Origin: Atriophallophorus winterbourni
Lineage: Eukaryota; Platyhelminthes; Trematoda; Plagiorchiida; Microphallidae
Length of the DNA: 64,000 nt
Assembly (NCBI GenBank): GCA_013407085.1
Contig: JACCGJ010014077.1
Span: 24,279-88,278, forward strand
Direction: 5' to 3'
The notes below the pieces were generated by a model that was given only the letters and a program-made list of their open reading frames with translations, was not told the origin of the DNA and searched no databases. Below are positions 1 through 64,000 of this stretch, in pieces. Numbering within the stretch: position 1 is the first letter of the stretch; each line of letters begins with the position of its first letter. The position numbers were made by a program, and so were the translations under genes.

Positions 1-462
1 TTCTGAATACGGTAGATATTTGAACGTTCTTCTTCTTATGATGAACACATATATCCACCCTATTCTGGACTATACTGCATAAGCCTGGATACCATCGCTC
101 TAAAAAGATATCTGTCTTCTGGATCGCATATATCAAAAGCCTCTACGCTTGTTAATGGACTCGAAAATACATCGTTCGCCGAGCGACTCAGACGACTGGT
201 GCTGAGGACACTTGCACAAAGTAGAATGCGAGGTGATCTCATCTTCGCATACAAAATACTTTTCCCCACCCCCTTGACATTATATTCCACCTTCGAACTT
301 CCAGCAACAGCCGTGGTCGTGGTTGCAATTTGAAAATACCACACTTCAAACAGAACTGGCGCAGGTATTTTTATTCGGTGCGTGTTTGCATTGTTTGGAA
401 TTGCGTACCTGAAGACTTGTTAAGCTCAAACAGTTTATCTATATTCGAATAGAAACTTGACG
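1..462 (+). mobile_element. LINE-A copy, 5' part of interrupted 3' fragment
   Basis: Frameshifted remains of the C-terminal tail of a CR1/Jockey-group reverse transcriptase. Around 140-250 the frames contain LLDRIY and the decayed region that follows it. The stretch is collinear with 19050-19515. Homology stops near 462 and resumes at about 1684, because the LINE-B copy between them was inserted here. No intact reading frame survives. Assignment rests on similarity to the better copies at 24347-25780 and 43057-44136 in this window. Confidence 0.7.
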
Positions 463-1683
463 GAGATTTGAAACTGGATGACGGAAAAGTAGCTGATACC
501 GACCTGTCTAATGCGACTGCCTTCTCTTGGTTTTTCAGTAGCGTTCAACGACGGGATAATTTTTCAAGTACACCGTCAGGTCTGCTTGGCCGGACACCTG
601 GTGTTCATGTATTAGATGAATTGTCCTTCAAAGATGCTGAGTCGTATGACGCACTCATCTATGTTCGGGTCAACAAACTCTTATTAGCCCTGGGTGATAC
701 GTTTTCGGTCCAGATGTCGGAAAATTCCCTCAATGTTAACTCCGCACAGTGTGTTAATGATTTGGGTGTACCGTTTCACGCCGACTTCAAATCGGAGGGC
801 CAGTGTGCCGCTGCGGCGTAGCGTACACGCAGTATAATTTTTGGGCTGAAATCAGAAGCAGAAGACCCGATGTATTCCTACCACTGTACAAGGCATTAGT
901 TCGGCCGCATCTTGAATATTGTTTTCAGGGGTGGTGTCCTCGCTACAAATAGTACATCCTTTGACTTGAAGGCGTACAGCGCCTCGCAACACTCATGATT
1001 GAGGGTCAGCGAGGGGAACCGTACGCTGCGCGCCTAATGTCTCTCGATCTTTTCTCTCTTAGGTGCGTCGTTTGAGAGGTGACTTAATAGAAACCTTTAA
1101 GGTCTTGAAGGGTTTGAGTGGCGTGCCAATGAACGACTTCTTTACCTCAAGTCCCGAGCTAAGCACCCGGGACCATTCAATTAAAATTACTGAGAAACGA
1201 TGTCAGATAGACTCCAGGAAACACTTTTTCAGATTTATGGTTGTAAACTTCTGGAACATTACTCCGGAAGAACTTATTTCCTGCCGAACCGTCTCGAGTT
1301 TTAAGCAGGGTTTGGACCGCAAATGGGGTAAGTTTTTTCCTGAATACACTCCTTAATTGCTATACAAGCTTAGGTAGTTCACCTGTTAGCGTTATACCGT
1401 AAATCGAGTATGGGCTAGAGTTCTCTGTGTTTTTTATTTATTACACACGATGCTACTTCAGCTGACCTGTCACCATGCTGGTGAAAAGAAACTGCTTTTT
1501 TTACAGCATCGGTTATAACGCGGTGCTTCCTAAATACAATCGGGATAATCTCTTAGCGTCGTGATCGTCGGAGATTTCAAATAGACAAAAAAACGTTTTG
1601 GCAGTGGTGGGTGCTTCTCTGCAGCTTTCCACCGAAAGAATGTCTGGACGGTCGATTGGCTCGTTAGTAAACTGAACTGATCT
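463..1683 (+). mobile_element. LINE-B: CR1-like retrotransposon, internally deleted, nested in LINE-A
   Basis: Pieces of one reverse transcriptase appear in order. The frame at 468-821 has a segment (SNATAFSWFFSSV, LGRTPG) like the region just N-terminal to CR1-type RT domains, then jumps to [18 protein letters not shown], which belongs to the RT thumb. A shifted frame near 870-960 gives [15 protein letters not shown], a hallmark of CR1-group elements. The frame at 1063-1356 gives RRLRGDLIETFKVLKG and FWNITPEELIS, the usual C-terminal tail, ending at a TAA. The catalytic palm with the F/Y-A-D-D box is missing, so the copy is dead. Bases 1360-1683 are probably its 3' untranslated part. The edges are set by comparison with the uninterrupted LINE-A paralogue at 19050-19690. 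Confidence 0.75.
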
Positions 1684-1856
1684 GAGTATAAGTGCTAATC
1701 CAAATTTTCCCCCAAACAATTAATAAACTATCTTCGTCCCATTGATTTTGATTTTATTTACACATATGTATACATTTGTACCTTTACCTCGACTATATAG
1801 TTATTGTAAAGTTAATTGCTTTTTCAACCATAAATCTTGAATCTTGAATCTTGATA
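1684..1856 (+). mobile_element. LINE-A 3' end with TTGAATC tail
   Basis: Continuation of the LINE-A copy after the nested insertion, matching 19520-19688. It carries the conserved 3' segment (TAGTTATTG followed by CAACCATAAATC) and ends in about three TTGAATC repeats at 1834-1854. Confidence 0.7.
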
Positions 1857-2260
1857 TACATTATTTAACCTCGATAAAAAACGCACATCACTTTATATGA
1901 TTCACTCAAAAATATCATTCGCTGTATTGCGTGCCATCCGTTGTCGCACGGTTTAATTAAACATCAAAATCACAGATTTCATCCACGCCCAACTCACTGC
2001 TTTCCACAAACTTTTATTATCGAAATTCTTTTAAGAAATATCTTGTTATAACAAATATAGTCAGGTTGATCTCTTCGATAAGTGGAAAATATATTGCTTG
2101 AATATTTCCGCTGATTATATTCCCTTTTATTTTACACTGAGATTACATTTCAAATATCTTCAATCAAGCTTGTCAGTTCATGCTTTTCATCATGAAATAC
2201 ATAAAATTTAGTAGTCGTTCTGAAAAAGAATCTTTTTAATACACGCCTTCCGTCGAATAA
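1857..2260. repeat. Segmental duplication, copy 1
   Basis: Non-coding sequence nearly collinear with 20810-21160, with the same landmarks in both, for example CGCACATCACTTTAT and CCATCCGTTGTCGCACGG. Copy 1 has extra bases near 2015-2040 that copy 2 lacks. Together with the LINE-A copies on its left it shows that 1-2260 and 19030-21160 derive from one ancestral segment. Confidence 0.8.
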
Positions 2261-2302
2261 TCGTTGGTTAAATAGTAATCAATTTTGTGTTGTTTTTAAC
2301 AC

Positions 2303-2720
2303 TGTAAGATAAATATTTGAATTTAATTTACTGACATCTAATTGTAAATCTGCTGGTATTTTGTATACTTTTACCATTTTTTACAGAGCTACTTGAGTTT
2401 ATTCGTTATCGAACCTATTTTTGTGTTATCTTTATTTGCAATTCCCGCGCAATTTGAATTTGCAATCCCTCGTTTTCATTGTACCTGTTGGATATTCGTG
2501 TTTTTGATTCAGTGCGAAGCGGAATAATTGTGGTTTGCTATTCTTATTTTATAATTATTTTGCTTCAATTGTACCGTACGCATATCACGTATTGTCTTGT
2601 CAATATCTTGGTGCGGTTGGACGCGTAACTCAACCGTTAGATAGACACATTGGTGTTTATTGTGTGACTGAATTCTTCGACTTTGCACTCGATTTTCTCC
2701 GTAGCGTTTTGTTGGTTACA
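2303..2720 (+). mobile_element. Solo LTR of BEL/Pao element
   Basis: Matches the two LTRs of the BEL/Pao element at 27270-27677 and 32274-32697, in the reverse orientation. It begins TGTAAGAT and ends GGTTACA, giving the standard TG...CA termini. Flanking bases are AACAC on the left and AATAC on the right, a near-perfect 5 bp target-site duplication, the usual size for BEL/Pao. No internal region is attached, as expected after LTR-LTR recombination. Confidence 0.8.
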
Positions 2721-3480
2721 AATACTAAACACAGAAAGATCATCAATTATCAAATCGCTCAAAGCACGATTATTTGCGCGATTAAATAAGAGAAACGCCT
2801 CTCCCACTATTCTAATTAGCGAAAGTTCGCCATAAACAGATAACATTAGAAGCTACTGTCATTTCAAATAATTATTCAAGTTTAGGGCAATGATGCATTA
2901 TTACATTTTTCACGAAATTTATGTACCAATTGGCCATCGATGATAACCAAAGCAGGTTTTATGTGATGTAATATTTATAACATCGGTAGTGCTTGAAATA
3001 ACAAACCCAACAGTCAGGAAAACAGAACAAGACCGGAATGGAATGTTGATCGGGAGACCGAGGTCCAAGTTTCCGTTGAGTGTTTTGGCTATGACCTTGG
3101 TTTGTATTTATATGATAACAACAATTTGAACCTGTGTGGCCACAGAACAATCGTGGGAAAGGTAATATTGTGGCCGATGGATGTTCGTAGTCAAGTGCAA
3201 GCAAAACAATTTGAATGTAGTGACAATAGGGGATTGTTGCCGAAAAACAGCATGATTCATGTAACAATTACTTTAACTAATTTTATTGCAGAAATATTTG
3301 AACTGTTTTTTGTATCCCTCATAGGCCTGAACATGGGATGCAGGCTTGTAAACGGAATAAAGCGTAATTATATGTGAATGATGCCTCCCCGAATCGTCTC
3401 CATTATTTTTATGAACAGCTCATTTAAAGAAGCCGTATATTTAGATTTAAATGAATTCCGTTAGGAAAGGGAATAGGAGA
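2721..3480. other. No recognised feature
   Basis: AT-rich sequence with short open frames only, none with a recognisable motif. A short segment near 2815-2865 recurs around 6850-6895, suggesting a small decayed repeat. Confidence 0.5.
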
Positions 3481-3640
3481 AGCGAAAAATATATAACAAT
3501 GTATGGTGGTGCTCCCAACCCCATCACTTAATACACCACTACCGGTTTCTGGCTGTTTGCCTTCATCAGGTGGAGACATTAAGATCAGGCTCAGTGAGCC
3601 TTGAATATATATAGTTATTTTGTACACTTTATAACGTATT
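3481..3640 (-). repeat. HHR-A hammerhead monomer, partial
   Basis: Partial copy of the roughly 230 bp HHR-A unit in minus orientation. It shares the blocks flanking the ribozyme with 57290-57380, such as the CATCACTTAATACACC-type stretch and CAGTGAGCCTTGA. It contains the ribozyme at 3534-3575. Confidence 0.7.
3534..3575 (-). ncRNA. Hammerhead ribozyme motif, intact core (HHR-A)
   Basis: On the minus strand the order is CTCCAC, CTGATGA, a GGC/GCC stem II closed by loop AAACA, GAA, the palindrome ACCGGT, then A followed by GTGGTG. The invariant core (CUGAUGA and GAAA) is complete. Stem I pairs CCAC with GTGG. H17 is A, giving a GUA-type cleavage site. Stem III is self-complementary, so efficient cleavage would probably need two copies pairing as a dimer. 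The base pair next to the core in stem II is an A-A mismatch, which could lower activity. Cleavage itself is inferred. Confidence 0.75.
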
Positions 3641-4205
3641 TATTCCGATACAGAAGCGTGAATCCAACCAAGTGCGTTGTTTACGCTAAGGTAATTTCAT
3701 GAATATTTGTAATGTGTTATTACTCATGATTAGTCAAAATCAATTTTTTGAATTAAAATTCAACCAATAATGGCACGCACATACCTTGATGCTAGCAACA
3801 TATTTTTTATCGAATTACGATAGCAAAACGTATATAATTATAGGGAAGTTGTAGGTGATTTTGAATCGGTTTTTTGAGTAGCATCCCAACTGGTGATTCT
3901 CACAGAAACGCAATATTATTATTTGCCGTACAGATTCAAAATAAATAGTGATAAGAACGTTATAGCAGATAAAAAACTTACACGGTAATTATATATATTT
4001 GAAAACCGCCACCAATTTTTGATTGATAGTACTGGAATAGTTAACAGATATTTGATTTTTGACAAGCATGGAACCTAGTGCTGCTCAAAAATCCCAGGTC
4101 TTGAGATGAATACAATTAAACTTAAAGATGTAAATGCTAGTACTCATTGAAGCATACTAACTAATTCAAATTATCATAACCTAAATCGAAATTAATTGCG
4201 CTTAT
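3641..4205. other. No recognised feature
   Basis: AT-rich, no frame with a recognisable motif and no clear repeat relation to other parts of the window. Confidence 0.5.
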
Positions 4206-4514
4206 ATGTCACTGTTTAATAAGGTTTGTACGACCAACCGAAACACGTGTAGATGGGTTTTAAATCCAATAACTTGGACGAAAATGCTCATATGCATGCA
4301 TTTCCAGCCCAAACTCAACGATCGGTTTCGTGCTGTTCGCACTCATCAGGTAGGGAAAGTTGGATTGGGATCCACATGCGATTGAATCAGTGGAAAAATG
4401 GGAAACAAGTTGCGCTTGTTTGCCACTGTTTGATAAGTTTGGTAAAAATAACCTGTTCAATCCATCCAACAATGGGCCCCACAAAGTTTGGACACACTTA
4501 GATCAGGTTAAAGA
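4206..4514 (-). repeat. HHR-B hammerhead monomer
   Basis: About 1.3 units of the HHR-B repeat, HHR on the minus strand. The landmarks occur in the order found at 10858-11100 and 60117-60400: GTACGACCAAC, GCATGCATTTCCA, the ribozyme, then AACAAGTTGCGCTTG and CCACTGTTTGATAAG. It forms the left flank of the conserved core at 4515-5011. Confidence 0.75.
4316..4355 (-). ncRNA. Hammerhead ribozyme motif (HHR-B), stem III altered
   Basis: Minus strand: CTAC, CTGATGA, stem II GTGC/GCAC with loop GAACA-type, GAA, ACCGAT, C, GTTG. The core is intact and stem II pairs perfectly. The stem III palindrome ACCGGT has become ACCGAT, and stem I has one mismatch, so activity may be reduced. Confidence 0.65.
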
Positions 4515-5011
4515 ATATTCGAATTAAAAAATTTATATTACCTCAAAAATAATAATAAAAATAAACACTGCTTCAAAATTGTTTAACTCAGCATTCACAA
4601 TAAGATGGAAGATATCTGAAGCGACATGTCACTTATGTGCAATTAATAACTGAAAATAATTCTCCGGAACCCGAATTGAAAAACAATTACATGGAAGAAT
4701 CAATCATTCATTGACACATTTAGAACACGTTCGATTTTATTCGCTCCGAATGAACAATGAGTTTGATCATCATTATCATGAGAGCAAATTTATATTTGAG
4801 AATTGTCACAACAATAAGTAGCTGTGCTACCAGGCAGTGGAAACATGTGAACATTTGATTCACTACCGACTGGGCGTGACTGCGTCGCTTAGATGACAGA
4901 ACAACTTTCACATGTTTCTGTGACGTACACAAATCTAATTCAATCCGTATTATGAGCGTGGAAAATCATCCAACTAGAACTGACAAGTGCACGCTGATGC
5001 TGATCTTACTC
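4515..5011. repeat. Core of hammerhead-flanked composite repeat, copy 1
   Basis: Non-coding core that recurs at 11366-11851 in the same orientation and at 26681-27146 inverted. Shared landmarks include CACTGCTTCAAAATTG, CATGGAAGAATCAATC and GGGCGTGACTGCGTCG. The copy ends at GATCTTACTCTTTC, the start of a right-hand HHR-B unit that is truncated here. It holds no long reading frame. Confidence 0.8.
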
Positions 5012-5073
5012 TTTCCTAATTCACTTACTCTCCGAAACTAAACTCCCCCATCCCTTTGACTTTCTATTGGTGT

Positions 5074-5400
5074 CTGAAATTTGAACAAAATAGAGCATAT
5101 TTATATTTCTCTGTTAATTTTTAATCGGGAATCTGATGTCATATTCGCTGAGTTTGAAATTTGTTTGGGTCGAATCAAGTTATCGCTCTTGTTAGGCAAT
5201 AAAGAGTAATTTTCAAATAATACGGCGGATTTACAAAGCCCACATTCCACCGCGAATGTTTGGAAATAATTCGCAATATCTGAGAATATCACACCGCTGT
5301 ATGGCAATCTCTTTAGAAATGAGACTTTCTCAAAGACTTGACAATGTTGCATCAGACAGCCTTCCATAAAACCTTCATATTGAAGATCCGTTATTCCGTT
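5074..5400 (-). pseudogene. Duplicated intron of CD59-like gene, exon lost
   Basis: Bases 5074-5330 align with 12488-12715, the intron just upstream of the CD59-like exon, including the acceptor with its pyrimidine tract (TTGTTCAAATTTCAG on the minus strand). The sequence on the exon side of the acceptor is unrelated to the exon at 12233-12487 and reaches a stop after 11 codons, so the exon was lost or replaced. Bases 5275-5375 also match 10675-10775. This is the footprint of a duplicated locus. Confidence 0.65.
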
Positions 5401-7815
5401 TGCCTCAAATTACCTTTGTCAATTAGATAAAATTCATCTCGTTGGTATTCTAAGTAGAATGTTTTCGAGTACTTCATTCGCAGTTTCTATACAATTTATT
5501 TGGCTGTCTTCAGTTGATATTGCTAATATTTCGTTTTAAAGCGTTGTGTTTGTTCTTTTTCAGTTTCTTTGCCAGTTTGACTGTTTCCCTGAAGAGAGCA
5601 TACAGCCAGAAACCGTCGGCGGTGTGTAAGTGAAGGTAATGTAAGCCCAATAGTTAATCAGTTTACATTTGATATTTCTATTAATAAAGGCATAATTTTT
5701 ATATCAAAACTGATTACATTTCTGCCCGGGTCGCTAAATTACTTTGACGGTGTTTAATTGAATTGCAATAACATGAATCTGCTATATCGATCCCAGTTTA
5801 TAATACGAGGATTAGTTTACGTGGTCTGCTCAAATGAAATATTTTCTAGGCGTGGTGTTTTCATATCTATTTATAAATTGAGTCTGACAAAAATTCTGGA
5901 ATACATTAAAAACACTAACCCATTGCCATTGTATTCATATGAAAAAATTATTAAATAATTCTAGTGATTATGTAATCGGTTTCGAACATTCGCCAATCGA
6001 TTGAGCACCTATAAAGTTAAATTTATATTGGTGACATTCATTGGTATCATTAGGATAAATAATTTGATTTTCAATGCCTAATTCTAAATTGTGAATGCAA
6101 ATTGTGCCATGCTTATCGATTTACATAATTAGCGCCTCGAATTGTCACTGATACAACCACACTATGATGCTATATACCCAAAAATTTCTCAAACACACCA
6201 AAAGCAAATCCATCGATTTGTTGACAAACTTTGACATTGTTCGTGATAAGAGAGGGAAACCTGTGTGACAAACAATCAGCATGCGTACTCAACTCAGAAT
6301 CATACGTTTCCACAACTAAGACAATAGGCACTCTCATCTTAATGCCTAACCACGAAAGTGCAAACATTGTCACTAACGTTAATCGGGCAACAGAATTACA
6401 CCCACGGAAATCATGTTAGTCCTTGTTCGATTGATATCTATGCGCCAGATACAACCGCTACACTATGAACAACAGGATTGCTGTACATCGAGCTTTAATT
6501 TGTTGTTCTGCGCTGAGGTATGATAAGATGGGCGACGACAGCCGCAATCGAATGATATGCCGTTCGTCAACGTCGGTCAAACGAGCCCTGCGTGGCGAGG
6601 GCTTGAGTTGTAGCGACTGGCACGAAGTCGACTGACAAATCAGATCGAAGTGCCAACCAGGACAGACACGTTGAGGATCAGTGTTGTGATGGTTTGTGGG
6701 ATTCCTGGGTTGACGCAATTAGTGTTAAACGGGTTGACTTCAGGATTGTAGCAATACACAATCGAGGTGCGTGTTTGCAACGCCTGGGGGACATGGTTAA
6801 TGTTTGACAGATGAAACCGATTTGTGATAATTGGCCGGATGATTGCCTCCTGACGCGAAAGTTCGCTATAAACGAATAAAATTAGAAGCTACTTTCGATG
6901 CAGACACACATGCTAGGAGCAGGTGACTACACCTTGAATCAAAAACACATCAAACCTAGTGTGGGAAACGAGCATGAGAAACGTTAGCATGAGAGATTTC
7001 TTGTTGCATTCCGTGTCACATATCATTAAGAGTATAAAAGACTAGGGAACTTTTGATCGCTGATTCCACAACCTGAGTGATGGTTCACCATAACTGAAGC
7101 TAGATTAACAGTCAAATCCTTCATCTGCTTGAGCCAAGTCAACGTTTTTTCAATCTTGAAACGATGTCTTATCTAGTTAGTAGTGGTAAGCAAAACGTTT
7201 TATATAATTGGTTCAACCTGCAAACTCTATGTATGTTAGCTTGCTATTCGATATAGTAATTGCTAATAAAACTAATTTTACGGATACTTGCATTACGTAT
7301 CCGATTGTTAAGAAACTTTAGAGATCTTTTCGGAAACCTACAGCAGTCTCTGTTTCACCTGATTACAGTGAATTCGTGCAAATTATTTTCTGTAAGACTC
7401 TGCATTCCAACGTATGGGACGAGGCATTTGACGCTACATATAACCCAAGTTACAAAACCGTCCATCAGATCTGAAAACACAAGCTGAAATCTACTCATAC
7501 CGAAACGCGTCACTTGTAAAGCAACTGCTCAATTAGATTCACTTAGTTCCTGTTGCTCGTCTCTCATTGTTTATGCTAAATGCAAGTTCGATCGATTGAA
7601 TATCCGATCAATATGCTGTAACCATATTTTGCACTTGGACGTATTCCGAGGTAAAATACCATATTAATATTTGCGAACAGGCAATTTAATGCCATTATAA
7701 AATATTTCCACATTAGTGACGCCTACTTCTTCAATTTTGAAGTGTCGGAATTGTTGTATTTACATCATTCTATAGTGAAACAATCAATTATCTTTTGGTT
7801 CCCGTAGCTAGAGTG
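5401..7815. other. Mostly unrecognised sequence with one decayed HHR-A motif
   Basis: Near 5587-5632 the plus strand keeps CAGCCAGAAACCG and GGTGTGTAAGTG of an HHR-A unit, but the CTGATGA core has become CTGAAGA. Otherwise there are only short frames without motifs. Nothing indicates a functional gene. Confidence 0.4.
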
Positions 7816-8350
7816 CGTTGTCGCACGAATGTGACGACATTTCGCTAACTACATTGGATTGCTCGATAGAATTTACCACCGAGCGACGAAGCTACTTGAT
7901 ACGATGCAGCAAATCACATACCAAGAGCGAATTGTCATGTTGGAATTGACCGATATTACACAAAGGAGAGTAAGAAGTGACATGATCCCAACATATAAAA
8001 TACTGCGAATGGAAAATCACAAAAAATCAAATGGATTGATGTCAGTTCTCCAAATAATACGCGGAGTCATTCATGTTGTCTCGTTATACCGCACTCAAGT
8101 CTCGATTGTATACGTCATTTCTTCTCATGCGTATTCGCATTCTGTGGAATTCACTACCACAGGATATTGTGAACGCTCCTACCATCCGTGATTTCAAATC
8201 GAAACTGGATGCTTATATCAAAGAGTACTCCGCCGTCAGCACTGTATATTGACCCCACATTACCCCACAAAATTCAAACACCTCAATTGAATTCTGATTG
8301 CATTCTTTGTATTTTTATAGCAGTCATCTATGCTGTACATGCACGGTACA
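7816..8350 (+). mobile_element. LINE-A 3' fragment
   Basis: The frame at 7859-8191 gives LDRIYHRATKLLDTMQQ, TQRRVRSDMIPTYKILRM, then after a shift near 8105 RILWNSLP, NAPTIRDFKSKLDAYI. This is the C-terminal tail after the RT thumb of a CR1/Jockey-group element. The 3' untranslated part (ATTGCATTCTTTGTA and GTCATC) matches the reverse complement of 36990-37060. It is 5' truncated and has no RT catalytic part. Confidence 0.75.
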
Positions 8351-8559
8351 CATGAAATTTGTGTTAGGTGAAACGCTTTTCACAATTGCTTAATTACGAT
8401 TATAGGCGAAACATTGATCATCGTTTCATATTGGGAGCTATGAATGATATGGCAAAACATTCACTGCAACTTGGCAAAAATGTTCCTCGATTCGGAACTA
8501 AAATTTTGTCAAAGAGTTCGTTGGAAGACGTTATTGTAGTATGAATTATTGGAAACCTG

Positions 8560-9130
8560 AAGAGAACGGTTCACTATCAGAATAGTTTTATCGACAGGCC
8601 ATCAGCTTAGGTATCTTTCGAAAAACATTTGAAAGATTATTTCTGGTAACCTTACCAAGGATAATGAACGTCTATCATCGCCCTAATATGGAGGATGCGT
8701 TGGACGTCTAGGCTCTTTGGCTGCGTAAATATATTGTTCTCTTTAATAAAACTTATCACAGAGCAGCAAGTTTGTGATGGGTCTTCGCAATATTCCGGAC
8801 AACGAAAGATTGTGACGACTGGGTTTATGTGACTTTCTCTATAGGAGGATACGGCGCGTTATTATTCTGATCTATAGAATAGAAACATCCGTTAAGACAC
8901 TTACTTGTGTGATGTGAAATTGACGAGCGGATGTACCTTATTTCTTTACGTCCCAAGTTCCCGATTGTCAGTTTTTGCTCTTCATGCTACATTCCTTTAG
9001 AATTCCCTACCTCAATATGTGGTGGACTCTCCTTGCCTGTCGATAACTGACGCGAATTTAAACATCCTTCATGAACCTTGCATTTAATGTACCCTACTGG
9101 TTTTACACAATGTTTTCACATTTTTATTTA
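8560..9130 (+). mobile_element. LINE-A 3' fragment, decayed
   Basis: Broken frames retain the tail of the LINE-A protein: KLITEQQVCD, EDTARYYSDL and SLPQYVVDSPCL. It is closest to the copies at 9660-10150 (minus) and 53529-54010 (plus), which share the WWTLLAW-type frame of the same region. Several stops and frameshifts make it non-functional. Confidence 0.65.
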
Positions 9131-9655
9131 AACTGATAATTGCGAAAAAAATATACCACGCGTTCTAAAAACAACAAAGTTCCACAATGTAGCTTGAACG
9201 AAACTTCCTTTAAAAAACATTTTGTTGATCTAATAATTTTTGAAGTGGTTTGTTGTTTCCGGAACTAAATTCAAAATCAGTGGTAGTGAATCGTTTGAAA
9301 AATTATCACTAAAGTCTCGTTACAATTCATAACATTCAAATACAGTTAGAAAATGCACATGTCAACTGCTACGTCTCTAAATTTACTTTACAAAGATTGA
9401 GTGTGATGAAAGTTTAATCAACACGCACCTTCTTGCCATGTCTTTGCACACGTAAATAGTGAGAAGAGTATGAGAACAGCACTTCTCATTCCAACCGTGG
9501 TAAATTATTACAAAAGTGATCGTTAAGAAATTCGGTTTTTATATAAATGATTTATGACGTCACCTATGAATTGAACGCGGGTGATCTAGCTTTTAGGAAC
9601 AGCGTTGAGATACAAAGTTTTTAAAGTAACAATAATTATGATAATTACAAATAGG
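9131..9655. other. No recognised feature
   Basis: AT-rich spacer between two LINE-A fragments, with no frame or repeat recognised. Confidence 0.5.
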
Positions 9656-10150
9656 TTAAATAATAAAGGCGTGATTGAGAAGTGTCAAATTCAAATTCAA
9701 ATTCAAAGATTTATGGCTAAAAAAGTTATTACTTTTCAACACCACAGGATGACGGTATTAATAAAACATGAAAAAAATACAATAGTATAAAAGCAATAGA
9801 GAATATCAAATGTAAGGCTCACGAATGTTATTCTTTTGCATATGTAAGTCCAATTCCACTTTAAACGCCGCCAGGCAATGAGAGTCCACCACATGTTGGG
9901 GTAGGGAATTCCAAAGAAATATAGCACGTATGGCGAAAAAATGGCGCCGACAGTCAATACGGGAACTTGGGACGTAAAGCGATAAGGTATGTCCGCGTGT
10001 CACTTTCCCTTCACACACATCAAGCAAGTGTTTTAGTGGATGTCCTTCGGTAGACACAATTCTATAAGTCAGAATAATATCGCGTCGTATCCTCCTTTGG
10101 GTAAAGTCGCATAGACCCAGACAAAGTGTAGTTGATACATAATTCAATAC
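9656..10150 (-). mobile_element. LINE-A 3' fragment with TTGAA-type tail
   Basis: The minus frame 9806-10147 reads LGLCDFTQRRIRRDIILTY, SSRIDCRRHFFAIRAIFLWN and SLPQHVVDSHCLAAFKVELD, the complete C-terminal tail of a LINE-A protein, without internal stops. The 3' untranslated part lies to the left and ends at 9690-9712 in repeats of TTTGAA. It is 5' truncated before the RT palm. Confidence 0.75.
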
Positions 10151-10530
10151 GTAAATTGTTCAAATAAAGCCGTCTGACATAGGGTCACAAGTTATATGCG
10201 AGAGATAAACGCTAGATTCAGAAGCACCTCAACAGATGAATTAAACGATGCATCTGGAAAAACTTGTGAACAATAGAGCTTGTGGCATTTGAAATTATCA
10301 TGACTTTTGATATGAACAGTTATTTAAAAAATGTGACTAAATGTATTGTATATCGTATTTTAAATGGATCATAAATATCTAATTCGTGAGTTTGCTATAA
10401 ATATTACTCCAGATTTCGTACGGTTAACCATGCTAAATTTTCGTGATTTCTTTCAAATGACTTTGTTTACCTCAAAGGTTACTAGCGGAAGCTCTGTCCC
10501 TTTGAATATATTATTGCCCGTTTAAATTCA
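10151..10530. other. No recognised feature
   Basis: AT-rich spacer; no motif-bearing frame. Confidence 0.5.
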
Positions 10531-10615
10531 CACGAAATCTGATCATACTGTTTCTATCCGGTGGGTGTGGATAGCAGCAAACCGGTCGTGTAGTGTGCGT
10601 GATGGAATGCGTGAG
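10531..10615 (+). repeat. Decayed HHR-B fragment
   Basis: Retains TCTGATCATACTGTT upstream and AAACCGGTCGTG with GTGTGCGTGATGGAA downstream of the ribozyme site, but the CTGATGAG core is replaced by an unrelated GGTGGGTGTGGATAG segment. It cannot fold as a hammerhead. Confidence 0.5.
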
Positions 10616-10649
10616 AATGTGTGTCTTCAAACAGCATTTTCTTTTATGA

Positions 10650-10790
10650 CATCGACCTATGAATATCACAGCCAACGATACTTCTCACCCGCTGTATGGC
10701 AATCATGAATGAGACGTTCTCAAAGACTTGACCATATTGCATCATACTGCCTTTCGTATAGTACCTATAATGCTCAGAAAGAAGAACTCG
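10650..10790 (-). pseudogene. Second duplicated piece of CD59-like intron
   Basis: Aligns with 5275-5375 (CCGCTGTATGGCAATC and TTCTCAAAGACTTGAC in both). In the copy at 5074-5400 this stretch lies directly beyond the part shared with the intron at 12488-12715, so it marks another partial duplicate of the same locus. No exon is visible in it. Confidence 0.55.
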
Positions 10791-10857
10791 GTAGAATACG
10801 GATGTATTGTTAAAATTGTTTAGCCTTAAAAGCTTACTGAACATAAACAAAAAGGCT

Positions 10858-11105
10858 CATTTCCATGCATCTCCATCACACAACTACACACGCCACACCA
10901 CCGGTTTCGTGCTGTTTGCACTCATCAGGTAGGGACAGTAGTGTCATGGTCCGCATGCGTTTGAAACAGTGGAAGAACGGTAAAAAAGTTGCATTTGTAT
11001 GTCAATGTTTGATAAGTTTGGTACGACTAAACTCTTCAAATACATGAGCCCGCACTCAAGTGACATGGTTTAAGCCCATGAACATGAACAAACAACTCAT
11101 TGGCA
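10858..11105 (-). repeat. HHR-B monomer, left arm of composite repeat
   Basis: One full unit of about 240 bp, measured between the two occurrences of the TCATT..CATGCAT block at 10858 and 11098. It contains the minus-strand ribozyme at 10894-10934 and the AACAGTGG...TGTTT stem region. It faces the plus-oriented units at 11829-12170 across the conserved core. Confidence 0.75.
10894..10934 (-). ncRNA. Hammerhead ribozyme motif (HHR-B), cleavage base altered
   Basis: Minus strand: CCCTAC, CTGATGA, stem II GTGC/GCAC with loop AAACA, GAA, ACCGGT. Core, stem II and the stem III palindrome are perfect. The base after the palindrome is G rather than A, C or T, so this copy is probably not cleavable. 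Confidence 0.65.
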
Positions 11106-11851
11106 TGCATGTGTGAGGGATAGAAATGTATGTAAATGTGCTATTTTAATTTTGTCTGATTAAAAATAATATTTTAGCGAGTTGAATTGATAATTTTGCC
11201 ATCCTCTCGTCAAAATGCCGTGCGAACAATTTTTTAAACCCTTGAGGAAAAACATGTTAACATCACTAACCACAAATTTTGCACACTAACATAGATTAAG
11301 TTAATGAATTCTTGTATAAAAATTAAAACGCTTCGTACGAAATTGAAGTCATATTATCATATTAAACTCAGAAAATATAAAATAATGAACACTGCTTCAA
11401 AATTGTTTAACTCAGCTTTCAAGATAAGATGCAAGATATCGGAAGCGACATGTCATTTATGTGCAATTAATAACTGAAAATAATTATCCGGAACCTAAAT
11501 TGAAAAACAATTACATGGAAGAATCAATCATTCATTGACACATTTTGAACACGTTCGATTTTATTCGCTCCGAATACACAATCAGTTGGATCATCATTAT
11601 TATGAGAGCAAATCTATATTTGAGAATTGTCGTCACAACAATAAGTAGCTGTGCTCCCAGGCAGTAGAAACGTGTGATTTTAATATTTCAATACTGACTG
11701 GGCGTGACTGCGTCGTTTGATGAAAGAACAACTTTCACATGTTTCTGTGACGTACAGAAATCTGATTCAATCCGTGTAAATCACGAAGTATCACTGTGGG
11801 AAATCATTCAACTAAAACTGACAAGTGCATGCGGATCCTGATCTTACTCTT
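11106..11851. repeat. Core of hammerhead-flanked composite repeat, copy 2
   Basis: The most complete core. 11366-11851 matches 4540-5011, and 11210-11851 matches the inverted copy at 26681-27269. 11150-11185 matches 32691-32750, beyond the BEL insertion. It gives the pre-insertion state of that locus. No protein-coding frame of note. Confidence 0.8.
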
Positions 11852-12170
11852 TCTACTTGATGGGTGCAAACGGCACGTAACCGCTCGTGGGGTGTATGAT
11901 GGAAACGCATGCAAATGAGTATTTTTGTTCACGATCGTGTTTTTAACCCGACTACATGTTTTGGGCAAATATGATTGAACAGGTTGTATCAGCTTTACTC
12001 AACAGTAGCCTACAAGTTCATGCATAGTTTATGTTTTTTTTCAAACGCTTTAAAGGCATGCGGATCCTGATTATACTGTTCTTATCTGTTGAGGTCAAAC
12101 AGCACGACACCGGTCGTGCTGTGTGTGTGAGATAAAAATATATGCGATCGAGCATTTTTCGGTATTTTAT
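11829..12170 (+). repeat. HHR-B tandem dimer, right arm of composite repeat
   Basis: The block GCATGCGGATCCTGAT occurs at 11829 and again at 12059, a head-to-tail period of about 230 bp. Each unit has a decayed plus-strand hammerhead: at 11851-11892 the core is TTGATGGG, and at 12081-12122 it is CTGTTGAG, with GAAA changed to GTAA and GACA. Neither should cleave. The units are inverted relative to 10858-11105. Confidence 0.7.
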
Positions 12171-12232
12171 TTTCAAACGAAATCAAATACAGAACTGTCA
12201 ACTGTCATACTAATGGAAAAGTTACCCAATGA

Positions 12233-12487
12233 TCACTGGAATGTAATCACGTAAACCCAAATCAGCAGACTTGATCCGAACACATTTAAAACATCGTATG
12301 CGATGGTTGACGAGCCTCCAGGTTTGGTTGTTGTCGATTGCTCATCAGGTTTGTTGCATAAATCAGCGGAGTTACAACATGTCGAAACGTACTTCGCAAG
12401 AAACGTTTCTTGAGTATTATTCGTGCAATCGGTAAAGCATCCTCTGTTAACTTGAGTTACCGTACCATTTATTAATTCTTTTGTTAT
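12233..12487 (-). CDS. 3'-terminal exon of CD59-like GPI-anchored Ly6/uPAR (LU-domain) protein
   Basis: The exon encodes 84 residues and a TGA stop at 12233-12235. The first half has the C-terminal cysteine pattern of a three-finger LU domain: CFTDC, then CC-x4-D-x-CN (CCNSADLCN), ending in the family's near-invariant Cys-Asn. A Ser/Thr/Gly-rich linker follows, then a hydrophobic C-terminus (VFGSSLLIWVYVITF) that fits a GPI-attachment signal. The start is a splice acceptor: on the minus strand a pyrimidine-rich tract runs into TTTCAG at 12488-12493, with the frame continuing in phase 0 if that phase is right. The signal-peptide exon and the first-half LU exon should lie above 12720 on the minus strand; I could not find them. 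In schistosomes, CD59-like proteins sit on the tegument; complement inhibition by them is not established. No obvious polyadenylation signal was identified. Confidence 0.8.
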   Translation of the reverse strand: MTKELINGTVTQVNRGCFTDCTNNTQETFLAKYVSTCCNSADLCNKPDEQSTTTKPGGSSTIAYDVLNVFGSSLLIWVYVITFQ

Positions 12488-12720
12488 CTGAAATTTGAAC
12501 AAAACAGAATAAATTTTATATTTCCTGGCTAATTCCCAATAAGAGATCTGATGTAATGTTCGCTGAGTTTGAAATTTGTTTCAATCAAATCATGTAGCGC
12601 TGTTGTTAGGCAATACGGATTAATTTTCAAATGATACAGCAGATTTACAAAGCTCACATTTCACTGAGAATATTTTGAACTAATACGCAATATCTGACAA
12701 TATCACAAATTGAGAAATTG
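12488..12720 (-). other. Intron 5' of CD59-like exon, 3' part
   Basis: Contains the acceptor and pyrimidine tract (CTGTTTTGTTCAAATTTCAG on the minus strand) and is the segment duplicated at 5074-5330. The duplication preserves the acceptor. Confidence 0.6.
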
Positions 12721-13055
12721 CGTTATTCTTGTACTGGCAACTTTAAAAGCAATAAAATATTTACGTTTGGAATGGCACGTGGATGTAATAAAGTTTCTGG
12801 TCACTAAATGTTAGTGATTTGATGCCTGCTTTCGTATAATTTTGATTTATAGGCAGCGCATTGTATGCATTGAAATACCTCAATGATTAATAAATTATAT
12901 ATTGCATTCTTACAATCATATATATGGCAAATAAGGAGAACAAAACTTCATTTCAAAATTTTATCTATAGACTAGTTTTAACAAAAAACATAACTAGTTC
13001 TATACGAATTACACATAAACAGCAGAAAATATTCGCTGAAAAAATACCAATGATA
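12721..13055. other. No recognised feature
   Basis: AT-rich; possibly still within the intron of the CD59-like gene. Confidence 0.4.
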
Positions 13056-13380
13056 TTAAAGAGACAAATTCGTCCCTACTTGTTCAACAAGCACTTCCTT
13101 GTGACAAAGGTATCGTGAGGCAAATGGAATAAATGACTTCCGATATGAAGACGGTCTTGATCGACGCTTTGACGAAGCTGGACTCATAAGCAGATCCTCA
13201 TGCCGCGAATGGGAATTACCATGTGGAAAATGTTGTTTCTGAACTCTTTTAAGAAAATCCTCATAAGGAAAAGAGCCTGCACGTAATACGATCCTGATGC
13301 AACGTTTGAGCAACACAAAGTCTTTTGAAAGAAACGGCTGTGTACTCTCCCTCACCCAAAGTTGGCCTCCAGTGATTAAT
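13056..13380 (-). mobile_element. Possible LINE C-terminal fragment
   Basis: The minus frame contains VLLKRCIRIVLRAGSFPYEDFLKRV, quoted here in parts: VLLKRCIRIVLRAG and FPYEDFLKRV. This resembles the post-RT segment of CR1/Jockey-type proteins (ERVQ-RALRIV...YE--L). The rest is not recognisable. It could be coincidental. Confidence 0.3.
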
Positions 13381-13818
13381 GACTACACGTCCTGCTGACA
13401 CAGAAGTCATTTTGTATCCTGAGGGCATGAATGAAACCATTGGAATACGTGAAGTCTCGGTGAAAAGCGATAAGAGCTACTAACTTATTATGACAGAAAA
13501 CAAAATATATCGTTTAATTGTGTTTACCCTGCTGTACATTCGTTGATATTGCATGCTTGTCCATCACATCATATATTTCAATAAACCAAAGTATCCGAAT
13601 AATCCTCACAATTATTTACACGTTTTCTACCTCTAGAACATTTTTACTTTTAAAGTTTTATAGTAAAGATAGTTAAACTTACAGAACAATAATTGCAACC
13701 ACCCAACGTGCTTGTATCTTTGGAGACGGTCGCACAGTTGAGACAATTATAGCAATCAACCGAAACCGCTGTAAATCGAAAATAATAATATCACTAAATT
13801 TGCAACTGTGGATCGTTG
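13381..13818. other. No recognised feature
   Basis: No frame or repeat recognised. Confidence 0.5.
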
Positions 13819-13819
13819 A

Positions 13820-13839
13820 TATATATATATATATATATA
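13820..13839. repeat. (TA)n microsatellite
   Basis: About ten TA units directly upstream of an HHR-B monomer. Confidence 0.9.
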
Positions 13840-14055
13840 AACATGTGTTTTGACACATGTGGTTGAACAGGTTAGTCGTACCAGCCTTATCCAACAGTGG
13901 CATGCAAGCGCTCCTTGTTCACCATTCCTCCACGTTTCCAGCGCATGTGGATCCTGATCATACTGTCCCTGCCTGATGAGTTCAAACAGCACGAAACTGT
14001 CGTGGGTGTGTGACGGAAAATCATGCCAAATGAAATATTTTTTCATGGTTATGGC
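13840..14055 (+). repeat. HHR-B monomer
   Basis: A single plus-oriented unit with CACATGTGGTTGAACAGG, the CAACAGTGGCATGCAAG block, ACCATTCCTCCACGTTTC and the ribozyme at 13964-14008, ending in the TTTTTTCATGG segment. Confidence 0.75.
13964..14008 (+). ncRNA. Hammerhead ribozyme motif (HHR-B), shortened stem III
   Basis: Plus strand: CCCTGC, CTGATGA, GTTC-AAACA-GCAC, GAA, ACTGT, C, GTGGG. The invariant core is intact and stem I pairs through G-C and G-U pairs. Stem II has one mismatch. Stem III lost one base relative to ACCGGT and now has a central U-U in a dimer, so activity is uncertain. Confidence 0.6.
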
Positions 14056-14104
14056 TTATATATATAAATGGTTCGTCGGCTGGGTATCAAGCTTTTAACT
14101 GTGT

Positions 14105-14490
14105 ACTATATGAGCGTCCATGAACTGAACGTCCAAGGCTGTCCGATCGAGTACGTTCCAGTCTTCAAATACCTCGGTTCAAGTATGTTGCCCAATGGTC
14201 CGGCGAAAATGAAGCTAGCTTAAGGCAATCGAACACAAGTAGCATTTAACTTGACGTGATCTGGGACTTACCAGCTTTCGATAAAGTTTGCACTCTATAC
14301 AAGCCTCATCGTCAGATACGTTTAAGGTCACGTTATCGGTCATCGTTACAATGTTGCGAGATAAAGTCGATACACTTGGCAACAATAACTGAATGCAAAT
14401 GTTTCAATAGATTTTTGATATCTGATCGAAGCTGCATTAATGATGCGATTATTTTGTGTGATAGTGCCGAAATGCCACAAACGCGATTAG
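14105..14490 (+). mobile_element. RTE-like reverse transcriptase fragment (thumb region)
   Basis: The frame at about 14115-14220 reads VHELNVQGCPIEYVPVFKYL then GSSMLPNGPAK, matching the FKYLGS-x3-x-NG block after the palm of RTE-type RTs. After a frameshift the sequence at 14256-14501 is collinear in position with the thumb but diverged. No palm or endonuclease is present. It lies directly downstream of an HHR-B monomer. Confidence 0.55.
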
Positions 14491-14501
14491 GCCGTAATTA
14501 A

Positions 14502-14925
14502 ACGTATATATCTATCCGAATAGAAAATATTCTCGTCTTTACCACGGTTTACCCGAGGGTCACGCGAAAACCGCAATGAATCCACCCAATCTCGGTCCTA
14601 CGTGTGAAGCGTTTTGTAGTTTTATTCATCATTGGCACAATTGATCTTCGAACCGTCACTATTACTGGTTAATCACATAAATACGTTACGAAAACGCAAA
14701 CGTTGGCTGGACCATGAAAATTCTATTACGTTTGTGCATCATCCAAATTGTCATTTATAACAAGAAATATTGATCATTGGCGAAATTTACAAGCTAAGCT
14801 AAAACCCATCAAACTAGACAATAATTAAAATCTGAAATTCAAGTAAATTTATGTATGTTACTTGAGAATAGCAAACATCTTTTTCATTTTTCAATTAAAT
14901 GTTCTGATAAAATTGATGTGTAATT
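14502..14925. other. No recognised feature
   Basis: May include decayed RTE 3' sequence, but nothing is recognisable. Confidence 0.4.
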
Positions 14926-15404
14926 TATGAAATGCGTAAACATGTATTTTGTTGAAGTTGTTGTTATTGGCCCCCCTTCGATGGATATCGATCATGATGT
15001 ATATCATCAGCGCGTATTGACTCAATGCTCCGTAGTTTTTAGAATGAATAAAAAATCCCATTCGGGAAGAACAATATCTGCCACAGCGCTCGCAACGATA
15101 GGCAGAACTCGGTCGATCAGCGTCCGTTGCACGCCGGCGGCGTGATCTGCTTTCACCTGTTTCTGCTCCTCCCCAGCTCGGAATGACGCTTTACACAGTT
15201 CCTCTAAATTGTACGGTCAAGAGCAAGTTCTTCGCAACTTGTAGGGTTAACGCCGAGAGCTTTCTTATCTCGTTTCCAAACGCCTTCGTACCGAAAGTGC
15301 AGTCTGCACAATGTGAGCAATCAAGGGCGTGTTCTTCGCAACTCAAGAGATTTCATTGCGCTTTCGCAAAAGTCATTGTACCGCAAATGCGCTCAACCCA
15401 ACGT
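14926..15404 (-). mobile_element. LINE-C 3' end with C-terminal zinc-finger-like motif
   Basis: The minus strand keeps the end of the LINE-C protein. It has TLQVAKNLLLTVQF-type remnants of the WE..A.DR..W motif, then YRCERCGRYCSSRMGFFIHS, the C-x2-C...H finger that closes this LINE family, and then the family's 3' untranslated signature (GATATCCATCGAAGG, GGCC). It matches the copies at 44280-44790 and 63540-63890. Its 5' side is broken off where the hAT element begins near 15405. Confidence 0.7.
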
Positions 15405-16480
15405 CTAGGGCTTGAAACCGGTTTTATAAAACCGATTCAAACCGATTCTCGTTTAATGATCGTCAAAACCAAAATCGAATAATAGAAAATGGGGTTTGAT
15501 TATTTGTAATTTTTGTATTTGTCATATTTGTTGTGTTAATATTTGTCGTTTCAATATTTAACTTTTTATATCCGCCTTTTGATTTTGAATTCTCTTAGGT
15601 GAGTCAATTTAGGATTAACAGGGGTTGATTTAAGATAAAACTACATCTGCTATTTATTTTTAAATATTAATATTCTCTTTGTTCTCCATCACATATTAAG
15701 AAGGAAATCAAATATGTGGAAATTTTATGTTTGGGAGAACAAAGATCAAGTTCAATGCACAAAGTGTCAGAAGACCATGAAATTTTCTGGAAGATAAGCC
15801 ACATCTTTGATTTTGCACTTAAAGAAACTTCCTGAAAGCAAATTATAACAAGATACGAATCAATCTCTTTTGAAAATAGCAAGAACGTCAAACAAACTAT
15901 TTAATTAAGAAATCTATGGAAGAATATATTTCAAAACTTGCCATTTTGGATGGATTATCTTCGAACTCAATCGCTAAAAGCAATTGTATACTGACAAGCC
16001 TTATTCTTCATTGACATTAGATGCATATACAAGTCTTTATGTATGTAGCGGAATGAAGAAATTGAAAAAAGAGACTAAAATAGACACAGGTGAATTTGAA
16101 ATCTCCAAAGAATTGAAATATTTTGCAGAAACTACAAATATAACCAGAAGCCCTGAGAGAAATAATAGAACATTCCTTGCAATCAGGGCGACTAGCATCC
16201 AATCAAAAAGAACTTTTGCAATTACAGGATTATTCAACACAAGTCTGTTCGGTAAAACGCTCATTGCATTGTGTTTCTCAATGGATTGTTTCCAAAAGAT
16301 GTAGATCATACAGCAAGTTAACAATTTTGAGTAGATTTGTAAAAGATTAAGAAGATCAAGCTTGTTTTGCTGACAATAAATAGTACTTGTATACGTATTT
16401 GTGTCTCTTTTGGATTTGTGTTCTTGAAACTTTTGAAAACCGGTTTTCAACTGGTTTGACGCATAATGTGAACTTGATTA
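15405..16480 (+). mobile_element. hAT DNA transposon, internally deleted and frameshifted
   Basis: At 15713-15850 one frame gives MWKFYVWENKDQVQCTKCQK then, past a stop, LILHLKK, a BED-type zinc finger (C-x2-C...H). Near 15912-15985 another frame gives KKSMEEYISKLAILDGL, matching the segment hAT proteins carry after the finger. At 16090-16300 come ATSIQSKRTFAITGLFNT and IALCFSMDCFQK, like the C-terminal hAT dimerisation domain (S--SER-FS-AG). The catalytic core between them is absent, so it is a deletion derivative. The left end may be AGGGCTTGAAACCGG at about 15410 and the right end lies near AAACCGGTTTTCAA at 16440-16470. Exact terminal repeats and the 8 bp duplication were not established. 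Confidence 0.7.
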
Positions 16481-17815
16481 TTGACCGACACGATTGATAT
16501 ATGGGGATCATTAACGCATGAGTTGTTCTAATCATGTTGATAGACAACTCATTCTTGGAAAGATACATTATATTATAATTTCGGCATCAATGGTATCATC
16601 GGAAGAAAGCACAATGTATCTTCCACAGTGTTAATTTATCAACATCCGCAATGTGTGTATAAACAGAAAACCAGAGGGTGATACTGATTTGAACACTAAA
16701 AACGCTGAGAGAAGAATAATTAACTTTTGTTGCAGATATTTAAATAACGTGATCAAAATTGTGTTTAATCTGGTAAAGAAGGTGTGAATTTAATCCGCTG
16801 GATTTCACTTAAGTGAGGTGATCAAGGCTTGAATTTCGAGCACATGAGACTGTTCGATCAATTGATACGCGAACGTCTTGTGTTTACATTTATAAAAGCT
16901 TTTGTTTTAAAAATCTCCTGAATTATAAGAGAAACTGTATATGATCAGGATCTTCGTGCCATATAACTCCGTGCTCCCGAAAACCGCTCGAATGCTTGTC
17001 GCGTAATACGTTCTAATTTTGAGATTGTATTTAGTAGTTTCTTCGGAGTATAACATTATTTACATTCTAACCGCTCTTTTGCAAATGTGTACAACACTTT
17101 ATACAGTGTACCATCATACTATTGATGCCAGAAAAACCTTATTGCTTACGGTTTTTGAGTAGAAACAGAACTGAGAATAGCACTCAATGGCATGATGTCA
17201 AAAGGGTCAGGATTTATGAGCAAATAATATCACTCACCAGGTTGTAGTATAATCAATTCGCAACAAAAGAGAAAGATTATTAATTCGGTATTCATAGTGA
17301 AACTGAATCTATTGAAGATTATTAAATTGATTATCTTGCAAACAAGCACGCATTTTATATGCTCGCGGTAACATGTGATCTGCAAGCATACTACCATACG
17401 TGACATGTGTCACTAAATAATATGCTTATGACGATTTTAAAGTGCTGACGATTAGGGTTGATGCTTCTTTATCGCTACGTGATTTGAAAAATATAATTCC
17501 GTCGAGCAAACACTGATTGCGTGAGCAATTCAACAGAAAGTGTCACTTTAGTTTCATTGATTTCCATCTGACATGATGTCTTGGTTTATCGAAGGTTGAG
17601 TGTCACCGTTGATTATGAACACTACACACAGGGAAAGAATATTGGAATGAATGTGAAAAATTTGGTTTCGTCGGATGATTTGCAGAATTTTAGATTAGGA
17701 AAATAATAATAAGTTTCACATGCTTGAACATTTTCGTACGTTTTACCTGATTATTGTTTACTATCGAAATATATGAAAATAGTTGAACAATTGTTTTCGT
17801 GTGCTGTCCTAGTAA
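16481..17815. other. No recognised feature
   Basis: AT-rich, with no motif-bearing frame. Its edges are a hAT remnant and a LINE-A fragment. Confidence 0.5.
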
Positions 17816-18455
17816 AACTAGAATTGTGACAAAATTCAAGGTTTTTGCTGGGCTAGAAACAATCAAGCTTAGTAATTACCATAGGATGGCAAAAATTACA
17901 ATGTAAGTTTATAAAAACAAGCAACATAATTTGACTTAACCTTATATAAGTAGTCGAGAAACGAATAATACAATAAAAACTCGTTAAATTTCGTTTAATT
18001 GTCATGCAAGCTTGTCGAGTATGCAACGGTAGAAGGTAAACTGTTCCAAGTAAAACCGACACGGAGAGAATTGTAATACTTCTTACACTTCAGGCGTGAA
18101 TGGGGTACCAACAGCGTATATTCATGGGTCTAATAATTTCTCGTATCCCGTCGCGTGGATAGGGATGGTTTGGGATATGGAAAATTTTCTAATGTAAGAT
18201 ATGGTCTCCTCTGATTCGTCGATAGGAAAAGTCAAACACATACAGAAACGTAAACCTTTCTTCGCGAGGCTTGTTTCGGATGCTGAGGACTAGTAGATTC
18301 GCTGCATAAATTCTGCATCTTCCACGGAGACTAAGACTGCACAGCGTTTTCCATGAATTGTCTCAAGTATGTACTCATGTTCCTGAGGAATATCTTGGTC
18401 CAACCTTTTCTGAATACACGTTTTTGTTGCTTTTATAAAGGCAGCGTTAGTTTGA
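17816..18455 (-). mobile_element. LINE-A 3' fragment
   Basis: Minus frames give LVLSIRNKPREERFTF then FDFSYRRIRGDHIL, and further on VLLGTVYLLPLHTRQ in the shifted frame of the FTWNSLP segment. It is closest to the copy at 20241-20711. The 3' untranslated part ends near 17830-17890 with CCATCCTATGGTAATTAC and a TTGAAT tail remnant. Confidence 0.7.
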
Positions 18456-19030
18456 AGTAAGGGTTTTAAACTATAGCATATTTAGAAACCCAAATATTTT
18501 GCATCACTGAGCGGTAAACTCTACTTGCTCTCCTACATTCATGAGCTTGTATTGGCTAAATGAAAAATGGCAGTTTGTCATTCAACTATCAATGGTAGAG
18601 CGCATCAAGATCTTTTTATAATTGCAGTCATATCTATTACATTAATAAATACTATATTAAAGTAAGCAGCACAATACTTCGCACTGAAAATATCCGAGGA
18701 ATAAAATAGAATGATGAAACAAACTGTGAACACTGTATTGTACCAAATTGAACGAATCACAGCACCGTTCAACTGTTTGAAAGCAATTAACACCGGATAA
18801 ATGCTGACATGCCTGTCTTCATTGTTCGAAACTTTTGTTCAATATCTCTTTACTTATCTGCTATATACATAAAAATTGTCGCTTTCTCCTTATATCACTT
18901 TGTGAAGTTGGTGCGTGAAGCCTTGAATAATTTATGAATTTTAGCATTTCTTCCCTTCATTTTGTTAGTTTATCTGATAGTTTTTTATCGGTTGAATCTC
19001 AAATCCCTGGAGACTTCCACAGACGTCTAC
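18456..19030. other. No recognised feature
   Basis: No motif-bearing frame recognised. Confidence 0.5.
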
Positions 19031-19690
19031 CTTAATTTTTTTGGAAAATGATCACATCATTGTTCTTGATACGGCAGATATTCGGACGTTTTTCCCCGGG
19101 TTGTTTTCCTCTCATTGTAAAAACATATATACTATGCTGCACAAGCCTGGACACCATCGATACAAAAAACATCTTACTTCTGGATCGCATATATCGCAGA
19201 GACCCCACGCTTGTAAATGAACTCGAAAATACATCATTCGCTGTGCGACTCAGGCGACTGGAGCTGAGGACACTTGCACGAGGAGAATGCGAGGTGATCT
19301 CATTCTCGCATACAAAATACTGTTTCCCACCCCTGGACACATAATTCTACCTTCGAACTTCCAGCCACAGATGTGGTCATGGTTGCAACTTGAAAATACC
19401 ACACTCCAAACGGAACTGTCGCGGGTATTTATAATCGGTGCGTGTTTGCTTTGTTTGGAATTCCCTCCCTGCCAATTTGGTAAGCTCAAACAGTTGATCT
19501 ACATTAAAATCGTAACTCGACGGTTATATGAGAGCTAATCAAAATATTGCCTCAAACAATTATTAAACTATCTTTGTCCCACCGATTTTGATTTTATTTA
19601 CACACATATATATACATTTCTACCTAGAGTTCGACTCTATGGTTATTGTGAAGTTAATAGCTTTCTCAACCATAAATCTTGAATCTTAAA
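19031..19690 (+). mobile_element. LINE-A 3' fragment, uninterrupted paralogue of 1-1856
   Basis: The frame 19048-19344 includes LLDRIYRRDPTLVNELEN and VRLRRLELRTLARGE from the LINE-A tail. The sequence continues to ACTCTATGGTTATTG and CATAAATCTTGAATCTT. Unlike the copy at 1-1856 it has no LINE-B insertion, so it shows the empty site at about 19515. Confidence 0.75.
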
Positions 19691-19694
19691 ATAA

Positions 19695-20805
19695 CCTAAT
19701 TGTGTAAAGATATGTTGAACACGGTCAAAACTCGTTTGGAAAAGAGCCGTAGACTATTGCCCCGAGAAATTTTACTAAGCTTATCGAAACTTCATTCTGG
19801 ACAGATAGATGCACCATAAAGTCCAAAAGAAACGCCACCAAGTCAATCAGTAGTTGACGTGACAGAAACAAATGCAGCCGATACGATAGATCATTGTATT
19901 CCAACAGTACAACCTCAAAACGATCAGGCCTACTTGAAAGTTAAAAACCTTCAGGTGCCGACTATGTAGGGGTAGGCCTAACATATATTCTTCAATCCGA
20001 TATCATCCTTCCCACACACCCCATCCTGGTTGAGAAAAACACGCCAAGAAATACATTTACACCAACGCACAATGTCTCGGAAACAAAATGCTCCAGTTTA
20101 AAAACCTCACTTCAAAATAACTCTGCCTTTAAAAAAGCAACACCTGTACTGAATCTAATCCAACGCGTATTTGGGAAATTTTCGCCAAAGATATCCCAAG
20201 AATCATGAATACCTATTTGAGAACAGTCAAGTAATACGGTGTGCAGACATGGTCTACGTGGCTCAAGAAGGATGTTGAACTTATGCAGCGAATCTATCAC
20301 CGCTCAACAAAACTATTTCTTGGCATCCGAAATAAACCTTATAAAGAAAGGATAGCTCATCTAAATCTGTTTGACTTTTCCCATCGACGAATCAGAGGAG
20401 ACTTTATGTTACTTTACAAAACATTCGATACCCCGAACCACCCCTTACAGGATTTATCCACGCGAAGGGATACGAGAATTGATCAGACCCATGAATATGT
20501 GCTGGTGGTAACCTATCCCCGGATGAACTATAGAAGGTATTTCTATTCTGTCCGTGTCTGTTTTACTTGGAGTAGTTTACCTTCTACCGTTGCTCACTTC
20601 ACCAGCTTGCATGAAATTAAAACGAAATTAGACGAATTTTTATTGAATTATTCTTTTCCCGAACACTTTTATACTGCTTATTCTAATTCCTTATCTTTTT
20701 CGTACACGTAAATTTCAGTTTTTACCATCCTATGGTTGTTGTTAAGCTTGTTGCATTTTAGACCATCAAAAACATTGAATCACCTTGAATTGAATCTTGA
20801 ATCTT
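19695..20805 (+). mobile_element. LINE-A copy, internally deleted, with TTGAATC tail
   Basis: The frame 20241-20711 reads KKDVELMQRIYHRSTKLFLG, FSHRRIRGDFMLLYKTFD and MNYRRYFYSVRVCFTWSSLP. Just upstream, frames give VLNLIQRVFGKF and RIMNTYLRTVKYGVQTW, so the RT thumb is partly present. Bases 19700-20090 are diverged and may be from ORF1 or the deleted 5' part. It ends with TATGGTTGTTGTTAAGC and repeats of TTGAATC at about 20780-20803. It seems to be an extra insertion next to the tail of the copy at 19031-19690. Confidence 0.75.
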
Positions 20806-20809
20806 GAAA

Positions 20810-21160
20810 ACATAATTCAACCTTGTTAAAAAAACGCACATCACTTTATGTGATTCACTCAAAAATATCATTCGCTGTATTGCGTTCCATCCGTTGTCGC
20901 ACGGTTTAATTAAACAGCAAAATCACAGATTTCATCCACGCCTAATTTACCGCTTTCCACATCTTGTTATAACAATTATAGTCAGGTTAGGAAATATATA
21001 ACTTGAATATTTCCACTGATTATATTCCATTTTACTTTTACACTGAGTTTACATTTCGAATATCTTCAATCAAGCTTGTCCCTTCGTGAATTTCATCGTA
21101 AGATGCATAAAAATTAGCGGTCGTTCTGAAAAAGAATCTTTTTAATACACACCGTGAAAC
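20810..21160. repeat. Segmental duplication, copy 2
   Basis: Collinear with 1857-2260. It breaks off just after TCTTTTTAATACACAC, where copy 1 continues towards the solo LTR. Confidence 0.8.
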
Positions 21161-21915
21161 CACTGCTTCTAACTCGAGAAGCTAAATTATTGTGTGTGTA
21201 TTAAAGATCATTCATGCTACGCTTATGTTCGTGGAATATTTGCATATTTTATAATAAATTACACGGAGAAAATTTGGATCAAGCACTCTGCCTTTCTGTC
21301 TAACGGAACATTTTGTGATGCTTACTACAAAAGCTGATGCTTGATCTGTAATATATCATTGTGAAATTATCTACTGAACATCTTCCTGAAAAATTGAGTA
21401 AGCTTCGTTCTTTGTCAAATTCTTGTGGAAGGTTTCATGTGGTCCAAACAGTTTCAAGTGAGTAAAGTGTGCCAGGATAAGCTGAAATTATTGAGCAGAT
21501 TTTCGTCGTATTTGTTTGATAACTCGAAAGCACTATCTCGTCGGATTTGAAAACATGATTTCACGGATTTGTGGAATATTTATTTGTAAAACATTTTCAT
21601 GTTTATTATCCGGAATTTAACCATCACATTGAATGAACTATGTTGTGATGAAATGGATTAGGTAGTAGATGATGACAGTCGTTGCGTTGTTGTAGTATTT
21701 GATTGATGGAATTTTGTCTAACCTGCATTGAACCCAGAAATAGCCATCAGAATAATCACGAAGTATATTCAAATTTTGCGCAATTCATCAATAATGGCGT
21801 ATTATTCAATTTGCATGAGTAAAAAGTCAGTGGTAGTCCAAAGTACCATTGACACAGTTGTTCTCAACCAAACAATCCAATTTGTCTTGTCGAAGTAGAA
21901 AATGAAGTAAATAAA
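21161..21915. other. No recognised feature
   Basis: No motif-bearing frame or repeat relation recognised. Confidence 0.5.
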
Positions 21916-22040
21916 CAAAAAGCTCATTTGAACGCATTTCCACCAAACACCGCACTCCCGGGTTTCGTGCTGTTTGCACTCATCCGGTATGGGCAGTGGG
22001 GTCAGGATCCGCGTGCGCTTGAAACAGAAGAAAAAGACTG
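21916..22040 (-). repeat. HHR-B partial monomer with decayed ribozyme
   Basis: Contains GCTCATTTGAACGCATTTCCA and the ribozyme region at 21950-21997. Stem II GTGC-AAACA-GCAC and GAAAC are intact on the minus strand, but the core reads CGGATGA instead of CTGATGA and stem III is ACCCGGG-like. Not expected to cleave. Confidence 0.6.
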
Positions 22041-24170
22041 GCTGTCTGCCTGTGGACATGGTTTGTATCTAGAGGACAACAAAAAATCAACATATGAAAG
22101 GATAGGCTGACCCCGGAAGCCAGTGGATTGCTAGGTTAGATGGCGCAAGGGAAAGCATGTTTAATGCATGTCTCTGCACAGTCAGGCATAGGAGTTCGTT
22201 GTAGGTCTTATTGATTAGATAGCTTCGAGTCCACCATCACTATGGTTCGTGCCAATATCCGCGGTGTTTGCAACATGGATTGACATCACACTGTAATCTA
22301 AATCTTGTCTGCATTGCAAATCGCTGCACTTCTATTTAATAAAAATTTAATCGATTCTGCCCTAACACTTTGGAGACCTTTAGGAAAACGTTTACTTGGT
22401 ATAATAGTAAGTTCAACCGAAATAAAAGTTCTTCTGATGAATAAAATTAAACAGAAATTGAATGGATCATAAGATCGAAGGAAATAACCTTGATTATTGA
22501 TCCACGATATTAAAATTCATCGGATAAAATGAATTTGTTTCAAGAAAATAGGCTACGTTTTTCGTAGCGGCTAGACTTGAGAGATCCTTTCGTTATGTTG
22601 CTTCAAAGATTGAAAACCCAGAACCCAGCACGTAGGCAGAAAATGTTCGTTGAAGATTCGTTACTTTAGCGAGAACGTTGTATCAGCTTCAATGGAATTA
22701 ATTTCGTAGAATGTTGGTGATAGTTCACATATCTGGGATAAAAGATCTACAATAAAACCAAGATTTGATGATAATGGATTCTTTCTAGATCGTGTTGAAA
22801 GTTTACCACAAACTACATTCCTTTGTGCGCAAAATATTAATTAGCCTAACTGGAAGTCAATAATTAAATAACATCATTAATTACTAGTGATTAGTGTGTA
22901 TGTCTTGAAATGCAAATAGGAAGCACACTACCGATATCGCGTTTGTTACCAGTTTAATCGGCAAGAAACACGTGGTAGCAGATCTCATGGTTAAAAGCCT
23001 AACATTCCGCACTCAATATCAAATTGTCAAAGGTTCTTCTTCGCTGTCGAAGTTTGTTTATGTGGAACTCTGACCCGTTTACACCAGTAGCGCATCAAGC
23101 CTGAACATGATCAAGGCTGAACTTGACAAGTATATGTTGACCAAATCTAACCTCGCACATCAGAACATATGTTGACCTTCCTCACTGATAAAAAGTGTTT
23201 GTTTTGTTTATGAATTCCCGATATTTTACTCAATTGTTACTGTAAAGTATTTGCTTTTTAGACCATGGAAACTTTGAATAATCACTTCCGTAAACCAGCA
23301 CTTGAAACCTCATTTTGACTTTGTGGTAAACCAAATTTCATCTTTAGTTAGAGACTAAGCTAATGTTTCACACAATTTCTAACATTACATCGTTATCATA
23401 GTGAGCATAAAGTCAATCAGGTTAGTGTATGTTGAGTCCCTGGCATTTCATCAGTGCACCTCAACCTGACTACTCAATTGGACATTCTCTTTGTTGCGCT
23501 TCCGTTGACCAACTATGTGACATATGCTAAGATCCCATGGGTTTCGACGAGGCAGACAGATAAGGATGCGATTTTTCCTGCCAGTACTCAATCTTGCATA
23601 CACACGAATCGTTATCTTCAGCATCTATGAGTATTCAAGGATGCTGGATCACTAAGTCGTCTCTACTAGGTATAATTGTTCCCGTGAAAAATTAGTATTG
23701 ACGTGACAAGAAATGGCTTCTTGTTTTGTTCAGTAAGCCTAAAAATCAATTGCTTTGCTTTTCGTTGAACAACCCGGTGAAAATCATAAGGGCACGTCGT
23801 GCTTTAACAAAAACCTTTGCTAAATCAACGCATGTTCATCCAAACCTTTATTGAAACACACCTTTAACTCTCTTTTGTGTTACATCAATGTGAAGCAATT
23901 GCGTTTTTTAAAAGCAAAATTAACCAGTGGTAAATCCCAGTACGACATATCACTTCATTTTGTTTCCCAACATTATTTGCCAAATTGAAAGAAAATCTTT
24001 ATCCATCAATGGTTTCTAAATTGATATATATAATTTTTTAAATGTTATCCAATAACTTAAATTACGGCATCTCACGCATTCCCATCAATTTGTAACTTAA
24101 ACAAATGTCCAAAATATATCAATGTCGAGATGACGCTGATTACAATGACATACTTTTTGTCCACATACCT
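22041..24170. other. Long stretch with nothing recognised
   Basis: About 2 kb without a recognisable frame, terminal repeat or match to other repeats of the window. It could be old decayed transposon or intergenic DNA. Confidence 0.5.
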
Positions 24171-26075
24171 TGGTAGGAAAGGAAAGGTCAATTCACTCGT
24201 CAAGACCACTATACTTCACGTAGTTTAATATTCATCGGTGTCCCCGAAAATGTTGATGTAGTATCAGCATCGGAATCAAAGCAACATGATTTGAAGCAAT
24301 GGTTATACATTGCCGATGCTATTGGATCTCGTGATTCCATTGTAGTGTGATTCCATTTGTCTTCAATCCCAGGCGTTGTATACCATATCAAGTTTCATCA
24401 AGTTCGCCACATTTCGAATTATCGAGTGAAATGACTATCAACGAATACATGGTTGGGCGGGAACTCTGTCGACTAAACGAAAAGAAGTCCCCTGGCACAG
24501 ACAAAATTACCCCCGCCGTACTTCGCAGTTGTCGCGTTGCTTTGACTGCTCCTCTCACTCGCATATTCAATATCAGCTCAAATGGAGGAAAAATACCACC
24601 GCAATAGGAACCAGGGATGATAACTCCTATTTATAAAGGCGGTAGCCGTTCAGACACAGCAAACTATAGACCGGTAACGTTACTTCCGGTGATCTCCAAA
24701 TTAATGGAACGCATTGTGACTGCGCGCATGCGAGAACATTTTGAAAACCAAAATATTTTGACCGCAGCACAACACGGTTTTCGATGAGGTCGTTGCTGTT
24801 TATCTAACCTTCTCACAACGTTCGAGGATTGGACCAAATCACTAGACGAAGGTGAGGCTGTACATGCTTGCTACATCGATATTTCCAAAGTTTTCGATCG
24901 AGTCAACCATGACATCCTAATTAAAAAGCTCGAATCCTATGGAATAACGGGAATATTGCTGAATTGGATAAGGGAGTATCTTACTGATAGACACGTCCAA
25001 GTTCGCGTTGGCAGCACCTTATCTAGAAAAGTAGACGTCACGAGTGGAGTTCCGCAAGGTTCGGTGCTTGGGCCTCTTCTATTCTTGGTGTATATGAACG
25101 ATATAATAGAGGATATTGGATGCAACTTGATACTATTTGCCGATGATATTAAAATATGGAAACATGTCAGGTCTGCTGATGACTGTATGCCATTACAACG
25201 GGATCTAAGCATCTTATTTCGTTGGTCCCAGTTAAATGAGTTACCATTTAACCCTGCAAAATGTAAAATGCTGCAGCTTGGGAAATCTCTGCACCACACT
25301 ATCAACTTGGCATGCAAGATCTCGTCTGGACCACAGCAGAAAAAAGATCTGGATATCTGGGTTCCGTTTAACCTTAAGCCAGAACAGCATTGCCGGATGG
25401 TGTACAATAAGGCTTGTCGTATCTTGAGTCTTCTCAAAAGAATATTGCGAATTTTTACGCCCGAAACCCTACCCCGGGTAATTAACACGTATATACGTCT
25501 TGTTATGGAATATTCCATCCAAGCCTGGGCACCATGGCTGAGGAAGGATATCGAACTACTCGACAGGATTTATCATCGTGCTACAAAGTTGGTCTCCCGG
25601 TACAGAAATTTGCCTACCACAGAGCGAATGTTGAAACTGAACCTACAAGATTTTACCCAACGCCGCATACGTAGTGAACTTATGTTGATCTTCAAAATCC
25701 TGCATTCTGTAAACCATCCCCTTAAACACTTGCTAAAGCCCAATGACCTTACTAGAACACGAACACATCCAAAGGCTTAAAGCATTCCGCATTCTCGATT
25801 GGATATACGTCGTAATTTTTTCTCCGTAAGAATTTGTTTCACTTGGAACTATTTGCCTGAAGAAATCACACGATCAAAATCTGTTGAAGTTTTCGCTTCC
25901 AAACTCGATGAGTTTACGACAAACCATGCGGTATGCGAGTGTCCCTATTGATTTTGGAGATATTTTATATTTGTTTATACATTTTTATATGTTCCATATA
26001 CCCTGTCATCCTATGGCTATTGCTAAGCTTAATGCTGTTTCTACCATACAATTTTCTGAGTTCTGAGTTCATTAT
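24171..26075 (+). mobile_element. LINE-A, most complete copy (ORF1 remnant joined to RT)
   Basis: From 24228 a frame reads FIGVPENVDVVSASESKQHD and LYIADAIGSRDS, resembling the ORF1 protein of CR1/Jockey-type elements in trematodes, and stops at 24346-24348. RT sequence begins almost at once in another frame, so the endonuclease region has been deleted. The 3' part runs through the ORF at 24347-25780 and a shifted frame (RRNFFSVRICFTWNYLPEE) to CCTATGGCTATTGCTAAGC and a TTCTGAG tail near 26050-26070. Confidence 0.85.
24347..25780 (+). pseudogene. LINE-A reverse transcriptase, two nonsense codons
   Basis: One frame covers fingers to thumb: LNEKKSPGTDKITPAVL, IYKGGSRSDTANYRPVTLL, AQHGFR, CYIDISKVFDRVNHDIL, SGVPQGSVLGPLLF and the catalytic ILFADDIKIW box, with the Asp pair of the polymerase active site preserved. 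The tail AWAPWLRKDIELLDRIYHRA follows. Stops interrupt it at 24605-24607 (TAG) and at 24785-24787 (TGA, just after GFR, probably from CGA). After 25780 the frame shifts and the tail continues. A functional enzyme would copy its own RNA at a nicked target; this one cannot be made as one chain. Confidence 0.85.
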
Positions 26076-26089
26076 TGATTACGCTCAAT

Positions 26090-26700
26090 GCAAAACAGCG
26101 TTTTAAAATTACTGAGTAATAACAGTTTTGTCATAAGATAAAATTTATTAACAAATTAATGAATTATTCACAACTCCGAACTTGCCACAACCTATTTCTG
26201 GATGTGTGCCGTCATCAAGTGGAGACAGTGGGATCAGGTTCAGTGAACCTAAAAACAGTGGATAAGTGGTAAACAAGGTTATACTTGAATAAAACTGTTA
26301 CATTGGGTTCGTACTACGAAAACAGAATCACATAGCGATTCGTGGCCAAGCACTCAAGGCGCTTATGGATGACCAAGGTGATGTGTTGCTCACATCCCCC
26401 GGCATTACACTCCGCTACCGGTTTCGTGCTGTTTGCCCTCACCAGATAAGAACAGTAACATCAGTATCCGCATCTTTTTGAAGCGTTAGAATAAATTAAA
26501 AAAACAATGGATGAAATTGTAGGCTACCGTTGGGTAAAGTTGTAACGTACAACCTGTTCAATCATATGTGACCAACTCAGGTAGATGGATTAAAACCACG
26601 ATCGTGAACAAAAATGCTCATTTGCATGCATTTCTATCACACCCCACCCATCAGTAAGAAAGAGTAACATCAGGATCCGCATGTACTTGTCATTTCTAGT
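26090..26700 (-). repeat. HHR-A/HHR-B tandem units, decayed
   Basis: Three ribozyme positions in minus orientation, spaced about 223 and 215 bp: 26188-26228 (A type, core TTGATGA), 26413-26455 (CTGGTGAG with stem II and ACCGGTA intact) and 26640-26665 (truncated before GAAA). A and B type spacer sequences adjoin in one array, which shows that the two subfamilies have recombined or were inserted next to each other. It is the left flank of the composite core. Confidence 0.65.
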
Positions 26701-27269
26701 TAGATGATTTTCCACGGTGATACTTCGTGATTTACACTGATTGAATCAGATTTGTGTTCGTCACAGAAACGTGAAAGTTGTTCTGTCATCTAAGCGACGC
26801 AGTCACGCCCAGTCAGTAGTGAAATAAAAATCACATGTATCTATTGCCTGATAGCACAGCTACTTATTGTTGTGACAACAATTCTCAAATATAGATTTGC
26901 TCTCATATTAATGATGATCAAACTCATTGTGCATTCGGAGCGAATAAAATCAAACGTGTTCTAAATGTGTCAATTGTTGATTGATTCTTCCATGTAATTG
27001 TTTTTAATTTGGGTTCCGAAGAATTATTTTCTGTTATTAATTGCACATAAGTGACATGTCGCTTCAGATATCTTCCATCTTATCTTGAAAGCTGAGTTAA
27101 ACAATTTTGAAGCAGTGTTTATTATTTTATTATTTCTGAGGGTAATATGATAATATGATTTCAATTTCGTACGAAGTGTTTTAATTTTTTATTCGAAAAT
27201 TACTTAACCTAATCTATGTTAGTGTGCAAAATTTGTGGTTAGTGATGTTAACATGTTTTTCCTCGAGGG
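26681..27269. repeat. Core of hammerhead-flanked composite repeat, copy 3 (inverted)
   Basis: Reverse complement of 11210-11851. It is interrupted at 27270 by the BEL element; the remainder resumes at about 32691 (GACGAGACGATGACAAAATTATC). Confidence 0.8.
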
Positions 27270-27677
27270 TGTAACCGCCAAAATTGTCCGGGGATATTCG
27301 AGTTCAACGGCAAAGAATTCAGTCACGTTATCCAACGGTTGAGTTACGCGTCCAACCCCATCAAGATATTGACAAGACAATACGTGAAATGCGTACGGCA
27401 GTATTTAAGCATATTAATTATACAATAAAATAGCAAACCTAAATTATTCCGCTTCGTACTGAATCCAAAAACAAGAATATTCAACAGTAACAATGACCAC
27501 GTGTGATCGCAACTTTAAATAGCGCGGGAACGGCCAAATAAAGATACACAAAATTAAGCTCGATAACGAATAAACTCAAGTAGTTCGGTAATACAAAAAA
27601 TGGTAAAAAATATACAAAAATACCAGCAGATTTAAACAATTAGTTGTCAATAAAATAAATTCAATGTACATCTTACA
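27270..27677 (-). repeat. 3' LTR of BEL/Pao element
   Basis: On the plus strand begins TGTAACCGCC and ends CATCTTACA. In element sense it begins TGTAAGATG and ends GGTTACA. About 90 % similar by eye to 32274-32697, which carries an extra ACACCAATGTGTTTATT-type insert near 32337. Confidence 0.85.
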
Positions 27678-27680
27678 ACG

Positions 27681-27691
27681 CCCCCCCCCCC
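27681..27691 (-). promoter_or_regulatory. Polypurine tract (poly-G)
   Basis: Eleven C on the plus strand, thus G11 in element sense, three bases before the 3' LTR start. Its position fits the plus-strand primer site of an LTR element. Confidence 0.6.
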
Positions 27692-27912
27692 AAATTCGCG
27701 CCGGATTTCTCAAAGGCTGACAACGTACATTCTCTCGTATCCTACCCTATATCTTTACCCATCGGTGATAATATTATACTGGGAAACAAAGTGAGATAAT
27801 GTCACAATGCACAAGACGTTCTACATGCCTCACACATGTGACAAAATCCACCGACCTTTTTCAGCCAGATTGGTTAGAAGCCAGATGTTTTCCATGCGTT
27901 ACCACAACCAAT

Positions 27913-29788
27913 CTAGCTGGCCTGGTCCCTTAACGTGACAAAAACAATTCCGGTAACAGCATCCAGGTTCGATGGTATCGTTGAATTTTCATCCGTTATA
28001 TTCGAATCTGCTTCCAGAAAGCAAAGTTGACGAATATGCAGCCTAATAACTACTTCTCTCGATTGCACACAAACTTGTCTTACTAACCCATCTTTCGACA
28101 AAACGCATTCGGATACTCTACCTTAGGGCCAGAGTCCACGAGGTGTTGCGTCGTTTACCACGAGAACTAAATCCCCTACCCACAAGTTCCAGTGCTTTCG
28201 AAACCACTTTTGGCGGGTATGGAGAGTAGACAGATATTCATGTAGCCATCTACGCCAAAAAATATCAGTTAGATGAGTGGCGTGCTTCCAAGCTCGCAGA
28301 TAATTTTGAGCAACGGAAGTGGGTAGTCCCGCATTTTCTCGTAAAATTGATAGGTGGTTAGGTGTCAAATCCACAGCTTCCGCGAAATCCGATGAGGCCG
28401 AAACTAATGGACGATTGTTCAGTATACGTTTAGCCTTGACCATCAGAGTGTTTAATACTTCATCTGTGACAACTTGCTCCAATAACAATCCAAACAGTAT
28501 CCTCCTAACAGACATGATAACACGTTCTCAAACACCTCCACGATGACTTGCATATGGAGGTTGGAAATGGCACCGTGTTTCTTGTGATGCAAGATGTTTG
28601 TTTATTTTATGCTCATTCCACTTTATCACGCATTCTCGAAGCTCTCTTTGAGCGCCAACGAAAGGTTTGCCATTGTCAATGTAGATATCTGTAGGTATTC
28701 CACGTCGTCCAATAAACCGTATTAATACCATGATGAATGAATCTGTTGATAACGAATGAGTCAACTCTAAATGAACTGCTCTGGTTCGCAAGCAACTAAA
28801 TAAGCAACCGTATCGTTTCTCTGTACTTCTTCCACGGGCCGGATTAGTCAATACCCACATGTTGGAACGGGTATAAACCAGGTTCTGTTCTGAAAATTGG
28901 CAACGGGGCCATCAATTGCTGGCATTTCTGAGCTGCATATCGGCGGCATATAAAACACTGACCGATAATTCGCTTTATAGTAGCATTACCTTGAAAAATC
29001 CAAAAGCGTACTCGTATGGTCGATAATACGTGTGCAATGCCACTGTGTCCTTCACAAATGTGGTAATGCCTGACAATTAGTTCAGTTACAACGTGCTTAT
29101 TCGGTAAGACGATTGGAAGTTTTTTGACATCGGGATTGGTCACCAAATTAAAGCGACCGTGTACGCAGATAAGTCCATCGACAATAATTGGGTTCAACTT
29201 ACGCAATTGAGCCCCACGTACTTTAGTACAGTTTCGTCCAGACAACAGTGGGTTTGCGATCCCAGGAAAAGATTGGGCTTGAACAATCCGTAATATGTCT
29301 CGTTCAGCGCGGTATATCTCATCAGCAGTGAGTCTTTCCTTCTGAACAGCACCTTTATTCACAATATATTGTTTGAACCTGATCAACCAGGCCACCGCTA
29401 ACTTTAATCTCCGCCAAGACGAGTAATATTGCAAGATATCATCAAGACCGGAGTTTTCTTGCACGACATTAATTCTATTTGAATTCCTTTTCAGTTCGAC
29501 ATCAGCTGGGGCTTTGTATATATTCAATGGCCATTCGGATTTAGATTTTGTCAAAAACTTTGGTCCTTCTAACCATCGACGTATTTCGGAGATATCGTTG
29601 CAACCACGAGAAACGAGATCGGCAGGATTGTCCTCGGGACGCACGTGCCGCCATTGACTTGGTGTTGAGCGTTGATGTATCGCGGCCACAATGTGGGATA
29701 CAAATGTACTGAACCTCGTGGAAGTGTTGTTGATATAATGGAGGACAATTGTCGAATCAGTCCAGAAACATGTTTGATCTAATTCCAA
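27913..29788 (-). pseudogene. BEL/Pao pol: RNase H, integrase and C-terminal domain
   Basis: From 29788 downward: RNase H end (CFWTDSTIVLHYINN, VSHIVAAI), then an integrase zinc-binding finger (H-x3-H around VRHYHICEGHSG, and CFIC), then the integrase core in the next frame (28528-28860) with VHLEL and DIYIDNGKPF. The second Asp is in YIDNG and the first in HVGIDYFGP just upstream. A TGA near 28531 replaces the Trp codon of the expected WER motif. The frame at 28123-28515 carries NNRPL and LTPNHL of the core end and a DUF5641-like domain (WVGDLVLVVND). It goes on past a stop to 27913 (VFVTLRDQAS). Confidence 0.85.
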
Positions 29789-30290
29789 CTGAATTTCTCC
29801 CTTTACTACGGCAGTAAGTGATACTGCCAGCTTAGCGGCTTCTAATTCCAGACGCGGAATAGTAACGGGCTTGACTGGAGCAACGTGCGACTTCGAGTAG
29901 AGTAGGAAACAATATGGGAGACCCGAATCAGGACTAAATCAAATGTAAATCACGGCTCCATACTCAACTTCTGACGCATCACAGAATGCATGTGACTGAG
30001 GTCGAACTACGTGAGCACGTTCGCGTTTCATACATCGAGGTATTTTTAGTGATTGCAGTTCCCGAACGTTAGACACCTAGATCTCCCAAACTCGCACGTC
30101 TGTCGAACATAGTTCAGCATCCCAATCCAATTTTTCGCGACAAAATTTTTTGTAATAACAACTTGGCAGGCAACAAGATTGGAGCGACCAACCCCAATGG
30201 ATCAAACAAGGAAGAAACCGCTGACAGCAGCAAGCGTCTTGTAAGGGGAACATCTTTCGGCCAAAACAAAAAAAGAAACTCATCAGCAAC

Positions 30291-31049
30291 CTAATCCCAT
30301 TCAAAACCCCATATTCTAACAGGAGGGACGGGATTAAGATAAAATTTACCATCCGGATGAGCTAATTCTGGAACATCTTTCAAAACACTCTTACAGTTCG
30401 ACAACCATTTCCGCAACGTAAAACCGCATTTCTTAAGCGTCCGACAAATTTCGTCGATAACGATTATTGCATCACTCTCCCTTGATACAGAAATAAGCAC
30501 ATCGTCAACATAAAAGTTATTTTGAATAGCTTCGGTAACCAGCGGAAAAGCGTTCTGATCGCAATGCACAAGCGTCTGCTTGAGTGCAAAATTCGCGACA
30601 AATGGCGACGAAACAGCTCCGAGGGGATAAACCGCCATCTGGTATTCAGTAGGAGTTTGAGATATGTCATTGTTCGGCCACCACAAAATCTTCAGAGCAT
30701 ATCGGTCAATACCAGGTACAGAAACTTGCATGAACATTTCCTCAATATCGGCAGAGAGCGCGATCACCTCTTTACGGATTCGCAGAAGTATACCAACTAA
30801 GCTACGCAGTGTATCTGGACCTTGGTATAAACAATCACTTAGTGATACAACTCCGAACTTGGCGGCGCAATCATGTACAACCCTCAACTTACCGGGTTTC
30901 TTAGGGTTAATAACTGTGTGATGAGGAAGATACCATCGAGGTCGAAAGTTTGTCGACAATTGATGATCCGGAACAGGAGTTGCATATCCGCAGATAAAAT
31001 TGCGTTCCATCATGCTTGCAAACCTTTGAGGTAACTCAGGCTTTCGCAT
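30291..31049 (-). pseudogene. BEL/Pao reverse transcriptase domain
   Basis: 252-residue frame with WYLPHHTVINPKKPGKLRVV, HDCAAKF, ALSADIEEMFMQV and the catalytic NNFYVDDVLIS box, all typical of Pao-family RT. The frame begins abruptly near PELPQRFASMMERN, so the N-terminal protease/RT linker is missing. It ends at FEWD with a stop; the downstream connection to RNase H (29788-30290) survives only in broken frames. Confidence 0.88.
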
Positions 31050-31073
31050 TAACCTAGAAACGACTTTGCTTGT

Positions 31074-32250
31074 TCACGGTTGCTGGAGAGTCTGTGAAAA
31101 ACAAGCCTGTTGTTTCTTGACAGCGTTCCACCGGCCGATCACATCGTGAGATCTGAACTTGTCACACTTTTCCAAATGGTGTTCACCACCACAAACATAG
31201 CAATTAACGGCTATCTTCGAGTGGAACTGGTCCATTCGATTCACCGTATTATGAATATGCGCAAATTCTTTTCCTGTCTTGTCAGTCACCTTCACATTTG
31301 CTTTCGTTGCGATTTGACCGAAACGACAACCACTTATTCGCGCTTCGTCTGCTATGAAACGTTGCAAATCGTGGAAATTCGGCTGGCGGTTGTCTTGGTG
31401 AATCACATCAACTAATCTCGCCCACCGATCCTGCTATTCGTGTGGAAGCTTATAGACGACTAATTCAAGTGTCGTCAACGAATCTAGGTGGGCATCGCAA
31501 TTCATTTGAGATAGAGCAGTCTCACAGTTCTGCATCTCTATCGAGATTTGAGTCAGCGAAATCCCATTTGACTTTACTTTTCCATGGATGAAATTAATCG
31601 GTCAATCATGGACCGCGCGATAACGTGAGTCTGTTCGTAGAGATCAGTTAATATCTCTTGTAGGCAGTTTCGGTCAACAACACACTACGTCTATCAATAG
31701 CATCTCGCGCTTGACCTTTACAATAGTGCAACAAATACAGCATACGTTGTCCGTCGTCAAAGACATTACTTTCAATAAAGTTTTCAAACTGACGTATAAA
31801 TTTCTAATACTTACATGAATTGCCATCGAAATACTGTAATTCTACTCTTGGCATCACAGGTGTCACACGGTCAAAGGAATGACTTGACCTTTTGCGTGCT
31901 TCTTGAAGTTTGACTGAGCTGAGATATTCTTTGACGGTCTTCTCAGCCTTACCGTCTCCAGCAATCTAGCCAGAATCTCCATCCTCAGACAGTTCTAGTT
32001 TAACTCGTGCAAATCGAGTAGCGTTCGCAGCCTTCAACATTTCTAACTCAAGCTCTTGACGCCTCTGTTCTTCCGCTAATTGTGCTAACAGAAACTGAGC
32101 CCTAAGATTATCAGCGTTAGAACTAACTACCGAACCAGAGCATGATATGTTATCAACCAATGAAAAATTACCGACTTGCCCGTCAAAACGATCCTTTTGG
32201 TCGTGTTCAGTCGTTTTCTTTGACGATTTCTTCTTCATTTTCCCCAAATG
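31074..32250 (-). pseudogene. BEL/Pao gag, fragmented
   Basis: The N-terminal frame (31966-32250) is charged and predicted helical (MKKKSSKK, QLAEEQRRQELELEMLK). Around 31700-31870 another frame gives PRVELQYFDGN and RQFENFIESNVFDDGQRMLY, then LLHYCKGQARDAI, matching the Pao Gag (DUF1759) core. The frame at 31074-31406 holds a CCHC knuckle (CYVCGGEHHLEKC) that would bind RNA. Stops and shifts separate the parts. An ATG near 32238 is a likely original start, about 35 bases inside the LTR. Confidence 0.8.
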
Positions 32251-32273
32251 CTCGAACAAAGCCAATTGAATAC

Positions 32274-32697
32274 TGTAACAGCCAAAACGGTCCGGGGAAA
32301 TTCGATGTCAACGTCAAAGAATTCAGTAACGTTATAAACACCAATGTGTTTATTCAACGGTTGAGTTGCGCGTCCAAGCCCACCAAGATATTGACAAGAC
32401 AATACGTGAGATGAGTACGGCAATATTGAAGCAAAACAATTATACAATAAAATAGAAAACCTCAATTATGCCGATTCGTACTGAATCCAAAAACAAGAAT
32501 ATTAAACAGTACCAATGACCACGAGTGATCGCAACTTCAAATAGCGCGGGAACGGCGAAATAAAGATACACAAAAATAAGCTCGATAACGAATAAACTCA
32601 AGTAGTTCGGTAAAACAAAAAATGGTAAAATATACAAAAATACCAGCAGATTTAAACAATTAGTTCTCAATAACATAAATTCAATGTATATTTGACG
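32274..32697 (-). repeat. 5' LTR of BEL/Pao element
   Basis: Plus strand begins TGTAACAGCC. The far end is damaged: after CAATGTATA it runs directly into host sequence TTTGACGAGACG, so the terminal TCTTACA and about 24 bases of host DNA seem to have been deleted. Confidence 0.8.
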
Positions 32698-33075
32698 AGA
32701 CGATGACAAAATTATCAATTCAACCCGTTAAAATATGATTTTTGATTATACAAAATAAAAAGCTTATTTGCAAACATTTCCATCACTCACACATGCAAGC
32801 AAATTAGCTTTTATATTTATGGTCATGGTTTTTACACCCAGTCGACATGAGTGGGGTCTCATGTGATTGAACAGGTTGGTCGTACCATTATTACCCAAAA
32901 GTAATACGCTGTTCACATCCTCCCCATGTTTGAACTTCGGATACATTGTTAAAATGTGGGTTCAAAATCTAACTGCGTTGATCACTCTTCCACTCATATA
33001 AAGCTCACTAATAAGAACTTTCTCCCCATGATGATGGCAAACAGCGAGAAGCTGGTTATGGTCTGTAAGCGTGAG
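32698..33075. repeat. Right part of composite repeat: core end and HHR monomers
   Basis: 32698-32755 continues the core (matches 11150-11180 inverted). 32760-32900 contains HHR-B spacer sequence on both sides of a deleted ribozyme (CATTTCCATCACTCACACATG, then the inverted half), so monomers meet head to head. 33020-33062 is a decayed HHR-A motif on the plus strand (ATGATGATGGCAAACAGC, GAGAAGC). Confidence 0.6.
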
Positions 33076-33985
33076 AGATTTGAACCACACATAACTTGGG
33101 TCATCCATCAGCAATTTTCAGCCTAGAAAATTTTTAATGTAGTGGGGTTTTAATAGTTTGACTACTATTCGTTGTAAGTAGTGTGAATATTTCAAGAAAC
33201 TCCTTTCATTCACATTTAAATTAATCAAGAAACGTACCAGCGGAATTGATTTTTGTCAAATGAATAATGTGTTTCGTTGTAAGTTGTTCTTTATTCATGA
33301 TTCCTCGATGCCTTGTGTCGAGATTTCATATTGATCAATTGCTCGAGTAATCAAATGGCATCAAATCTTCTCAGCTGGTGTAATTAGTTTAATTTTGCTT
33401 GCAAGATCTTTGACGCCCCATTTCATTTTGATAATTATTTCGCAATAATGTGTGAGCAGAATATTTACGTTGAACCACAAGTCATGTGGCTATGTCCAAT
33501 CTTGGAAAATGCTTCAGGGATCTACCTCGAGGAAAAAGTCTTGATCTATAGTCCCGTTAGACATTTCGAGTTTGTATTCAACTTCGTCTTGTAAACTCCT
33601 GCGATGACATAGTTGTCCAAAATTATCAGCCTCGCTGTTCCTCGTCTTTCAATAGGGTTGATGAGAGGGAGCACTTGTTGCTTGGACAACAACTATTTCC
33701 CCATATTCAACTTGCTTACATCTAAAGGAGATGGCATTCTATTCTAATTCGATTGATAATAATTCCGTCAGAGACAGATACCGGTGTAAACTATCTCTCG
33801 ACTGGCCTAGAGCTTGACAACTAGGGCTGCATTCGACAGGTGGAAGTGTCCTTCAGAAGTCATTGGACAACTCTTAGCTGGTAGAGCCCAGTCAATAAAG
33901 TGTCGTCTCGCCACCGTCTGCTATTCTCATTTAGTGCGTGGTAATTAAAAACAAACCGAAAAGTAAACAATTGATGACACAAACA
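33076..33985. other. No recognised gene; possibly LINE-C 5' part
   Basis: Lies just upstream of the LINE-C endonuclease start, so its last few hundred bases may be the element's 5' untranslated region. No frame is recognisable. Confidence 0.4.
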
Positions 33986-35445
33986 GATCAGCTTCAAAAA
34001 ATGGGAACCCGGAACGTCCAGTCCATGCTTATTGGGTGTCTTGATGACGGCTACTGAAAAAGGCGCTTTTCATTCACATCTCAAAACATTCGTTCAAAAT
34101 CTGCACTGAAAAACGGTTTATTATTATCGGATACTTTAAATACCCCAGTCTTGCTCAATTCAACGAAGGCAGTTGATTACCTTAGCGGTAGGGAGTTATA
34201 ACCTGTCCACGAAGATTGATCGAACGCTTTGTCTTTCCACCCAAGCATGAAGGGCTCCGTCAATTCTGACGGTTGCATTTCAGAAGTCTTTGAAATCCGC
34301 CCAAGCGTTAAACAAGGATATCTGCTGTTCGGCAATTTTCTTTGCTGTGCTTCCTAAGCAATCTTTTAAGGAGAAAACAACAGATATTTATCTACGCACG
34401 CGAAATAATAACAAGCTTTTCAACGTGAACCGATTGAGAGCATTAACCAAGTTACGGGATGTGCTAATCCGTGGACTGCTGTTTGCGACGATGCGTCCAT
34501 TATTGCTCACTCCCAAGAACACATTCAGTCGCTAATGAACTCTTTATCGTCGGCATGCAAAGACTTTGGGCTAACAATAATGAGCAAGGCCAAAGTACTT
34601 AGCCAAGAGATTGCATCGCCTCCATTCATCACTGTTGAAAACTGTCAGCTTGAACCAGTACATCATTTCATATATATTGGTTCAACCATTGCGGATAACC
34701 TCTCGCTAGACACGGAGATTAATAAGCGAATTGGCAGAACAGCTGTCATTATGTCCCAATTGAACTCACGTCTCGGGCAACTGCAAGCACGCTGCTTAGA
34801 ATGATGATGGTAAACAGCGCTTGCGTAATAAATACTACACTCTTTCGCAGCGAAACATGGGCCATTCACGCATGACATGAACGGAAGCTGAATGCTTCTT
34901 TTTTACGAACGATTTTCAAGATATCGTGGTTAGGCAAAGTAAAAAATTTAAAAGTGATTACTAAATCTGGTCTACAGAGCATGTTCACGCTACTACGACA
35001 GCCCCGCCTACGCTAGCTGGGTTATGTATACTGAATGGAAAATCATCGTATTCCAAAATTTCTACTTTATGATGAATTAAAATCAGCAAGTCGACCTTTG
35101 GGCAAACTACGCTCGCCGTACAAATACGTTTGCAAAAAAGATATGAAATCTCTCAGCATTGGCCCTACTAGTTGGGAAAAACTTGCTCTTAACCGCTCAT
35201 TTTGGTGGGACTGCGATAAGCGTCATGTTGAAGCCAGGAAATACCAAATACGTTCCTTGTCTGCTGAATGCAGATAACGCCGCCGCCGTGCAACTGACGT
35301 CCATTGCTGCGAGCGCTAAGGGAGAGATTATCACTCCCGAATCGGACTGTTTAATCATTCTAAAAGCTGCGGAGCATGGGATAGTCATACGCTTGGATAT
35401 AGATTAATGGTTGACATTGACAAAAGGAGGCCAACAACGACAATA
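33986..35445 (+). mobile_element. LINE-C: APE-type non-LTR retrotransposon, deleted and frameshifted
   Basis: At 34001 the frame MGTRNVQSM matches the start of an APE endonuclease (GTWNVR). It stops soon after and is joined by deletion to RT sequence: FHPSMKGSVNSDGC, EVFEIRPSVKQG, then IFFAVLPKQSFK and LFNVNRLRALTKLRDVLI at 34290-34490. In the catalytic box a single-base deletion turns FADDA into FATMR, killing the enzyme. The frame at 34535-34804 continues (ACKDFGLTIMSKAK, HHFIYIGSTIADNLSLDTEI). 35035-35277 holds RIPKFLLYDELKSASRPLG and PTSWEKLALNRSFW. The 3' end (GGAGGCCAACAACGACAA) matches the other LINE-C copies. Confidence 0.85.
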
Positions 35446-35695
35446 TTTCGCAAAAAAAATCGAGAACGAAAGTAAAACTTGCGGACCAAATACTTTTTTC
35501 TACTCGGATTGACAATACGATTTTCGTGAACTAAACATAGCTTCTGATAATAATCAGATCCATATATATAGACCGTCTTCCAAACATCCTCCACAACTAC
35601 ACTCCATCATACGCTTCAGAATTCGAAAGATGTGTATAGCACAATAAATTGATCATGTATAAGAGTTATAGCCACTTGTATTAATTTGGGATAAT
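35446..35695. other. No recognised feature
   Basis: Short AT-rich spacer between LINE-C and an HHR-A array. Confidence 0.4.
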
Positions 35696-36490
35696 GTAAT
35701 CGATCACTGTGGCTCCGTGTACGAACTCCATTTAATAGTGGCTACAAAGTCTTACAACGTTTACTACTTATCCACTCGTCCCGGGTTCACTTTAGCTAAT
35801 TTTGTCTTTTCTTGATGACGGCAAACATCCAGAAACCGGTTGTGGTGTGTACGTGCGGGGGATGTGAGCAACACTGAACCTTGATCGTCTATATGCACCT
35901 TGAGTGCTTGGCCACGAACCACTTTGTGATTCTGTTTTGTACAATGTGGTTCGTTGGACGAACAGCATTAACAGTTGCTCCGAAGTGTAAGATTGTTTTA
36001 CAATTTCTTAGCTGTGTTAAGACCCGCTAAAGCTAATCTTACTGTCTATCTTTAATGATAGCAAACAGCCAGATACCGATGTTCTGGAGTACATGTGGTG
36101 ATATGAGGAAACTAATAGTTAAGAACAATGTGAGTTTTGTTCTATAAGAGAATAGATTGGATTTTCTCTATGATGAATGCTTAAAGATTATAACTTTTTC
36201 CTTGAGGGCATGTCTCAAGTCTTTTTGAGCAGATAGTAAAACTAATTAATGTCTAATTAGTGTTTCCTACAATGAAATTGGCACTTACGAATCTCGGGCG
36301 CATGTGTAGAAAACAGAAACTTGTGAACAACGCATGATCCTCAAGGTTATATAACAGTTGTGTCTGAACATCGTGGTTCGTTGTACGAAGCCTATATAAC
36401 AGTTGTGTCTGAACATCGTGGTTCGTTGTACGAACCCTATATAACAGTTGTGTAAGGGATGGGGATGTGAGCAACACATTACTTTAACGC
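35696..36490 (+). repeat. HHR-A tandem array, three units
   Basis: Ribozyme positions at 35806-35850 and 36042-36085 are about 235 bp apart, and the third unit (36250-36490) has the spacer but lost most of the ribozyme. At 35811 the core is TTGATGA with GAAACCGGTTGTGGTG intact (H17 is T). At 36050 the core is TTAATGA and GAAA is GATA. The third unit contains a 45-bp direct duplication (36356-36445). Confidence 0.7.
35806..35850 (+). ncRNA. Hammerhead motif (HHR-A), one core change
   Basis: TTGATGA, GGCAAACATCC, AGAA, ACCGGT, T, GTGGTG. The first core base is T rather than C and stem II has a weakened pair, so it is probably inactive. Confidence 0.5.
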
Positions 36491-36950
36491 ATGATTCTGT
36501 TTTCGAATAGTTCAAACTAGGATTACAACCAACAGGGTCCCGTTCCTACTCACTGTGTGGCTTGCTGATCCGATTCTGTTATAGACGGAGTAGGCATAGT
36601 TACACGGAGAAGGAGCAGTTGATACTAAGGACCACTGAACTCAAAGCATATAGAGACCAGGCAAATACAGCTAATCGTATCGCACTGAGTGTTGAAGTTA
36701 TCGTCGTATGATCCAAGACTGTACAACCGGATGTTCGCTACAAACTCGGGATCCGAAGGTTGATGGCCAATTACATGATTGATTTTGTTTCACATCTTGT
36801 CGGTGGACTTGAGGATAAGTGAAGATGAACCAGACATTGCTGCAAAGCGCAAAATGTTGAGCCTGGTGCAACGGAACATTTTACTGCGGAATTTCCGAGC
36901 AAGTTCATTGGTTTAACCCCGTGTGAGAGTACATGTGATTTGAAAGGGTG
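36491..36950. other. No recognised feature
   Basis: No motif-bearing frame. Confidence 0.5.
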
Positions 36951-36954
36951 GTCA

Positions 36955-37428
36955 AGAATCAAGAATCAATATTTTATGGTAAAACAAAGCAATCGCTTTA
37001 CATGTACCATTGGATGACAGCTATGAAAAATACAGAGGATGCAATCAAAATTCTGTTGAGGTGTTTGGTTTATGTGGGTTCATATGGGGTCGATATACTG
37101 GGCTGATAGTGGAGTGCTCTTTGAACTAAGCATCTAGTTTCGATTTGAAATTACATATCGTAGGAGCATTCACAATATCATGTGATAGTGTATTAAACAC
37201 AAGGCTAATACGCACCGAGAAGAAATGACGTCTACAATCGAGTCTTGGTTGCAGTATAACGAGACAACTTGAGTGACTCCGCGTATTCTTAGGGGAATTG
37301 ACTTTTATCAAATCTCGGAGAGGGTGATTTTCCACTCGCAGTATTTTGAACGTAAGGATCATGTCGGTCCTTACTATCCTTTGTATAAAGTCGATAGTGG
37401 TCGTGCTTATCTTATGTAACACTGGCGT
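36955..37428 (-). mobile_element. LINE-A 3' fragment with TTGATTC tail
   Basis: The minus frame to 37126 reads TTIDFIQRIVRTDMILTFKI, LRVENHPLRDLIKVN, LDCRRHFFSVRISLVFNTL and NFKSKLDA. The 3' untranslated part continues left to TTTTACCATAAAATATTG and repeats of TTGATTC at 36955-36975. The 5' side is cut off where an HHR-B unit begins near 37429. Confidence 0.75.
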
Positions 37429-37625
37429 ACAAGCGCAACATTTTGCATTTCCTTCGCGGATTCGTACAAACAGCACGAAACCGGTCGCGGAGTGTGTGTG
37501 TGTGTGTGTGTGATTGAAATCCATGCAAATGTGTATCTTTGTTCATGACCATGAGTGTAACCCCATCGAAATGTGTGTAAGCACATGTGGTTAAACCGAT
37601 TGGTGGAGTACATTCAGGCTTTGCT
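37429..37625 (+). repeat. HHR-B partial unit with (GT)n expansion
   Basis: Contains CAAACAGCACGAAACCGGTCGCGGAG, given in parts: CAAACAGCACGAAACC and GGTCGCGGAG. The CTGATGAG core is lost (GCGGATTCG instead). Directly after the cleavage position the GTGTGTG strand of stem I has expanded into a (GT)n run at 37492-37512. Confidence 0.6.
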
Positions 37626-39330
37626 TATCATCTCTCCAAGACATGTGGTTGATGAGTGCATACACCACGAACCCGATCGATCTTTGTTCGTAAAAACAGG
37701 CTAAGAAAGGTTTTCAACCGATCTGTGACGGAACACGTTTCAGAGCATATCTAACACTGACCTCACGATTTGATACACTACTCCATGCTAATCAGAATGC
37801 TCATAGTTAAATGCATGACATGCGCAAATACCAGTGTCGTTCTTCAATAGTTATTCGTTAACCATCTTCACTTTTCTCTAAAGCCTGATCACGTCAGCAA
37901 GATCATCAATTGCAAAACTAACAACATTGTATATGTGGGAGACGTGATCATTCAAACACATGTCAAGTTTAAGTCCACAATTTGTTGATAAGCTACTTTT
38001 TTGTATAATAAATAATACTGCTACACGTTGCTATGGCTTCTCATGTGCGTTGTTATATCCTCTGAATTACAACGGATTCTCTCGCAAAGCTGCTCTTTGC
38101 CTCAGGCTTAAGACAAGTTGAATTAGGTCAAGCAGGCGCCTCCTGCGTTGACCGGTGAACCAAAAGATCCATATCTGCCCCCCTCCGAATAGCTACCAGC
38201 TGGTAACTGTTGTTTATTAAAGAAGAACATTAAACTACACTTAAACTCCGCCAGGTAAATGTCACCTCAGCTTCCTGGTGAAACAGATGCCGAAAGCCAG
38301 TGGCGGTGAACAGCTGCCTGTCAGTCGCTACCCCATGGGCCCGGGGAACACACAAACAAATTGTGTTGCTTGTGCGATTGGAGGACATGGACATGTCTCA
38401 ATTAACCGCATAGCAACGCGGGCGATGATGGATGGTTACACATCGGATGATGCGTTTTGACCTAATTTGTGCAACCCCAGGGGAGCGAATGTGGAGAGTG
38501 AAGTTTACATGGAAACATCCAACATGTCGAATGGGAAAATCTATGTGAGTGGTCTTTAGTGATCGCTCGTTGATTCGGGAAAAGGCGTCGTGTTTCCATT
38601 ACTGAAGAATGGAAAATCGTTTGGACCATCTAATTGCGTTATTGACGCTCAAATTTCCCGCTCTTCCTGTTATTCACACAAATGTAGTTTTTCCTAATCG
38701 TATCGAATACTTCTAGTCTAGGTACAGGTTTGTATTTCAGAGTTGTTGTCCTAACAAGCATAGTTACATGCGGACGCTTCCTCGCCGAACTTGAGTATCG
38801 CATCAGTGAAATTTATTTTGAAGCAATTTTACAATAGAAATCCTTCGAATTTATCTACTGTGTTTGGCTTCATCTCTTTTGATTGGCTGGGATTACTCCG
38901 TGTCCTCTAACCTCATGTAGGCAAACCGATCACGCGGAGACTAATACCTCCTTACCTTCAACATACGACGAAGGTTGTGGCGACAATCCTGTTACTATTT
39001 TGGCTACAAGACGACATGATCATAAATGCATATGAATCAAGAATGGACCCGAAACCTTCAACAAGGCCAGAATTTGTCGCATTCACGCGGTTCTTAGAGC
39101 AATCAACCAAAGAGTAGATGGTACATACAGATCATTGAAAATATACTAGCAACGAGGACACGCTAGAATCTTAGCCAATCACGGGAGACGAGATCGCATG
39201 CAGTCGAGTGATGAAAATTGCCAACTTGTTTCGAAAGAAGTTTGTTTTATGTTAACTAGTTTGGTGGCAACATATTCGCAATCCATTGGAATATGTTTGG
39301 GACCGATCGTGTATTCACAATGCAAAGAAA
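37626..39330. other. No recognised gene
   Basis: A G+C-richer patch at 38150-38460 includes a short frame (38278-38460) with no family resemblance that I recognise; it might be a LINE 5' untranslated segment. The rest is featureless. Confidence 0.4.
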
Positions 39331-39334
39331 TTTG

Positions 39335-40110
39335 TGTGCAATCGGTTAGAACAGTTTTGGGTAACGTTTCACTTCTGACACAGAAACTGCCTCAGACCAA
39401 GGGTGATAGTCAGGACAGGGAACCTTACCGATAAACAGCCTATAGTACAGTGTGTCATATCTCGTGGGAATGACCAGGATCAGTGATCGATTTTCCTCCT
39501 ATTGTGTATCCACGTCAATCTAATACAGGTGAACACGGTCAAGGTCAGTTGACATAGTGGCTCAAATGCGTAAAAGTACATAACTAACGGGGCTAATGTT
39601 AACTTGTAGGTATAAGGTAAATAACAACTATTTACCTTCGCCTACATGCGGCGGCGGTTGAAATTGCCAAAGCTGGGGTTAATAAAGTGGATGGGGCAGA
39701 AAGCTCCACAGTCTGGCGCTCGGCACTGATGCGAAGGTAAATAGTTCTGATTTATCTTATACCTACTAGTTAATTCGAAATTTTGTTTTTCTTCAAAAAT
39801 AGCTTAATCTTAACCCAGTTAGCTGTGTACTTTTACGCATGTGGGCCGCAGTGTCAACTGACCTTAACCGTGCTCACTTGCATTAGATTGATGTGGATAC
39901 GCACTAGTAGGAAAACCGACCACTGATCCTGGTCATTCCCACGAGAGGTGACACATTGTAGGCGTACTATAGGCTGTTTAGCGGCAAGGTCAAATAAGTG
40001 GTGGTGGGTTGACTACAACTTAATCATGTTCCCTGTCCTGACTATCACACTTGGTCTGACGAAGCTTCTGTATCAGAAGTGAAACGTTACTCAAAGCCTG
40101 CTCTAACCGA
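39335..40110. repeat. Large inverted repeat with about 100 bp spacer
   Basis: The left arm 39335-39641 pairs with the right arm 39739-40110. Matching landmarks: GTAACGTTTCACTTCTGA (right arm inverted), GATAGTCAGGACAGGGAA, AATGACCAGGATCAG, GTCAGTTGACA and CTATTTACCTTCGC at the inner ends. The left arm lacks about 35 bases present in the right arm. The spacer (39642-39738) is G+C-richer. Both arms encode a short similar frame (NVSLL-QKL-QTK-DSQDRE). It could be a foldback element or a tail-to-tail duplicate. Confidence 0.8.
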
Positions 40111-40299
40111 CCGCATTTAGCATTGGTATTAGTAGTATTAAAAATGCAATTCATTTGTCCGAGACCAACGGTGTGTGGTGCATTGATCCCGTTATAATGC
40201 AATAAAGTTTTCAATTGAAAGAATTTCCGATTGGAACACATTCTAGCGGAAAAGCTTACCGCGTTGTTCAAAACGAGATGTGTTTAAACCTATTTGAAT

Positions 40300-41715
40300 G
40301 ATGGTTTCTTCGCGAATATTTCTCAAGTGCCCGCAAGTTTACTTTGCAATATTCGCAATACTTTATACTGGCACGTTCAACAACCCTGAACTAGAAATTT
40401 AGCAATTAGAACACAAGTAATGACCAGTCAAAATTAACTTTCCTCATGGCATCCTTGAAGTAGCGATTACTAAGCTGGTCTAGGAAAAATAAATCACCTG
40501 ATTTAGGACCGGAAAATTCCCGATGCAGCACGGCTACACCAAGTTGACGCGGTGGCAACAAAAATGCACTAGCAGGAAGAAGAAAAACGAACTTAATTCA
40601 AAATGCTATAAAATTCAGCTTAAGACCAATTTTGAAGGAACAGAACAAATCTCGTACCAACTACGCAGAACGTAACTCGGTATATTTGGTTTAAATTGAA
40701 CTGAAATGTACGGGAGGCGTGTGCTGAGAACAGCTTTCACCGCGTAAGTCCAATGCCGTGCTGATCAGTGATCAACTCGATTAAAAAGGAATGGTCGCTT
40801 AACTTGACGCGTTTGATTAAACAAAATCCCCATGATCGACTGTAAACCTACTCATTCGAGGTTGGCTGAAATCAAGGTCACCGTATGCAGCTTGACAATG
40901 TGCAACTGGATTTTAATTGGCATTAAAATCTCAAGAGCGTTCGTTGTGGAGAGTTTACATGGTTACTGAGTGTACAAGAAGTAGTGTTGTGCTAGTCTTG
41001 CTTAAAACCTCTCCCAATCTGGATTGTTGTATAGCACGGTTTAAGTGCGTGAAATCTTGGTTGTTTAGTGTTTGGAATATTTTAATATATATTCTATGTT
41101 TAATGTGTTAATTCAAGCACAAGAAGCCGTTTCACAACAAAGGGTCAAGGCTATTTATTGACCCAGTGTCGGCTAATTAAAGCCAATATCAAAGGCCTAG
41201 ATCCTAAAGCAAACTTTTCCATGAGTTCGGATAACTGGTATGTTTTTCGTTTATTTAGATAACAGGACGGAATATACATGCGACACATTTATTCTCTTCA
41301 GAATTTAGTTTTTTTCATTCTTGACACGGGTCTTCTATAAGTGTTGGACTCTCGGAGTCGTACAACGGTCTCATTACCATTTTTCTGTTTGTTTTTGTCG
41401 TATTATTTATTCATTTAATTCCCTTGACATTGAAGCATTCAGTTCGTGTTCGATGTATCTAGTCCTCCATTCGAGCCAATTTTTCAAGGTCGTTTGATTC
41501 AAATTCGTCACGTGACACCGAGTCAACCTGCTCAGGGTTGGACGGACAGCGACGTAGGAAAATGTGATATTTGATGCAACCCGAACAATACGTGAATCGA
41601 AGTAATAAATGCTTCATAAGCATGTTCGATTGAATCCATTTCAAAGGATCGCTGCGTAGAATTTTTGTCCATAGCCGATCTCACGTTGATCAAATAATTT
41701 CTAGGCCAAAAACAG
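40300..41715. other. No recognised feature
   Basis: No motif-bearing frame. A short acidic minus-strand frame at 41459-41530 follows a fair splice acceptor but is too short to call. Confidence 0.4.
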
Positions 41716-41716
41716 C

Positions 41717-41796
41717 AATAATAATAATAATAATAGTAGTAGCAGCAGTAGTAGTAGTAGTAGTAGTAATAGTAGTAGTTGTTGTAGTAGTAGTAT
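41717..41796. repeat. (TAA/TAG/CAG)n trinucleotide microsatellite
   Basis: About 26 imperfect TAATAG-type triplets. It produces the long Leu or Tyr runs of the minus-strand frames here, which are therefore not evidence of genes. Confidence 0.9.
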
Positions 41797-42464
41797 GACA
41801 AGAACAACAGTAAGAATAGCAATTCTCGCCTCCCATCTAGACGAATGATTCATCACAATCAAACAGCATAAATATATTGCTTTAATTCGATGAAGGTCGT
41901 TTATATTAGCCACCGCCACTGCTGCACCCGGCAAACAAGAAAATTTACTTTGTACATACATGCCAACGATGAGGATACTTGTCAACATGATCACAACGTC
42001 GTCCACCTATCAACCATCAGCGCAACAGAACAGTAAAACCGGCAAAGGATATCCATAATGATTACCGTCACTCACGAAAGGTCGAAAAAATGAACAGAAT
42101 AATGAACGAAGATTGAAAAAGGTGCAATGGCCGAACGGGGTAGCAACTAACACGTGACCTGAGATATATATCAAAGGTGACAACATCCAAGTCAGCATTG
42201 CACACACGAGCATCACTTGACCTGAGATCGCGAAGGATTACGCCGGGGAATGAGATAATTATACCGAACAGTGACCGTGCACCATTTCTACTACCATCGA
42301 CCGAAAAGCGAGCGAGTTTAATTTTTGCGACGACCTTGAATTGATAGCAGTTCTGGAAGGTATCCTGAAATTGCAAGCGCTAAATCGGAATTTATCCCGG
42401 CACTGAAACAATGAAAATAGCATCCTATATTTAACTAAGAAGAACTGAAAGCGATTAGGCAGTT
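41797..42464. other. No recognised feature
   Basis: Several overlapping minus-strand frames of about 100 codons (42010-42376), none with a motif I recognise. Confidence 0.4.
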
Positions 42465-42549
42465 TATTATTATTATTACTATTATTATTATTATTATTAT
42501 TAGTAGTAGTAGTAGTAGTAGTAGTAGAAGTAGTAGTAGTAGTAGTATA
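42465..42549. repeat. (TTA)n(GTA)n trinucleotide microsatellite
   Basis: Two adjoining pure tracts, TTA then GTA triplets. Confidence 0.9.
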
Positions 42550-42879
42550 GGAATATATATTTGAAGAATAATGGTGGTTGTGGATAAAGAATGACTACAT
42601 CAAAAAATCCGAAAAACCGCTCCGCTAAGCAAACATCCAAAGTAAAGTCAAGCAAGATAAAACGAAACGACTAGAAATGCTTGAACTACCAGCGTGGAAC
42701 ATCCTACTTAAAGAATTATTAATTTCTCACTTTTATTGTCTCACAAATGTATGCAAAGAATAAATCCTACAAAGACCGATCGTCTCTATGCCAGTAACAC
42801 ACAAACCCATTCAAATAGAGATCGTTGAAAGAACAACTAATAAACTACTATACCTCTTTAGCTATAACAGGTATTACTT

Positions 42880-44272
42880 AACCATGGCAGAAGTATTCTT
42901 TGATTCAAAGTGATTTAAAGTGATTGAAAGTTGTAATTGTCTAAAAAGCATTTTGCTTAACAATAACCATAGGATGGAGTTATGAGGTATATACAATAAA
43001 AAAGAAGAACAGGAAAACTCATGTACTGTAAATCGTATCAATGTTTGGGTTGTCTCTCAAGTATTTGTCCAAATTAGCTTTAAAAATATCCAGGTTGGCT
43101 GAGTGTTAACAGTGAAGGGGAGGGTATTCCATGTGAAACTTACACGTACAGCATACGAATATCTTCGACAGTTCAGTCTTGAAGTGGGAATAAGCACTGT
43201 AAGTTCATGTTTCCGACTGGCACGGGGTGGCGAGCGTGTGAAAAGTTTGGACAAGGGATGGTTAGGGACGTGCATAATATTGTACATCAGTATGAGGTCA
43301 CCTCTTAGTCGACGACAGCGAAAGTCGAAAAGATTGAGACTCCTCAAACGTTCTTCATATGGTTTAGCAGCTAGTCCGGGTACAAGCTTTGTGGTTCGGT
43401 GGTAAATACGCTGCAGAAGATTGATGTCTTTCTGAATCCAGGGTGACCAAGCCTGAACAGCGTATTCCATCGCTGGTCTCAGATAGGTGTTCATGATACG
43501 GGGCACCGACTGATTGGAGAATCTGCAGAAAATTCGTCTCAATAACGCCAATACTTGTGACGCCTTTTTGTAAGCCGCTTTGCACTGCAGTGAAGTCTTC
43601 AGACTTGAACTGGTCCAAACACCCAAATCCTTCTCTTCAGTTGTCCAGACGAGTTGGTGGGACCCAAGAGTGTAGTTGTAATTAACAGTCTTTCCAATGT
43701 TTAACACCTTGCACTTTTGGAAGTTGAATGGTAGTCTGTTTCTCAAAGACCAATCGTGCAATGTGTTTAGATCCTTCTGCAAAGTTTCACAGTCATCATT
43801 TGTACGTATGCTTTTCCAAAGCTTTATATCGTCTGCAAATAACATAATCTTGCATTTAACACGCTCGGGAATGTCGTTTGCGTAGATCAAAAACAAAATC
43901 GGTCCGAGGACCGAACCCTGGGGCACTCCGCTCGTAATTTTAAATGATTTCGATAAGGCGCCGTCAACTCTGACTTGGGCACTCCTGTCGCGTAAATAGT
44001 TTTCTAGCCAAGCAAGAAATTTTCCTGTTATTCCGTGCAATTCAAGTTTCTGGATTAAAATACTATAATTGACGCGGTCGAAAGCCTTTGACATGTCTAA
44101 AAAGGCATGCGTGGATGGAGTAACCATTGTCCACACACGGCCCAGTCGTTTAAGGTGAGCAAGAGGTTAGATAGACATGAGTGATGTTTCCTGAAACCGT
44201 GCTGTTCAGTCGCAAGCAGTCTATTGTTTTCGATGTTTGATGAAATACGAACCGTTAAGATAGCTGATGGTT
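42880..44272 (-). mobile_element. LINE-A copy, 5' truncated
   Basis: Contains the RT frame 43057-44136 and, upstream to about 44270, the shifted frame RLLATEQHGFRKHHSCLSNL of the RT fingers. The 3' part to the left carries CATAGGATGG (inverted CCATCCTATGG) and ends near 42900-42925 with TTTGAATCA-type tail repeats. At its 5' edge it abuts the 3' end of a LINE-C copy. Confidence 0.85.
43057..44136 (-). CDS. LINE-A reverse transcriptase, longest uninterrupted frame
   Basis: 359 codons without a stop: FLDMSKAFDRVNYSILIQKL, then SGVPQGSVLGPILFLIY, the active-site box IMLFADDIKLW with both Asp residues, EEKDLGVWTSSSLK, YLRPAMEYAVQAWSPW, LLQRIYHRTTKLVPGL, and the C-terminal VRVSFTWNTLPFTVN. It matches palm, thumb and tail of CR1/Jockey-group RTs. 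The fingers lie upstream in another frame across a one-base shift near 44130, so the apparent start is not a real one. This is the youngest-looking LINE-A copy in the window. Confidence 0.85.
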   Translation of the reverse strand: MWTMVTPSTHAFLDMSKAFDRVNYSILIQKLELHGITGKFLAWLENYLRDRSAQVRVDGALSKSFKITSGVPQGSVLGPILFLIYANDIPERVKCKIMLFADDIKLWKSIRTNDDCETLQKDLNTLHDWSLRNRLPFNFQKCKVLNIGKTVNYNYTLGSHQLVWTTEEKDLGVWTSSSLKTSLQCKAAYKKASQVLALLRRIFCRFSNQSVPRIMNTYLRPAMEYAVQAWSPWIQKDINLLQRIYHRTTKLVPGLAAKPYEERLRSLNLFDFRCRRLRGDLILMYNIMHVPNHPLSKLFTRSPPRASRKHELTVLIPTSRLNCRRYSYAVRVSFTWNTLPFTVNTQPTWIFLKLIWTNT

Positions 44273-44274
44273 TC

Positions 44275-44790
44275 CCTGGACGTCATTACTGTTGCTGTTG
44301 GCCTCCTTCGGTTGATGTCGACCATGGATGTACATCACAATCGCATGGTTGTTTCGTGCTCCATAACGTTTTGAATAACTGAACACTTCGATTCGGGAGT
44401 GAAAATCTCTCCCTCAACACTCATAGCTATCAATAGCACGCGGACGATCGGCGTCAGATGCACGCCATTGGTGTGATCTGGGTTGAGCAGTCAGGAGCTG
44501 TATCTGCTCTTAGCCAGCTTGAACATAACGCTTTACGCAGTACCTCCAATGTGAGCGGTCAAGTTCTTCCTAAATCATAGGTGCAATTATGATAGATTTC
44601 CTATCTCTTTTTCAAACGTCTTTGTACAACAAGTGTGATTCTCCCAAAGGTCGATTTCATGATTTTAACCCGTCATAAGGTAGATCTTTTGGAATACGAC
44701 GATTTTCTACTCCGTACACATGACCCATCCAGCATCGGCGGCGTTGAACTGCCGTAGCGATAATTAAAATGTATTGCTGCTTTCAATCGT
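44275..44790 (-). mobile_element. LINE-C 3' fragment
   Basis: Minus frames give WMGHVYGVENRRIPKDL and RPLGESHLLYKDV, then FHSRIEVFSYSKRYGARNN, which is the degraded C-terminal finger. The 3' untranslated end reads CATCAACCGAAGGAGGCC. It lines up with 14926-15404, 35035-35445, 57770-58150 and 63540-63890. Confidence 0.75.
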
Positions 44791-46480
44791 TCAATAATTT
44801 TTTTCAAATTTAGGCGAATTAGTCTAATGAATGGACGAGTTTCGATGCGATACATTGCGTTTTCTATCCCTCCTACCCTCAGCGGGTGGATACAAAAAGA
44901 TTGGATATAAAGAGATTTGGTACTGTGACTGCGCAACTCGCCGTCATCAACTGTTGTCAGTAAGAGGGTGATGAAACCTCCGAATTAAGCATGCACTACT
45001 ACTAACTAATATACTACTCATATATAAATTTTTACTTCAACAATCGCGCTGCAATTGGAACATTGCCACAATATTCCAAACAGGCAACGGTGCAGCGTTG
45101 CACCGATTGTGGGACTTAGTTTAGTCCCCAGATGAAATTAAATTTCAAGTTGTAAATGGTGTTTCATCATTGAATTTGCATAAAATCTATAGTTTCGTCA
45201 CGTGATCAACAGTTGCAGTAATATATCAATAGTAAATTTAATGCCTGGTCCACTGTGTACAGGATGAACTCTCTTCTTTACTGCATTGCGTTAATGAAAC
45301 AAGCCTAACTTATTCTTACGTGTGGTTAATGTTTCACTGCTAAAAATTTTGTGCCATCCAACTTCAGTCCAAGCGAAATGTGAATCCAAACGATTTCCGT
45401 GCATTGAAACAAAATTGACCTGAAGGTCAATCAATAAACGCAGCTCAACTTCATTCATTATTATGCCGTCTTGAATCTATGTTATGTCTTGTTTGTAAAA
45501 GGTACACACGCACACGCACACACACACACACCACAATACACTTTCTTAGTTGCTCTAAATTATAGCGTACGTGGTTCAATTTGCTGTCATAACACACATC
45601 ATAACAATATTCGCAATTGTGTCCCCGTTGTCCCGTATTGATGTCAGATGGTTGCCATGGTAACCAATTGTCCACTTGCGCTAGCTACTGATGATTCACA
45701 AAACAGAGAAATTACTCTTTCGCGTGATGACTCATCTTCTGCAAACTCTGGACAAGTAGCGTACGCCGCACTGATCAAGTAGCGCTGTCTTTTTGCAATC
45801 TGTCCAGTGCAGATGACAAATACAGATACCCCTATTCGGAATCCCGGGAGAGGAGTGAATTAGACAAGGGAATCAAGCGGGTGATGCGACAAATCAATAC
45901 GCCAAATGGTGTGTAAACAAATCTCCAAACATTTGGTTAGGTGACTCTGTTTTACTCCTGTTGAAATGAGAGTTTCCTTGTAGTTAATTTGTTTCGATGG
46001 TAACCATTTTGGGTGAAATATGCTGTGCTGCTTAATGGAGGGAACGGGTAATTTATCTAAGAGCAAAAACAGAGCACACTAATATTCTAATTTGGTTTCT
46101 TTCTATCAAACTCTCTCTTTAAAATCCAACTTCATCCTCATGTTCTCTTTGTTTCCATTACTAACATTACCCTGAACAGTACGACGAGAATACAAATACC
46201 AACAAATATCACGTGATATCGCGCACAATTCTGTACAAATAAATTCACGTGACTTACTTGGATGGAGCTTCGGACTACAACAACATTCTCACTTCGCTTC
46301 CGAATTCCATTCCTTCCTGAATTTGTGTGAGTCATCTTATGTTTCCTGTAAATATAGGTCTCTCTTCCAGTGCGTGTTGTGCGACCTTGTGGAGTTGGAC
46401 CTGCTTTTGCGTTTCTTCATGCCCAGTCCATCCCTAAAGTGGACGGTTTTTTTCCGCAGTTCAATGTTTGTAAACACTTC
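44791..46480. other. No recognised gene; (CA)n at 45502-45532
   Basis: Contains a CA microsatellite. Otherwise no motif-bearing frame. Confidence 0.5.
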
Positions 46481-46483
46481 AAG

Positions 46484-47300
46484 TCATCGTGTGATGGGAG
46501 TATGACGTAGGCATTTGTTAAAAGGGCGTGTGACTTGTCGACAAATAAAAGAGAACTGTTTTAATTTTGGCGAGAGAAATACTAATCTTATTAGGCTGAA
46601 AAGTATCTTCGGAGTGTCATGTTTGTCGCAAGGTGCTGCATCTGACGTAGTCAGTATCGTTGCCCACAATCCTTGGTAAGGTAGAAGTTCCCTTTATTTG
46701 TTGCGACGCTTGCTCCGGGAGGTAGTTCAACTGCATCGAGTCTTTTTTCTTGATGGTGAATTTCAGACCAGTCTGCTCTGCGTGCAAGTGGGTACATTGG
46801 ATGAGCGCATCTTGTGGTGGGGGGCTAAAGGACACATCATCAGCAAATTTCGGGTCTTCCAATTGTTAACAGAGAATCCACTGAATGCCAGTTTTGCAAC
46901 CCTCTGTGCTTCTTCTTATTAGCTAGCCCATGAAGGACTACAATTGATAACAGCACGCAGTATTGCGCCTGACCTAAATCTTATGTGTTTCACATCTACA
47001 TCGCACTTATCTAACTGAGTGATTCAATCTTTCCATTCTGATTCCTATAAGCACCTCGTTGGAAAATCAAAGCGTTGCAATCCCTCGCAATTTTCCGCAA
47101 AAAATTGGTGTGCTTTCTTGGAAAGCTTAACCATGTACTGTAGCTTCTATTCATTGAGCACTTGCTGTTCTTCCCAGAACTTTATGTGGAAAAATTGTAG
47201 CATTGCTTGCAGCTGCTCCGATAGCTTCTGGATGGATACTGTCAGTATTTGCTGTCTTGTCAACTTCCAAAGCTTTGTTGAGCTTTGTTTATAATAGTGA
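46484..47300 (-). mobile_element. LINE-D: RTE-like reverse transcriptase remnant
   Basis: In minus order: LNKALEVDKTANTDSIHPEA and IGA (RT start, cf. GKA-G-D-I--E), then KFWEEQQVLNE and KLQYMVKLSKK in a shifted frame (cf. IWEEE-VP-W K--- KLPKK). After a deletion at about 46870-46920 comes DPKFADDVSF, the catalytic FADD box, followed by TGLKFTIKKKDSMQLN. Frameshifts and missing blocks mean it is inactive. Its endonuclease part probably lies at 51560-52270. Confidence 0.75.
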
Positions 47301-48975
47301 GTATGTATTACCACTGTGGGTCTCCTCTGTTAGTGGAAAATCGTTATTATTTCCCGGTGGTTACCATAAAATTTTCCACGCATTATATTTCTGCTTCATC
47401 TCAGTTCTCTGACTGACTTACTAGAAGCCCATTCCCGGAATCGCTCATGTATATCTGCTGGACAGCTAACCATGCCTTTTCCATGTCTTGTCTTACATGA
47501 CACTCGTCTATACTTCCATTATCAAACTTTGTCGGTTCTCGCATCGGTTATTCTTTCGTTTCAGCTGCCGCTGTCTTTCTATCTTCTGCTACGTTTACTC
47601 GCGGGGCCTTTGGATTGGCCGTGCATACTATTCATTCTTCCACACATTGTTTGCATTGTTTTGTTGAAATTCACTCTGCCTATTCGTTCGCGCAAACTAA
47701 GAGTCATTTTTGGAGGCGAACAGTCTAAAAGAATTACGTGATATAGCTTTGTTAAATCGACATTCTCAAATAAAAACGTGTTACAGTGTCGCTCGTGAAA
47801 ATGTCAATAGTTTATCGTTGAAAAAGAAAAAAATCTCCTTCCAGGTTTGCAAGTCTCTCATCGCCAACGACGTGCAATGTCTCGTATGCTATTACCGTCT
47901 AACTTATCTTCGAATGTACGAGCCTTTTGGACTAAATTTGATGAAATCTTTTTTTTCTTCTGAAATCAAATCGTTCGATTCATTGCTTCGTCGCTATGTT
48001 TCAAGAAACTTGGCTGCACTTTGAAATTGACACTGACTGAAGTAGCATAGACGGTTTCTAATGCTTTCGTTTGCATCAGACCTGCCCTATTGCAGATCGT
48101 GGTGACCGAGTTATAACATTTGTGTTTTGAGTTTTTTTCAGAAAATGATACTTTGATATTTATTTTATCCGGTACCATAAATTATTTTGTCTAAAAATAC
48201 TTATTTCTATGAAAATAAAGGAGTTTTGAAGGACTGGTTTGAAAGATTTTTTTCCTATGTCGTCAGATGGCCCGTAATACGCCCACTTTCAACCCATGGT
48301 TACGGGTAGTTTCGCTACGAAACACCTGCCATGTTGTATACCGATTGAAAGGTCAAGAAACGGCCTTGAAAGTAATCTATTTCTCACGTAGAAAGTTTCA
48401 TTCACAAAGCACAATTGGCGCGAAAAATAGGAGCATTTTTCATGCGGAAACGCGTTCTCATTGGCCCACAGCTTCGGCTTCAAACTTCCAACTCACTTTT
48501 CTCAAATGTTGAATTTCAGTCGCGGTGTGCATTTTGCTTTCGCAAATGTTTGTAGTAAACCTTGAGATAAATAAATTAAAATAAACCTGCGTATGTAAAC
48601 CTTGCAAAGGAGTGCAATGAAAGTATTTTAAACAGTGTATCTTTCTTAGTTTTTGATCTATGTTGGTTGTAAGTGGCTTTTTCTTACGCAAACCTTTACA
48701 AGAATAATTTTCTCGCATGCACAACTGCCCAAACACGATTGACATATCTACTTTTGCATCTTATTGCACCCTATACACTCTGAAAATCAATTAAAAAACA
48801 CTTGCATTCATTCCAAACCGTTTTCTTTTCATTCACTAAGATGAGCAGAATATTTTTTTCGAAAACATTTTTTAATAAAAATACTTAACAAACATTTGTT
48901 TTACAAGGAAATCACATAAAATTTAAAACAGTAATACATCTTCATATAAACAAACAGCACACCAAATCTCAAATA
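47301..48975. other. No recognised feature; may include LINE-D linker
   Basis: If LINE-D is one element, part of this stretch should be its endonuclease-RT linker, but I see no convincing residue pattern. Other frames, including 48267-48512, are not recognised. Confidence 0.4.
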
Positions 48976-51480
48976 ATTACCGCGGATACATTTCGAGACA
49001 CAAAATTAAAAGTAAAATCATCATTTTTCCATGCCGTTAGCCACATTAAATTGAAGTTTCCTATTTAGCTGTTGAATGTAAACCAACCCTTTATTTTGAT
49101 AAATGCGTATGTCGCCCCGAACTGTCATTCTGAAACTTTTCGTGTATTTTTATGAACTTCCTATTGATCGTCACCCCTTTCAAAACTCGTTGCTCGTACT
49201 TGCTGGAGACTGTAATCTTTCAATGTTTTCTCTCTGATCTCTTACGATCATTGTTCACTTTTCAACGCGTTCTGTAGCGTGTCTTGATTATGCTATTGCA
49301 AATGCACCACAACTTTTTCCTGCTCGTAAGTCTGCCCCCATCGGTAATTCTGGCCTATTGTGTTATCACGATTCTCCCTAAAGTCTATGGAACTACGGAA
49401 CATCATCATTACCTGACTCGCAGAATCGGCAGAAAAGGGACTAACAGTGCATGTGAACCTGACAATGTTCCAGCCTTGTGAAAAATGCACAATGACACTG
49501 ACTTCAGTACATGCCAGGGTCTTGACGTTTCTCACGAATGTAATGTTTTCTCTTCGTACCTCAATTATTGTTTTGGCATTGTCCCGAAGAAACTAGTTTG
49601 CCCTCCCCAATGGTTATTACTTCAACCATTTGAAGAGCCTCCGCAGAACAAAGGAAAAAAACATCAAAAATCCTGATCGATACATTGTTTGTCAGCTGTC
49701 TATGTTTATTAAGCTTGAAATATAACATCTGAGGGAGTTGTACACGAATGTAATGATGAGAACAAAAAACAGTCGTCACTTATGGTACGCGCTCAAACAA
49801 TTTTGAGGTAAAGACAGAAAGGAAATTCCTTCTATCTCTGATATTAATACTTTAAATGAATCTTTTGTATGGCTTCCAGTTGACGCCGATGGAGATACAA
49901 GGTTTATTTACCACCCGTCTTTATTGGTAACTCCATCTTTCACAAGCGCATCCAAAGTCTTGTGCGCTCTTTTCGCTGTATCCCACTCAAAGCCTGCAGG
50001 AACTAACAATTCCCCCCCTATTGGCACGTGAAGTTTCTTTACCGAACTCATCTACTTTTAATAGATGCAAGGAGAAATCTATAATGCCTGACTGTTGGAA
50101 GCCGGTACGCATAATTCTGATTCCAAAAATGCTCATGAGAAATACCGCCCCATCGCTTGTACTTTGAGGTTACTCAATGTACTGGAAAGTATTATGCTTC
50201 GACGCATGGATTTGAGCTGTCGGGTAGAAGATTTTCATCATTTTGCAGATGGAAAAAATCTTTCGATGGTTGAAGCAATTGCAGTGCTAACGGACCACGT
50301 ATCCCGTTCTTTTGATTCTGAAGGGATTCTAAAGCCGTGCAAGTTTGTTTCCTTGATTACACCAACGCTTTCAAAAGTGTTGTCAGGAGTTCTTTGCCTA
50401 AAAACTTTATGATTGAGGTGTCCCTCTGAACTTACTTCGCTGGGCAGCCTCCTATGTTAAACAACGTGTGCAATATACTACATATACTGTATGGCAAATT
50501 CTCTCATCCGATCCCGATTCCTCGCGGTGTCCTGCAGGCGCAATTCTTTTCCCCTTCTCATACTTCGTTTACATTTCCGATCGTCCGCGTTTTCATTAAA
50601 CCCTTATTCTCAATTATGCTGATGACATTGCCGTTGTTGTTAACCACCTTAGAAGTATTGACCCTCCTGCAACGAAATATATTATCAATACCATTGGCCA
50701 GTGGTCATCCTCACTCGGCCTATCGTTAAATCCTCAAAAAATGTAAAAAGGTGATCTTTTCCAACTTGTTTGGTCTGGGAACTCAAACCCTGCTTCAAAG
50801 AATTCCTCTGGTTTCTTCTAATGGCTTCGAGTTCAGCAGAAGCACTTGTTTCAAGTATCTCGGCGTTACGTTATCACAAAGTCTCAACTAGATTGATCAT
50901 GTGACCTCACAGTTATTGAATATTTGAAGGCTATCATTCTATTCCGTACGCCTGCGCCTAATGTAGTTAAACATTCTGTTTTTCTACGGCATAGTTCCCT
51001 AGTTTCCCTATGCAACTATTACAATTTTCCCGGTCTTAGGAAAATGATCTCCTGATGATCAAAAGATGTATTAAGGTTATCGCAAGATTGAGCTAGGCCT
51101 CTATCGAGTTAATTCGAGATATGATATTCGAACAATACTTCGGTTAATGTGAGAGATTGCTCAGAGCCATATCTTCCGATAATGCACACCCACTGCATGA
51201 GATCCTCATGGCTTGCAAAGTCAATACCTGATCCCTTATTTTAGAACTAAAAAATTCAGGAATGTTTTCGTCCCTTACCTTTCCTGTTATTTTGTTGATC
51301 AATAGAAAGTTATTCTTGATCTAAGGAGGCGACTGACAGTGTGAATTTCGACATTGAATCCTCGCCCTATTTTCTATGTGACGGTTTTAGGAAAGTATTT
51401 TGTGTGAGTTTAAATTAATATTATTGCTGAAAATTCGTTTACATGAATAACGTCATTTTCTTCTTCTTCTTCGTATTACA
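48976..51480 (+). mobile_element. LINE-E: Jockey-like retrotransposon, many frameshifts
   Basis: Endonuclease remnants in shifting frames: YVAPNCHSETFRVFL at about 49110, then VACLDYAIANAPQLFPARKS, APIGNS and PKVYGTTEHHHYLTRR to 49430. The linker follows (RHLWYALKQF, KEIPSISDINTLNESF to 49870). RT parts: PDCWKPVRIIPIPKNAHEKY, RPIAC; DYTNAF; IPRGVLQAQ; IGQWSSSLGLSLNPQK; FKYLGVTLSQS to 50890. After that a decayed tail contains IELIRDMIFEQYF-like and HPLHEILMA segments. It ends near 51460-51475 in TTCTTCTTCTTCTTC. It is a separate lineage from LINE-A. Confidence 0.75.
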
Positions 51481-51559
51481 GTTTTAAGACGTGTTATCTT
51501 TCCCTATATCTTTTCTAGAACTATGGTGTAAGCAGCTTGCGAGATCTTTTTCAGTTCTT

Positions 51560-52280
51560 CTGTCAGCTGCTAACTTCGTCATTACCTCAAACTATTCTTT
51601 GACGTTGTGGAGGATGTCACATATCGTATAGTTATCTTTTAAAAACATGTTTTGATGAATCATATAAAGATCAAAGTTGGTGTTTTAGGATTGTCACGTC
51701 TGTAAGATGTCTTACTCTCACATCTAGGACACGACGTCTCTGCTCTCTCTGGAGAAACGGGTCTACCCGGTTGTCACCTTCTCCATCTGGTGACGTCCAG
51801 CTAGTTCTGTAGATCTTACTGTGTGGGTTGATTTTGTTACCTATGACTACGACGTTAAAAAAGCGATATCTGTAAACATCGCTTCTACTGGTCGGAGTCG
51901 ACTACACCGCTGCTTACATGTTGTTACTTTCCACGTTCATGTTTAAATCGCCCCGGATAATTTTTACAACCCTCCGTGAATTAACACTTGATTTTCGTAA
52001 ATTTCCTACCCGTGAATTCAAGCCTTGCTCTCGCAGCTTTGTGTTATGGACGCCCTTGTCATATCCGGTGTAAACTGTCGCGCGACTCCTTGACTGTTAT
52101 CGTATCCCGTGTCTACATGATCTGAGAAGTATATGATTCCATTCCTATAAAATCTGGTCTTACCATTTCCATTGTAGCCTCCCATTTCGCTAGTTTTATC
52201 AGTGGTTTGTTACTATTACAACGGGATTTGATGTCCCAGGTTCCTATTTCATTCCCAACCGTAGGAAATCCTGATGGTCA
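51560..52280 (-). mobile_element. LINE-D endonuclease domain remnant
   Basis: Minus frames include EIGTWDIKSRCNSNKPLIKL near 52260-52200 (cf. GTWNVR...GK), NGIIYFSDHVDTGYDNSQGV further on, and KIYRTSWTSPDGEGDNRVDP with RRRVLDVR near 51830-51710, the end of the APE domain (TW-SPD---NQIDHI...R..DVR). Orientation and type match the RT at 46484-47300, so the two were probably one element before LINE-E inserted. Confidence 0.65.
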
Positions 52281-53525
52281 GCTGGTTTATGGGGAGACTC
52301 TCGCCAGAAGGTGTCATCGGTTTCATTATTGAGGATTTTGCCCTTCCGGGCAGCGGTTAAGATCACGCCGAAATTGTAGTTTGTGTATATTTTAAGGGGC
52401 AGTATTGCACCCATCACTCTTCCTTCCTCATCCAGGAGTAAGGACCAAACCGCGGTGGAGTTAAGAAACAAAATGCAGTGAAGAAAACTTAATTAAAACC
52501 ACCGATGCTGGTCAATTAAATAAATAATTGAACTTTTAAGGTAGCTTTTTTAAGTGTGCATTGCGAATTTACCCTATCAAAATCCGAAGGCGCTGTTATG
52601 AATGAACGTTCAATTTTGGTGTACCAGAGTTGTTCGATGCGCATGTGACATGTTTAGCATTGTTCGTTTTACTTCTACAACGTGGAATTTCTATCTGATG
52701 CATACGTTTCCCTGTACGCCGCGGCAGTTCCTTGCCATTATCCAGTATTCATGATGCGGTTGAGGAATAAATACGTTATTCTAATAAAAGAATCATTGCT
52801 AGTGGTATCTGGTGGACAGAGATGATTCCATACACATCTATCTAACGATCGCATCTTGATAGTTTGGGTTCGAAGTGGAGGGTGATTTCGATATGACTAT
52901 GGTTTGGTTCGGGAGTGATGCATCCTTGCTCGCATATACACTGTTCAGGTATCAGTGAGGTAGCGTTGGTCAAACCACATGGCAGCGAGGGTGTGATTCA
53001 AAATCTTATCTTGCGTACTTGCTTCCTTGTTCAACTTTATTTTTGAGACAACTTCCAACTCTCCATTTTTGTACTCTACCACATTCTTGTTGTTCGGTTT
53101 TCTTCTTATTTGCTCGACCTTGACCGGGAATGTTAGCCGGGATACTCAAATAAATGGAGTATGTTGCTGTCATATTCTTAGTGCATTAGCTCAGTTGTGT
53201 TGAGCAATCCTTGCTTGCTTCTGGTTTACTTTAGGAATCCACGTGTTGTTCATCGGAAGGCGCTTCCTCGTTGAGATTTGAAGCCAATGGCTTCTTCATT
53301 TCTTTCGCTCTTCAACGAGATATCCCTTAGTTTGCCCTCATTCCCTGAAGAAACGCATGTCTCTTTCGATGTAGAACGAAGTGGGTAGCTCAAGGTTAGA
53401 TGTGATTACCTCAACCTCCGCTGTACTTATTCACACTTTTACCGGCTCCACTGTATACAAACATCTTTTTTGTTGATCTTGCTCACTCGGTGGATGGGAT
53501 TATGTTTTTCCCATGAGAACTTGGA
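52281..53525. other. No recognised feature
   Basis: May hold LINE-D 5' sequence; no motif-bearing frame on either strand. Confidence 0.4.
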
Positions 53526-54012
53526 AACTTGTCAGTCATAGAGCGACAAACAGGTAAGACCCTAAAACGGGATGCTGAATCAACCGCGTGTATCGCAAAG
53601 ACCTTAAGTTCACTAGCCACGAGTGCCCATCTTGAGCTTTTGAATGACGCAATATCCCGTATACTGAACTATTTCGACGTTTGGGTCTATGTGACTTTAC
53701 CCAAAGAGGACACAGCGCGATATTATTATGATCTATATAATTGTGTTCAAAATCCCCATAGTGATTCTCGGCGTCATTTTTCGCCATTCGTGCTACACTT
53801 CGTTGGAATTCCTTGCCTCAACGTGTGGTGGACTCTCCTTGCCTGGCGGTGTTTAAAGCGAAATTGGAATTATACTTGCAAAAGGACATCATTCGTGAGC
53901 CTTACATTTGATATAATCTATTCCTTTCATACTATTATATTTTTACAATCTCATACCGTAATCCTGTGTTGTTGTAAAGTATTGACTTTTAAGCCATAAA
54001 TCCTTGAATCCG
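53526..54012 (+). mobile_element. LINE-A 3' fragment
   Basis: Frames give TCVSQRP-like remnants, YVTLPKEDTARYYYDLYN, DSRRHFSPFVLHFVGIPCL and WRCLKRNWNYTCKR, equivalent to the tail of the minus-strand copy at 9806-10147. The end GTTGTTGTAAAGTATTGAC, AAGCCATAAATCCTTGAATC is the LINE-A 3' signature. Confidence 0.7.
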
Positions 54013-55195
54013 TGGACATTGCAGATGAAGAACATGAGACACTATTGGACGATAAGCAATTTGTCACGATCGGCTAAAAGTGTCTCGCACGACGAGTGCT
54101 TTAAATGAGTCGGTTAGCATGGAATCGATTGCAAAATCACATCCATGGTGCAATTGACATAGACCGGTTCAGGAATGCGTTGTGATAACGATATATAACG
54201 ATGTATAACGATATATATAAGATTGGCGTGGATTTTATTCTTTGCCATGTGCGTAAACTCATATTTGACCGATTGGTGTTCTCTAATAGGGTGTGAATTG
54301 TACGTTTGTAACGGTTTGCTCTTAAGCTATGAATCGGTACACAGCATAGGGATCAACCGGGAATGGGGGAGCCGCGATTCGTATTGCATCGAATGCCTTT
54401 GAGGTGCGGATCAACGGCGCAATAGACTTTACGACCGGAGCGGGATTCGAACTCGGGTGAACTGACATGATCATCGTCCCCCTCCCTTCGCTCTGTCTCC
54501 AGCTTATCGGTGAGATGATCAACCACATCTTGTGTAGAGAAAATTTGTTCTTGGTTGCATATTGGAGCCAAAGATATAGTAAACCTGATGCAGAATTGAC
54601 TGCATATAGCGCTTGATGGCATACTGCTTTAGGACCTGCACTCATGTGGTTTCAAGTAATGTCTGTCCGGTGGAATTGGCTTTTGCGATTCAAGCGTCTT
54701 GAGTTGTGCACGACTGCAAAACACACACAGATTCCTCGAGGAATGCAGTCATGGTTTCATTTTGGAGGTAGTCCCACTTACAGTCATCGTTGAAATTGAT
54801 TGACAGTTGAATGTTTTGGTTACGCTAAGCTAAAATAAAGTCCACAAACCACGATGGGCCCTTGGGAGCGGTATCACTGTGTAACAACAGATGTGGAATT
54901 ATGTATCATCCAAATCCAATCCCGACTTACTTGACTTAACGCAGTGTACTCCATGTGGAATGTAAGGCGCCAAAACCATCACACCAACTGGTCTATGTTC
55001 TGTGTGTATTTCGTTTCAATTTTGTGAATTTTGTTTTAATAAAGTTTACATCAATTAAAAGGGATCTTATCCAAATCGCTTTTATTTTCCTTGTTTTTTT
55101 TTAATTTTTGGATTACGTTTCAGCTGTCAACCTTTGATATTGATGACCGGTTTGCGGAGCGTGGCCTACCCCACCCGATTTGCTTTTCATGATGA
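54013..55195. other. No recognised gene; tRNA-type B box at about 54436
   Basis: On the minus strand GAGTTCGAATCCCGCTCC resembles a tRNA T-arm or pol III B box, so a tRNA-derived SINE fragment is possible, but no A box was found at the right distance. A short tandem of CGATATATAA / CGATGTATAA lies at 54188-54222. Confidence 0.4.
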
Positions 55196-55200
55196 TCACG

Positions 55201-55471
55201 TGTTACCGCCTGTCAAGGTCGTTCAATCTAGGCACGTCAAAACTCACACTGCTTTGGAAGTATTGATCGTTTTTAATCAATTGAACATAGCTCGCCGATT
55301 TGAATCAATATACCAGCTTGGCTTCAGTAGCTTGGCTACACTTTCGTTCATCTAGTTGGTAATTGTACATATATAAAAATGAGCTGTAAATAAAATGATG
55401 CATTCTGTCAGTCGTCTTCTCCCACTTTTGTGAGTGTTGGGTCAGCCGGAACTTGCTCCATAAACACAACA
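55201..55471 (+). repeat. Candidate 5' LTR of the Gypsy-like element
   Basis: Begins TGTTACCGCC and ends AACACAACA. It contains TATATAAAAATG and AATAAAATG, possible promoter and polyadenylation signals, in the last 110 bases. The second LTR that would prove the edges is absent. Confidence 0.45.
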
Positions 55472-55475
55472 GACT

Positions 55476-55491
55476 TGGCGACGGGATATGG
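55476..55491 (+). promoter_or_regulatory. Candidate primer-binding site
   Basis: TGGCGACGGGATATGG, four bases after the candidate LTR. The TGGCGAC start is common in Gypsy-type elements. The matching tRNA was not determined. Confidence 0.45.
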
Positions 55492-56539
55492 CTATCAGCT
55501 TTGGGCAAATGCAAGCATTACTTCAGCAACAGCAAGCGCAGTTCTACAAATCACAGAAGCAGCTCATGGAACTTTTTTCGCAGAAGATGAATATCAAAGA
55601 TGAACCCAAAGAACAGATACAGCAACAACCAATCGACTCAATTGCAGCATCCATCACAGAGTTCCATTTTGACGCAGTATCGGGAACAACATTCAATGCT
55701 TAATTCCAGAAATACGAAGACATTTTCCGAGTTGAACTAGCAGGTCAAGGTGATGCATGGCGTGTTCGCATTTTGTTGAGAAAAATTGGTTCTGTTGAGC
55801 ACGAACGTTACACTATATTCTTCGGAAATGTGCTCGAGAGTTCACCTTTGACGAAACCATTGAAACACTCACGACAATCTTTGGCGAACAATCATCTTTA
55901 TTCAGCATTTGTTACAATTGTCTCAAACTGATGAAAAAGGAAACAGACGACTACACCACGCATGCTGCCATCATCAATCGAGAGTGTGAAAGATTCAAGC
56001 TCGGTTCGATGATACCAAATCAGTTCAAATGCTTGATGTTCGTTTGCAGTCTTCAATCACCAGCAGACGCAGACGTTCGAACCAGAATTCCGAGCAAACT
56101 GGAGCACGAGCCGAAAATGACCCTTCAAGACATAGCAGCCGAATGTCACAGAATGGTGAACCTTAAGCATGATACCAAATTGATTGAGAACGCCGGACAG
56201 AAAATGGAGCCTCAAGTGCACAAGAACTCAGCTACACACTCTCAAAGTCCTCTCAAAAAGTCATTGAAACCCAAAAGTGCCTGTTGGAATTGTGGTGGCT
56301 GGCACTATTCGAAAGATTGTCAGTTCAGAACTTACAAGTGCCGCAGGTGCAAGCGCATTGGTCACAAAGAATCACATTGCAGAACAAACTATCGAACCGG
56401 TGCAAACCGTCTTAATAATCCTAAATCGAATGGGAACCAAGGCAGAATCAATGCGGTCATTGCAACCTTTGAAGCAGATTTGGCAAGCAGACGAAAATAT
56501 GTCGTAGTGAGAATTCAAGGCAAGACCGTTTCGTTGTAA
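55488..56539 (+). pseudogene. Gypsy-like gag, frameshifted
   Basis: The first frame (55488-55703) is Gln-rich and helical (MQALLQQQQAQFYKSQKQL) and leads to IDSIAASITEFHFDAVSGTT, the conserved Gag start of one trematode-type Gypsy group. A gap in other frames (YEDIFRVELAG) follows. The frame from 55931 has KETDDYTTHAAIINRECERF, then two zinc knuckles, CWNCGGWHYSKDC and CRRCKRIGHKESHC, that would bind RNA. It ends at TAA 56537-56539. Confidence 0.8.
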
Positions 56540-57208
56540 ATCGACACAGCCTCAGACGTCACATTGATTTCCCGCTCAACGTGGAAGCAGATTGGCTGCC
56601 CAGCAGTCTATCCCACGGAAATGAATGTGCGAAATGCCTCTGGTGAACCACTGCGGATTGACGGACAATTTACTTGTAAGATTGATTTCAATGGTGAGAA
56701 AGCAACTGGTTTAGTTTACTTGACGCCTCATGATAAACTTGATTTGCTTGGAATTGATTGGATCGAACGACTGAATTTACTTAGTGTGCCTTTAAAAGAT
56801 CTGTGTTCAACAAAAACTGCAACTGTGTGCCAGACAAATTCTTCATCAAGAACAAGTCGACAGTTGATACGCAAACATGGTTACGATATCCGGAACGAAT
56901 CGCATCAAGGTGACAATGATTCTACAAAGCAGACAACTCCCAACGCAGTCTTTTCAAACGCTGCAAGGCTTTTAAGAACAATCAATGCTCGTAGTGAACA
57001 ACCACGCCGGCAGCAAGGTATTCGTCGCAAAAACAGTTCTCGAAACTATAAACAAAGCAAATTTATTCGTGGCCGTTTCACAAGATCAAGCGACTATAAA
57101 GAGGAACCGGTTTGTGGTACAGGTGGTTCATGTGGCTCCAAGGCGAATGCTTCACAGAAAAACGCCATGTATATCATTGCTACGTACATAAAACAATACT
57201 CACCATGA
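56540..57208 (+). pseudogene. Gypsy-like aspartic protease, in frame after a stop
   Basis: Continues the gag frame directly after the TAA at 56537-56539, which probably replaced a CAA. IDTASDVTLISRSTWKQIG is the active-site region (Asp-Thr-Ala) of a retropepsin, and LDLLGIDWIERLNLL is its conserved C-terminal GIDW block. The next 110 residues are basic and low-complexity and are not an RT. Confidence 0.75.
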
Positions 57209-57318
57209 ATCACCAATTTGTCAACTTTTTAACATAATTGATAGTTTTAAACAGTCAAGCACGTCTAGGAGCTTATGGATGACCAAATTGATGGGTTGCT
57301 CACATCCCCGAAATTACA

Positions 57319-57360
57319 CTCCACTACCGGTTTCTGGCTATTTGCCGTCATCAGGTGGAG
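57319..57360 (-). ncRNA. Hammerhead ribozyme motif, best copy (HHR-A)
   Basis: Minus strand: CTCCAC, CTGATGA, CGGC-AAATA-GCCA, GAA, ACCGGT, A, GTGGAG. The six bases before the core pair perfectly with the six after the cleavage site (CTCCAC with GTGGAG). Core and stem III palindrome are intact. The innermost stem II pair is C-A; the three outer pairs are GGC/GCC. Cleavage is predicted after the A of the GTA triplet. Confidence 0.8.
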
Positions 57361-57527
57361 ACAGTAAGATTCGGTTCAGTGTCTTGAGTGCTTGACCACG
57401 AATCACTGTGATTCTGTGTTTGAACATCGTGGTTGGTGATACGGACCTTATGCAACAGTGGCATTCAAGTATCACTTGTTTACCATTTATTCACTGTTTC
57501 AAGGCTCACTGAACCTGATCTCACTAT

Positions 57528-57569
57528 CTCCACCTGATGACGGAAAACAGCCAGAAACCGGTAGTGTAG
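57528..57569 (+). ncRNA. Hammerhead ribozyme motif (HHR-A)
   Basis: Plus strand: CTCCAC, CTGATGA, CGG-AAAACA-GCCA, GAA, ACCGGT, A, GTGTAG. Core intact; stem I has one mismatch, stem II is weaker than in the opposite arm because GGC has become GGA. Confidence 0.75.
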
Positions 57570-57769
57570 TGTAATTTCGGGGATGCGAGCAACACATCAC
57601 TTTAGTCAAGCATCTCTGTTTACGCATCGTGCATAATTTGTGTGAACATTGTATAACTTCGGTGAGGTTTCAACCAATATCGCTGGGAGACCCACGTATC
57701 AGTCAATAAGCCGAATCAGCCCATACATATCGAACACCGGCTATCATTTGTTTTACTGTAATTATCGGA

Positions 57770-58155
57770 GGAAATAGCGCTCCATGTTTCCATGCCTCGA
57801 AGCGTTTCTATTGACTAAACGGTTCGATTCGGGGGGACAATCTCTCCCGCGGCCTTCACAGAGCTCGTTGGATCGAAGGCGTTTGCATGTTTCCCGTGTA
57901 ATCTGCATCGAGCAGTGTCAACTCGTCCTCAGAGGGATAGTGTCGCATCATATGATGCCTCAAATGTAACCGTCAAGACCAAGTACACGCTATCTCTCCA
58001 CAAGCGTCTTTGTAACGCGATTGCGCCATGTCCCAAGGTCGACTTCTTGGTTTTAATTTACTGTAGAGTACCGCTTCTTGGAATACGACCATTTCTGTTG
58101 TATGCCCATGACCCATCCGGTATAGATGGTATTATAGTAGGGTGAACTTACTCTG
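57770..58155 (-). mobile_element. LINE-C 3' fragment
   Basis: The minus strand begins RWVMGIQQKWSYSKKRYST, matching W-GHV-RMEN-RIPK--LY of LINE-C in decayed form, and runs collinearly with 44700-44350 to the finger region (RDCPPESNRLV). The extreme 3' end (GGAGGCC) is missing. Confidence 0.6.
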
Positions 58156-58479
58156 TCCATCCATCTGAACTCATACCCCATGTATTAACCGCGTTTTACC
58201 AATGAAACCGAACGCTAGTGAACTACTAAGGAAAAACACTTTCCTCTGGACTCCACTCAGACTAGTATCGCATCACGTGATCGATCCCTGAGATTTCTCG
58301 ATAATTCATAGATTCGGTGCATCATAGATCCCGGTGACTTCAGAGTTTTGGTGTGGTCACCACTGATGTGAGGGATGACTGAAACGTATCGTCTGATCTC
58401 CACAAGATGATGGTGCATTGATGCAAACAATTTTAGTGTGTGACTGCAATGGGTGTGAGCATTTCTAAAACCGGCCATT

Positions 58480-58700
58480 CCCATTGAGATGTTCGGTTGA
58501 CTTAGATCAGCAATGTGAACCTGTCATCCAAACGTTGGCTTTGCTAATCTGTATAACAGTGGTTTCCAAATATAATTTTGTATACCCCTTTACTGCTGTA
58601 TCAAGACTCACTGAACCAATTTTTACTGGATCCATTTTAGGAAGACAAGCAACCATAAACTGTTTGAGATGCGTGTGTATAGTACAAAAACTCGCTGTGA
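58480..58700 (+). repeat. Decayed HHR-A unit
   Basis: Retains GCTAATCTGTATAACAGTGG, ACTGCTGTATCAAGACTCACTG and AACC, the spacer before the ribozyme, but no CTGATGA...GAAA. Similar order to 61785-61830. Confidence 0.45.
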
Positions 58701-60110
58701 GAATATATCATCAAAATGATGCCTTGGTCAATCGGGTTACAAGTGACTTGAATTCTAGCATTATTGTTCACTTTATGAAACTCGTTCGCACAATTATTGG
58801 TTCATGAGCGTAAACATCTTGCTGTGCACTCAGTGTATTGTTTGTACACCGCATTAGCGTTATTTAACGGACGCTATCGGCTACACGGTTTGATCCGGAC
58901 TCAACTTTAGCTCGCCATGAACTATTGGTCAGAGATTCCCGCTGGTGGCTGAACTGGATCAGCGTTTCTCCGGTTCAAAATTTGATATGCTTCAATATGC
59001 GATGTCTATACCTTCAGATTCATCGCGCTTACTTTCGCTGCGTTAAGAAAACTAATTTTTTTAAATCTGATAACAAATCATTGACCAGTTCTTTCTGGAA
59101 CTTTCTTGATTTTTTTGTTAATCATTTAGGCGGTTTAAAATGTCGAAAGTTTTAGATTTATTGATAGATTCAATCTTGTTCCTGTATAATGAGAAACATA
59201 TCGCACAATATGTTTTCTGTTCCTTCATAAACACCTGCTGGTCACGTGCTTGCTTCAGGCATAGACATATGGATGCCTCAGATGCAGAACCAAAAATCTC
59301 ACATTTAAATTCGAATGAAATGTGCCATTGACCCCCTGGTAAACTATTTTCTGTCCTTTCCTTTGCTTGCATCGATAACAAGCTTACAAAACGATGATTT
59401 ATGCACATAAATCCTTTGCGAATTTTTAGTTCACATCCGGCCTTAAAACACTCAGATAAATTGAACACATGGCAGAATTTGATTGGCCAAATCGTCGGAT
59501 GGATTGCGCATTAAACTGTGATTGGTCGATCAACAACTGCGGCCGTGTGCGATCCTTGCTGGGCTCTACATCATGTAAAAATGATAAATGGTGGCACGTC
59601 ACCGAGTATGGGATTTTTGACAATCAATAATTCAAAGATTTAGCAGTTCGATGAAAATGAAGAAGAAATAATATTCAATTATTACAGATTTTATCAGTTT
59701 AAACTGCAAAACGATATTTCGTTCATTGTGTTAAAATTGCTTCTTATAGTATCGGGGAAATTCGATAGGCTATGAAACAGAGCCGGAGATCGAGAATGCC
59801 AATATTGTTTTCGGTGCTCAAATTCCCACTACTATTTCCGTAACCATGGTGACGGTGACCTAGTGATTCATTTGTTCACGGTTGCGTACTTCAGAACCAC
59901 ATCGCGTCGTCTCTCGACTAGCACGATTGACAATAGTTTGGAAACCGTTAGAACTACACAGGTTCGTCAAAACTATTAAAAAATCCGGTTCAGAGCATGT
60001 TCTTCTTGAGTTTTTAATAATATTGCGGAGCGTAGTTCTTGGTCATATGCGGAATTTACTTTTTAACGATGATGATAATCAAGTTGCACTTGTAAGCCAC
60101 CGTTAGATAA
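58701..60110. other. No recognised feature
   Basis: No motif-bearing frame or repeat recognised. Confidence 0.5.
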
Positions 60111-60116
60111 GGCGAG

Positions 60117-60560
60117 TACGACCAACTTGTTCAACCACGTGTCCAAACACACGTTTAATGGGTTCACATAAATGCATTTCCATCGCACACACCCCACGAC
60201 CGGTTTCGTGCGGTTTGCACTAATCAGATAGGGACAGTAAGATCAAGATCCGCATGCGCTTGAAACAGTGGAGGAATGGTAAACAAGGAGCGCTTGTATG
60301 CCACTGTTGGATAAGGATGGTACGATCAACCTGTTCAATCGCATGCGTTCAAACACGTGTAGGTAGTTTGTAAGCCCATGATCATGAACAAAATTTCTCA
60401 TTTGCATGCATTTTCATTGCACGTACACACACCACTACCGGCGCATGCAAATCGTGATGCTACTGTCCCGACCAGATTAGTTCAAACAGCACAAAACCGG
60501 TTAATGGGTGTGTATGTGTGATGGTGATGTATGCAAATAGGCATTTTTTGAAGATAATAA
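60117..60560. repeat. HHR-B units: direct repeat followed by inversion
   Basis: The first unit (60117-60320, minus) is followed directly by a second in the same orientation, starting GTACGATCAACCTGTTCAATC. The second breaks at CCACTACCGG near 60441, and the sequence continues as a plus-oriented unit with a decayed ribozyme (60464-60506). The switch lies at the ribozyme's stem III palindrome. Confidence 0.75.
60193..60234 (-). ncRNA. Hammerhead motif (HHR-B), catalytic base changed
   Basis: CCCTAT, CTGATTA, GTGC-AAACC-GCAC, GAA, ACCGGT, C, GTGGGG. Stem I pairs over six bases and the stem III palindrome is intact, but the core G8 is T, so it should be inactive. Confidence 0.6.
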
Positions 60561-60564
60561 TCAT

Positions 60565-61555
60565 GTTGCATATTGAAAACATCGCTCAACGATCGACGCT
60601 GTTGTGTGCTTAATTCACAGAGTTCTACGTGAGCGCGGAAAAAAGTCATTAGCCGTCAAAGTGTGCTTCTTTGACTAAACAATTTTGCTTTGACTTTCTA
60701 GGTCGTGCACAAATCGTAGAACTAATGAAAACATAGTCTATGCACACAGCATCGTCCAGCGGATAATTGGATACTGTTGCGCTAGATCTCAATAGGTGCA
60801 AGTCATCAAACTACGCCTACACTTGCTCCCAACTGTGAAAGGTGTTCTTCAAAGTGCGATTCTCTACCCATTGTTCTGTCCAACCTACCTATCTGCTCTT
60901 CTGTAGCTGATCTCAACTTCCCGTCTCAAATACGCTGATACATTGTGGTCTCATTGGACGTGCTGTACTCAGAAACAGCTCTTCCCGATCCCAAAATGTT
61001 GTAAATGTTGCGCGAATTCGAAGAAACATTTCAATGTAATCAACCCAGTTTCATTAATGCTTATCTGGGTTAATATTGTGCGTAGGTTTTCGTCTTTGTC
61101 GTGAAGCCGATTTCCCACTCTGTACTTGTATGTATCCTCCCTCCTACGACCACATCATAGATAGTGTCTCGAAGCAACAAATCCCTTTAACTGATCGCTA
61201 TATCAATTGTGGCATTAATATCATTCTTACTATAACTTCCCATTGATGGTTTCTGGATCATCTCAAACACAATTGTTCATCGAATACTCGAACAAGAGCG
61301 TCCCTTTGTCGAATAATTATTTGCTTCAAAAGTCTCATTGTCAACAAGAGCGGTCGAAGTTTTCTCGTTCTTATCGTATAGTTTCCCGTTGCTAGTTTCT
61401 TACTAGGTACCGTGCTAAAAGACATAAGCCGACGCTGAAAAGGTCACTTGTTCGTTGTCATCTTTCTCATACTCATGCACAACATACATGGAAATTATAT
61501 ATACATGTGTGCTGTGCGAATCTGATTAACTGAAATTTATCAGTCTGACCTCATT
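60565..61555. other. No recognised feature
   Basis: No motif-bearing frame on either strand that I trust. Confidence 0.4.
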
Positions 61556-62240
61556 CACCATTCTACCACTGTGTCAAGGCTCATTGAATCACATGTAATT
61601 ATCTCCACCTAGCGACGACAAACAACTAGAAACCGGTCGTGGTGTGTAAGGGATGGAGATATGTGTACCACAATATATTAATCATTTCAATGCGCTTTGA
61701 GCGCTTGATCCGGAATCACTTTGTGATTCTATATTTGAACATCATTGATTTTTGTCAGAACCCTATTCAACAGTGTGGCACCAATATAACATTTTTCATA
61801 ACTATACCAGTGTTTCAAAGCTCATTGAACCTGGACTTACTGTCTCCATCTGCTGACGGCAAACAGCCAGAAAACAGTTGTGATGTAAGCAACACATCAC
61901 TCTGGTCATCCATAAGCGCCTCGAGTGATTGACTACGAATCACTATGTGATTCTGTGTTTGAACATCGTGGTTCGTTGTACAAACCCTATTAAACAGTGC
62001 CTTCAAAATCTAACTCTTTTTACCACTCCTCCACACGTCCATGGCCCACGGAACCTAATCTTACTGTCTCCACCTGATGACGGCAACCAGCTAGTGGTCT
62101 TCAATTTCGGAGGGCTTGAGCAACACAGCACTTTGATATCCATTAGCGCCTCGAGTACTTGATGAGGAATCACAAAGTGATTCGGTACTCGACTCGCAAT
62201 GTTTGTTGTACGAAACCCACTCAACAATTCACTTTAACAT
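61556..62240 (+). repeat. HHR-A tandem array, three head-to-tail units
   Basis: Ribozyme positions at 61602-61642, 61843-61886 and 62068-62100 are about 238 and 228 bp apart. Between them the spacer repeats in order: CATCACT..GGTCATCCATAAGCGCC, CACGAATCAC..GTGATTC hairpin, TTTGAACATCGTGG, CCCTATTCAACAGTG, CTCATTGAACC. The cores are CTAGCGA, CTGCTGA and CTGATGA respectively; the last lacks GAAACCGG. None is intact, so the array looks old. Confidence 0.8.
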
Positions 62241-62244
62241 AGTC

Positions 62245-63535
62245 TACATTTAATCTGGACTTAATATTTAACTTGTTTTTTTAAGATAAGTTTACCAGGA
62301 GCAGCATGTCATGCACTTTACAGTCTCTATTGCCCTAGACACTGTGCCTTTGTATCAAATTAATGTGAATCCACGCCTTGGTTGAAAAAAACGACCAACT
62401 ATTACTGGTTAACAGTCACAAGGTCATTGTTGGTAAAATGAATATCGCTCTTGGCCTGAGTAAGCTTCTTGTTCATTTTAACGCTGTAACCGATTCATCA
62501 CAAATGCCCCATTCACGCGACGTCGATCGTGAAAGTTGAAGCCTAAAATAACGCGAATTATTTCACAGTTGCTGTCTGATTTTTATGTAACAACGTTCAC
62601 CGGATCATGATAGAAAGAGTTTCAGAGGTTCCAGAATGTTTTTTCGCACAAGACGGATTCGACGACATAATAATTTAAGACAACGCATTCAAAGCTTTAT
62701 ATTTCTGCGTGATCCCGGATCCAGGTGTGAGCTTTTTGGGAAATTTTTCTAGGGTACACATTGTGGTTGTGCATCTGATCAATACATACTGTCACGTAGT
62801 TGGTGAGACACTGTACTCAAAGACACGAGCGTTATTCGTGATTCTCTAAATGTGTGTTGTTCGTTCTCTAGTACCATTTTTAGCAACAATACAAACTGGA
62901 AACCAGGCAAATGTGGGTTCGCACTTCTGCACAACAGTTACTTGGTTCAGTATCGTTCCCGATTCAGTCTTTTCTTGAACAGTAGTCTCATCAATGTTTT
63001 ACACACCGGATTAGTTCTCCCCCAGTTACGTTGATAAGCAACACACCCCTTAGTACCCGTCTTGATTAGCCTCAAAGCATTTTCATGTTAAAACCAGCCA
63101 GTTTGACGGCATGACAAGTTGAACCACCCGGTTCATGGGCCGAGCATGTTTTTTAACTCTTGCTATGCGTGGTTGCTATCACAACGGTCATGTTACGCCG
63201 TCGGAAGTTGGGGGGGGGCGAGTAGATAAGTAGCTTAGAGAAAATCGATCACTTTAAATAAATGACGCGTATTTGTTCACCTTTAATGATGGGATATAAG
63301 GAATGATGATACAATTATCACGAGGGGAAGTGCGGCTCCAAGTTGGGTGTTTACGACCTCATAGCTCCGTGGACATTAGGTAACATGAGTTTAAGTTTCT
63401 GAAGGAATTCAGGTCAGAGTGCAGTACGTTCGAATACGTCATTTTAAAATTTTATCGGAAATTTCGAATAGAAAGCATGTTACGCTTGTGTGTAAAGAAT
63501 TGAAAAATGTGCGTATACCAAAAGGTTTGATCTAC
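62245..63535. other. No recognised feature
   Basis: An eight-G run (GTTGGGGGGGGGCGAG region) at about 63211-63219. No motif-bearing frame. Confidence 0.4.
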
Positions 63536-63890
63536 GGAGATTTGGAATAAAGAACTTTACCCAGGGCAAGCTGCACTTGTCAAACAATTGCGTTTGCAAA
63601 AAGGATAATAAAAGGTCTTGACATTGACCCTACGAGTTGGGAACAACTTGCAATTGACCGCTCACTTTGAAACGTCAGCTTACGTTGGGAAAGTACAGAT
63701 AGTGCTCTTGGCTGCGGAACAAAAATCGTTACCACAGCGCGCGGATGCCGTTGATTGGCAGAGTGTTGTCTATCGCTGTGAATGCTGCGGGAGCGATTAT
63801 TTCTTCTTAATCGGACTGTTTAGTTATACGAAAAGCAGTGGAGCATGAAACAGTCATGCGTTTGTGTTATGTAAATCTATGAACCAAAAC
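63536..63890 (+). mobile_element. LINE-C 3' fragment
   Basis: After decayed LTLTLRVGNNLQLTAHF (cf. the PTSWEKLALNRSF block of the copy at 35160), the frame ends with YRCECCGSDYFFLIGLFSYT, the family's C-terminal C-x2-C finger with the histidine replaced by Tyr, then a TGA at 63846-63848 and the LINE-C 3' sequence (GTAAATCTATGAACC). Confidence 0.7.
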
Positions 63891-64000
63891 AAAATCAACT
63901 ATCATAAGTTTTGCAGCAACCAGGTAATAATAGTATTTCACTGTCACGCTGCATACCATGGCTTTACTATATTCTTGGCTGCTAAGCCTACGGGCCTAAG

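Follow-up and report, generated by a model that had tools for sequence, protein, structure and literature searches.

Hammerhead-bearing repeats have been known in animals since the newt satellite of 1987, and the W elements of Schistosoma mansoni have their origin in a satellite of the W chromosome. According to PMC7229834, short tandem repeats with type I hammerheads, referred to as non-LTR retrozymes, are present in many animal phyla, platyhelminths being named among them. As described there and in PMC7761336, metazoan non-LTR retrozymes are non-coding units of 150-450 bp, found singly or head-to-tail, with a GC content below 50%, target-site duplications (TSDs) longer than 4 bp and, in some hosts, a weak helix III that needs dimers. 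Dimer-requiring hammerheads were reported in amphibians (PMC7229834), and the legend of Fig. S8 in PMC3088659 mentions dimers with a palindromic stem III. Non-LTR retrozymes are further characterised by the lack of LTR, PBS and PPT and by expression as unit-length linear and circular RNA. The first two retrozyme papers assume a circular template and leave the helper open. Penelope-like elements (PLEs) were discussed as a strong candidate for moving animal retrozymes (PMC7229834), no conserved motif in the repeats was said to reveal an autonomous partner (PMC7761336), and LINEs or PLEs were put forward as candidate helpers, with retrozymes perhaps derived from PLEs (PMC11722881).

PLEs and their pLTRs, according to PMC3846280 and PMC11167929, have a hammerhead near the end with a tail beyond the ribozyme, head-to-head copies, 8-10 bp TSDs and tandem copies; in the former paper, the head-to-head pLTRs are inverted and the tail measures 31 bp. 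In the latter, PLE reverse transcription starts internally at two sites, both strands are cut and extended, and uncut RNA is the main template in vitro. In flukes, the SINE-like Sm-alpha and Sj-alpha elements (PMC4918200, PMC6155905, PMC8490949) are non-autonomous and carry a type I hammerhead, and the S. mansoni W elements are repeated, occur in dispersed copies and bear functional hammerheads (PMC8490949); both are compared here by description.

The repeats analysed here come from a stretch of 64,000 nt of Atriophallophorus winterbourni DNA (the window) and from its source genome. They share with the metazoan retrozymes the type I hammerhead, the non-coding unit within 150-450 bp (spacing 224-238 bp, or 308 bp in one class), the single or tandem arrangement and the low GC content (0.40-0.47). 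The passages of PMC7229834 and PMC7761336 cited above contain no account of insertion ends or of head-to-head composites. In the titles and abstracts searched, mostly from outside the subscription journals, this insertion anatomy was found for neither retrozymes nor fluke repeats. Unlike Sm-alpha and Sj-alpha as described in the cited parts of those papers, the units have a palindromic stem III of 6 nt. Sm-alpha type SINEs are marked by a tRNA-related Pol III promoter part; in the window, ARAGORN with the bacterial code found no tRNA, and there was no Rfam match at gathering score. The initial annotation of this DNA had considered the hammerhead form unrecognised, yet type I hammerhead repeats of this kind are the non-LTR retrozymes set out in PMC7229834. 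The families themselves are new; their kind is already known.

Hammerhead motifs and unit classes

The exact-core pattern CTGATGA...GAAACCGGT, searched as CTGATGAN{4,20}GAAACCGGT, matched four times in the 64-kb window, at 3541-3569 (-), 10900-10928 (-), 57326-57354 (-) and 57534-57562 (+), versus none in 100 shuffles, and the annotated order of stem I, CTGATGA, a short stem II with A-rich loop, GAA, ACCGGT, H and stem I' is present. Three sites had been listed as keeping every core base; they do hold exact cores, but the fourth, at 10900 (H17 = G), had been left out. As for the dozen or more sites claimed, a looser scan with up to three mismatches returned 28 places, some plainly unrelated, and alignment to the units returned 22 segments, not all of them with a ribozyme. 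In the source genome (537,331,230 bases in 15,840 contigs), 14,516 exact-core matches were found (7,085 forward and 7,431 reverse) against 3 (2 + 1) for a backward-pattern control; chance is excluded as an explanation of this count. The window carries a dispersed type I hammerhead repeat.

Eighty regions, covering 89 of 100 listed places out of the 14,516 matches, were fetched, and together with the window they contain 93 exact-core sites (89 + 4), which comprise 32 of class A, 44 of class B, 8 of class C and 9 others. The H17 base, which is not G in type I hammerheads, was A at 40 of these sites, C at 40, T at 10 and G at 3; the sites were picked by their core, so H17 alone among the core criteria is a test. 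The three classes are distinguished by stem II, being GTGC/GCAC in A, NGGC/GCCN in B, and GCGG/CCGC, also GAGG/CCTC, in C. Spacings of 224-238 were observed for classes A and B (query units of 233 and 240 nt), and head-to-tail arrays with a spacing of 224-229 bp are present in the window; class C, found elsewhere in the genome, has a unit of 308 bp (locus L010). The GC content is 0.47, 0.47 and 0.40 for A, B and C, respectively. Two diverging stem II subfamilies that share the rest of their spacer had been proposed, and two related types do exist, but A and B have only part of the unit in common, by eye mainly about 100 nt upstream of the ribozyme. A 45-bp piece of class B spacer is tandemly duplicated (98%) at 36348-36453.

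No protein of their own was found in the units, where the ribozyme ATG opens short frames that are not conserved. A coding role was considered, as some class B copies are open from the ATG within CTGATGA (up to 129 codons in L023 and 104 in L041), and rejected: the sequences diverge freely past the first ~10 residues, and most frames in classes A and C close early. Viral contigs contained no exact 25-mer of class A or B.

The Rfam gathering score was reached by no site in the window or in 20 loci. Below the cut-offs, class C matched Hammerhead_HH9 with at best 45.2 bits (cut-off 52, E 1.1e-8 over 4,227 families), and class A, which aligns to the Rfam type I consensus, matched Hammerhead_1 with at best 32.9 bits (cut-off 34, E 1.1e-4); these scores come from nine loci, among which the single class B locus, L022, had no match. 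In the window, the top class A matches reached 25.5 and 25.4 bits (E 0.069 and 0.078). Class B matched no Rfam hammerhead model at E 10, either in the whole window or in 57200-57700 alone. A covariance search at 57319-57360, whose failure the initial annotation had named as refuting it, accordingly returned no hammerhead above threshold; we attribute this to the class B stem II, since the class A and C relatives match the models below the curated cut-offs. The three sites annotated as intact have exact cores, but they are of class B, usually lack the closing stem II pair and have no Rfam match.

In 75 gapless sequences, the stem II pair next to the core was G-C in 30, C.A in 29, T-A in 5 and A.A in 4. 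The second pair was G-C in 35 and T-A in 33, and its 91% pairing versus a shuffle mean of 47% reflects a single A/B split; covariation in stem I was not above shuffles, except for one pair (5 of 500 shuffles). The class B closing pair is C.A at 57326 and 57534 and A.A at 3541, which leaves 3 bp (2 at 57534); stem II of class A has 4 bp. ACCGGT had been pointed out as self-complementary and a hallmark of dimers, and RNAcofold indeed pairs ACCGGU with ACCGGU in homodimers of five of five sequences, with the whole double hammerhead in four of five by our reading of the fold. The palindromic stem III would, on these predicted folds, suit dimer action. For cleavage of the RNA into units, classes A and C would be the best candidates, and class B is doubtful.

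Window copies and insertion anatomy

The ribozymes at 57319-57360 and 57528-57569 belong to the two opposite-strand arms of one insertion, 57262-57603, laid out as follows:

57253-57261 (+), left TSD AGTCAAGCA, 9/9 match to 57604-57612
57262-57381 (-), inverted arm, class B, unit positions 184 to 69, one hammerhead, 92% to the class B unit
57319-57360 (-), class B type I hammerhead, exact core 57326-57354, predicted cut after H17 at 57325; no Rfam hammerhead match
57383-57603 (+), direct arm, class B, unit 58 round to ~40, with its end 40 nt beyond the predicted cut and set by the TSD; 89% to the class B unit
57528-57569 (+), class B type I hammerhead, exact core 57534-57562, predicted cut after H17 at 57563
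57604-57612 (+), right TSD AGTCAAGCA

The two sites within 57319-57569 lie on opposite strands, head-to-head rather than in tandem, so this locus cannot yield a head-to-tail transcript of ~230 nt. Just upstream of the composite, two adjoining frames (55799-57208) stop; by eye they are gag-like with two zinc knuckles, then retropepsin-like, and have no Pfam match. A second composite, 60082-60552, has the same layout:

60071-60081 (+), left TSD GATGATAATCA, 10/11 match to 60553-60563; score 14, below the threshold of 16
60082-60441 (-), inverted class A arm, ~1.7 units (228 to 155), by unit alignment
60441-60552 (+), direct class A arm, hammerhead 60473-60501, ending just past the T-run, by unit alignment

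Other copies in the window, assigned by unit alignment and listed with an Rfam score where there was a match, are:

3506-3605 (-), class B copy, exact-core hammerhead 3541-3569 (exact core and unit alignment)
4196-4462 (-), class A copy, 1.23 units, ending away from the tail, at unit position 143; Rfam Hammerhead_1 25.4 bits, E 0.078, at 4314-4355
10839-11110 (-), class A copy, 1.14 units, exact core 10900-10928 (H17 = G); Rfam Hammerhead_1 25.5 bits, E 0.069
11822-12159 (+), class A copy, 1.46 units, two head-to-tail hammerhead positions, ending after TTTTT
13841-14060 (+), class A copy, ~one unit; Rfam Hammerhead_1 22.6 bits, E 0.66, at 13967-14007
21911-22027 (-), short class A copy, ending just past TTTTT
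26185-26650 (-), mixed head-to-tail copy, a class A unit and then a class B unit
35671-36078 (+), class B copy, 1.7 units, two hammerhead positions
61542-62226 (+), class B head-to-tail array, ~3 units, spacing 224, ending at unit position 134, not at the tail

Further elements lie among these copies. A ~500-900 bp repeat occurs in three places (4535-5015, 11223-12114 and 26417-27290) and runs straight into class A units, stopping at the hammerhead start in 4535-5018; with 11223-12114 matching 27290-26417, it looked like a larger host element. A ~420 bp repeat has three copies (2303-2720, 27270-27677 and 32274-32693; 80-87%), two of them near class A units. Pao-type pol fragments occupy 28844-31073 (-), with a top match of 53% and Schistosoma japonicum as the best named flatworm (40%).

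Local alignment of copies to the units gave 169 segments in 162 elements, 157 of which are clear of locus edges. Their 3' ends concentrate in one 20-nt interval just past the ribozyme, which holds 39 of 66 class A ends (expected 5.7) and 39 of 78 class B ends (expected 6.5). The 5' starts are broader (19 of 68 and 20 of 76, respectively, in the best interval), in a distribution that is clipped, the sampled copies having to contain the ribozyme. A second, weaker preferred end lies at 143-164, with 10 of the 25 remaining class A ends and 16 of the 35 remaining class B ends. The 68 copies that lack an exact core include 20 with ends at 30-55 and 19 with ends at 140-168, in a sample drawn round exact-core sites. 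From 34 copies with a TSD score of at least 16, we took 27, omitting L009, L027, L067, the second copy in each of L031 and L055, and the window copies at 13841 and 36404; in the 26 that are measurable, the distance from the predicted cut to the TSD has a median of 39.5 nt, quartiles of 38 and 43.25, and a range of 35-51.

Inverted neighbours are strongly biased, with 27 head-to-head (facing 5' ends) versus 2 tail-to-tail, both of the latter joining different classes; among the 27, L028 and L029 look like one event copied, and four gaps exceed 20 nt. TSDs with a score of at least 16 were found round the whole pair in 10 of 27, round 24 of 103 single copies (two of which resemble internal repeats) and in 2 of 400 random pairs, with a length of 8-15 bp where found. 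Head-to-tail arrays at 224-229 bp spacing could recall ordinary satellite DNA that spreads by unequal exchange, with the ribozyme incidental. We regard this as highly improbable, as the sampled copies are dispersed, mostly shorter than two units, and have preferred 3' ends and TSDs, the latter at 10 of 27 pairs versus 2 of 400 random ones.

The 23 pairs whose arms are no more than 20 nt apart comprise 13 that combine the tail with the second end, 5 tail with another end, 1 second with another end, 1 with neither, and 3 of class C. In 14 of the 20 A/B pairs among these, one arm ends at 147-161, and the start of the partner there ranges from 6 to 223. Eighteen A/B pairs could be oriented, and the inverted arm ends at most 36 nt from the start of the direct arm in 12, versus 9.2 on random re-pairing (P 0.06), or at most 45 nt in 13 versus 9.9 (P 0.03). 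In the five pairs that are 71-108 nt apart, the inverted arm still ends at 152-160 in four, suggesting that the second end is preferred in its own right.

These features bear on LINE-mediated mobility of a SINE, in which Pol III-type transcripts ending at a T-run would be inserted by LINE target-primed reverse transcription and inverted pairs would arise by twin priming. Class A does end in a T-run (TTTTT), its 5' ends are variable, and 8-15 bp TSDs and head-to-head pairs would be expected. Close arms, as in 12 of 18 pairs, and in the first two inverted pairs (X end 69 with Y start 58, and 155 with 172), agree as well, and the window holds two LINE-like reverse transcriptase frames (RVT_1), 24788-25780 (+) and 43057-44166 (-), CR1-like by judgement; the LINE-like RT is closest to Paragonimus westermani (71%). 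However, random re-pairing gives nearly as many close pairs, the preferred inverted-arm end persists in four of the five distant ones, class B copies, which lack a T5 run, stop at an equal distance in CACTTT, no common poly-A or microsatellite tail was seen by eye at 15 window ends, and no tRNA was found in the window. We consider this route unlikely, though still a serious competitor, and Pol III termination at a T-run was rejected as the sole cause of the end, because class B reaches the same distance without T5.

As a side observation, two class C arms meet head-to-head at L074:4203-4292 in a long palindrome, to which Rfam gives a mir-322/mir-15-like score (51 bits, below cut-off), a case in which an inverted retroposon junction can mimic a microRNA precursor.

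Penelope-like elements in the same genome

A GIY-YIG search of the genome gave at least 17 matches (150 of 1,370 candidates scored), and five tapeworm relatives of the GIY-YIG protein were found. The tapeworm protein P0241, in which we take the N-terminal part to be a PLE reverse transcriptase and the GIY-YIG region forms the C-terminal part, gave at least 141 matches (139 of 7,109 candidates scored), many of them in frames of 750-924 aa. Among the matches listed, PLEs are in tandem at ~2.5 kb (2,524 in C10286; 2,530-2,531 in C13078), and neighbours within 5 kb are, by eye, head-to-head in seven cases and tail-to-tail in none. PLE junctions contain the minimal hammerhead core CTGATGATGTCATC...GATGACGAAACGTC, a candidate hammerhead by core only.

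Seventeen PLE regions were read for 3' ends, of which four run to the region edge (L085, L086, L091, L096), two are internal references (L087, L089), one is without a hammerhead (L094) and ten have an end. These ends lie at +30, ~+42, +43, +43, +73, +75, +80, +82, ~+84 and +87 past the PLE hammerhead cut; three of the ten, at +42/43, are near the +40 of the units, whereas six, at +73-87, fall where the units do not end. Two further loci, L083 and L084, were rejected as a source of PLE ends, being an inverted GIY-YIG/Gypsy-like chimera with no hammerhead by the pattern used. Their inverted arms (L083:227-1827 and L084:346-1946; 96-97% alike, ~970-1,090 bp) bear a GIY-YIG frame and continue, by eye, into Gypsy protease/RT-like coding sequence; this may be a recurring fusion between the endonuclease part of a PLE and an LTR element. 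Beside it lies a minisatellite-like array with a period of ~230 bp (L083:3280-5001 and L084:3865-4093), likewise without a hammerhead by that pattern.

A difference from PLEs had been noted at the outset, and no protein was found in the units, with the RT plus GIY-YIG frame absent inside them and PLE frames located elsewhere in the genome; however, PLEs are abundant in the same genome and the insertion pattern is PLE-like. On the basis of 80 regions, one genome and ten PLE ends, the units show the features of PLE integration, namely a fixed tail past the ribozyme, a head-to-head inverted copy and a short TSD, the last two of which are not PLE-specific. The agreement of the class A and B ends with the proximal PLE end also speaks against LINE-mediated insertion. 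The second end of the units lies at a greater distance than that of the PLEs.

The units might themselves be internally deleted PLEs, i.e., pLTRs minus the reading frame, rather than an independent family. The ribozyme-to-end distance and the head-to-head layout are similar to those of PLEs, and the idea of such a descent is given in PMC11722881. However, blastn of the units against the fetched PLE junctions found no similarity, and by eye stem II, loop and stem III differ, with GTGC/AAACA/ACCGGT in the units versus GTCATC/TAGTTT/ACGT in PLEs. We judge this descent rather improbable.

Candidate mechanism and helper

We propose that the units are non-coding, non-autonomous elements of the retrozyme kind, probably mobilised by Penelope-like machinery with RNA that stays uncut at its last ribozyme as the template. 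RNA of one or more units would be made first. Its stem III (ACCGGU) would be too short and palindromic to act alone, and two copies may form a double hammerhead that could cut multimers into units. The inserted template would be RNA that is uncut at the last ribozyme. The tandem PLEs of the same genome would provide, in trans, a reverse transcriptase of PLE type with its GIY-YIG endonuclease, and this enzyme would begin cDNA synthesis at a constant position inside the RNA, ~40 nt downstream of where the ribozyme cuts. Frequently both target ends would be extended, the other one commonly from the second preferred point, ~45-60 nt upstream of the ribozyme core; the two cDNAs would join head-to-head at a variable point, and the target gap would become the 8-15 bp duplication. 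For the fuller version of this proposal, in which Penelope-like machinery mobilises a non-coding ribozyme element of a fluke by starting at two preferred internal points, one per side of the broken target, with the last ribozyme uncut, a constant ~40-nt tail past the cut and a head-to-head meeting, our confidence is only slightly above even.

Several findings weigh against Penelope-like mobilisation. There is no blastn likeness between units and the fetched PLE junctions that would account for recognition of unit RNA, the second end of the units is not at the distal PLE distance (+73-87), three of just ten PLE ends lie at +42/43, no more than 20 of the 68 copies lacking an exact core end at 30-55, and two long window copies (4196 and 61542) end elsewhere than at the tail. 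Head-to-head pairs with TSDs would be expected of LINE twin priming too, whose mark of close arms is partly present (12 of 18 pairs), and the class A end in a T-run might be explained by a Pol III terminator.

Alternatively, as in the retrozyme literature, monomers cut by the ribozyme may be circularised and the circle may serve as template, with multi-unit copies as the result. The unit size, GC content (0.47, 0.47, 0.40) and tandem copies fit the elements described in the cited parts of PMC7229834, 20 of 86 tail-ended copies exceed 235 nt, and a fixed internal start on a circle would likewise fix the end. However, just 7 of 144 class A and B copies end within 10 nt of the predicted cut, suggesting that cut linear monomers are not the usual template. 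In the copy at 26185-26650, units of class A and class B are joined, a combination that one circle cannot yield, and uncut RNA was the dominant PLE template in vitro, as reported in the cited part of PMC11167929. Circular templates seem possible to us, if somewhat doubtful; they and PLE mobilisation can coexist.

What gives these repeats their specialist interest is the PLE-type anatomy: a partner is suggested by the insertion ends, and the genome has long-frame PLE arrays for comparison. If mobilisation by Penelope-like machinery is correct, it would reveal which helper animal retrozymes use, and insertion would proceed without the ribozyme cutting the last unit of the template. Two roles that are usually merged would then be separate, with ribozyme cutting giving RNA circles and insertion proceeding from RNA with an uncut ribozyme.
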